Shown: positions 1-35,527 of the stretch, piece after piece | Numbering within the stretch: the stretch's first letter is position 1 | Layout: every line of letters starts with the position of its first letter | Assembly (NCBI GenBank): GCA_902580225.1 | Contig: CACHJU010000022.1 | Coordinates: 1-35,527 of the forward strand | DNA: 35,527 nucleotides | Reading direction: 5' to 3' | Source: an uncultured Verrucomicrobiota bacterium | GTDB lineage: Bacteria > Verrucomicrobiota > Verrucomicrobiia > Opitutales > Seribacteraceae | The notes under the pieces: generated by a model | What the model saw: only the letters and a program-made list of their open reading frames with translations | The model's database searches: none | Told to the model about the DNA's origin: nothing | Made by a program: the position numbers and the translations under genes

Positions 1-180
1 TTCAGCCATTTCCTTTTCTAGGTTGCAGGAAATAAGGAGAGGGTCACGCCCGAAATGGATTTAATTTTCAGTAACATTTTGAAAGAATGTTCAAACAGAA
101 ATAAAGAATTTTGTAGTTTTCTACTGAAAACGTTCATTTCTTACTTGTGATCAAAGAAATTTTTCGTTGATTAAATATAT
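1..180. other. Left-edge intergenic sequence, no gene recognised
   Basis: No supported gene lies here. An ATG reading leftward sits at bases 7-9 with a purine-rich AAAAGGA just upstream of it on the reverse strand. A reverse-strand gene could therefore begin at the very edge, but only three codons would be visible. The 120 bases before the DUF2237 start are strongly AT-rich and should carry its promoter. I could not pick out a convincing -35/-10 pair or Shine-Dalgarno sequence. Confidence 0.4.
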
Positions 181-570
181 ATGATTGCACCAATCGAAAA
201 AAAGAGATCAAAAAATGTATTGGGTGAAACTCTGAAACCCTGCTGTACAAATTTAAAAACTGGTTGGTATCGGAACGGATCCTGTGAAACTGAGCCAAGT
301 GATACCGGAAGGCATGTTATTTGTGCCCAAATGACTAATGAATTTCTTTCTTTCAGTCAGGCAATGGGCAATGATTTGAGCACACCCATGCCAGAATATA
401 ATTTCCCCGGTCTAAAAACGGGAGATTGTTGGTGCCTCTGTGCTGCCCGTTGGCAGGAAGCTTTTGAAGCGGGTATTCCGCCTAAAGTAAGACTTTCCGC
501 ATGTGAAGAATCTGCTTTGGAAGTAGTAAGTCTAGATGATTTGAAAGCCCATCAAATTGAAGAGGATTAA
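181..570 (+). CDS. DUF2237 family protein
   Basis: This 129-residue protein matches the DUF2237 family across its whole length: NVLGE-x-L-x-PCC near residue 13, GxxCAQMTxEFLxFSxAxGNDLSTPxPE in the middle, then FPGLK-x-GDxWCLCAxRWxEAFEAG and a closing LEVVSLDDLKAH. Several conserved cysteines (CC, WCLC) suggest metal or redox chemistry, but the biochemical function is unknown. The family is small, cytoplasmic and of the usual length here. DUF2237 genes often lie near photolyase and other light-stress genes in bacteria, which fits this window, although that is recalled context and not proof. The gene stands alone, about 160 bases before an ECF sigma gene in the same direction. The ATG has no clear ribosome-binding site. 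Family assignment is confident, function is not. Confidence 0.9.
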   Translation: MIAPIEKKRSKNVLGETLKPCCTNLKTGWYRNGSCETEPSDTGRHVICAQMTNEFLSFSQAMGNDLSTPMPEYNFPGLKTGDCWCLCAARWQEAFEAGIPPKVRLSACEESALEVVSLDDLKAHQIEED

Positions 571-692
571 AATTATGGCTACTTTTTTACTCCTTGGCAA
601 TTACCCGCTGGTCCAAAAGTAGTAAAGCCAAACTGATAGGTTACTCTTTTTTTAGTTATAATTGTCTAGGATTAAAAAAATCAGTTGCGATA

Positions 693-734
693 GCTTCGCT
701 TAATAAGCATTAATCTGAGTGAAGCATTATGCTT
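693..734 (+). promoter_or_regulatory. Alternative hairpins over the start of the ECF sigma gene
   Basis: Two mutually exclusive stems can form just upstream of the sigma start codon at 729. One pairs 693-700 (GCTTCGCT) with 718-725 (AGTGAAGC), giving eight pairs including one G-U. The other pairs 705-710 (AAGCAT) with 729-734 (ATGCTT) and buries the start codon itself. AAGCATTA is also repeated directly at 705-712 and 722-729. Either stem would cover the ribosome-binding region. A translational switch is inferred from base pairing only. Confidence 0.35.
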
Positions 735-1286
735 AAAATAAAAAATGATCTATGGGAAAAGATAAGGGATGGGGATTCTTCCGCATTCGAAGAATTATAT
801 GATGGGTTTGCCGGAGCCATGTTTTCCCTTTCCCTGGAAATTTTAGGTGATCGTTGGGAAGCAGAAGAGGTCATTCAGGATATTTTTTCAGTTTTATGGA
901 AAAAACCGGAAGCATATTCTCCCAAAAAAGGAAAGTTTACCAGTTGGTTACTCGTTTTAACCCGAAACCGGAGCATTGACCGGTATCGTTCAAGAAAGAG
1001 AAGGTTGGACCGTGGAGAAACGGATGAAATTTTACAAAGTAGACCCGATCAAAGTGATAAAGACGGTGCCGAAAAAGCTACCGTATCCGATGAGCGGGAA
1101 CATTTAAACCGTGCATTCTCCAACCTTCCTCCCGAGCAAAGAAAAGTTTTGGAATTAAGCTATTTCAAAGGGATGAATCAACAAAGTATTGCTGAATTTC
1201 TTGACATTTCCCTAGGTACAGTAAAATCCCGAACACGCTTAGGAATCGAGAAACTGCGAAATTCATTATCCAATCTGCGTATATGA
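729..1286 (+). CDS. ECF-type RNA polymerase sigma factor
   Basis: The 185-residue protein has the two sigma-70 domains of an extracytoplasmic-function factor. Region 2 spans about residues 12-95: FEELYDGFAGAMF, then the aspartate-rich EEVIQDIFSVLWKK, the GKFTSWLLVLTRNRSIDRYR core recognition and melting segment, and an arginine-rich end. Region 4 spans about 130-180, with LPPEQRKVLELSYFKGMNQQSIAEFL followed by the helix-turn-helix recognition motif LGTVKSRTRLGIEKLR. There is no region 3, as expected for ECF factors. The next gene, 93 bases downstream and in the same direction, looks like its anti-sigma partner. The start codon lies inside possible RNA hairpins (693-734). The regulon is unknown. 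The surrounding photo-oxidative genes make a light or oxidative role plausible. Confidence 0.92.
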   Translation: MLKIKNDLWEKIRDGDSSAFEELYDGFAGAMFSLSLEILGDRWEAEEVIQDIFSVLWKKPEAYSPKKGKFTSWLLVLTRNRSIDRYRSRKRRLDRGETDEILQSRPDQSDKDGAEKATVSDEREHLNRAFSNLPPEQRKVLELSYFKGMNQQSIAEFLDISLGTVKSRTRLGIEKLRNSLSNLRI

Positions 1287-1379
1287 AACTGAATTGTACT
1301 CAATTTCCCTTTTGCCAATCCATTACTGGCGGATTGATTTGAAAATCTTATCATCACTCGATATAAAGAAAATTTAGTC

Positions 1380-2609
1380 TTGGAAACCATAAAACAAAAA
1401 GCTCTTGATTATGCATTGGGCGTTCTTCCTAAAGAAGACTCTTTGCTCTTCGAAGCACTTTTAGAAGAAAATGACGAAGCTCGTCTTTCACTTGCTGAGG
1501 CACAGGAAGATTGTGCGAAAATCGCCCTCTCCACAAAACCCAAAACCCTTGGCAATGAAGTCAAACAACGCATATTAGAATATTCTCAACCCAACTTAAA
1601 TTTCGACCCCTTTTTGGCATCCGATCCCATCCAATCGCTCCGCAATAATTTTTTACCCGCTTCCGCACGTTACCAAGGTGGTGGAGGAGGTATTCCTTTA
1701 ACTGACATTACTAACGCCAAGCTTCAAGATGAAATTAATCAACTCTACGAAGATTTGATTACTCTATCTCCTTTAGTTGCCGGAAATTCAAATGCGGCTG
1801 CCGGGGATATGACTCTTTTAAAATCAACTCTTAAGAGTATGCCCTCCTTCACCGAGTCCGTCGATAACCTTTTATCCCGACCGATTGATGAAGACAAGAT
1901 TGGAGTCGGGGCTCAATCGATTCATAGAACATTACTTTCTTCCATGCCTTCCCTTGGGTTCTTTTCGGACCGTTTAAATGGAGACTCCCATTCCATGGGA
2001 GATGTTCGCCGACTTTTTTATTTGTGCAGAGATCAACTCAAAATTATGCGGGCCTCATTTGATGATATTGATCCAATCCGGCTAATTGAGGATGAGAAAT
2101 TACGCCTCCACAGTGCTGGACTATTACAGACAAAATGGTGGGGTGCTGAACATGCTTATTTCTCATCTCAGGGTAAAGTCAGATGTGGACATTTTTTTGA
2201 TGGTCCGGTTACTGAGCGTTGTGTCGAATTTGCCGAATACGATGCCAACATGTACTGCCTGGCAAATTTGCTTTCCCCTCGCTCATCGAATGGGGAATTT
2301 CATTTGGAGTTGGTCAAAGATGCGGTCCCAAATTGCATTCTTGCGATTGCTACCGCTGAAACAAGTCAAGCCAAGCATGGTGAACTCGACCAGATCATCA
2401 ACGGAATCACATCACCCGACAGTTCGCTTAAAAATGACTTGGTTCTATGGAATTTGATCGAAGAATCTATGACCCGAGCACATCATCACACGTCCGTTGC
2501 TGACTTAAGGAGTGAATCTCTTTTTGGATGTCACCGGTTAGAGAATTCGTCCTACCTTTGGTTTGCATGGCCGGCTATTGAAAATAGCCAAGATGGCGCT
2601 GTAGCCTGA
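1380..2609 (+). CDS. Probable anti-sigma factor with large novel C-terminal region
   Basis: The start is TTG; there is no in-frame ATG between the preceding sigma gene and this codon. Residues 1-70 resemble the N-terminal helical domain of RskA/ChrR-like anti-sigma factors (ALDYALGVLPKEDSLLFEALLEENDEARLSLAEAQ), the region that clamps the sigma factor. No HxxxCxxC zinc motif is visible and there is no membrane segment, so it would be cytosolic. Residues 71-409 match nothing I recognise. They include a glycine run near residue 100 and a C-terminal part rich in Trp, Cys and His (KWWGAEHAYF, CGHFFDGP, RAHHHTSV, GCHRLENSSYLWFAWP) that could be a sensor domain. The 3' end overlaps the convergent DUF2071 gene by 58 bases. 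The partner role rests on gene order plus the N-terminal resemblance. Confidence 0.65.
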   Translation: METIKQKALDYALGVLPKEDSLLFEALLEENDEARLSLAEAQEDCAKIALSTKPKTLGNEVKQRILEYSQPNLNFDPFLASDPIQSLRNNFLPASARYQGGGGGIPLTDITNAKLQDEINQLYEDLITLSPLVAGNSNAAAGDMTLLKSTLKSMPSFTESVDNLLSRPIDEDKIGVGAQSIHRTLLSSMPSLGFFSDRLNGDSHSMGDVRRLFYLCRDQLKIMRASFDDIDPIRLIEDEKLRLHSAGLLQTKWWGAEHAYFSSQGKVRCGHFFDGPVTERCVEFAEYDANMYCLANLLSPRSSNGEFHLELVKDAVPNCILAIATAETSQAKHGELDQIINGITSPDSSLKNDLVLWNLIEESMTRAHHHTSVADLRSESLFGCHRLENSSYLWFAWPAIENSQDGAVA

Positions 2610-3298
2610 ACATCAAACCCTCGGCAATAGTGCCCCAAAACCGGATTTTTTTCCGGTTCTTCAATTCCCTGTGACTTAAATAACTCACCCTCGTATTCCA
2701 TGTCCTCAATCGTAATTGCATCATAGGCTACATGTTTAACCTCGGCGGAAACAGAGGTATCTGAGAATTTTCTTTGAGACCAAAATCGATATCTTTCCAA
2801 AAGAAAAATATCCAATCCGGAAGATTTAGTTTTGTCCTTTTTTTTAACCGATGGTAAAACCGCACGAAATTTTGCATTGGCCTGTTGATGAGGAAATTTC
2901 CTGCCGGAAAGAAAGGAAATTTGATGGCCCTCCCAAATTCCTTCCGTTTTCGCATAGTTATAATTGAGTCCATAAAGCATGCGGGCACCCGCTACCGCAA
3001 ACAAATCTGAAGAATCTAGTGAATAAAACCAGATTCCTTTATTCCCATGTCGGTCTTTGACATAAGTTCTCAGATTAATTTCCCAAAATGCGGGCCAAGG
3101 TATCCAACGAAAAGGTGAAATGCGCAACCCAGATAATTTAAATCCAACCACACTCAACCAAGCCTGGCCCTGAAATAAATCAACCCTAAGATCGTCAGGT
3201 AATGTATCCCTTACAATTTCCTCCCTGACGGGCCAGTGTAAAAGAAGTAAATCCTCCCACTTTTGTCTCATAAAAGATTGCAAAAACTGAACAGGCAT
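2552..3298 (-). CDS. DUF2071 (YqjF-like) family protein
   Basis: This 248-residue protein fits DUF2071/YqjF, a family adopting an acetoacetate-decarboxylase-like fold with no settled activity. Recognisable features are the opening QKWEDLLLLHWPV, LPDDLRVDLFQGQAWLSVVGF, PFRWIPWPAFWEINLRTYV, and GIWFYSLDSSDLFAVAGARMLYGLNYNYA. The length is normal for the family. It is probably cytoplasmic, with no signal peptide. It lies 14 bases downstream of an SRPBCC gene on the same strand, so the two probably form one transcript. Its 3' end overlaps the anti-sigma-like gene on the opposite strand by 58 bases, so the two coding ends constrain each other. A ligand-binding or small-molecule role is plausible for the pair, but the substrate is unknown. 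Confidence 0.85.
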   Translation of the reverse strand: MPVQFLQSFMRQKWEDLLLLHWPVREEIVRDTLPDDLRVDLFQGQAWLSVVGFKLSGLRISPFRWIPWPAFWEINLRTYVKDRHGNKGIWFYSLDSSDLFAVAGARMLYGLNYNYAKTEGIWEGHQISFLSGRKFPHQQANAKFRAVLPSVKKKDKTKSSGLDIFLLERYRFWSQRKFSDTSVSAEVKHVAYDAITIEDMEYEGELFKSQGIEEPEKNPVLGHYCRGFDVQATAPSWLFSIAGHANQR

Positions 3299-3312
3299 TA
3301 TTTTTGAAAAGA

Positions 3313-3777
3313 TTAATTAGAAGGAAAAATTTCATCTAATTTTTCACGGCGATAGTCAAAAATTTGCTTCAGTGTACGCTTTACAAATAAAACATGAGCA
3401 ATTTCCCCAAGAAGGCCGAAGGGCATTTGATAATGAATCTCGTCAGTCATCTTGGTACCGCCATCGGCATCCTCAAGAGTATGAGTGTGAAGCCACAGTT
3501 TGTAGGGACCAACTCTTTGTTCATCCATAAAGGAATAACCCTCTGAGACATATTTTATCTCGGTTAGCCAATCTGTCCATCCAAGTACGGGTATGCGGAC
3601 TTTATATTCGAGTAAAAGCCCAGCGTAGGCGAAATCCGGCTTTTGTCCCACAATTTTGAAGGCCATTTTGGGAGGCGTAATTTGATTTAAATTTTGGGGA
3701 ACAGAAACAAAATCCCATAGAACAGTTCTGGAAACCGGAAGAAATTGAGACTGGCGTAAAAAATGCATTTTAATCAC
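3313..3777 (-). CDS. SRPBCC family ligand-binding protein
   Basis: The 154-residue sequence has the START/SRPBCC pattern: an initial beta strand with LRQSQFLPVSRTVLWDFVSVPQNLNQITPP, where the helix after the first strand ends in a proline-rich loop. Strands such as LLLEYKVRIPVLGWTDWLTEIKYV and PYKLWLHTHTLEDADGGTKMTDEIHYQMPFG follow, then a long C-terminal helix. Members bind hydrophobic ligands in a central cavity, and this subgroup is often next to NAD-dependent epimerase-like or photolyase genes. ATG at residue 4 is an alternative start. It is co-directional with the downstream DUF2071 gene and divergent from the outer-membrane barrel gene, sharing a 69-base intergenic region with it. The ligand is unknown. 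Confidence 0.85.
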   Translation of the reverse strand: MIKMHFLRQSQFLPVSRTVLWDFVSVPQNLNQITPPKMAFKIVGQKPDFAYAGLLLEYKVRIPVLGWTDWLTEIKYVSEGYSFMDEQRVGPYKLWLHTHTLEDADGGTKMTDEIHYQMPFGLLGEIAHVLFVKRTLKQIFDYRREKLDEIFPSN

Positions 3778-3846
3778 TCTAATCCGAAGTTAATAAATGT
3801 CCAACCACTCCCTTGACGGATCCATAATAAACCATAGTGTGATAGA

Positions 3847-4713
3847 ATGAAAATTTTTAAACCCTTCCTCCCCATAGTGTTACTTCTTTGTTTATTTTTG
3901 CCTCGGTTGGATGCACAAGATTTTAAAAAAGAAATGAAGGCGGTTCGCTCAACATTTTCGATTACTCCAGATCGTAAGATTGATGGAACAGATATCGAAG
4001 TAGGTGTCAATCAATGGGGAATCATGAGTCCGATATTTTATCATAAATCCGAAGCCTTGGCCATAGGTGCTGGCTTTCGATACGAGTTATCAAAAATCGA
4101 TATATCGGACATTTCTTTGATCAATGAAAACAGTCTTCATTCAATTGACCTTCCTGTTTTTGCGGCTATTGATCAATCGGAAAATCTGCAATGGATTTTT
4201 CTTTTTAATCCGACTCTTTCGGGTGATTACGATCACATAAGCGGAGATGCAATGAAATACATGACCATGGCGGGAGGGCGTTATGAGGTGAGTGAAACAT
4301 TCCAATGGATATTCGGAGTTTTTTACAGCACCGGTTTTAATGACAGCACATTTCTGCCCGGTATTGGATTTTCCTGGGAACCAACTGAAAATTCAGACTT
4401 CCTTTTTGCTGGTCCTTTCCTTCGTTACCGCTATTCGTTCACTGATTCATTGGACTTCGTAATTGATGGCAAATATTCAAGCAATGTATGGAATACCCAA
4501 AATGCAGGAATTGAACGTGACTTGGAGCTAAGTGGTTACCAATTGACCGCATCTCTGCAATGGAACCTTACAGAAAAACAGGCTGTCTATGGAGGAATCG
4601 GACTGGAAGTGGGACGTGAAATTGAAATTAAAAATGATCAAGGTGGAGTTCTCTATAAAAAAGATCTAAAAACCGCTCCTTTATTTGAACTAGGTTATCG
4701 TTTTCGCTTTTAA
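3847..4713 (+). CDS. Outer-membrane beta-barrel protein (DUF6268-like)
   Basis: The 288-residue protein begins with a clear signal peptide (KIFKPFLPIVLLLCLFLPRLDA, cleavage probably before QDF). The rest alternates polar and aromatic residues in strand-like stretches, with turns such as SGDYDHISGD and ENSDFLFAGPFLRYRYS, and ends in YRFRF. A terminal phenylalanine is the usual signal for outer-membrane barrel insertion. The motif PGIGFSWEP with a following GPF resembles the DUF6268 barrel family, though I hold that label loosely. No transport partner is adjacent. The stop codon abuts the stop of the convergent FAD oxidoreductase gene with no spacer. Outer-membrane location is well supported, function is unknown. 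Confidence 0.8.
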   Translation: MKIFKPFLPIVLLLCLFLPRLDAQDFKKEMKAVRSTFSITPDRKIDGTDIEVGVNQWGIMSPIFYHKSEALAIGAGFRYELSKIDISDISLINENSLHSIDLPVFAAIDQSENLQWIFLFNPTLSGDYDHISGDAMKYMTMAGGRYEVSETFQWIFGVFYSTGFNDSTFLPGIGFSWEPTENSDFLFAGPFLRYRYSFTDSLDFVIDGKYSSNVWNTQNAGIERDLELSGYQLTASLQWNLTEKQAVYGGIGLEVGREIEIKNDQGGVLYKKDLKTAPLFELGYRFRF

Positions 4714-5676
4714 TTACATTTGATTAAGAATGGCATCCGCGGCATCCCATCCGGACATGGCTGCATTTTCAATTCTTTCCCCACCAAAACTGTCACCGGC
4801 AAGGCTTAGTCGATCCCAGGCAGATGTATATTGAGTTTCACCGAAGGTAACTAAAGGTTTGGCAAAACCCCATCGATGGCAAGTCCAGTCGGTTATTTTA
4901 GCCTCAAGGTATTTCTCCGCCGCCTCAACAAGAAAAGGTCCGCGTTCCTGATCAGAAGAATCCCAAAATTGTTTGGAATATTCATCACTTGCATGAACTG
5001 TACAAGCAGGCACTTCTGAAACACCTTTCACTTGATTATCGGATATCCAATCAATCTCTGGTATGGGATGAGTTAGAGTTCCTGGTGAAGATAAAACCGA
5101 AGGTTTGTCCAAAATTCCCAAAAGTGCCAAACATCGCGTATAAGTGACAGTGGACAGTTGATCCATAATCTTAGATTCCAATTCAAAATGGCTTCTCTCA
5201 AATAATTCCAATATTTGAGGCACGGGAAGAGTAAGGACCAGGTGATCGGCAAAAATCCTTCGGTTTTCCCCACCCCTTTCATTAATCTGCCATTCCTCAT
5301 CAAAATAAATCGAATCCACAAAAAACTCCTTCTTGAAACAAAATGACTTGGCTAATCCTTTGACCGGGGCAGTCATTCCATCCACACCCCGAAAGCGAAC
5401 TCTAGGGGTCAAATCTTCTCGACCAGAAATCCGGTCGTACCAAGGAATGACATACTTAGCAGATTCCCATTTCCTAAGAATTTCAACCATTCTCGGATCA
5501 CGGGCAGTAAAGAATTGAGCTCCATGGTCTATCCGGGCACCTTTCATTCTTCGAGTAGCCATCCGACCACCCACACCCCTACCTTTTTCCAAAAGCACCA
5601 CATCTTGACCGGCTTCAGCCAGACGCCAAGCACAAACACATCCTGAGATGCCCGCTCCAACAATAATTATCTTCAT
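4714..5676 (-). CDS. Renalase-like FAD-dependent oxidoreductase
   Basis: I place the start at the ATG giving MKIIIVGAGISG, because the dinucleotide-binding strand normally begins the protein; an ATG five codons earlier (5691) is possible. The N-terminus has the Rossmann GxGxxG (VGAGISGCVCAWRL) followed by VVLLEKGRGVGGRMATRR, where the acidic residue binds the FAD ribose and the GGR(M/L) motif is typical of amine-oxidase folds. IDHGAQFFTARD follows. The C-terminus holds the second FAD motif, LAGDSFGGERIENAAMSGWDAADAI. The length of 320 residues is normal for small renalase-like proteins. Such genes are frequent near photolyases. The substrate is unknown. It is divergent from the HDOD gene with about 100 bases between them. 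Confidence 0.88.
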   Translation of the reverse strand: MKIIIVGAGISGCVCAWRLAEAGQDVVLLEKGRGVGGRMATRRMKGARIDHGAQFFTARDPRMVEILRKWESAKYVIPWYDRISGREDLTPRVRFRGVDGMTAPVKGLAKSFCFKKEFFVDSIYFDEEWQINERGGENRRIFADHLVLTLPVPQILELFERSHFELESKIMDQLSTVTYTRCLALLGILDKPSVLSSPGTLTHPIPEIDWISDNQVKGVSEVPACTVHASDEYSKQFWDSSDQERGPFLVEAAEKYLEAKITDWTCHRWGFAKPLVTFGETQYTSAWDRLSLAGDSFGGERIENAAMSGWDAADAILNQM

Positions 5677-5776
5677 TTGCAGATTAGCCAAAAAATGTAC
5701 TTTACTTTACTATTATTAACGAAATATATAATAACCGTTTTATAAACACTTTTAAAAGAAGCTCAAATTAGAACGA

Positions 5777-6676
5777 ATGCAAACATCATCTGAAGACTAC
5801 GATTCCATCGTCAATTCCCTCAAAGGACAATTACCAAGTCTACCTTTGGTTATGGATGAATTAATGACAATTATTGCAGACCCCAACGCAGCCCTGTACG
5901 CAATTCAAGATGTTGTAAAATTAGACCCCTCCATTTATTCACAAATCCTCAAAGTGGTAAATACCGTTCAATATCGAGGAAATGAAGAACCAAGAATATC
6001 CAGTCTAGATGATGCTATGCAGCGGTTGGGGTTGGAAAAAGTAAAAAAAATTGCTCTGAATACAGCCGTATTGACCCTCTTTGAAGACATTTCCTTTCCC
6101 AATAAATTCAGTCCTGAATCTCTTTGGATTCATAGTGTGGGAGTTGCTGTTACCAGCTCAAGCTTGGCGGAATTTTTAAATCTTCCCGTGGCCGATCAGG
6201 CATATTCCTGTGGATTGATTCATGACATTGGCAAGTTAGCAAAACTTAAATACGATCAACAAAACTTTTGCATAGAATTAAACAAAGCTGAAGGATCCGG
6301 ATGGAATAATCACCAAACTGAAATGAAACAAAACAGCATTAGGCATGACCTGCTAGGTGGAAAAATTGCTAAAGAATGGGGAGTTGCTCCCATTATTGAA
6401 GCGGTCACAAAATGGCACCATGAAGAAGACCGATCAAAGCGTTTGGATGTGGAGGATTATGAGACCCATAGAATGATTGACATTGTTCAATTCTCCAACG
6501 AAATGATCAAAGAAATTGAATTCGGATATAGTGGACACGGTATCAAAAAAGCCCCTTCCAACAGGATTATGCGACGATTAAAAATCAGCGATGATGGACT
6601 GGATGAATTCGAAAATAAGATTGCAGAGGAACTTGACCGCGAAAAAAAACATATTTCCCTTCTAAACGGGAAATGA
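5777..6676 (+). CDS. HDOD domain signalling protein
   Basis: The 299-residue protein consists mainly of an HDOD domain (about residues 15-220): LPSLPLVMDELMTIIADPNAALYAIQDVVKLDPSIYSQILKVVNT, then SLDDAMQRLGLEKVKKIALNTAV, then CGLIHDIGKLAKL. His149-Asp150 of the HD pair survive, as do nearby His residues (WIHSVG, KWHHEE), although most HDOD proteins are regarded as non-catalytic signalling scaffolds. No GGDEF, EAL or receiver domain is attached. The C-terminal 70 residues are charged and helical. HDOD proteins act in stress signalling, motility and cell-cycle control, and no specific role can be read here. It is convergent with the gene at 6699-7145. Confidence 0.88.
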   Translation: MQTSSEDYDSIVNSLKGQLPSLPLVMDELMTIIADPNAALYAIQDVVKLDPSIYSQILKVVNTVQYRGNEEPRISSLDDAMQRLGLEKVKKIALNTAVLTLFEDISFPNKFSPESLWIHSVGVAVTSSSLAEFLNLPVADQAYSCGLIHDIGKLAKLKYDQQNFCIELNKAEGSGWNNHQTEMKQNSIRHDLLGGKIAKEWGVAPIIEAVTKWHHEEDRSKRLDVEDYETHRMIDIVQFSNEMIKEIEFGYSGHGIKKAPSNRIMRRLKISDDGLDEFENKIAEELDREKKHISLLNGK

Positions 6677-6698
6677 ATTTAAACCCTTAAAAAATCCC

Positions 6699-7145
6699 TT
6701 AGGAAGTTTCCAAAATATTCGCAAAACTTCTCATATACTCGATCACATCTTCCCGGCGATTTCTTTGCAAGTAGCGAAAACCTCCGTTTAAATTTTCCAA
6801 AACTTTTCGATCCGAGAGGTTTTCTAATTTAACAATATCAGAATGGGTTAGCCCTTGTTTTTCTATGGCTAAGAAAATGTCATCGACTTTATTCCCAGTG
6901 CAAGAACAATAATCGACGGCATGTTCAGACCATTCATCGAGTTGAAAATCAACCGACTCCACAATTTCAAAGCTACTCATACCAGTGAGGGTTTGGATGA
7001 GGTGACCCGCATTGCACTGACCCATGTGACCCCATTGGTACTGAACATCTTCATTTTCAAGTCTATCCGAGGTGGCTCGAAGTGCGTCAATAAGAAAACA
7101 TTTAGTGGATGTTTGATCAGTGGTGTGTGAAAAATATTTAAACAT
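6699..7145 (-). CDS. Conserved hypothetical protein with WGHMGQCN motif
   Basis: This 148-residue protein is not in a family I can name. Its centre, YQWGHMGQCNAGHLIQTLTG (about residues 36-55), followed later by WSEHAVDYCSCTGNKVDDIF and IVKLENLSDRKVL, resembles short uncharacterised proteins I recall from Bacteroidetes and other environmental bacteria. It is therefore likely a conserved gene and not noise. Cysteines (GQCN, YCSC) and histidines could bind metal. There is no signal peptide or membrane segment. Its ATG at 7145 faces an intergenic region shared with the divergent alkB-like gene, which contains a perfect 10-base inverted repeat (7183-7211). The function is unknown. Confidence 0.72.
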   Translation of the reverse strand: MFKYFSHTTDQTSTKCFLIDALRATSDRLENEDVQYQWGHMGQCNAGHLIQTLTGMSSFEIVESVDFQLDEWSEHAVDYCSCTGNKVDDIFLAIEKQGLTHSDIVKLENLSDRKVLENLNGGFRYLQRNRREDVIEYMRSFANILETS

Positions 7146-7182
7146 AATAATTTTTATTTATAAAGAAAAACAAATTTTTCCA

Positions 7183-7211
7183 AAATTTCAAATCCCAATG
7201 TTTTGAAATTT
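7183..7211. promoter_or_regulatory. Perfect 10-bp inverted repeat between divergent genes
   Basis: AAATTTCAAA at 7183-7192 is matched by its exact reverse complement at 7202-7211, with a 9-base spacer (TCCCAATGT). It lies between the divergent starts of the 148-residue unknown protein (7145) and the AlkB homologue (7301). It could be an operator or an RNA hairpin. Which protein binds it, if any, cannot be told from the sequence. Confidence 0.45.
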
Positions 7212-7300
7212 CTGGTTTTTTTGGATAATCGGAACATGGAAACTTGAGGTGTACAGCATTTGGAAATAACAAGAGGTTTACTATTAATTTTCAATAAAAT

Positions 7301-7903
7301 ATGCACAATTTGGAAAATCCCATATCCTATGAACTGCCGGACGCGTCTATTCAATACTTTCCGAATTTCTTTCCTGCACCCGAAGCGGATGATTTACTGG
7401 AAAGTTTATTAAAGGGCATTATGTGGAAACAGAACACCATAAAAATGTATGGCAAGGAAAACCCCGTCCCCCGTTTGGAAGCATGGTATGGTGATCCGGG
7501 AAAAAACTACACTTACTCAGGAATCACGATGGAGCCTAGTCCTTGGAACAGTGAACTGGCAGATATTAAAAAGTCTATTGAGCCCATTTCCGGCGTTTTG
7601 TTTAATTCAGTTCTGATTAATTATTACCGTGATGGAAAGGATCGGGTGGCATGGCATAGTGATGATGAAAGAGAATTGGGTGTAAACCCCGTGATTGGAT
7701 CGGTTAGTCTAGGAGCTGAACGGAATTTCAAACTTCGACATAAGAAATATAAAGATAATAATTTGAAACAGAATATCGGGCTGACCCATGGTAGTTTTTT
7801 ATTAATGAAAGGAAGTACTCAGCATCACTGGATGCATGAAATCCCCCGAACTGCCAAGCCAATTGGACCTAGAGTCAACCTAACTTTTAGGGTTATTCTT
7901 TGA
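7301..7903 (+). CDS. alkB: AlkB-like 2-oxoglutarate/Fe(II) dioxygenase
   Basis: The 200-residue protein is an AlkB-family DNA dealkylase of the ALKBH2/3-like short type. AlkB enzymes oxidatively remove methyl lesions such as 1-methyladenine and 3-methylcytosine. The iron ligands are visible as His119-x-Asp121 in AWHSDDE and His179 in HHWMHEIPR. Arg191 and Arg197 in GPRVNLTFR are the expected 2-oxoglutarate contacts with the correct six-residue spacing. PRLEAWYGDPG and VLINYYRDGKD are family motifs upstream of the iron site. It has no signal peptide and acts in the cytoplasm. It starts a forward series with SOUL, glutathione peroxidase and PQQ-like genes (gaps of 111, 33 and 22 bases). An inverted repeat upstream may be regulatory. 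Confidence 0.93.
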   Translation: MHNLENPISYELPDASIQYFPNFFPAPEADDLLESLLKGIMWKQNTIKMYGKENPVPRLEAWYGDPGKNYTYSGITMEPSPWNSELADIKKSIEPISGVLFNSVLINYYRDGKDRVAWHSDDERELGVNPVIGSVSLGAERNFKLRHKKYKDNNLKQNIGLTHGSFLLMKGSTQHHWMHEIPRTAKPIGPRVNLTFRVIL

Positions 7904-8014
7904 AAGAGTTTCCGTTCATTCAATCTTTCATCAAATCAGGCATTTGCTTGCGGGAAAATACAATCTGATTCAATGTAATATGAACCCGAGTCTGTTTTAA
8001 AACGATCTAACATT

Positions 8015-8572
8015 GTGAAATTTTTATCATTTATAATTCCCCTAATTGGCATTTGTCCCTCACTTTCTGCTTTCGATTCTATGTATGAAAAAACACCCGT
8101 TGGAAAAATCAAAGTACTCAATCTACCTGCAAGGGTCGCCTTAGAAGCGAATACAAATGTCTCTTATTTCGATGCAAATAATGAATTATTTAGAAAATTA
8201 TTTCGTTTTATCTCAAGTAATGAAGTTGCGATGACCACACCTGTCGAAGCGGATATAAATCCTGGCAAAATGAGGTTTTTTGTTGGAAATAAAGACTTAA
8301 ATAAGTCTCTGCAGTCTACAGATTCAGTAAAAGTTACGAAGATGTCGGCACGCATGGTGCTATCGATTGGAATTCGGGGTGGATATTCGGAGAATAATTT
8401 TGCGATTAATAAATCCAAATTAAATGACTGGCTTGCCAAAAATGATAAATATAAAAAGGACGGTTCCGCCTACGGTGTCTATTGGAACGGTCCATTCATA
8501 CCCGGAATTTTCAAAAGATCTGAAGTTCATATTCCAATTTGTATCAAAAATGAGCCGGGGAATCCTCTTTAA
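8015..8572 (+). CDS. Exported SOUL family haem-binding protein
   Basis: The start is GTG, giving a signal peptide (KFLSFIIPLIGICPSLSA, cleavage before FDS). The mature part has the SOUL/HBP pattern: YEKTPVGKIKVLNLPARVALEAN, then NELFRKLFRFISSNEVAMTTPVEADI, where the AMTTPV segment is the most characteristic element of bacterial SOUL proteins. MRFFVGNK and KVTKMSARMVLSIGIRGGYSENNF follow. The family binds haem or other tetrapyrroles, and bacterial members often sit near photolyase genes. Predicted location is the periplasm. It lies 33 bases before a glutathione peroxidase gene that also has a signal peptide, so the two may act together on periplasmic oxidants. Ligand specificity is not known. 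Confidence 0.9.
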   Translation: MKFLSFIIPLIGICPSLSAFDSMYEKTPVGKIKVLNLPARVALEANTNVSYFDANNELFRKLFRFISSNEVAMTTPVEADINPGKMRFFVGNKDLNKSLQSTDSVKVTKMSARMVLSIGIRGGYSENNFAINKSKLNDWLAKNDKYKKDGSAYGVYWNGPFIPGIFKRSEVHIPICIKNEPGNPL

Positions 8573-8605
8573 TCCTAATTCACTTTATTCACTCAACTCA
8601 AACCT

Positions 8606-9139
8606 ATGAAATTATTCACACTTACAGTCATGACCGCGATCAGCTCCTTACACGCATCCAACTTATACGAACACAAACTCAAAACGATTGACGGGGAGGA
8701 AACTTCTTTGTCCGAACACAAAGGAAAAGTAATCCTAATGGTCAATGTTGCATCAAGGTGTGGTTTTACACGCCAATATAAAGGTTTGGAGGAATTGTAT
8801 CAAAAATACAAAGATCAAGGATTAGTGATCTGTGGTTTTCCATGTAATCAATTCGGAGGTCAGGAACCGGGTTCCGAATCTGAGATCAAAGAATTCTGTT
8901 CAACCAAATTCGGTGTTTCTTTTCCCATGTATTCCAAGATCGATGTCAACGGTCCAACCCGTCATCCACTCTACGAAGACATAATTGGAGATAACGGGCC
9001 ATTAACAGGAAAGATTAAATGGAATTTTGGAAAAATACTCATTGGGAAGGATGGAAAACCTATCGATCGTTTTAGCAGTATGACTTCACCCACCTCTGGA
9101 AAACTAATTAAGGCAATTGAAAAATCTCTCGAGGGATAG
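8606..9139 (+). CDS. Exported glutathione peroxidase (Cys-type)
   Basis: The protein of 177 residues has the glutathione peroxidase core: NVASRCGFTRQYKGLEELY with peroxidatic Cys52 where some animal enzymes have selenocysteine, GFPCNQFGGQEPG supplying the catalytic Gln and a second Cys, and KWNFGKILIGKDGK supplying the catalytic Trp and Asn. A Cys-type enzyme of this kind usually uses thioredoxin more than glutathione. The first 17 or so residues (KLFTLTVMTAISSLHA) look like a signal peptide, implying action in the periplasm. It sits between the exported SOUL protein and a PQQ-like lipoprotein. Glutathione peroxidase genes are known members of singlet-oxygen responses in phototrophic Proteobacteria. 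Confidence 0.93.
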   Translation: MKLFTLTVMTAISSLHASNLYEHKLKTIDGEETSLSEHKGKVILMVNVASRCGFTRQYKGLEELYQKYKDQGLVICGFPCNQFGGQEPGSESEIKEFCSTKFGVSFPMYSKIDVNGPTRHPLYEDIIGDNGPLTGKIKWNFGKILIGKDGKPIDRFSSMTSPTSGKLIKAIEKSLEG

Positions 9140-9161
9140 TATAACTGGATCATTTCATCTG

Positions 9162-10484
9162 ATGCGAAATCACCTCCTAATCTTCCTTCCTTTGATCGTT
9201 TTTAACGGTTGTGTTAATGTGGAATGGCGTGGGGGGATGATACCCCATGTCGAACTAAAGAAAGAGGATCCTTCTAATAGCCAACACATCGTTAGTAATT
9301 CCGCATCGTTGCGAGAAATCTCCACCCAGTGGAACCAATACCGGGGTCCCACCCGGGACGGGCACATTCCTAATCAGAGTGTTGCCATAAACTGGACAGA
9401 AAAGCCACATACACTATGGAAAGTCCCTGCTGGTGCGGGTCATTCTTCGGTTTTGCTCGCGGGACAAACTGTATACACGCTTGAACAAACTGGAGACAGG
9501 GAAACGCTGTTCGCACGCAACCTTGCAAATGGAAAAGAAAAGTGGAAATTTGCTCAACAAACCAAGTGGGATGATATGATGAGTGGAATCGGCCCTCGTT
9601 CCACACCCACTCTACTCGACGGAAAACTCTACACTCTTTTTTCAAACGGAGTACTTTGTTGCATACATGCTAAATCTGGTAAATTGGAATGGAAAACAAA
9701 AACTGTGGACGCAAACTATGAATTTCCGGAATGGGGAATTTCTTGCTCTCCACTTGTTTGGAATAAATTAATCATTCTCAACCTCGGCGGAGAGAAAAGT
9801 GCAGTGCGAGCCTATTCGATCAATGATGGAAAACTTTTTTGGGAATCTGATTTCTCCGGAAAAGGAGTCTATATTTCTTCAAGTATTCTCAATCTACTGG
9901 GCGACAATCATCTTCTCGCAGCAGTGGAAGGTAAAGTAGCCGGTCTCAATCCAAATACTGGTAAAACCTTGTGGGAAAAACCTTGGAAGATTTTTCTGAA
10001 CAATGCCCTGATTACTCAACCCATCGCCTTGTCAAAAAATTCATTTCTTCTGGCCGCAGGTTATGGAAAGGGTGCTGAATGTTGGACTATCTCACGAGGC
10101 GTTAATGAAGAGTATCTTATCGAAACAACTTGGAAATCAAAAAATCTCAAAGCCAAATTCTCCAATCCTGTGCTCAAGGACGGCTACCTTTACGGGTTAA
10201 GTGAAAACCTCTTAGTTTGCCTGGAAGCCAGTTCAGGAGTACTTAAATGGCGTGGAAATAAATACGGATACGGACGAATTTTGACATCTCGGGATAAACT
10301 CCTTATTCTGGGTAGTTCGGGAATACTTTCGGTCGTGGATGCGACTCCGGACAAGTTCTCGGAAGTATTTTCAGAACAACTTTTAGGAGATTCCCGTTGC
10401 TGGAATGGCCCGGCACTTGCCGACGGATACTTTGTTGCCATGAATGGTGAGGAACTTGCCTGCTTTGACTGGGCGGTGAGATAA
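9162..10484 (+). CDS. PQQ-like beta-propeller lipoprotein
   Basis: I chose the ATG at 9162 because it gives a lipoprotein signal (MRNHLLIFLPLIVFNGC, lipobox FNGC). An upstream in-frame ATG at 9117 would overlap the peroxidase gene and spoil the signal. After the lipid anchor comes WNQYRGPTRDG, the N-terminal motif of exported PQQ-binding-like proteins common in Verrucomicrobia and Planctomycetes. Repeated blades follow, with elements such as GKEKWKFAQ, GKLEWKTKT, GKLFWESDF, GKTLWEKPW and GVLKWRGNK, the spacing of a seven- or eight-bladed propeller. No dehydrogenase domain is attached. A scaffold, sensor or electron-transfer role is possible. A paralogue ends the lipid operon at 28304-29551, and a degenerate second copy of this gene's 3' end lies at 11436-11572. 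Confidence 0.87.
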   Translation: MRNHLLIFLPLIVFNGCVNVEWRGGMIPHVELKKEDPSNSQHIVSNSASLREISTQWNQYRGPTRDGHIPNQSVAINWTEKPHTLWKVPAGAGHSSVLLAGQTVYTLEQTGDRETLFARNLANGKEKWKFAQQTKWDDMMSGIGPRSTPTLLDGKLYTLFSNGVLCCIHAKSGKLEWKTKTVDANYEFPEWGISCSPLVWNKLIILNLGGEKSAVRAYSINDGKLFWESDFSGKGVYISSSILNLLGDNHLLAAVEGKVAGLNPNTGKTLWEKPWKIFLNNALITQPIALSKNSFLLAAGYGKGAECWTISRGVNEEYLIETTWKSKNLKAKFSNPVLKDGYLYGLSENLLVCLEASSGVLKWRGNKYGYGRILTSRDKLLILGSSGILSVVDATPDKFSEVFSEQLLGDSRCWNGPALADGYFVAMNGEELACFDWAVR

Positions 10485-10494
10485 TGTTCATGTA

Positions 10495-10525
10495 ATAACG
10501 AGTCTCTTAAACCACGATTCGTTAT
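10495..10525. terminator. Inverted repeat after the PQQ-like gene
   Basis: ATAACGA at 10495-10501 pairs exactly with TCGTTAT at 10519-10525, ten bases past the stop of the PQQ-like gene. No U-tract follows, so an intrinsic terminator is only one possibility. A boundary structure of the AT-rich insert is another. Confidence 0.3.
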
Positions 10526-10667
10526 AAAACCAAATACTGGAGTTAAAACGATATGGTGTATTTAAAAAGTGTATAATTAATCCATTTACACTCATATTAA
10601 ATATAAATTTAGTCTAAAAAATTTTAAAAACTCTCGACAGAGATATTACATTATCTAATTTATATTT

Positions 10668-10937
10668 GTGTTCTACAGTTATCTATTTGGTTTATTAATC
10701 AATTTTTCATTGTCTTGGTTACAATGGGTTTTTGTTTTTTTCATTTTATCGATTCTTTTAATAGGAATTTCTTCTGTAATTTGTCTTAATTGTAAAAATA
10801 TTAAATCAAAAATTGCATCTTCCCTCGTTTATTTTCTATCAAACCTAATTCTTTTTGGTATGATCGGATCTTTATATACTATTTTATTGCATTTTGTAAC
10901 CTACTCGTTACTTTCAGAGTTCAGAAAGGACTATTAA
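10668..10937 (+). CDS. Small hypothetical membrane protein
   Basis: A GTG start would give 89 residues that are almost entirely hydrophobic, with two to three membrane segments (about 4-18, 20-42 and 52-80) separated by the basic loop NCKNIKSK. I recognise no family. The gene lies in a distinctly AT-rich patch between the PQQ-like gene and a decayed copy of that gene's end. No strong ribosome-binding site precedes the GTG. The next gene starts 21 bases after the stop, and the two may be co-transcribed. The hydrophobic content could partly reflect AT-rich composition, so this call is cautious. Confidence 0.42.
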   Translation: MFYSYLFGLLINFSLSWLQWVFVFFILSILLIGISSVICLNCKNIKSKIASSLVYFLSNLILFGMIGSLYTILLHFVTYSLLSEFRKDY

Positions 10938-10958
10938 TAAACTTTTAAAATACTATTT

Positions 10959-11384
10959 ATGAAAGAATTAGTTAAATATATGCCACTTAAAGAAGGCGAA
11001 GAAATCCTCAGCACCCTCGAGGGTGATTCTTACAATACATCCCCGGATATTCTAAGTAGAATGCTTGGATCCATCATTCGTATTATTTCCATTATTACCG
11101 GTTCAAGGAAAAAAGCGTTAATAGTTTGCACAAATTCTAGGTTGATTATCATAGAAACTCAAAAGCTTCTTTTTTTCATAGATAATTCGGTTTCATCTAG
11201 AAGTTTCACTCCACGCTCAATCCAAGTTGTTGGGTACTCGTTGGCTAGAAGCTTTATCGTCTTTAAAAGTCATTACCTTGAATTAACAGCTGGAGGTCGT
11301 TCATCCTTAACCAAATCGAATGAGGGTAAGGAATTTGCGGATAAGATGATTACTGCAATTACCCATCTTACTCAAACTCAATAA
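10959..11384 (+). CDS. Hypothetical protein, possible bacterial PH-like fold
   Basis: The 141-residue sequence has no membrane segment strong enough to call. Its pattern KKALIVCTNSRLIIIETQKLLFFIDNS followed by FTPRSIQVVGYS and a C-terminal helix (GKEFADKMITAITHL) looks like the strand-rich core plus closing helix of bacterial PH-like domains, which often have an 'xxLTNxRLI' strand. This is a fold guess from pattern only. It is probably co-transcribed with the small membrane protein 21 bases upstream. Both lie in the AT-rich segment bounded by duplicated PQQ-gene sequence. Function is unknown. Confidence 0.55.
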   Translation: MKELVKYMPLKEGEEILSTLEGDSYNTSPDILSRMLGSIIRIISIITGSRKKALIVCTNSRLIIIETQKLLFFIDNSVSSRSFTPRSIQVVGYSLARSFIVFKSHYLELTAGGRSSLTKSNEGKEFADKMITAITHLTQTQ

Positions 11385-11435
11385 ATTTTCGCGGTCATAA
11401 ACCGAAGTCTCGCACACTTCTGATAAGGTACTTTT

Positions 11436-11572
11436 CCTCTGCAACTCTGGATACCTTCGCAAAAATATTCTCAGAACAACTTTTGGAAGATTCCCGTTGT
11501 TCGAATGGTCCGGCAATTGCCAGTAGATACCTTATCGCCATGAATGGTAAGAAGATTGCCTGCTTTGACTAG
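11436..11572 (+). pseudogene. Decayed duplicate of the PQQ-like gene 3' end
   Basis: Positions 11456-11572 align without gaps to 10356-10472 of the PQQ-like lipoprotein gene, an offset of exactly 1,100 bases, with about 80% identity by my hand count. The translated copy reads FAKIFSEQLLEDSRCSNGP against FSEVFSEQLLGDSRCWNGP, then AMNGKKIACFD against AMNGEELACFD. The copy ends in TAG where the gene has Trp-Ala-Val-Arg-stop. Weaker similarity reaches back to about 11436. Nothing upstream encodes the rest of a propeller, so this is a non-functional remnant. Confidence 0.8.
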
Positions 11573-11628
11573 TATAATAATTACAAGTGGGTAGATAGCT
11601 TCAACTTGTAGCACTTTCTTACCCATTT

Positions 11629-11670
11629 GATTATTGCCTGTTCTGATTTGCCCAATAGGCAACAATAATC
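11629..11670 (+). repeat. Imperfect inverted repeat before small remnant gene
   Basis: GATTATTGCCT (11629-11639) pairs with AGGCAACAATAATC (11657-11670) if three bases bulge out. It ends two bases before the ATG at 11673. It may be a translational hairpin or a leftover element end. It belongs to the decayed patch and no function is assigned. Confidence 0.3.
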
Positions 11671-11672
11671 TT

Positions 11673-11934
11673 ATGGAGAACCAGCCACCAGATTCAATCA
11701 CGCTTTGTCCTTCGAATATGAAAGCGGTTTTGGTCTTATTTCAATTCGTGCTATCACTGGCAATGGTTTTTAGCTTACTTGTATTAAAGTGATGATGATC
11801 ATTCTGGTATTTTTAATGGTGGTATATTTTGTTACTGTTTCATGTTGTTTGCGGTAGTTTTTTTAACTTGGGAAAACAGGCCGATTGTCATAACTAAGGA
11901 TCATTTAAAAATGTTTGCATATTCAAACAGGTAG
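11673..11934 (+). pseudogene. Frameshifted small two-TM membrane protein remnant
   Basis: From ATG 11673 one frame reads 39 residues ending in a membrane segment (AVLVLFQFVLSLAMVFSLLVLK) and a TGA at 11790-11792. In the +1 frame the sequence continues as SDDDHSGIFNGG, then a second membrane segment (IFCYCFMLFAVVFLTW), then ENRPIVITKDHLKMF, ending at TAG 11932-11934. Joined, the two halves make a sensible two-helix hairpin of about 85 residues with an acidic loop. One extra base near 11785-11792 would explain the split. It could also be a sequencing error or programmed frameshifting. The family is not recognised. Confidence 0.4.
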
Positions 11935-12262
11935 TCTGTATTAAACTTTCGCCGACCATTTAAATTAAAGTGAGAAGAAATAGGTTTAGGCGATGATTTT
12001 GAAACAGGTATGTTTCTGATAAATAAACTTTCGAATTCCTTTTACTACTTTTGCTTGGCAGGTAATAAAATTTCAAAAATTTGCCGCTCCAATAAAGACA
12101 TTCGAATTAATTCAACACATGGTCAAGGCACAATATGAAAAAGCCTAAGACCAAGTTTCAAGCAATTTCTTACCTTTGGTCCGACGGACGAAAAGGCTAA
12201 AAATTTTTCACCCTTGATTATCGTCTCTAGCCAGCTCGTTTTGCTCGCGATAATTGTAAAGA
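11935..12262. other. Gene-free stretch downstream of umuC
   Basis: No intact gene is seen. A 21-codon frame at 12135-12200 and its continuation through two stop codons keep some protein-like character (SYLWSDGRKG, FFTLDYRL, ARFARDNCKDLLEVV), so a small decayed gene is possible. I could not assign it to a family. Confidence 0.45.
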
Positions 12263-12280
12263 TTTACTAGAAGTAGTAAA
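12263..12280. terminator. Hairpin just past umuC
   Basis: TTTACTA (12263-12269) and TAGTAAA (12274-12280) form a perfect 7-bp stem with a four-base loop, five bases beyond the umuC stop on the reverse strand. The stem is AT-rich and the U-run after it is poor, so terminator function is uncertain. Confidence 0.35.
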
Positions 12281-12284
12281 AAAA

Positions 12285-13529
12285 TCACCCCTTCAAGACT
12301 GGGATTTCGTCCCAACTGGTGGTGTACCGGGGCGTTCTCATTTCCCTACGCATACTCCATTTTTTATTTATCCCCTGAGCAGCCAAAAATGCCCCTGACT
12401 CCCCATAACGGGCTGCAACTTCCTCGACGGCATCAACAAATTCACGCTGTCTGGGATTACCATGTTCCTCAAAAAGAAGGCCTTGCTGTGCCCCTTTAGG
12501 AATTAGATCGAGGAGTAAAACCCCCGCTTTTTTATAAGCATATCCCTTGCGATAAATCGAACGAAGCAAGGACTTGGCATTTTTCACCACCCGAATTAAG
12601 TCGTCGGTAGGTTCGTCAAATGCCAGAGTCTGAACATTGGCGTATTGCTCCTGATCCTCCCGGAAACGATTAGTTTTTATAAAAACCTGTATCGCGGAAG
12701 CAAGGGATCCTTCCGATCGAATTTTACGGGTGGCTTTGACTGCGTAGTTCGCCACTGCTTCTTCTAATTCGTCCAAGCTTTCAACCGACCGGCCAAACGA
12801 GCGGGAGGAACAGGTATTTTTACGGGGCTGGGGTACTTCTTCCATTTCCAGACAGGAAATCCCCGAAAGTTCCCGTTGGGTGCGTTCCAGAGTGACTCCG
12901 CCAATGGAACGAATCATTGAAGCTGGGGCCTTTATAAAATCCTGAACTGTGGTCAGTCCCACACGGTGCAAACGAATACTCAGACGTCGCCCGACTCCCC
13001 AAATATCATCAATGGGGATTTTTCGAAGGGTCTCCTCCTGCCCCGTATGGCACTCAAAACAGCCGGTCTTTTTTTTCTTGGCCAGACGATTGGCTAATTT
13101 TGCAAGGGTCTTGGTTTTCCCCAGACCAATTGAAATTGGTATTCCGGTCCATCGGCCCACGGTTTTACGAATACGATGACTTAATAGCAAAGGAGCCCTG
13201 ACTCCTTTCAAATTGAGAAACGACTCATCAATTGAATAAATTTCGAGTTCAGGGGCAAACCGGGCAAGTACTGAAGTCACCCGGCGGGACATATCCCCAT
13301 ATAATTCATAGTTGGATGAAAAAACCACCACCCCGTTGCGTTCACAGCATCTTTTAATTTGATGATAAGGCGCTCCCATCGGAATCCCCAATTCCTTGGC
13401 TTCATTGGAACGGGCCACCGCACAACCGTCATTATTGGAAAGAACAATGACCGGTCGGTTACGCAGGGCAGGATTAAAGACCCGTTCGCAGGAGACATAA
13501 AAATTATTACAGTCCGCCAGGGCAATCAT
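12285..13529 (-). CDS. umuC: Y-family DNA polymerase UmuC (Pol V catalytic subunit)
   Basis: The start is taken at the ATG giving MIALADCNNFYVSCE, which overlaps the umuD stop by four bases (ATGA). A longer frame to 13562 would add 11 residues inside umuD. The 414-residue protein has the Y-family catalytic carboxylates: the first Asp in ALADCNNFYVSCE and the Asp-Glu pair in IYSIDESFLNL. VIVLSNNDGCAVARSNEAK is the UmuC nucleotide-binding segment. The helix-hairpin-helix region (DIWGVGRRLSIRLHRVGL) and the C-terminal little-finger domain follow, with KKAGVLLLDLIPKG typical of UmuC rather than DinB. It carries out error-prone synthesis past lesions once UmuD is processed. The operon is umuD-umuC. 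Confidence 0.96.
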   Translation of the reverse strand: MIALADCNNFYVSCERVFNPALRNRPVIVLSNNDGCAVARSNEAKELGIPMGAPYHQIKRCCERNGVVVFSSNYELYGDMSRRVTSVLARFAPELEIYSIDESFLNLKGVRAPLLLSHRIRKTVGRWTGIPISIGLGKTKTLAKLANRLAKKKKTGCFECHTGQEETLRKIPIDDIWGVGRRLSIRLHRVGLTTVQDFIKAPASMIRSIGGVTLERTQRELSGISCLEMEEVPQPRKNTCSSRSFGRSVESLDELEEAVANYAVKATRKIRSEGSLASAIQVFIKTNRFREDQEQYANVQTLAFDEPTDDLIRVVKNAKSLLRSIYRKGYAYKKAGVLLLDLIPKGAQQGLLFEEHGNPRQREFVDAVEEVAARYGESGAFLAAQGINKKWSMRREMRTPRYTTSWDEIPVLKG

Positions 13530-14041
13530 AAGGAATGAATTACACTGGTTACCACCCCCCATAAATGAGTATCATCCTGCTCGTTTAAAAGAATCGGTTT
13601 AAACTTTGAATTTTCCGGCAACAGCCAGGATTTCCCTTTTTCCTTTCGAAAACGCTTCACTGTCAATTCACCGTTCAAAGCCACGATGACCACTTTTCCA
13701 TCCGTCACCCGGGTACTTCGATCAACTACCAGCAAATCTCCGTCATGTATTCCTGCCCCAATCATGGACTCTCCATTGGCCCTCACAAAAAAAGTGGCAT
13801 TAGGCTCCCGGACCAGATGAGTGTTTAAATCAAGAGATCCTTCAAGATAATCATCGGCCGGGGAAGGAAAACCTGCGGATACCCCGCAGCCATAAAGAGG
13901 TAATTGATTTTCTCGTTCCCGGACAAACCTTAAAACTCTCTCTATCTGGCTTAGCGGTATACGTACTGGACGGGTTTCTTCTCCGTAAAAATTACTACCT
14001 TTAGGACGCCCTGCCCCGTTTCGTTTTCCTCCTCTTGTCAT
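13526..14041 (-). CDS. umuD: UmuD-like S24 peptidase (Pol V accessory subunit)
   Basis: The ATG at 14041 is preferred because it starts a basic MTRGGKRNGAGRPKGS segment; an in-frame start at 14077 would run through a palindrome that looks like the operator. The 171-residue protein has the self-cleavage Cys-Gly (YGCGVSAGFPSPADDYLEG), the catalytic Ser in RANGESMIGAGIHDGDLL and the catalytic Lys in ELTVKRF. RecA-stimulated cleavage would produce the active form that partners UmuC. The N-terminal GRPKG resembles an AT-hook and is longer than the E. coli UmuD tail, which has 24 residues before the cut. Translation is coupled to umuC through the ATGA overlap. Confidence 0.93.
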   Translation of the reverse strand: MTRGGKRNGAGRPKGSNFYGEETRPVRIPLSQIERVLRFVRERENQLPLYGCGVSAGFPSPADDYLEGSLDLNTHLVREPNATFFVRANGESMIGAGIHDGDLLVVDRSTRVTDGKVVIVALNGELTVKRFRKEKGKSWLLPENSKFKPILLNEQDDTHLWGVVTSVIHSL

Positions 14042-14047
14042 TCTTTT

Positions 14048-14066
14048 GAAATATGTTACAAATTTC
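14048..14066 (-). promoter_or_regulatory. Near-perfect 19-bp palindrome upstream of umuD
   Basis: Read on the umuD strand this is GAAATTTGTAACATATTTC, with arms GAAAT.TGT and ACA.ATTTC symmetric about the central base at 14057 and one mismatched position per side. It ends seven bases before the umuD ATG. Its position makes it a candidate SOS/LexA-type operator. No LexA gene is in the window and I do not know the LexA box of this lineage, so the assignment is inferred. Confidence 0.5.
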
Positions 14067-14127
14067 AAAAAAAGCAAGAAAGGATGGCAAATGTGATCTT
14101 AAAAACTTACAACTACGATATATATAT

Positions 14128-14844
14128 GTGGATTTATTAAACAAACAAAATTCTCTCACTCACTTTATTGTCGGGGCGTCCCGAGGAATTGGTCGGTCAT
14201 TAGTTGATCAATCCATACAAAATGGACACAGTGTGACTGCACTGGCAAGAACATCTCTAATTGAACCTATTGCAGGGTGCAATTGGATCACAGGAAGTGC
14301 AACTGAACCAGAGGTATTTCTTGATCAACTACCTGAAACAATAAATGCCCTCACATTCTGTCCAGGAAAAGTAATTCTCGGCCCGATTAAGCGGTTAAAA
14401 CCCGAACAAATGCTCGAAGCTTACCAAACAAGTGTATTGGATGCTTTTACTCTAATTCAGGCACTGCTCCCACGGCTCGAAGGTTCAGTGGTATTTATTT
14501 CTTCAGTTGCCGCAACTACTGGACTGCCCAGTCATTGTGCGATATCCGCCGCTAAATCAGGGCTGGAGGGGTTCGCCATTGCCCTCGCCGCTGATTTGGC
14601 TCCGAAAGTAAGAGTCAATGTGGTGGCACCAACCTTGACACCCACCGAAATGGGTTTAGGTATGGTCGGTGGAGATAAAATGATTCCCTTAATTGAAAAT
14701 AAACATCCGTTAAAAGCAATTCCTGCAGTGGAAGAAATTGCCGGAACTATTTCTTTCCTTCATTCATCCGCCGCCAAATCAATTACCGGGCAAATTCTCA
14801 AAGTGGACTCCGGACTGTCCAACATTCGCCTTAATGATCGCTGA
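14128..14844 (+). CDS. Atypical short-chain dehydrogenase/reductase
   Basis: The reading frame opens at ATG 14053, but that lies inside the umuD operator region. GTG at 14128 gives a more usual N-terminus (MDLLNKQNSLTHFIVGASRGIGRS), so I use it with moderate confidence. The Rossmann glycine motif GASRGIG, the ITGSATEP segment and the active-site-strand serine (VVFISSVAATTG) are present. The catalytic Tyr of YxxxK is replaced by Ile (CAISAAKSG), leaving Lys only. VRVNVVAPTLTPTEM and the closing ITGQILKVDSG are typical SDR. The last 11 bases overlap the photolyase start, indicating coupling. Similar Tyr-less SDRs, as I recall, occur beside photolyases and may be non-canonical enzymes or cofactor-binding partners. 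Confidence 0.85.
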   Translation: MDLLNKQNSLTHFIVGASRGIGRSLVDQSIQNGHSVTALARTSLIEPIAGCNWITGSATEPEVFLDQLPETINALTFCPGKVILGPIKRLKPEQMLEAYQTSVLDAFTLIQALLPRLEGSVVFISSVAATTGLPSHCAISAAKSGLEGFAIALAADLAPKVRVNVVAPTLTPTEMGLGMVGGDKMIPLIENKHPLKAIPAVEEIAGTISFLHSSAAKSITGQILKVDSGLSNIRLNDR

Positions 14845-16294
14845 TCCATCCTCTGTTCCATCTGGTGGGCGGGCTCTGGTTTGGTTTCGCAAAGATCTGA
14901 GATTAGCCGACAACCCATGCCTAGAAGCTGCCTTAAAATCGGGAAAAGAAATCGTACCAGTTTATGTCTGGAATAAGGAGGAAGGGGGTGCATGGAGCCC
15001 GGGTGCAGCCGCCCGTTGGTGGCTCCATCAGGCACTTGCTAGTTTAAACAAAGACATAAAAGATCTAGGCGGTTCTCTCATTTTAGAAAAAGGAAAAGCA
15101 GAAGAAATCCTGCCCCGACTGGCTGAAGAATTACAAGTAGACACTCTTTACTTTGGCAGAACCTACGACCCAGCAGGTCGAGCCACCGAGCAGCTGGTGG
15201 AAACGGCTTTTACAGGTAAACCCGTGTCCCTGAAATCATTTAATACCAGTTTGTTACTGGAACCCTGGGAGATTAAAAATGGTTCCGGTCGCCCCTTTCA
15301 GGTATTTACTCCATATTGGCGAAAATCCCGGGCAGGTATTTATAAGGAACCGTCTGTTTATTCCCTAAATAGTTTGATTTTTCACACTCAAAAAGTATCC
15401 AGCCTCAGTCTCGACGAATTAAACCTTTTACCAAATCATGACTGGCACTTGAAACTTTCCGAACACTGGGATGTTTCCGAGGATGCGGCCCACAAGCTTA
15501 TTCAGCGAACTGCAGATGTGATTACTCATTCTTACGCAACTGCCCGTAACATTCCTTCGAAAGACGGCACATCTCGTCTTTCGCCTTACCTTGCATGGGG
15601 ACTAGTGAGTCCTAGGCAGATTTGCCATGCCGTACTCACCGCGGATAACGAAGGCGGACACCGTGGGGAAAATAAATATCTCGTCGAAATTGGCTGGCGG
15701 GAGTTTTCTTACCAATTACTTTATCATTACCCTCACATCCCGGATCAGCCACTTCGGGAGAAATATTCCCGCTTTCCTTGGCTTGATGATCAACAGTCTT
15801 TACGAGCCTGGCAATTTGGAAACACAGGGTACCCCATGGTAGATGCCGGTATGAGGCAACTCTATGAAACCGGTTGGATGCATAATCGTGTGCGCATGGT
15901 GGTCGCTTCATTCTTGGTTAAACACTTGCTTATTTCCTGGCAAGACGGAGCACGCTGGTTTTGGGACACTCTGGTAGATGCTGATTTGGCCAGCAACACG
16001 CAGGGCTGGCAATGGGCGGCGGGCTGTGGAGCGGATGCTGCACCCTACTTTCGGATATTTAATCCGATCACACAGGGTGAAAAGTTTGACCGAAAAGGAG
16101 AATATGCGAGTAAATGGGTTCCCAGCCTGAAAGATTTGCCAGGAAAATGGATTTTCAAACCTTGGGAAGCTCCACCCGATCTTTTACTGGTAAGTGATGT
16201 TTTCCTTGGTAACAATTACCCTTATCCCTGCGTGGATCATAAAGAAGGAAGAGCCCGAGCCCTTGAAGCACTTTCCTCAATCAAAGAATCCTAG
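14834..16294 (+). CDS. phr: CPD-type deoxyribodipyrimidine photolyase
   Basis: ATG 14834 is chosen because ALVWFRKDLRLADNP, the normal photolyase N-terminus, begins about 14 codons later; the open frame extends further upstream only through the SDR gene. The 486-residue protein has the N-terminal alpha/beta antenna domain (PVYVWNKEEGG, AAARWWLHQALASL) and the C-terminal FAD domain: LSPYLAWGLVSPRQI, EIGWREFSYQLLYHYP, GYPMVDAGMRQLYETGWMHNRVRMVVASFLVKHL, and DADLASNTQGWQWAAGCG. The Asn near FAD N5 and the Trp chain are kept in SNTQGWQW. It splits cyclobutane pyrimidine dimers using blue light. It is coupled to the SDR upstream (11-base overlap) and followed 87 bases later by a second photolyase-family gene. 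Confidence 0.95.
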   Translation: MIADPSSVPSGGRALVWFRKDLRLADNPCLEAALKSGKEIVPVYVWNKEEGGAWSPGAAARWWLHQALASLNKDIKDLGGSLILEKGKAEEILPRLAEELQVDTLYFGRTYDPAGRATEQLVETAFTGKPVSLKSFNTSLLLEPWEIKNGSGRPFQVFTPYWRKSRAGIYKEPSVYSLNSLIFHTQKVSSLSLDELNLLPNHDWHLKLSEHWDVSEDAAHKLIQRTADVITHSYATARNIPSKDGTSRLSPYLAWGLVSPRQICHAVLTADNEGGHRGENKYLVEIGWREFSYQLLYHYPHIPDQPLREKYSRFPWLDDQQSLRAWQFGNTGYPMVDAGMRQLYETGWMHNRVRMVVASFLVKHLLISWQDGARWFWDTLVDADLASNTQGWQWAAGCGADAAPYFRIFNPITQGEKFDRKGEYASKWVPSLKDLPGKWIFKPWEAPPDLLLVSDVFLGNNYPYPCVDHKEGRARALEALSSIKES

Positions 16295-16381
16295 CTTCCA
16301 CATGTTTCGAACAAGATTTTTTTATCGTTCTTCTTCCCCTAGGTTAGCTTCGGTTTCAAAATTCATATTCAATCATTACCA

Positions 16382-17947
16382 ATGAAAACCTCTGTTGTTT
16401 GGTTCCGCAAATCCCTTCGACTTCATGATAATCCGGCCTTGCGGGCGGCATGCCAAAACGATTCTACCGATTCTATTTTACCCCTTTTTATCATTGATCC
16501 TGATGAAGTCGGGCAAAACTTTCAAAAATTAAGTCCCAACCGATTCAGATTTTTAATTGAAAGTTTATTTGACCTCGACCGTCAACTTTCCTCCAAATAC
16601 GACAGCCGATTATTACTTATTCAAGGCAAACCTGAAGATGTCTTTTCTAACATCGAAGACCAAATGGGAAAATCATTCGATTCTCTCTATTGTGAATATT
16701 CCTCCGAACCATGGGAGCGAAAAAAATTATTCTCCGTCCAACATACTCTCTCTGAAAAAAACGAGAATCTTCAGGTTCATTCCTTCGGATCCTTTCATAC
16801 TATTCTTGATCTCGAAAAAGTCATTTCCTCCACCGGTTTCCGGAATCCAAAATCCATGAAGGATATTGATAAGTTATTTTCATCCAATTTTACCAAAAAT
16901 GAGAATGGCTTTTACGAAATTGATAATCCACTTCCTGAACCTGAAAAAATTAAACCTTTTCCCAAAATACCCGAATTTAACTCCTTATCAATCGAGCAAC
17001 TGTCCGATTTGATTTGCGATCATTCTGGTGCTGATATTTTGTCGACAAAATCATATTTTCCGGGCGGAGAAACGGAAGCCCTGTCCCGATTGAATACCAA
17101 AGTTTCAGGACGTGTGGAATATGTTAATTCATTCAGGAAGCCCAAAACCATGTCAACCAACTCATCCGGTGAACCCATGGAACCCACCACCACCGGTTTA
17201 TCCCCTTACTTGAGCACGGGTTGTTTATCGGTTCGTATGCTTTGGAAAGAATGTGAAAAATGCCAACTCCAAGGCGATCATACACTGCCGCCCGAATCGT
17301 TGCACGGGCAACTCATGTTTCGTGAAATGTTTTACCTTCTTTCAAGATCGGTTGAGAACTGGGATCAAGATACATCCAACGAAATGTGTAAAGAAATTGA
17401 GTGGGAAAAATTTTCTCCAGATAAAATGAAAGCCTGGGAGAATGGTCAAACTGGTTTTCCCTTCATTGATGCAATGATGAGACAGCTTCATACTACCGGC
17501 TGGATGCATCACTTGGCCAGGCATGCTGTCTCCTGTTTTTTAACTCGTGGTCAACTTTGGCAGAACTGGAAATTTGGAAGGGATGTGTTTGAACGCAAAC
17601 TCCTCGATAGCGATTGGGCATTAAATAATGGCAATTGGCTTTGGCTGGCCGGGGTCGCTCCCTTTTCCATGCCCTATTTCAGGCTTTACAACCCCTGTCC
17701 TGATTCTAAATCAAGCCTCAATGTGGAAACTAAAACTGCTGAGTTTATCAAATACTGGGTTCCTGAGCTCAAAGATTTTCCCCCTAAATATATTCTGGAA
17801 CCCCATTTGGCTCCTCCTTCAGTTCAATCTGATTCAAACTGCATGATTGGACAGGACTATCCGAATCCCATTGTTAACAGGAAGGAAAGTGCCAAACAGA
17901 ATCTCGCCAAATTTAAAAACAGTCTTGCCCAAAGAAAATCCGCCTAA
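16382..17947 (+). CDS. Animal-type (6-4) photolyase / cryptochrome family protein
   Basis: The 521-residue protein has the photolyase N-terminus (VVWFRKSLRLHDNPALRAA), but its C-terminal half follows the eukaryotic (6-4) photolyase/animal cryptochrome branch: LSPYLSTGCLSVRMLW, LHGQLMFREMFYLLS, GQTGFPFIDAMMRQL, GWMHHLARHAVSCFLTRGQLW, and LLDSDWALNNGNWLWLAG. His377 and His381 in HHLARHAV match the two catalytic histidines of (6-4) enzymes. Asn415, opposite FAD N5, is the photolyase residue, unlike the Asp or Cys of many cryptochromes. No Fe-S cysteine set is visible, so it is not the bacterial FeS-BCP (6-4) type. It has no long cryptochrome tail. Repair of (6-4) photoproducts is the likely role. 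It is in one direction with SDR and phr. Confidence 0.9.
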   Translation: MKTSVVWFRKSLRLHDNPALRAACQNDSTDSILPLFIIDPDEVGQNFQKLSPNRFRFLIESLFDLDRQLSSKYDSRLLLIQGKPEDVFSNIEDQMGKSFDSLYCEYSSEPWERKKLFSVQHTLSEKNENLQVHSFGSFHTILDLEKVISSTGFRNPKSMKDIDKLFSSNFTKNENGFYEIDNPLPEPEKIKPFPKIPEFNSLSIEQLSDLICDHSGADILSTKSYFPGGETEALSRLNTKVSGRVEYVNSFRKPKTMSTNSSGEPMEPTTTGLSPYLSTGCLSVRMLWKECEKCQLQGDHTLPPESLHGQLMFREMFYLLSRSVENWDQDTSNEMCKEIEWEKFSPDKMKAWENGQTGFPFIDAMMRQLHTTGWMHHLARHAVSCFLTRGQLWQNWKFGRDVFERKLLDSDWALNNGNWLWLAGVAPFSMPYFRLYNPCPDSKSSLNVETKTAEFIKYWVPELKDFPPKYILEPHLAPPSVQSDSNCMIGQDYPNPIVNRKESAKQNLAKFKNSLAQRKSA

Positions 17948-17953
17948 TTCCTC

Positions 17954-17992
17954 TTAGATTTCCCATGATAATGGATTGAACTGGAAACCTAA
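17954..17992. terminator. Imperfect hairpin between convergent genes
   Basis: TTAGATTTCC (17954-17963) pairs with GGAAACCTAA (17983-17992) with one mismatch across a 19-base loop. It lies between the second photolyase gene and the converging ligase gene, overlapping the ligase stop codon. A bidirectional terminator is possible but weak. Confidence 0.3.
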
Positions 17993-19641
17993 AATAATAG
18001 TAAATTTCCCTGACGGTCTACATGAATACCATCCACCATTCTTTCTTTCTCATCCATACCGGTAAATCCGCGGATCGTGGACAAAGTGTCTGCATCCTCG
18101 ATCTTTTTGTCAGTCCGCCAGCGATTAATTCTTGGAAATCGCAGGGCCACTCCTGATTTATGTCGACCCGATGAACGGGCTCCCTCAAAGGCAATTTCAA
18201 AAACGAGTTTGGGTTTGACCGATCGAACCGGTCCGAATTTTCCGGTTATATTTTTTCGAATATACCGGTCTACTTTTTCAATCTCAGCATCGGTTAATCC
18301 CGAATAAGCCTTGGCCACTGTTACCAGTTGCTTTTTTTCACCCCATACCGCAAGGGTATAGTCCGAATAAAGATTGGAACGCTTCCCATGTCCTAATTGG
18401 GCACTCACCACCACCATATCAGCAAGATATGGGTCAATTTTCCATTTATACCAACTGCCCTTCATCCTTCCTGCTTCATAGGTTGAATTCTTTTTCTTAA
18501 GCATAAAGCCCTCCACCCCCCGGGCACGAGACTCTTGACGAAGTCTGGATAAAGTGGCCCATGATTTCTCATTCACCAGAGAGGATAGGCCAATCGGAAA
18601 ATGATCGGGCAAAGAAGAGAGAACCTCATCCAATTTTTTTCTTCTATCAGAGAGGGCTAACTTTCTTAAGTCCTTTCCTTCCATCCGCAAAAGATCGTAG
18701 GCCTGAAATCTAACCGGTTCCCGTTTCAGAATGGTTGGTCCCGGTTCTTTCCTTCCAAGCCTTGCTTGCAAACGTGAAAAAGATCGTAGACCTTCCTTTC
18801 CCCAAGCTAGAATTTCACCATCCAAGCAAAGGTCTCCCGGCAACCATTTGCCTGCATCCATGATCTCTGGAAAGGAATGACCCACTGATTCATCTCCTCT
18901 CGACCAAAGCATACAAGCCCCCCCCCGATTAATCAACTGGGCCCGAATTCCATCCCATTTCCACTCCACCTGCCAGGATTTCACTGCCCCCAAACTCTCC
19001 ACCTTTTCCTGCAATTGATGAGCCAGACAAAAGGGATAGGGCTGGCATAAACGACCCTCTTCATTTTCCGGATTAAGGATTTCATCGAGGCTCATTGTCT
19101 CTGGAGTCCATTTTCCAGCCATTCTTTGAGCAATTATAGCCGGTTCAACTCCCCCCACTTTCGCTAAAGCCTTACATAAATTCCCTTTTGAAACTCCCAT
19201 TCTGAATCCACCGGTGAGAAGTTTATGAAATGGAATTAACTCTTTGTCTTCCAGGGAATCCCATGCCTCAAAGATTTTTGCTTTTCGTTCAGCCATATTC
19301 ATCAAAACCATAGGTTTGATATACTTCAGAATAACTTCCTTTAAGCTGGTTACTCCAGTACCACCAGCATTAACTAAGAGTGAAATTGTCTCGGCCAAAT
19401 CCCCAACACGGTCATGGGACTCTTCAATGAGCCATTCAGGTAATCCGGAATGCTCGGAGGCAAACTTACGAAGTTCCTTAGTTTTAATGGCTCCCTTGAT
19501 TCGATTTCCGGCCAGAAACCAGCACGCCCATATTGAATCAACCGGATTGGCCATTTTAAAATATTGAACCAAATGATCTAGTCGAGTATTGGTTTTAGGC
19601 GACTCATCGAGATCGTGAAAAAGTTCGGCAAATCTTTTCAT
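17989..19641 (-). CDS. ATP-dependent DNA ligase
   Basis: The 550-residue protein is an ATP-dependent DNA ligase of the bacterial LigB/LigC-like type found with an mbl-fold exonuclease. An N-terminal DNA-binding helical domain (about 1-200) includes the FHKLLTGGFRMGVSKG segment. Nucleotidyltransferase motif I is WKWDGIRAQ with adenylated Lys228, followed by SRGDE, LDGEILAW, EGFMLKKKNSTYEAGR and WYKWKIDPYLADMVVV (motif V). The OB-fold domain contains YTLAVWG and ends with FPRINRWRTDKKIEDADTL. It overlaps the upstream exonuclease by four bases. The pair is known as the ligase-associated DNA-damage module, usually joined by a DEXH helicase and a phosphoesterase, neither of which is in this window. 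Confidence 0.95.
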   Translation of the reverse strand: MKRFAELFHDLDESPKTNTRLDHLVQYFKMANPVDSIWACWFLAGNRIKGAIKTKELRKFASEHSGLPEWLIEESHDRVGDLAETISLLVNAGGTGVTSLKEVILKYIKPMVLMNMAERKAKIFEAWDSLEDKELIPFHKLLTGGFRMGVSKGNLCKALAKVGGVEPAIIAQRMAGKWTPETMSLDEILNPENEEGRLCQPYPFCLAHQLQEKVESLGAVKSWQVEWKWDGIRAQLINRGGACMLWSRGDESVGHSFPEIMDAGKWLPGDLCLDGEILAWGKEGLRSFSRLQARLGRKEPGPTILKREPVRFQAYDLLRMEGKDLRKLALSDRRKKLDEVLSSLPDHFPIGLSSLVNEKSWATLSRLRQESRARGVEGFMLKKKNSTYEAGRMKGSWYKWKIDPYLADMVVVSAQLGHGKRSNLYSDYTLAVWGEKKQLVTVAKAYSGLTDAEIEKVDRYIRKNITGKFGPVRSVKPKLVFEIAFEGARSSGRHKSGVALRFPRINRWRTDKKIEDADTLSTIRGFTGMDEKERMVDGIHVDRQGNLLLF

Positions 19642-20636
19642 TCTAATTCCTCTCGTTCAAAGACCGACTGATTCAAAACGGATGTGTTGATTCCCTCTTC
19701 AGTAAGAAATCGGCTTAAGGCATCCCCATTCCCATGAGTTAGTTTCACAATCTCAGCTCCGGTTCCACTGATTACATCAACCAAGCCCTTCCAATCAGCA
19801 TGATCTGAAAGAACAAAACCCCGGTCAAAATTTTTTCTTCGGCGCTGACCGCGAATGGCCATCCAACCCGAAGCAAAACCTATCTTTACATTACGGAACT
19901 TTCTGGTCCAGCTGCTGTCTTCAACCGCAGGAGGAGCTATCACGATGGCTCCCGAAAAGTTTTTTTCTCCATTCACTTTTTTAACCTCAGGTAAATGAAC
20001 ACCCGCATTGCGATAATGGTCGAGAAATGAATGAACTGCAGAATGAGCGTATATTGGACCAATATTAGAATCCAGACCGCCCAAAACACGCTGGGCCTTA
20101 CCAAGGGAATAGGCAAATAACATTGATCCATGATCATCTTTCTTATTTTTATCCCACCAATGATTAATTTTTTGATGAATTTTTTCTTCGGGCTGCCATT
20201 GGTAAACAGGAAGACCAAATGTGCATTCTGAAATAAATCCATGGCATGGAACTAGTTCAAAAGATTCACAGGTTCGATCTTTCTGTGGTTTATAATCCCC
20301 GCTTACCACCCAAATTCTTCCATTCACTTCTATTCTTATCTGTGCAGAGCCTAAAATATGTCCAGCAGGATGAAAAGAAACCAGAGCATTCCCGATGGCT
20401 TTTTTTTCTCCAAAGGGAATCGATTCAATATTATTTTTTGATCCAATTCTTGTCTGCAATAAAGATTTACATGGATCAGAACATAAATAATTTCTATGTC
20501 CAACCCTTGCATGATCACTATGTGCATGCGTAATGACGGCCCGTTTCGTGTGACCTCTTGGATCAATGTAAAAATCACCCGCTTCACAATATAAGCCTTC
20601 TTTTCGTACGCTTAAAATTTTATTATCAAGAGACAT
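19638..20636 (-). CDS. Ligase-associated beta-CASP DNA exonuclease
   Basis: The 332-residue protein is a metallo-beta-lactamase/beta-CASP nuclease of the ligase-associated family (SNM1/CPSF-like). The metal site is visible as THAHSDHARVG (HxHxDH) near residue 36-42, with PAGHILGSAQIRIE and WVVSGDYKPQKDRTCE giving further ligands, and GFVLSDHADWKGLVDVI near the C-terminus. YCEAGDFYIDPRG is the characteristic opening. It probably trims damaged DNA ends for the ligase encoded immediately downstream with an ATGA overlap. Its start faces the divergent sigma-factor operon across a 173-base AT-rich region, which must hold promoters for both. Confidence 0.93.
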   Translation of the reverse strand: MSLDNKILSVRKEGLYCEAGDFYIDPRGHTKRAVITHAHSDHARVGHRNYLCSDPCKSLLQTRIGSKNNIESIPFGEKKAIGNALVSFHPAGHILGSAQIRIEVNGRIWVVSGDYKPQKDRTCESFELVPCHGFISECTFGLPVYQWQPEEKIHQKINHWWDKNKKDDHGSMLFAYSLGKAQRVLGGLDSNIGPIYAHSAVHSFLDHYRNAGVHLPEVKKVNGEKNFSGAIVIAPPAVEDSSWTRKFRNVKIGFASGWMAIRGQRRRKNFDRGFVLSDHADWKGLVDVISGTGAEIVKLTHGNGDALSRFLTEEGINTSVLNQSVFEREELE

Positions 20637-20769
20637 AATTAAGAGAACAATAACATCTGATTCGTAAATAATACAAAGGACAAATTTTATTCAAATTATC
20701 GCGTCAATAGGGCTTCCGAAAATTTTACTGAATCCACCATGACAGTCTTTTCAAAAAAAATTCATTTTC

Positions 20770-20785
20770 AATGATCCCAATCATT
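20770..20785. promoter_or_regulatory. Short inverted repeat before the sigma-led operon
   Basis: AATGAT (20770-20775) and ATCATT (20780-20785) are exact reverse complements around CCCA, 24 bases before the sigma gene start. It could be an operator or leader hairpin. With six-base AT-rich arms, chance is also possible. I did not find a convincing sigma-70 consensus promoter here. Confidence 0.28.
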
Positions 20786-20809
20786 ATTTTCCTCGTTATC
20801 TAATACATA

Positions 20810-21754
20810 ATGGTAAAACCAAACACACCAACTAAAACTGATAATGAAAATCCCGACCCAGTCGGAAGATTTATATCGGAACGTTCACGCATGGCACCCC
20901 CAACTAAAGAAGAGTGTGACAAACTGTTTGAGGAAATGTCCAAAGGTTCTGATGAAGCTCGCAAAGAACTGATTGAAAGACATATCCGCTTAGTCGCATC
21001 TATTGCTCTAAAGTTTCGTCAAACAAATGTTCAGATGGAAGACATTATGGCCGAGGGAATTCAAGGTCTTGTGGTTGCTTTAGATAAATTTGACCACACC
21101 CGTGGAATCAAGTTAAGTACCTATGCCGCTTGGTGGATTCGCCAAAGAATACAAAGACTGATTGGAAAAATGTCTGGTGCAGTTGCAGTGCCTCACGATG
21201 TCTCTCAAGGAAAGAGAAAGGAAGGATTAATTCGTGCTGAGTTGCAGGTTGAGTTTGGCCGAAATCCAACCGATGACGAAGTAAACCTAGCTTTAGGACA
21301 AGATAGAAATTTAACTAACCGTGTCAAATTTGCACCTACTAGTTCTCTTTCATTAGACGAACCACTAAACGACGAAACTGACAGTACTTTAGCTGATATG
21401 ATGACCGCTGAAGAGGAGCTTACTCAATCTTACAGAGAAGATGGTTCTTTGTCAGATGATATCGGAGTTGCTCTTTCATTCCTTGACCAAAGAGAAAGAA
21501 AAGTGCTAAGTATGCGATTTGGCATGGAGAAAGGAGAGTCCATGAAATTAGACGACATTGCAGACTCTATGAATGTATCCGGGGAACGAGTTCGACAATT
21601 AGAATCTCTCGGTTTAAGAAAACTTCGAGCCGTCCTTTTACAAAACGGGAAAATAGATTTCAGAAAATTAGATCAACTAGTAAGTACAGATTTACGTGGC
21701 AAAACCAAGATGAGTCCTTTAGAACTCTCTCTCATTTTGGACCCTGCTACGTAA
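20810..21754 (+). CDS. Alternative sigma-70 family RNA polymerase sigma factor
   Basis: The 314-residue protein has region 1.2 (DPVGRFISERSRMAPPTKEE), region 2 (RKELIERHIRLVASIALKFRQ, EDIMAEGIQGLVVALDKFD, KLSTYAAWWIRQRIQRLIG), region 3 (RKEGLIRAELQVEFGRNPTDDEV) and region 4 (LSFLDQRERKVLSMRFGM, LDDIADSMNVSGERVRQLESLGLRKLR). It is a group 2/3 sigma factor, longer than ECF factors, without the large acidic region 1.1 of RpoD. A C-terminal tail of about 35 residues follows region 4. The stop is separated from the desaturase ATG by two bases, so it is the first gene of a nine-gene operon and probably controls that operon or itself. The inducing signal is unknown; heat or singlet-oxygen type stress would be the first guess. 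Confidence 0.9.
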   Translation: MVKPNTPTKTDNENPDPVGRFISERSRMAPPTKEECDKLFEEMSKGSDEARKELIERHIRLVASIALKFRQTNVQMEDIMAEGIQGLVVALDKFDHTRGIKLSTYAAWWIRQRIQRLIGKMSGAVAVPHDVSQGKRKEGLIRAELQVEFGRNPTDDEVNLALGQDRNLTNRVKFAPTSSLSLDEPLNDETDSTLADMMTAEEELTQSYREDGSLSDDIGVALSFLDQRERKVLSMRFGMEKGESMKLDDIADSMNVSGERVRQLESLGLRKLRAVLLQNGKIDFRKLDQLVSTDLRGKTKMSPLELSLILDPAT

Positions 21755-21756
21755 AT

Positions 21757-22677
21757 ATGTCTTCTTCACTATCTAAATGGGTGTGTCCACCCCCGGAAAC
21801 TAACGAAGAACCTCAAGGTGCTGAGGGTAAAGTAGAATGGTTTAGGTGTTTGCCTTACATAATCATTCATTTATTGGCTTTGGGTGCATTCTTTTTCCCT
21901 GTTTCCACTGCCTGTATTGTGTTTGCAATCATTTCCTACAGTGCACGCATGTTTTCAATCACTGCTTTCTACCATCGGTATTTTTCGCATCGTACTTTTA
22001 AAACATCTAGAGTTGTACAATTCATTGGTGCATTTGTTGCATGTAGTTCAGGGCAACGTGGCCCATTATGGTGGGCTGCACATCACCGTAGGCACCATAG
22101 ACATTCTGACACTGACAAAGATGTTCACTCTCCGCATAGTAGAAGTCTATTTTGGAGTCATACTTTATGGTTTATGACTGAATATTCAGTTCCCACTTTT
22201 TTGAAAGAAGTTCGCGACTTAACTAAATTTAAAGAACTTATTTTCCTAAATCGTTATGACTGGATACCGTTGGTCCTTCTTGGTCTATTATGTTATTTCT
22301 TACCGGAATTTACTTGGTTTGCAACCTTGACCGGATTATCCAACATGCAAAGTCTAATGTGGGGATTTTTTGTTCCTACCATACTATTATATCATGCCAC
22401 TTTTGCAGTTAATTCTATCAATCACTTATTCGGAACCCGACAATTTGATACCAAAGATGAAAGTCGTAACAATTGGTTTATTGCTTTGATTGCTTTTGGA
22501 GAAGGTTGGCACAATAACCATCATTTTTATCCTGCTTCAGCTAGACAGGGATTTTTTAAGGGCGAATTTGATATTACTTATTATGGTTTAAAATTCCTGT
22601 CCTTTTTTGGATTGGTTCGCGATCTCCGTCCCGTCCCCGTCTGGGTGAAGGAGAAATCAAACCGACCCTCCTCTTAG
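21757..22677 (+). CDS. Delta-9-type acyl-CoA/acyl-lipid fatty acid desaturase
   Basis: The 306-residue membrane protein has the three histidine boxes of di-iron front-type stearoyl desaturases: HRYFSH near residue 71, HRRHHRHSD near 111 and GWHNNHHFYP near 250. Hydrophobic segments lie at about 33-60, 165-185 and 200-220, giving the usual four-helix cytoplasmic-active-site topology. It would introduce a cis double bond into an acyl chain, providing the unsaturated substrate that CFA-type methyltransferases need. It begins two bases after the sigma-factor stop, and the following FAD oxidoreductase starts nine bases after its own stop. Position in the operon supports joint control of lipid unsaturation and methylation. 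Confidence 0.94.
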   Translation: MSSSLSKWVCPPPETNEEPQGAEGKVEWFRCLPYIIIHLLALGAFFFPVSTACIVFAIISYSARMFSITAFYHRYFSHRTFKTSRVVQFIGAFVACSSGQRGPLWWAAHHRRHHRHSDTDKDVHSPHSRSLFWSHTLWFMTEYSVPTFLKEVRDLTKFKELIFLNRYDWIPLVLLGLLCYFLPEFTWFATLTGLSNMQSLMWGFFVPTILLYHATFAVNSINHLFGTRQFDTKDESRNNWFIALIAFGEGWHNNHHFYPASARQGFFKGEFDITYYGLKFLSFFGLVRDLRPVPVWVKEKSNRPSS

Positions 22678-22686
22678 AACTTTGCC

Positions 22687-23925
22687 GTGAAAATAGCGGT
22701 TGTTGGATCTGGTATATCCGGTCTTATTTGTGCCTATTTGCTACACAAAAATTATAATGTCACCCTATTTGAAGGAGGGGCTAAGCCGGGTGGTCATGTT
22801 AATACCGTGAAGACGCACGGGACATCAGGAACTTTCCAAGTCGACACCGGTTTTATTGTATTTAACCGTGAAAACTACCCAAATTTTGTCCGCCTGCTCG
22901 ATCAGTTAAATGTTCCATCTCATTCAACCCGGATGGGATTTTCGGTACAGGCCAAAGACTTGAATCTTGAATACAGTGGAGAAAGTGCAATCGGACTCTT
23001 CGGACATTTCCGTAATCTGATTGATCCCAAACACTGGAACATGGTTCGGGATATTTTACGTTTTCACAAAATTGCCAAAGAAAACAGAATTAGGGATGAA
23101 ACCGTGGACTCTTTTTTAAAAAAGCATAAATTTGGTCATCGGTTTTCGGAATATTTCCTTCTTCCCCTAGGATCGGCACTTTGGTCTTGCTCCACCAGTC
23201 AATTTGGTAAATTTCCCATGGAGTTTGTCTCCGAATTCCTTTCCAATCATCAAATGTTGCAGGCCAACAACCGGCCCATTTGGCGTGTGGTCAAAGGAGG
23301 TTCCCGTACTTATGTGGACAAACTGGTGGAAATTCTTGGCGAACGACTCAAAGTAAATACTCCCATTAAAAATGTTCAGCGGGTTGACAATCAGGTCAAA
23401 CTGATCTTATCGGATGGAACCGGGCAGACTTTTGATGAAGTCATCCTAGCCTGTCATGCGGACCAGTCGCTTCGCATGCTCTGTTCCCCAACCTCCGAAG
23501 AAACTAAACTTTTAAAAAGTTTCCCCTATCAGGCAAATCAAATTACCCTTCATAGTGATGATTCAGTGATCCCCAAAAGAAAATCGGCCCGAGCGAGTTG
23601 GAATGCATACTTGCCCCAAAAGAGCAGCTCTGATGCTCTGGTTACCTACGATATGAACATTTTACAGAGTTTACCTACCAAGGAACCCTTCTGTGTTTCT
23701 TTGAACCAGCAAGACCTGCTCGACCCCAATTTGATCCACGGGCAGTACAATTTTTCTCACCCAACTTATCATCCCGGCCGAAAAGACGCTCAGAGCAGAC
23801 ATTCTTCATTCATCCGTAATCATGGAATTTCACTCTGCGGGGCCTACTGGGGATACGGATTTCATGAAGACGGATTAAACAGCGGGCTCCGAGTCTGCGA
23901 AGCTTTTGGGGAAAGACTTGAGTGA
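22687..23925 (+). CDS. FAD-dependent oxidoreductase (COG2907-like, lipid-associated)
   Basis: The start is GTG. The 412-residue protein opens with KIAVVGSGISGLICAYLL, the FAD Rossmann GxGxxG, then TLFEGGAKPGGHVNTV, where Glu binds ribose and GGH replaces the usual GGR. QVDTGFIVFNRENYPNF is characteristic of the COG2907 group, which is regularly found before DUF1365 and CFA-family methyltransferase genes. YWGYGFHEDGLNSGLRVCEAFG is the C-terminal FAD-contacting end. Homologous flavoproteins take part in making furan or methylated fatty acids in bacteria. A desaturase or reductase step on a methylated acyl chain is therefore the best guess. It overlaps DUF1365 by four bases (GTGA). Confidence 0.92.
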   Translation: MKIAVVGSGISGLICAYLLHKNYNVTLFEGGAKPGGHVNTVKTHGTSGTFQVDTGFIVFNRENYPNFVRLLDQLNVPSHSTRMGFSVQAKDLNLEYSGESAIGLFGHFRNLIDPKHWNMVRDILRFHKIAKENRIRDETVDSFLKKHKFGHRFSEYFLLPLGSALWSCSTSQFGKFPMEFVSEFLSNHQMLQANNRPIWRVVKGGSRTYVDKLVEILGERLKVNTPIKNVQRVDNQVKLILSDGTGQTFDEVILACHADQSLRMLCSPTSEETKLLKSFPYQANQITLHSDDSVIPKRKSARASWNAYLPQKSSSDALVTYDMNILQSLPTKEPFCVSLNQQDLLDPNLIHGQYNFSHPTYHPGRKDAQSRHSSFIRNHGISLCGAYWGYGFHEDGLNSGLRVCEAFGERLE

Positions 23926-24683
23926 AAAGTTCGCTTTATTTTGGCGAAGTGCGCCATCAGAGAAAAGGCCCCAAAAGACACGCTTTTAAATACGATGTTT
24001 TCATGTGCCATCTGTTCATCGATGAAATCAGAGAAGTCTTCGAAAAAAAATGGTTTTGGTCAGCCAATCAAAAAAATCTCTCCTCCTATCAACGGTCTGA
24101 CTATCACAAACCTGAAATCAAGGATTTAGCTTCTGCGGTTCGATCCACCATGGGCAAACAACTGGGTCGTTCAATCGAGGGTCCAGTTTCTATTATTACT
24201 CATCTGCGCACCTTTGGCTATTGTTTCAACCCAGTTTCATTCTACTACTGCTGGGATCAAGAAAAAACAATACCGCATGCGATGATGACTGAAATTACCA
24301 ATACTCCCTGGCATGAACGTTATTCAAAATGTTTTGATTTACAGGATCTGGGAAAAGAAAAATCCACCCATAATTTCAAAAAGGAATTCCATGTTTCACC
24401 CTTTATCGGAATGGATGTAAATTATGACTGGCATTTTCACGGTCCTGCTGAAAAATTCAAAGTGGATATGGTTCTGTGCGAAGATCAAAAAATTATCTTC
24501 AGTGCCCACCTGAACCTTACCCATAAAATCTTTAACCTACAAAATTCGACCTGGGCACTCATTCGCTTTCCCCTGCTTACTTTTAGAATTATATTCGGAA
24601 TTTATTGGCATGCCCTTCTACTTCGTTTAAAAGGTTGTCGTTTTTATCCACATCCCAAAAATTCTATTTCCCCAACACAATGA
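23922..24683 (+). CDS. DUF1365 family protein
   Basis: The GTG start overlaps the stop of the FAD oxidoreductase gene by four bases. The 253-residue protein has DUF1365 hallmarks: YFGEVRHQRKGPKRHAFKY at the start, then ITHLRTFGYCFNPVSFYYCWD, EITNTPWHERY, and KEFHVSPFIGMDVNYDWHF. A C-terminal hydrophobic stretch (ALIRFPLLTFRIIFGIYWHALLLRL) suggests membrane association. Family function is unknown biochemically, but the gene is nearly always between the flavoprotein and a CFA-type methyltransferase, and members affect unusual fatty acid formation. It is joined to the following methyltransferase by an ATGA overlap. Confidence 0.93.
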   Translation: MKSSLYFGEVRHQRKGPKRHAFKYDVFMCHLFIDEIREVFEKKWFWSANQKNLSSYQRSDYHKPEIKDLASAVRSTMGKQLGRSIEGPVSIITHLRTFGYCFNPVSFYYCWDQEKTIPHAMMTEITNTPWHERYSKCFDLQDLGKEKSTHNFKKEFHVSPFIGMDVNYDWHFHGPAEKFKVDMVLCEDQKIIFSAHLNLTHKIFNLQNSTWALIRFPLLTFRIIFGIYWHALLLRLKGCRFYPHPKNSISPTQ

Positions 24684-25948
24684 ATAACCCAACGGCACAA
24701 CATGCCACAAAATTCACCCTGTCCGAAAATGGAAATGCCGGATTTTGGGAATGTGCCCTGCTTGGCCAGTTAAAAAAAATTGATCAGGGTGCACTGACAG
24801 TCAAAATGGGAAAAAGAAAACTAACTCTAGGAACCCCCTCGAGTACCAGCATCTCTGCGGGTATTGAAATAACCGACAAATCCTTTTTTCGAAAATCCTG
24901 CTTGGGGGGATCTCTTGGCGTAGCTGACAGTTACGCGGACGGGGACTGGGAAACAGATGATCTGGTCAGCGTCTTCCGCCTCTTTCTCCAAAATCAGGAT
25001 GTGATGGATGGTATGGAAAGCGGCTGGGCTTCCCTGCTCAACCGAATGGCAAGGTGGGGCTATTTAGTAGGCCAAAAAAATACCCGCAAGGGAAGCCGGA
25101 AAAACATCGCCCTTCACTACGACTTGGGAAACGATTTCTATGAACTCATGCTCGACCCGACCATGACCTATTCGTGCGGAATTTTCGAATCTGCCCAAAC
25201 TACTCTGGAACAAGCTTCGCTAGCAAAATATGACCGTATTATTGAACAGCTTGATATACAACCCCACCACCAAGTTCTGGAAATTGGATGCGGTTGGGGC
25301 GGATTTGCCCATCGACTGGCCGAACGGACTCAAGCCAGGCTCACCGCCACCACGATTTCGGAACGCCAATTTGAATATGCCCAAAACCGGATTCAAAAAA
25401 ACGGATTCGATGACCGAGTTTCTATTATCAAAAAAGACTACCGGGATTTGGTCGGCCAGTTTGACCGTATCGTTTCCATTGAAATGATCGAAGCGGTGGG
25501 CCATGAATTCCTCCCCGCCTATTTTTCTCAAGTCTCTGACCTTCTACTTTACAATGGAGCCGCTTTGATTCAGGGAATCACCATGCCCGACCACCGCTAT
25601 GGACAATACCTCAAGGAAGTCGATTATATCCGCACCCGTGTCTTTCCGGGAAGTTGTGTGCCCTCCGCCTCCGCAATGATTGAAGCTGCGGTCAAAGAAT
25701 CAAATCTGCGCCCAGCCGACCTTTACGATTTTGGATACCATTATTCCCGTACCCTACGGGAGTGGCGTCTGCGCTTCCAGGAAAACGAAAACCAGATTAA
25801 AGAACTGGGCTATGACGAACATTTCCGCAGGGCATGGCTCTATTACCTCAGTTATTGCGAAGCCGGGTTTGAGGAAGGCTACACCGGGGATATTCATCTC
25901 CTGCTCGCCAAGCCGGAATGCAAACTATGCCGCGGTTTTCCAAAATGA
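24680..25948 (+). CDS. CFA-synthase-family S-adenosylmethionine methyltransferase (first)
   Basis: ATG 24680 overlaps the DUF1365 stop (ATGA), and a longer frame to 24605 lies inside that gene. The 422-residue protein has the cyclopropane fatty acid synthase layout: an N-terminal domain (about 1-140) with SLGVADSYADGDWETDDLV, then NIALHYDLGNDFYELMLDPTMTYSCGIFE, the SAM motif VLEIGCGWGGFAHRLAE, and SIEMIEAVGHEFLPAYFSQV. The end has SYCEAGFEEGYTGDIHLLLAKP. It transfers a methylene or methyl group from SAM to the double bond of a phospholipid acyl chain. Whether the product is cyclopropane or a methylated precursor (as for furan or 10-methyl fatty acids) cannot be read directly, but the neighbouring flavoprotein favours the second. 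Confidence 0.92.
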   Translation: MNNPTAQHATKFTLSENGNAGFWECALLGQLKKIDQGALTVKMGKRKLTLGTPSSTSISAGIEITDKSFFRKSCLGGSLGVADSYADGDWETDDLVSVFRLFLQNQDVMDGMESGWASLLNRMARWGYLVGQKNTRKGSRKNIALHYDLGNDFYELMLDPTMTYSCGIFESAQTTLEQASLAKYDRIIEQLDIQPHHQVLEIGCGWGGFAHRLAERTQARLTATTISERQFEYAQNRIQKNGFDDRVSIIKKDYRDLVGQFDRIVSIEMIEAVGHEFLPAYFSQVSDLLLYNGAALIQGITMPDHRYGQYLKEVDYIRTRVFPGSCVPSASAMIEAAVKESNLRPADLYDFGYHYSRTLREWRLRFQENENQIKELGYDEHFRRAWLYYLSYCEAGFEEGYTGDIHLLLAKPECKLCRGFPK

Positions 25949-26475
25949 GTCCGAGGCTTTCATTCTTCACGGACTTGGTTATTTTTCAATGTGCATGGTT
26001 CGCTTGTGTACTCGCCACAGTCAGTCCAATCCCTTACCTCCTTCCTGCTATTGGTACCCTTTTGGTGTTAATTCGTTCAATCTCAACAAGGGGAATTCGT
26101 CAGGTTCTTCCATTCACTCTGGCATGCCTTTTCCTTGGCATCCTTGGCGATGGCACCCTAGTCTACCTAAATCTTTTAATTTTCGAACCTTATCCAGATC
26201 TCTTTGGAGCCCCGCTTTGGATGATTGCCCTTTGGATTAATTTTGGACTCATGCTTCGGCCCCTCTTCACCTGGTTTCTAGAAAATTTCTTACGCTCCAT
26301 TATCGGATTCTCCCTCGGTGGAGTGGTTGCCTATTATTCCGGTCAAAAATTGGGAGTGCTTACCTTTGTCACTGATTTTAATTCTCATATTGGAGTGGCT
26401 CTTGAATGGGCGTTCGCAGGGATTATTCTTCACTTTATCCACCTAAAATTTCCATCGGTTGAATCCTCCCAATGA
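25945..26475 (+). CDS. DUF2878 family membrane protein
   Basis: ATG 25945 overlaps the methyltransferase stop by four bases, matching its operon neighbours; in-frame ATGs at 25918 and 25930 are alternatives. The 176-residue protein has about four to five membrane segments and the DUF2878 motif APLWMIALWINFGLMLRPLF, followed by GFSLGGVVAYYSGQKLGVL. The role is unknown. Members repeatedly occur with DUF1365, CFA-family and photolyase genes in light-responsive clusters, which is also the case here. It is joined by an ATGA overlap to DUF1295 downstream. It may hold or present lipid substrates in the inner membrane. Confidence 0.85.
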   Translation: MSPRLSFFTDLVIFQCAWFACVLATVSPIPYLLPAIGTLLVLIRSISTRGIRQVLPFTLACLFLGILGDGTLVYLNLLIFEPYPDLFGAPLWMIALWINFGLMLRPLFTWFLENFLRSIIGFSLGGVVAYYSGQKLGVLTFVTDFNSHIGVALEWAFAGIILHFIHLKFPSVESSQ

Positions 26476-27263
26476 GCACAATCGAACTTTTAATCTATGG
26501 ACAAGTCGGGGCATCAATTCTGATGTTCTTTGCCTGGATTCATGCACTCGTCATAAAAAATACATCCTATGTAGATGCACTCTGGGGCTATGGCGTCGGA
26601 ATTCTCGGATTTATTTTCCTAACCCTGGCAACTGACAATTGTGATCCCGCAAGACTGGCTCTACTAAAAGCCCTTTTGATTACCTGGTCCGTCCGGCTGG
26701 GAACTTATTTACTGAAAAGATGCCTGGGCAAAACCGAAGATGCCCGCTATGCCTATCTGCGTGAATACATGGGCAAAAAAGCCAATCTTGGATTCTTTAT
26801 TTTTTTCCAAATTCAGGCTTTCTGGGTGGTTCTTTTTGCATCCCCTTTTCTTATTCTGGTCCGAAATCCAAATCCGATTAATTCCATGGATCACATTGGT
26901 CTGATCATCTGGCTGATTGGATTCAGTGGAGTCCACATTGCGGACAAACAACTCAAAATATTTAAATCTCAGCCCGACTGTACCCGTGCCGATGTATGCA
27001 GTACCGGACTTTGGAAATATTCAAGACACCCCAATTATTTTTTCGAATGGGTTCTTTGGATTAGCTATATTTTCCTTGGCTGGCAGGCACCACTTGGCGA
27101 ATGGCTTCTTCTCATTCCAGTCATTTTATATATTTTTCTGAGTAAAATAACCGGAGTTCCCTTTGTGGAGGCAAGGAAACTGGAAGCAAGTGGCAAGGAA
27201 TATGAATCTTACATCCAACAAACCAATTCTTTTTTTCCAGGTCTTCCAAAAAATAAAACATAA
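26472..27263 (+). CDS. DUF1295 / steroid 5-alpha-reductase-like membrane protein
   Basis: The 263-residue protein has six or so membrane segments and the C-terminal signature of the DUF1295/steroid 5-alpha-reductase superfamily: GLWKYSRHPNYFFEWVLWISY, where Arg-His-Pro-Asn-Tyr and the Glu bind NADPH, and VPFVEARKLEASGKEYESYIQQTNSFFP at the end. YVDALWGYGVG is the conserved N-terminal motif. Relatives reduce carbon-carbon double bonds in sterols or lipids. Between two CFA-family enzymes it could reduce a methylene intermediate or control unsaturation. ATGA overlap upstream; three bases to the next start. Confidence 0.92.
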   Translation: MSTIELLIYGQVGASILMFFAWIHALVIKNTSYVDALWGYGVGILGFIFLTLATDNCDPARLALLKALLITWSVRLGTYLLKRCLGKTEDARYAYLREYMGKKANLGFFIFFQIQAFWVVLFASPFLILVRNPNPINSMDHIGLIIWLIGFSGVHIADKQLKIFKSQPDCTRADVCSTGLWKYSRHPNYFFEWVLWISYIFLGWQAPLGEWLLLIPVILYIFLSKITGVPFVEARKLEASGKEYESYIQQTNSFFPGLPKNKT

Positions 27264-27266
27264 AAA

Positions 27267-28307
27267 ATGAGCCTGACCAATTTTCTGATCGACCTTGCCG
27301 AACGCGGACTTGTACCTGATTTTATGATCCGGGCAGGCATTCGGAACCTATGTCGGAAACGCCTGAAACAATGTAAGTCCACAGACTGTGAGGCGAACGC
27401 CGAACTCGCGGAAAAATATATTGCCGATTCGGATGCCTCCCCCATGGCAGTCCTCACGGAAAAGGCGAATCAACAACATTATGAAGTACCGTCGGAATTT
27501 TACCGGCATGCTCTGGGTAAAAATTTTAAATACAGTTGCTGCTATTATGATTCAAAAAATTCTTCGCTGGACGATGCAGAGGACCGGGCTCTTGAATTAA
27601 CCTGCGAGCATGCAAAACTGAAAAACGAACTGGATATTCTTGAACTCGGTTGCGGTTGGGGTTCTCTATCCTTATGGATGGCAAAAAACTTCCCCGAATC
27701 AAAAATTACCTCGATTTCCAATTCAAACTCGCAGCGGATATATATTATGGAACAGGCAAGAATCCGTAGCCTGAAAAACCTCACTGTTTATACCGAGGAC
27801 ATCAATGAATTTGAAACGGATTCCAGCTTTGACCGGGTGGTCTCGGTCGAAATGTTCGAACATGTAAGAAATCACCGCGAATTATTCAACCGTATTCACG
27901 GCTGGCTCAAACCCGGGGGAAAACTCTTCACTCATGTGTTCTGCCACCGCTCCACCTCCTACCCCTTTGATGTCGAAGGTGAGGACGATTGGATGTCCAA
28001 ACACTTTTTCAGCGGAGGTACCATGCCCGCGGACGAGCTTTTTATTCGAATCTCCGGCCAAATGGAACTGGAACACCGATGGAGATGGTCCGGTGAACAT
28101 TATGCCAAGACATCCGAAGACTGGGTGATCAATATTGATAATGCCCGGGCCGAAATTCTTAAATTGTTCAATCAGGATTTGTCCATGGGCGAGGCCCATC
28201 GTACCTATTACCGTTGGCGTATCTTCTTCCTTGCCTGTGCGGAGACTTTTGGTTTTCGAAATGGACAGGAATGGTGGGTCAGTCATTACTTATTTAAAAA
28301 ACCATGA
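27267..28307 (+). CDS. CFA-synthase-family methyltransferase (second, shorter)
   Basis: This 346-residue relative of the first methyltransferase lacks most of the CFA N-terminal domain. After MSLTNFLIDLAERGLVPDFMIRAGIR comes EKANQQHYEVPSEFYRHALGKNFKYSCCYYDS and the SAM motif ILELGCGWGSLSLWMAKNFPES, then RVVSVEMFEHVRNHRELFNRI. It resembles the short CFA-like branch that also includes plant coclaurine-N-methyltransferase-like proteins. The different N-terminus implies a different acceptor from the first enzyme. It lies three bases after DUF1295 and overlaps the PQQ-like gene by four bases. Confidence 0.9.
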   Translation: MSLTNFLIDLAERGLVPDFMIRAGIRNLCRKRLKQCKSTDCEANAELAEKYIADSDASPMAVLTEKANQQHYEVPSEFYRHALGKNFKYSCCYYDSKNSSLDDAEDRALELTCEHAKLKNELDILELGCGWGSLSLWMAKNFPESKITSISNSNSQRIYIMEQARIRSLKNLTVYTEDINEFETDSSFDRVVSVEMFEHVRNHRELFNRIHGWLKPGGKLFTHVFCHRSTSYPFDVEGEDDWMSKHFFSGGTMPADELFIRISGQMELEHRWRWSGEHYAKTSEDWVINIDNARAEILKLFNQDLSMGEAHRTYYRWRIFFLACAETFGFRNGQEWWVSHYLFKKP

Positions 28308-29551
28308 AAACATCTCTTTTTTATCTCACCCTGACCCTGCTTTTTTTCCGACCCGTTCATGGGGAGGAAGTTTCAAATACTTCCGAAAATTGGAATCAGT
28401 GGCGGGGTCCGAACCGGGATGGTTTTATAGCAGAAGGGAGCCCCTGGCCTAAGTTCATTTCAAAGAAAAAATTGGCTCTGAACTGGCGGGAAAAAATCGG
28501 CAAGGGATACCCGGGTCCGGTAACCTCTGACACTCTCGTATTCACCGTCGAAACCAAAGGGAAACTTGAAGTCGTCCGGGCCTTTGACCGTTCAAATGGG
28601 AAACAGAAATGGGAGTCAGAATGGAAGGGCTCAATGAGCGTTCCCTTCTTTGCCTGGAAAAATGGCAGTTGGGTACGCTCCACGCCGATTTTCGATGGAG
28701 AAAATCTGTATGTCGGGGGCATGCGTGACTTTCTAGTCTGTCTAGACGGCCAGTCAGGAAAGATAAAATGGCAGGTCGACTTTATGGAACGCCATGACAG
28801 CCCCCTTCCCGCATTTGGTTTCGTCTGCTCTCCTCTCGTTCATGATGGTTATCTTTATGTTCAGGCAGGTTCCGGATTTAGCAAGTTGGAACGGGAAACC
28901 GGAAAATCCGTCTGGCGAAGCCTAATTCACAAAGGCGATAAGTACGGGAGTGCCTTTTCATCCCCAGTCACTGCGACAATATGTGGAGTTGAACAACTTG
29001 TAGTGCAAACCCGGACAGAACTTACCGGAGTTCATCCGGCGGATGGTAAAGTGCTTTGGAAAAAACCGGTCAAAGCTTATCGCGGCATGAACATTCTCAC
29101 CCCCACCCTTTTGGGAAATTCCATCCTGACCAGCACCTACGGGGGGAAAAGCCTGCTCTTTGATTTGACCAAAAAATCGGATCAATTTTCAATTTCTCAG
29201 AATTGGGAAAATAAACAGGAGGGTTATATGTCCAGTCCGATCGTAATTGACGGGTACGGCTACCTGCACCTCCGAAAACAACGGATTACCTGTCTTGATA
29301 TGAAAAGCGGGGAGACTCAATGGATAAGCAGTGAATCTTTTGGAAAATACATGTCTATGGTTTCAAACGGAAAAGAAATCCTCGCCCTCGATGAAGACGG
29401 CACTCTGTACTTGATCGAGGCCGATCCGGAAAAATTTATCATCAAAGAAAAACGGTCAATTTCCGAATCTCCAACCTGGGCATACCTGGCCGTTTCAGGC
29501 AATCAGTTATTCGTCAGGGAACTGGAGGCCATTGCCTGCTACAGTTGGTAA
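28304..29551 (+). CDS. Exported PQQ-like beta-propeller protein (second)
   Basis: The ATG overlaps the methyltransferase stop by four bases. A signal peptide (KTSLFYLTLTLLFFRPVHGEE) precedes WNQWRGPNRDGF, the same N-terminal motif as the lipoprotein at 9162. Blade repeats include GKQKWESEWKG, GKIKWQVDF, GKSVWRSLI, GKVLWKKPV and GETQWISSES, as in an eight-bladed propeller of 415 residues. There is no lipobox Cys, so it should be free in the periplasm. No dehydrogenase or PQQ-synthesis gene is near. Its place at the end of a lipid-modification operon is unusual; it may sense or transfer electrons, or merely be co-transcribed. A hairpin 8 bases past the stop may end the transcript. Confidence 0.88.
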   Translation: MKTSLFYLTLTLLFFRPVHGEEVSNTSENWNQWRGPNRDGFIAEGSPWPKFISKKKLALNWREKIGKGYPGPVTSDTLVFTVETKGKLEVVRAFDRSNGKQKWESEWKGSMSVPFFAWKNGSWVRSTPIFDGENLYVGGMRDFLVCLDGQSGKIKWQVDFMERHDSPLPAFGFVCSPLVHDGYLYVQAGSGFSKLERETGKSVWRSLIHKGDKYGSAFSSPVTATICGVEQLVVQTRTELTGVHPADGKVLWKKPVKAYRGMNILTPTLLGNSILTSTYGGKSLLFDLTKKSDQFSISQNWENKQEGYMSSPIVIDGYGYLHLRKQRITCLDMKSGETQWISSESFGKYMSMVSNGKEILALDEDGTLYLIEADPEKFIIKEKRSISESPTWAYLAVSGNQLFVRELEAIACYSW

Positions 29552-29558
29552 ACCCCAA

Positions 29559-29577
29559 CAGGGAGAGGAAATCCCTG
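29559..29577 (+). terminator. Hairpin after the nine-gene operon
   Basis: CAGGGA (29559-29564) pairs with TCCCTG (29572-29577) around GAGGAAA, starting eight bases past the stop of the last operon gene. The following sequence is A-rich rather than T-rich, so it is at best a weak intrinsic terminator or an mRNA-end stabiliser. The rest of the 240-base gap to ilvA shows no gene. Confidence 0.4.
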
Positions 29578-29791
29578 CTCTTAAAAAAAGGGTTCCTCGC
29601 TAGCAATTTTTTTCTCCCGTTTTCACCCTACCCGTCAGTTTTATTTACAGGAGGGAGCCAGAGGAATATCGCTGTAGCCCATCGTACTTGGAAAAAAGGA
29701 ATCGGAGAATGACAGATCCTTTCCCTCTGTCGTCTAACCACCAATAGTTTAGTCTCCAAATAAGAGTGCTTGGTTTTAAAATCTTATCAGA

Positions 29792-31324
29792 TCAAACCGG
29801 TTTTAAAAATCTCCGGTAAGCCACATTATCAGTTTCATCAAAATAATCATATCCTGTTTTAACCAGAAAATTTTGGAACAAAACCATATCCTTTTTCGGG
29901 ACTTGGATACCCACTAGCACTCGGCCATAGGCCGATCCATGGTTTCGATAATGAAATAAAGAAATATTCCAAACCGGATTCATATGTCTTAAAAATTCCA
30001 AAAGGGCTCCTGGTCTTTCAGGGAATTGAAAACGGTATAATCTTTCATTTTCTATACCTCGGGAAACTCGTCCTCCGACCATATGCCGAACATGCAATTT
30101 CGCGGTATCATTATCACTCATATCCTCTACCAAGTATCCCCGACTTGTAAGCCGATCAATAAGTTCTGTCCGGTCTGAACCCCCTTTTCGCAAGCCGACT
30201 CCAACAAAAACCTGGGCATTTTGAACATTCGCATATCGATAATTAAATTCGGTAACCATCAGATTACCCAGAGATTCACAAAAATTTCTGAATGATCCAG
30301 GAGCTTCAGGAATTTCAACCGATAACAACATCTCACGGTTCGCTCCGATTTCGGTTCTTTCAGCAATATGTTGAAGCCGATCGAAATTCATGTTAGCTCC
30401 ACAATTAACCACTACAATCCTCTGGTTTTGGATAGGATTGGATTGAAGATATTTTTTCAAACCCGCCACTCCCAATGCACCCGCTGGTTCCTGAATGGTA
30501 CGGTTTTCATCGTAAATATCTTTGATTGCGGCACAAATTTCATCAATTGAAACTGTTATGACATCATCAACCTGGTCCTTGATTAATTCAAATGGCAGTT
30601 TTCCAATTTGTTTTACTGCCACTCCGTCAGCAAAAATTCCCACACTATCTAAAATCTCTGGCTTGCCGGCTTTCATGGCTACTTTTAAACAGGCTGATTC
30701 TTCAGATTCCACTCCGATTATCTTAATTTTTGGATGTAAATCCTTAATGTAAGTTAAGATTCCCGCAAGCAGACCACCCCCGCCCACTGCGACAAAGATC
30801 GCGTCAATTGAATCTCCCATTTGAGATATAATTTCTTTTCCAATTGTACCTTGTCCGGCTATGACTTCTGAGTCGTCAAAAGGATGAATGAATACATAGC
30901 CTTTTTCCTCCCCCATCTTGAGTGCGTTTTGGAAGGCTTCATCATAACTGTCTCCATGAAGAACAACCTCTGCACCAAGTCCCTGGACCGCATTCACTTT
31001 AATTTCCGGGGTGGTGACGGGCATAACAATTCTTGTCTTAATGCCAAGCTCTTTCCCTCCCAAGGCAACCCCCTGGGCGTGGTTTCCAGCCGAAGCCGTG
31101 ATCACACCTTTTTGTCTTTGATCAGCAGTAAGCAAATTCAACTTGTGAAAAGCTCCCCGTATCTTAAATGAAAAAACTGGTTGTAAGTCTTCCCGTTTGA
31201 AAAATATTTCATTTTTCAAACGAGTCGAAAGAGCATCCGCCTTTTCAATTGGACTGCAAATTGCCAATTTATAAATTTCGGTTGATTCGATCCCTTTCAG
31301 TATTTCTTTTTTTAATTTACTCAC
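29792..31324 (-). CDS. ilvA: Threonine ammonia-lyase (biosynthetic)
   Basis: The 510-residue protein is the long biosynthetic threonine deaminase, which makes 2-oxobutanoate for isoleucine. The PLP lysine is Lys54 in FSFKIRGAFHKL, with SAGNHAQGVAL and VAVGGGGLLAGIL binding the cofactor phosphate. The C-terminal third (about 325-510) has two ACT-like regulatory repeats, seen as LLSVEIPEAPGSFRNFCESLG and LYRFQFPERPGALLEFLRHM, the sites of isoleucine and valine control. Length is close to the E. coli enzyme. It is alone on the reverse strand; other isoleucine genes are absent. A TATAAT-like element lies about 75 bases upstream on its strand, but a promoter cannot be fixed. Confidence 0.96.
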   Translation of the reverse strand: MSKLKKEILKGIESTEIYKLAICSPIEKADALSTRLKNEIFFKREDLQPVFSFKIRGAFHKLNLLTADQRQKGVITASAGNHAQGVALGGKELGIKTRIVMPVTTPEIKVNAVQGLGAEVVLHGDSYDEAFQNALKMGEEKGYVFIHPFDDSEVIAGQGTIGKEIISQMGDSIDAIFVAVGGGGLLAGILTYIKDLHPKIKIIGVESEESACLKVAMKAGKPEILDSVGIFADGVAVKQIGKLPFELIKDQVDDVITVSIDEICAAIKDIYDENRTIQEPAGALGVAGLKKYLQSNPIQNQRIVVVNCGANMNFDRLQHIAERTEIGANREMLLSVEIPEAPGSFRNFCESLGNLMVTEFNYRYANVQNAQVFVGVGLRKGGSDRTELIDRLTSRGYLVEDMSDNDTAKLHVRHMVGGRVSRGIENERLYRFQFPERPGALLEFLRHMNPVWNISLFHYRNHGSAYGRVLVGIQVPKKDMVLFQNFLVKTGYDYFDETDNVAYRRFLKPV

Positions 31325-31481
31325 ATAGAAATTCTTTTGCTGATCTTTTCAGGCTTTTAAAATTGGGATAAAACAAAAATAATCCTTTACGATTTATATA
31401 TTATACTCAGAACAAAAACGGAATATCTTTATAAATCATCTGAATAACCGTCGAGCCTCTTCTCTTTGATATAACTTTAAG

Positions 31482-32570
31482 TTATTTTACATCTCTGGCA
31501 CATCGAAAACCGGTATGATTAGATGGAGAAAGAGATTCGGAATGGTTACGGGCTGCGGGTCGATAACGCAGACAATAATCCCAGTGGCAAAGAAAAGAAC
31601 CGCCCCGGGCTACATTTAAATTCATAAGCTCATTGTGCCCTTCTCTTGGTAACGGACAGGTTCCAGTACGACGAAATTGGTCAAGTTCGATCTGGGTGAT
31701 TGGAAAATTGGGCCCATTTGGATTGGGTTGGGGATCCTGAATAAATTGACTGTAATAAGAAGGATGGTAAAAATCGTTACAAATTTCCCATACATTTCCC
31801 GCCATATCATACAGACCGAATCCATTAGGGGGAAAAGAACCAACCGGCGATGTGCCATGGAATCCGTCTTGAGCAGTATTGACCGCCGGAAAAGTACCCT
31901 GAAAACAATTCGCAAGCCATTTCCCATCGGGTCTGGCCTCATTTCCCCAAACATACATGGAATCCACCAAACCGCCCCGGGCGGCCAATTCCCATTCTGC
32001 CTCGGTCGGTAAGCGCTTACCAGCCCATTTGGCATAAGCTCTGGCATCGTCGACATTCACACAAACCACCGGATGATCCATCCTTGCCCGAATGGAGGAA
32101 CTTCGACCCTCGGGTTTCCTCCAGGATGCCCCGTTTCTGTATAACCACCAATTCCAGGGATCATTTGTGGCCCGTGGATTGATATTTTCAGGCGGTGGGG
32201 CAAAAACGGTTGCTCCGGGTAATAATTGATTTTTAGGGGCGGCAGGAAACACATCCGGACTAAGGGGTTTTTCCGCAAAAGTGACATAACCGGTTGCGTC
32301 CACGAACTCTTTGAACTGAGCATTGGTAACCTCGTATTTATCAATCCAAAAACTCGAAACTTCGACCTTATGAACAGGTCCTTCTTCCGGGTAAATCTCC
32401 CCATTTTGCGCAGGCTTTTCATTACCCATCAAAAAAGTTTGCCCTTTTATTAATACCATCTCATTAAAAGTAGACGGATCTATTTTATCTGCAGACTTAT
32501 TTCCAGTTTCACTGGAACAAGACGCCAATAAAAAAACTCCAATTAATCCGCTGAGCTGATTTTTTTTCAT
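31482..32570 (-). CDS. FGE-type SUMF1 lipoprotein (formylglycine-generating enzyme-like)
   Basis: The 362-residue protein begins with a lipoprotein signal (MKKNQLSGLIGVFLLASCSS). The SUMF1 domain follows: EMVLIKGQTFLMGNE, EEGPVHKVEVSSFWIDKYEVTNAQFKEFVDATGY, HPVVCVNVDDARAYAKWAGKRLPTEAEWELAARGG, and GLYDMAGNVWEICNDFY. Near the end RGGSFLCHWDYCLRYR keeps Cys328 and Cys333 with the five-residue spacing of the copper-binding active-site cysteines of true formylglycine-generating enzymes, and ends in GFRCA. Most SUMF1 proteins lack these cysteines. Sulfatase activation is therefore plausible, but no sulfatase gene is in the window. Being exported as a lipoprotein is unusual for a bacterial FGE. Confidence 0.9.
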   Translation of the reverse strand: MKKNQLSGLIGVFLLASCSSETGNKSADKIDPSTFNEMVLIKGQTFLMGNEKPAQNGEIYPEEGPVHKVEVSSFWIDKYEVTNAQFKEFVDATGYVTFAEKPLSPDVFPAAPKNQLLPGATVFAPPPENINPRATNDPWNWWLYRNGASWRKPEGRSSSIRARMDHPVVCVNVDDARAYAKWAGKRLPTEAEWELAARGGLVDSMYVWGNEARPDGKWLANCFQGTFPAVNTAQDGFHGTSPVGSFPPNGFGLYDMAGNVWEICNDFYHPSYYSQFIQDPQPNPNGPNFPITQIELDQFRRTGTCPLPREGHNELMNLNVARGGSFLCHWDYCLRYRPAARNHSESLSPSNHTGFRCARDVK

Positions 32571-32715
32571 TTATATTTTTTAAATTCGTGAACTTCAGGA
32601 TGTTTTGTGAGGGAAATAAATTGAAGCGGATTTTGACCGTGATATGGAATTAAAATATTTTTCAAATCTAATTTCAACCTAATCAATCATTCTAAAATAT
32701 CTCAATATCCAAAAT

Positions 32716-33051
32716 TTAGGGCTTCTCTTCACCCATAAAAAAAATTCGGGCATCCCCATCACTTTTATAAAGGGCAATAATCGCATAAATTCCCGCCACT
32801 ACATTGCCACCGAGAAGAATAGCCACAGACCAGAAGAGTTTGCCGGTCAGGCAACAATCCCGATACCAGATCCAGCCAATGAAGAAAAAAAATCCAACAT
32901 AAACATCAAATAGGGAAACGATTCCCCATGGATTATCCATCAATTCTCCTCCGTCTATCCAAAAATCCCCGACAATGAATCCGTAAGCCAAGGCACCGGC
33001 CATGGTCAGGGTTAAAACGATCAGGTAAAGTAGGGCTATTTTCATGCCCAT
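32716..33051 (-). CDS. Small membrane protein (DUF1475/DUF2834-like)
   Basis: The 111-residue protein has three membrane segments (about 5-27, 43-62 and 72-93) and the motif NPWGIVSLFDVYVGFFFFIGWIWYRD in the middle, which resembles small DUF1475- or DUF2834-like membrane proteins with a WG-x-x-x-LxDxYxGF core. I cannot choose between these labels. Its start lies 29 bases after the metY stop on the same strand, so co-transcription is possible. Function is unknown. Confidence 0.7.
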   Translation of the reverse strand: MGMKIALLYLIVLTLTMAGALAYGFIVGDFWIDGGELMDNPWGIVSLFDVYVGFFFFIGWIWYRDCCLTGKLFWSVAILLGGNVVAGIYAIIALYKSDGDARIFFMGEEKP

Positions 33052-33080
33052 AGTTTACCCATAATTTGATCGAACTTCAA

Positions 33081-34364
33081 TTAGGAACAAGCCGAGGCAA
33101 GGGCCTGATCGATATCAGCGAGGATATCATCAATATGCTCAATTCCAATCGACAGACGAACCATTTCTGGTGGAATTCCACCAGCTCTTTGTTGTTCCTC
33201 GTTCAACTGGGAATGAGTGGTGGTAGCCGGATGAATCGCGAGGCTCTTTGCATCTCCAACATTGGCAAGGTGGGATAAAAGTTGTAAGTTATCAATAAAC
33301 TTAGGTCCGGCATCCGCTCCGCCCTTGATTCCAAAAACGACCATCGATCCACCTTTTCCTTGGAGATATTTTTCATTGAGGGAATACATTGGATCACTTT
33401 CCAATCCAGGAAAACGTACCCAGTCAACAGAATCGTGTGCCTGCAAATGCTTGGCTACAGCCAGAGAATTTTCACAATGACGTTCCATGCGTAATGGCAG
33501 GGTTTCAATACCCTGCAAAAATTGCCAGGAATTGTCCGGAGAAATACAGGCACCCAAGTTACGTAATGGAACCGTACGCATTCTCAGAATATAGGCAAGC
33601 GGAGCCAATGGTTCCGGAAGATCATGCCCCCATCTCAGTCCATGGTAGCTGTTATCCGGATTGTCATACAATGGGAAATTCCCATTCTTCCAATTGAAAG
33701 TACCGGAATCAACCACAACTCCACCGATCCCGTTGCCATGTCCACCCAGCCACTTGGTCAAAGAGTGGATGACAATGGAGGCTCCATGTTCAATTGGTTT
33801 GGTAAGGTAAGGAGTGGAAAAGGTACTGTCCACAATCAGGGGAATTCCATGATCATCGGCCACATTCGCAATCGCTTTGATATCGGCCACATCAAGGCCT
33901 GGATTACTAACAGATTCACAAAAAAGTGCCTTGGTTTTGTCGGTGATCGCAGCAGCAAAATTAGCCGGGTCATTGGGATCGACCAGTTTTACCTTGATTC
34001 CGAGTTTGGGCAGAATGTCGTTAAACTGGGTGTAGGTTCCCCCGTACAAGTTGTTTCCGGATACGATTTCATCTCCCTCCTGGGCCATATTGATAATCGA
34101 ATAAAAGACCCCACTCGTTCCCGAAGAGAGTCCCAGTGCCGCAGCTCCACCTTCCATTGCGGCCACCCGTTGTTCGAGCACATCCGTGGTCGGGTTCATT
34201 AACCGGGTGTAAATATTTCCGAGTTCGCGCAGACCGAAAAGATTGGCCGCATGCTCAGTGTCATTGAATACAAAGGAACTGGTCTTGTACAGAGGAACGG
34301 CACAGGAATTGGTGGTGGACTCAGGCGAATAGCCTGCGTGTAGGCATTGGGTTTCGAGTTTCAT
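33081..34364 (-). CDS. metY: O-acetylhomoserine sulfhydrylase (MetY)
   Basis: The 427-residue PLP enzyme belongs to the Cys/Met metabolism family and has the MetY opening [13 protein letters not shown]-like ([27 protein letters not shown]). The PLP lysine is Lys204 in [39 protein letters not shown] and [10 protein letters not shown] are the cofactor-binding strands, and [25 protein letters not shown] is the conserved end. It forms homocysteine from O-acetylhomoserine and sulfide. The partner metX is not in the window. The 145 bases upstream contain no SAM-riboswitch pattern that I could recognise. Confidence 0.95.
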
Positions 34365-34509
34365 GATTCAGGGTTAGGAGACAAGTTGAGGTTTACGGTA
34401 AATTAAGAGAATTAGTAATGATAAAATTACTCATATATTTCAACCTTTAATCGTTCTATTTTTGATGTCGACAAATTCCCGTGTCATACAAGGGTTGGAT
34501 TTTTTTAAT

Positions 34510-35527
34510 TTAATGCGAGGGAGTGAAAACCTCGGTGGGGTTCATTAAATAAGCAATCAAATCGCGTCGCCCTTCCCCACTCAAATGATCGAGCAGTCCC
34601 GCAGGCATAATCGAATGAGACAGTGTCTCGCGTTTCCTAATCATCAACTTGCTCACCACCGTTTCCGAACCGGGCATCCGAAGGGTGAGCGAGTTACGGT
34701 CCTGGCCTGCTATCATTCCGCTCAGTATTCGGCCGTCTTGCAAATGAATAATGTTCATCCGATAATCCGCTGAAACCGCACTATCCGGATCCACAATATT
34801 TTCGAGCAGATAGTCAATATTCGAGCGTCCTGATCCGGTCAGATCCGGTCCCAGTTTCCCGCCCCTACCGTGTAAAATATGGCATCCCACGCACTGCTGC
34901 TCATAGTGGACCCGACCGTGGGCAAGGTTTGCTTTAGCAAGATGCACGGGATTCAATTCCTTTTTCAGTTCTGCCTTTCGTTCATCCATTTCATCCGGCG
35001 AAGCCCGGACCACTCCCCAGACCCGATCCAGTTTTTCGCTCAGTTCCTGATTATTCAGAGCGAGAATCTGGGTGGCATGATAAGGGGAAATCAATGACCG
35101 GGAAATTCTTCCCGCTTCCATTTCCCTTAGCAAATAATTTGCCCAACTTTCCCTTCCGCACAGAATTTCCACCACCTCTCCCTGTTCCTGCTTGGAAAAA
35201 GCAGGAAGTTTACGCACCAGTTTTTTTCCAATTTCCAAGTCTTCAAATTGAGACAATCCACGGACCGCCAGAACTTGCATTTCCGGATCATTCAATAATT
35301 TCTCGCAGAGTACTTTTAGATTGGTGGAATCTGAATCAATGAGGATTTTCAATGTCCGCCTGCGTATGGTAGGATCCGCCTGAGCATTTATCACGAGTTT
35401 TTCCATTCGCTCGGTCGCCTGTTCATCTCCAAAAAGCACACTCAATTTTAAAACTTGTGGATTTTTGCCCAACTTGGAACGGACAAGCTCCCATCTGTCC
35501 GGTTTTTCAAATCCTTTCATTCCCAGG
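34510..35527 (-). CDS. HEAT-repeat protein with C-terminal c-type haem domain (truncated)
   Basis: The reading frame continues off the right edge of the window without an upstream stop, and the ATG at 35520 is probably internal. The first 190 or so visible residues form helical HEAT-like repeats (RRRTLKILIDSDSTNLKVLCEKLLNDPEMQVLAVRGLSQF). The last 130 carry a cytochrome c site, EQQCVGCHILHGRGGKLGPDLTGSG (CxxCH), then IDYLLENIVDPDSAVSADYR and MPAGLLDHLSGEGRRDLIAYL. This is the Planctomycetes/Verrucomicrobia-type haem-binding C-terminal domain, usually attached to a propeller dehydrogenase-like N-terminus that would lie beyond the window. It is likely periplasmic. It ends 145 bases before metY. 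Confidence 0.88.
   Translation of the reverse strand, partial: LGMKGFEKPDRWELVRSKLGKNPQVLKLSVLFGDEQATERMEKLVINAQADPTIRRRTLKILIDSDSTNLKVLCEKLLNDPEMQVLAVRGLSQFEDLEIGKKLVRKLPAFSKQEQGEVVEILCGRESWANYLLREMEAGRISRSLISPYHATQILALNNQELSEKLDRVWGVVRASPDEMDERKAELKKELNPVHLAKANLAHGRVHYEQQCVGCHILHGRGGKLGPDLTGSGRSNIDYLLENIVDPDSAVSADYRMNIIHLQDGRILSGMIAGQDRNSLTLRMPGSETVVSKLMIRKRETLSHSIMPAGLLDHLSGEGRRDLIAYLMNPTEVFTPSH

Follow-up and report, generated by a model that had tools for sequence, protein, structure and literature searches.

A sigma-factor-led operon of marine Verrucomicrobiota with an antioxidant furan lipid of the membrane as its probable product, apparently controlled by a second, smaller sigma factor of the same DNA-repair and light-stress island

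As far as the available parts of the cited papers describe them, several known systems are close to the one studied here. In R. sphaeroides and R. palustris, furan fatty acids are made by the UfaM-UfaD-UfaO-FufM pathway, in which UfaO is a DUF1365 protein (PMC7380195), and FufM is related to the plant protein LIME1 (37.87%; PMC10940516). The furan genes of R. sphaeroides belong to the response of a cascade from RpoE-ChrR to RpoHII, in which an ECF-type promoter drives a larger second sigma factor (PMC6852236). In S. maltophilia, the operon smlt2375-2367 encodes a desaturase, an FAD oxidoreductase, a cytosolic hypothetical protein, CfaS2, two membrane hypothetical proteins and CfaS1. RNA-seq performed once placed it under RpoEc-ChrR control: expression rose 165- to 697-fold in the absence of ChrR, then dropped back when RpoEc was missing as well. 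Its authors described these enzymes as CFA synthases; the available text never mentions "furan" (PMC11832516).

The window analysed here is the whole 35,527-nucleotide stretch of DNA. A preliminary description had reported nine tightly spaced genes on one strand at 20810-29551, and this was borne out. With their Pfam families in operon order, they are:

20810-21754, + strand, larger sigma-70 factor P0001, group 2/3-like (sigma-70 regions 2, 3 and 4)
21757-22677, + strand, acyl desaturase (FA_desaturase; boxes HRYFSH, HRRHH and HNNHH)
22687-23925, + strand, UfaD-like desaturase of the flavin amine-oxidase family (amino_oxidase; position as RPA2571, PMC7380195)
23922-24683, + strand, UfaO-like protein (DUF1365)
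24680-25948, + strand, UfaM-like methyltransferase of the CFA superfamily (CMAS; SIEMIEA signature)
25945-26475, + strand, membrane protein (DUF2878; the ORF call began at 25918)
26472-27263, + strand, membrane protein (DUF1295; weak fold likeness to sterol/steroid reductases and ICMT)
27267-28307, + strand, FufM-like second methyltransferase, coclaurine-N-methyltransferase-related (CMAS; PDB match 6gkv and family survey)
28304-29551, + strand, exported PQQ/BamB-like propeller 2 (PQQ_2; hydrophobic N-terminus, read from the sequence)

Of the eight junctions, five are 4-base overlaps and the other three leave 2, 9 and 3 bases between the genes, with ATG 24680 and ATG 25945 chosen by us as the starts of UfaM and DUF2878. 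The called start of the UfaM ORF was TTG 24605, and ATG 24680 is preferred. Sigma-70-type promoters and terminators inside the operon showed no excess over shuffled sequences. The preliminary description had proposed a survey of the gene order in relatives, and the order from the sigma gene through desaturase, UfaD, UfaO, UfaM, DUF2878 and DUF1295 to FufM is kept in congener and sister-clade loci to the extent of their contigs, with DUF2878 undetected in one sister locus (L268). The propeller follows FufM in 8 of the 11 congener loci whose contigs reach that far (it is absent there in L058, L059 and L060) and in both sister loci. The arrangement is more than chance. In one Planctomycetes cluster (L293), a PQQ propeller lies 1.2 kb upstream.

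The lipid enzyme set is of an already known kind; what looks new is the leading sigma gene, the propeller and the way the operon is regulated. The order of the seven genes from desaturase to FufM was also found in Xanthomonas, Stenotrophomonas and Lysobacter, and in Acinetobacter without DUF2878. Desaturase, second methyltransferase and propeller had all been described as additions to the known set, which held for the propeller and not for the other two, since they stand in the same order in those three genera. An Acinetobacter plasmid cluster (L088) carries a photolyase, a lipocalin and desaturase-UfaD-UfaO-UfaM-DUF1295-FufM; it has neither DUF2878 nor a sigma gene, and two-component regulators adjoin it. 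The S. maltophilia operon has the same order as ours, and its hypothetical proteins would be DUF1365, DUF2878 and DUF1295, to go by L328, a related locus in S. pavanii. According to the available text, that operon starts with a periplasmic hypothetical protein and ends in a lipocalin, whereas ours ends in the propeller, and it has a ChrR anti-sigma and no larger sigma factor, whereas ours has a larger sigma factor and a non-ChrR anti-sigma candidate.

The natural unit is wider than the operon: it is an island of about 29 kb, starting with an ECF sigma gene at 729. Its other features are:

729-1286, + strand, ECF sigma factor P0021 at the island head (Pfam sigma regions 2 and 4)
1380-2609, + strand, putative non-ChrR anti-sigma P0022 (weak NCBIfam anti-sigma match, residues 9-69)
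7981-8006, + strand, ECF-like motif TGAACC-N16-CGAT of the SOUL-GPx-propeller operon (6 of 9 loci)
8015-10484, + strand, SOUL heme protein, glutathione peroxidase and PQQ-like propeller 1 (Pfam; syntenic)
12285-14077, - strand, UmuC- and UmuD-like translesion pair (Pfam)
14053-17947, + strand, SDR, DNA photolyase 1 and photolyase/cryptochrome-like protein 2 (Pfam/NCBIfam)
14094-14119, + strand, ECF-like motif TGATCT-N16-CGAT of the SDR-photolyase operon (9 of 12 loci in a scripted scan, 11 of 12 on visual inspection)
17989-20636, - strand, ATP-dependent DNA ligase and ligase-associated exonuclease (matches exceed the cut-offs of NF006701/TIGR04120 and TIGR04122)
20772-20797, + strand, ECF-like promoter TGATCC-N16-CGTT of the sigma/lipid operon (present at all 18 sigma loci that could be tested)

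The photolyases, SOUL protein, peroxidase, UmuDC-like pair and ligase/exonuclease agree with the earlier view of a membrane-lipid operon of the furan-fatty-acid type in a photo-oxidative/UV setting. The ligase and exonuclease genes are divergent from the sigma operon, the UmuC/UmuD-like pair was not seen in the island of the sister clade, and the two propellers share 27% identity. By our reading, the SDR ORF call at 14053 is too early and GTG 14128 is the likely start.

P0021 is the genome's best match to the ChrR-paired Mesorhizobium RpoE (80 bits). Its orthologs were found in the sister clade and in 18 of 27 genus genomes; the larger sigma factor was found in 17 of the 27, and both together in 15. 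The best NCBIfam matches of P0021 are PRK12519/SigK types, under their cut-offs, and in the tree it forms its own clade outside the ECF11 clade, on a backbone without resolution. P0022 follows the ECF gene in all nine relatives' loci holding the ortholog. Its anti-sigma match is sub-threshold (26.5 bits, where 100 are required), and its C-terminal part is conserved and unclassified. It shows no similarity to ChrR, the cupin-domain anti-sigma of ECF11 systems. The single-sequence fold has a pLDDT of 38 overall and is confident for about the first 45 residues only. ChrR (PF12973, E<=0.001) was detected in 2 of the 27 genus genomes, over the cut-off in G291 only, and was not found in the genome of the window, which is 67% complete.

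P0001 had been described as a larger group 2/3 sigma factor. Regions 2-4 are present as expected for this, while among the 25 best NCBIfam models no curated RpoD, RpoS or RpoH cut-off was reached (best score 179.5 bits against 384.5; RpoS 168.4 against 378.7; RpoH 107.6 against 323.1). Past region 4 it carries a conserved C-terminal tail, RGKTKMSPLELSL. P0001 was not found in 285 other sampled genomes of the class at E<=1e-45. Large Planctomycetota sigma factors upstream of furan genes (L263, 63 bits; L331, 52 bits) were set aside, with scores far below those of orthologs. As in the R. sphaeroides cascade, an ECF-type promoter precedes a larger second sigma factor, and the furan genes would belong to the response; compared with the published description (PMC6852236), however, the second sigma factor here does not score as RpoH in NCBIfam and sits in the lipid operon, and the anti-sigma candidate is non-ChrR.

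TGATCY-N16-CGT(T/A) precedes the sigma gene at every one of the 18 testable loci. Across 17 non-redundant loci, the information content is 2.0 bits per base in both TGATC and CGT, and 0.27 in the spacer. The -35 element, the spacing of 16 bases after TGATCN and the CGT -10 core are the same as in the published RpoE2 and PSPTO_1043 promoters (PMC4336711, PMC5507510, as far as available) and have the ECF11 RpoE-ChrR form, whereas the CGTA of the published sites was seen at 2 of the 18 loci (L149 and L354), the other 16 having CGTT. In the window plus 18 genus loci (330,915 bases), 34 matches were found at spacer 16 compared to a mean of 8 (1-16) at 24 other spacers. The window alone has 3 motif sites against a mean of 0.78 in 200 Markov sequences, 9 of which reached 3, a modest difference. 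These controls replaced a backward-pattern control (3 vs 26 and 10 vs 54 matches), which was dropped because the backward pattern contains CTAG, a rare word in bacteria. The SOUL operon motif was present in 6 of 7 genus loci and 0 of 2 sister-clade loci, and no motif lay upstream of the exonuclease gene in 10 loci. Both sister loci have a TGATCC-N16-CGTA site 0.5-0.9 kb upstream of the ECF gene.

Elsewhere in the genome, a variant of the motif lies upstream of ahcY; no Rfam riboswitch match was found at four ahcY loci (E<=0.1) or in the window (gathering threshold). A relaxed motif gave 54 matches in six genomes, 42 of them placed relative to genes. Apart from those at the sigma gene and ahcY, the placed matches are inside ORFs of more than 150 aa, with three exceptions that are outside (L211, L240 and L242), so a wider regulon is not claimed. 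Four strict matches (L125, L126, L129 and L130) are at neither sigma nor ahcY.

Judging from its predicted enzymes, the operon's probable product is a furan lipid that acts as an antioxidant in the membrane. UfaD, UfaO and UfaM occur together in the order of RPA2571-2569 of R. palustris, and a second methyltransferase, distinct from UfaM and linked to the ufa genes, would correspond to FufM; likeness was judged by family and gene order. In R. palustris fufM lies elsewhere, whereas here the operon includes it, together with the desaturase, DUF2878, DUF1295 and the sigma gene (PMC7380195, available parts). Among the best 80 FufM-like loci of the contig scan, with Rhodopseudomonas not among them, UfaM was found in 61, UfaD in 60 and UfaO in 59. 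At these loci all 61 UfaM-class copies carry S[IV]EM[IVLF]E[AS] (44 of them as SIEMIEA), the FufM class has S[VI]EM[FIM]EH in 78 of 79, and neither class has the classical loop SVGMFEH of the solved CFA synthases 5z9o and 6bqc. The second methyltransferase had been placed in the CFA family; its closest PDB match is a plant coclaurine N-methyltransferase (6gkv, E 4.3e-66), compared to E 9.5e-26 for 6bqc, which we take to be the E. coli CFA enzyme.

A methylated or cyclopropane chain could be the product instead of a furan, with the UfaM and FufM relatives acting as CFA-type enzymes and DUF1295 reducing an intermediate. Both methyltransferases match CMAS, DUF1295 (AlphaFold pLDDT 95.5) occurs in 64 of the best 80 FufM-like loci and resembles membrane sterol reductases, at a top Foldseek E of only 6.8e-3, and the S. 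maltophilia authors speak of CFA synthases, never of furan, in the text available (PMC11832516). However, the operon contains both UfaO and UfaD, arranged as in the gene set tested in R. palustris, and the UfaM-class loops are without the His of the two solved CFA synthases; we consider a non-furan product unlikely.

For control, P0021 appears to be the likeliest factor to read the TGATC/CGWT promoters, so that the operon is apparently controlled by a second, smaller sigma factor of its own island. The preliminary description had it controlled by the larger sigma factor within it, which would then read this promoter and leave the ECF factor other targets. Such self-control fits the co-occurrence of sigma and motif at 18 of 18 testable loci, the plain positive loop given by a sigma factor co-translated with its targets, and the lack of a motif directly before the ECF gene (0 of 10). 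That claim was not supported: the promoter has the ECF RpoE-ChrR form, and an ECF/anti-sigma-like pair heads the island. By our reading of sigma-70 contacts, the recognition residues in regions 4.2 and 2.4 of P0001 also look sigma-70-like. Moreover, no larger sigma factor was detected in 8 of the genomes readable at ahcY, yet five of these (G301, G304, G297, G294 and G303) keep the ahcY motif. Self-control is rather improbable. Because of these five genomes, another reader of the motif may exist. G301 has the ECF factor, whereas the other four have neither sigma factor, as might be expected if a different ECF read the motif and the island were merely a target; at least one ECF-like match besides the ortholog was found in 26 of 27 genus genomes (all but G292). 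Yet completeness is 57-70% for three of these four genomes (G303 is 92% complete, and the contig of G297 ends inside ufaO). Nine genomes were tested for RpoE-like matches, and in eight of them the island ECF scored best; it is also syntenic with the motif operons, sister clade included. A different reader seems rather doubtful.

We favour, with moderate confidence, a two-tier photo-oxidative stress system in which the island ECF factor directs the larger sigma factor and the lipid enzymes, leading to a dimethyl furan fatty acid. The ECF factor would be held by P0022 and released by light-driven oxidative damage, and would read TGA(T/A)CY-N16-CG(A/T)T before three island operons (SOUL-peroxidase-propeller, SDR-photolyases, and larger sigma plus lipid genes); the larger sigma factor may widen or amplify the response. 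On phospholipid acyl chains, the desaturase would introduce a cis double bond, UfaM would methylate it, UfaD would form a methylated diene, UfaO would close the furan with O2, and FufM would add the second methyl, giving a dimethyl furan fatty acid able to quench singlet oxygen. AhcY, under the same promoter motif, would clear the SAH left by the two methylations. The sequences show the genes, their order, the synteny and the promoter motif; from these we infer the enzyme activities, the lipid product, induction by light, the sigma factor that reads each promoter and the targets of the larger one.

More tentatively, marine Opitutia may have an independent cascade parallel to RpoE-ChrR-RpoHII, composed of an ECF factor, a new soluble anti-sigma whose conserved, unclassified C-terminal part is the sensor, ECF11-like promoters and a lineage-specific sigma factor, distinguished by its unique conserved C-terminal tail and co-translated with a complete pathway from saturated chain to dimethyl furan, with ahcY sharing the motif. 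Because the same seven-gene order stands under RpoE-ChrR in S. maltophilia, that operon, assigned to "membrane-lipid modification" in the available text, may also make furan fatty acids. The operon would be a compact natural construct of the whole pathway and a route to the roles of DUF1295 and DUF2878. Marine Verrucomicrobiota would join the bacteria with furan-fatty-acid photoprotection, using another sensor and a sigma cascade.

The preliminary description had proposed a nine-gene operon with close spacing, and this was borne out: ORF calls and Pfam matches placed all nine lipid-operon genes (20810-29551, forward strand) at the positions and in the families it had named, with tight junctions; UfaM and DUF2878 probably start downstream of their longest-ORF starts. 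The window is contig C22 of a genome that is 2.36 Mb and 67% complete.

The furan-type enzyme set is not new. FufM-like loci were surveyed as the best 80 of 465 confirmed relatives listed in a genome scan, and all gene counts among them are minima, as some contigs are short. DUF1295 was found in at least 64 of these 80 loci, UfaM, UfaD and UfaO in at least 61, 60 and 59, respectively, DUF2878 in at least 43, and the desaturase in at least 39 (six of them at only 47-62 bits). For one of the 80, L311, the Mesorhizobium copy gave the highest score. The one-strand order desaturase-UfaD-UfaO-UfaM-DUF2878-DUF1295-FufM, scored for gene order and not contiguity, occurred in 16 of the best 80, including Xanthomonas, Stenotrophomonas, Lysobacter and three Opitutia, which belong to the Verrucomicrobiota. 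With DUF2878 optional there were 21, including Luteimonas, Acinetobacter and four Opitutia. RpoE-ChrR, the Ufa genes, DUF1295 and the FufM-like gene adjoin one another in Mesorhizobium. A divergent ECF-ChrR pair is present in the S. pavanii locus L328, and PMC11832516 describes ECF control of the matching operon in S. maltophilia. Two Planctomycetota furan-gene loci (L263:4395-5390 and L331:3559-4557) have a large non-orthologous sigma factor nearby.

The order UfaD (flavin)-UfaO (DUF1365)-UfaM is that of R. palustris. UfaM-class proteins carried S[IV]EM[IVLF]E[AS] in 61 of 61 cases; at this site two solved CFA synthases read SVGMFEH. FufM-class proteins carried S[VI]EM[FIM]EH in 78 of 79. The closest PDB relative of the second methyltransferase was coclaurine N-methyltransferase, a family to which LIME1 belongs. 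LIME1 is a plant relative of FufM in PMC10940516, and PMC7380195 describes dimethyl furan made by FufM of R. palustris. DUF1295 gave a confident predicted structure (pLDDT 95.5); its top PDB match was a sterol reductase (E 6.8e-3), with no PDB match at E≤0.001, and the likeness may serve as a hint only. A second, shorter flavin amine-oxidase-like gene at 4714-5691 was kept in the island, including that of the sister clade.

The larger sigma factor P0001 was found in 17 of the 27 genus genomes and in the sister clade. No sigma of this type was detected at E≤1e-45 in 285 other sampled genomes of the class, with at most seven candidates scored per genome among the matches listed. UfaO had a match in 64 of 288 genomes of the phylum sample, and 23 neighbourhoods outside the genus (L063, L064, L067 and 20 others), drawn from genomes with a UfaO match in that sample and among relatives, showed no P0001-type sigma. 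Region 4 is followed by a conserved C-terminal tail, RGKTKMSPLELSL (residues 278-314, 21641-21751), which the sister clade shares. In 18 sequences (the G302 copy was missed by the script) its mean majority was 0.86 over residues 285-310 and 0.81 over 275-314, against 0.87 for region 4; the tail may serve in protein binding or as a degradation signal.

The motif TGATCY-N16-CGT(T/A) lay directly ahead of the sigma start in 18 of 18 loci with readable upstream DNA: 14 from a strict genus search, G324, G311 (by eye) and the two sister loci, SP85 and SP241. G300 stood outside this count, as its contig begins within the sigma gene. Across 17 loci (L060 was omitted as a near-copy of L059) the motif positions were invariant and the spacer near random. 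The published RpoE2 and PSPTO_1043 promoters (PMC4336711 and PMC5507510) share its -35, spacing and CGT core. A variant preceded SDR in 9 of 12 loci by script, or 11 when two with an ORF start called too far upstream were included; the twelfth, by eye, has a spacer one base longer. A variant also preceded SOUL in 6 of 7 genus loci and neither sister locus. The -10-like CGTT/CGAT lies just 8-13 bases or so before the probable start codons of sigma and SDR (20794-20810 and 14116-14128), so the transcripts could be leaderless or close to it. The motif was absent before the ECF gene (0 of 10 loci) and before the exonuclease (0 of 10). A TTGCGG/TTGCGA block, unlike the TGATC motif, was seen by eye ahead of the ECF gene (about 680-729) in 8 of 10 loci, and the ECF could belong to a promoter class of its own. 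Both sister loci carry a canonical TGATCC-N16-CGTA 0.5-0.9 kb upstream of ECF (L353:4803-4828 and L354:14332-14357).

A TGATC-N16-CGTTAT-type motif also stands at ahcY (G000 contig C48:8509-8538, L121:5010-5039) and in congeners, which ties the SAM cycle to this promoter class. The gene sits directly behind metK, which was named from its translated C-terminus. The ahcY motif was present in 19 of 24 readable congeners. Those that have the larger sigma account for 14 of 16 and those that lack it for 5 of 8, and the second figure argues against exclusive dependence on the larger sigma. Four of these five genomes also lack the island ECF; among the four, three are 57-70% complete and G303 is 92%, and the G297 contig is cut inside ufaO.

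The island runs ECF-anti-sigma-DUF2071-...-AlkB-SOUL-GPx-propeller-UmuCD-SDR-photolyases-ligase/exonuclease-sigma-lipid genes. This order was kept in G308, G291 and G324 as far as their contigs reach, with HDOD unseen in G308 and G324. The G302 island is syntenic without ligase/exonuclease, and the G301 contig stops at SDR. Both sister loci are compact, with DUF2071, DUF6268, HDOD, AlkB, UmuCD, the second photolyase and ligase/exonuclease undetected in their islands. Of the 11 congener loci that reach past FufM, 8 have the propeller there, and G290, G309 and G307 do not. The two exported PQQ-like propellers (9117-10484 and 28304-29551) are 27% identical, each last in a motif-led stress operon.

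In a tree with an unresolved backbone the ECF (P0021, 729-1286) formed its own clade and was not placed within ECF11; this ECF would be the motif reader. P0022 (1380-2609), whose NCBIfam anti-sigma match is sub-threshold, would be its inhibitor; a strongly conserved C-terminal stretch of P0022 without a Pfam match, WWGAEHAYFS..GKVRCGHFF..ERCVEFAEYD, is possibly a new sensor domain. Open-licence papers, mainly as listings, on Verrucomicrobia furan fatty acids, sigma/singlet oxygen, DUF1365/DUF1295/DUF2878, UfaD/UfaO/FufM and Opitutae ECF included none recognised with this arrangement. The signal is presumed to be photo-oxidative, and the lipid product and the genes that the larger sigma transcribes are likewise inferred. 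The most economical model is that the island is an ECF-driven photo-oxidative unit, in which the ECF would drive the island and the larger sigma would act as a second tier, as RpoHII does in R. sphaeroides according to PMC6852236.
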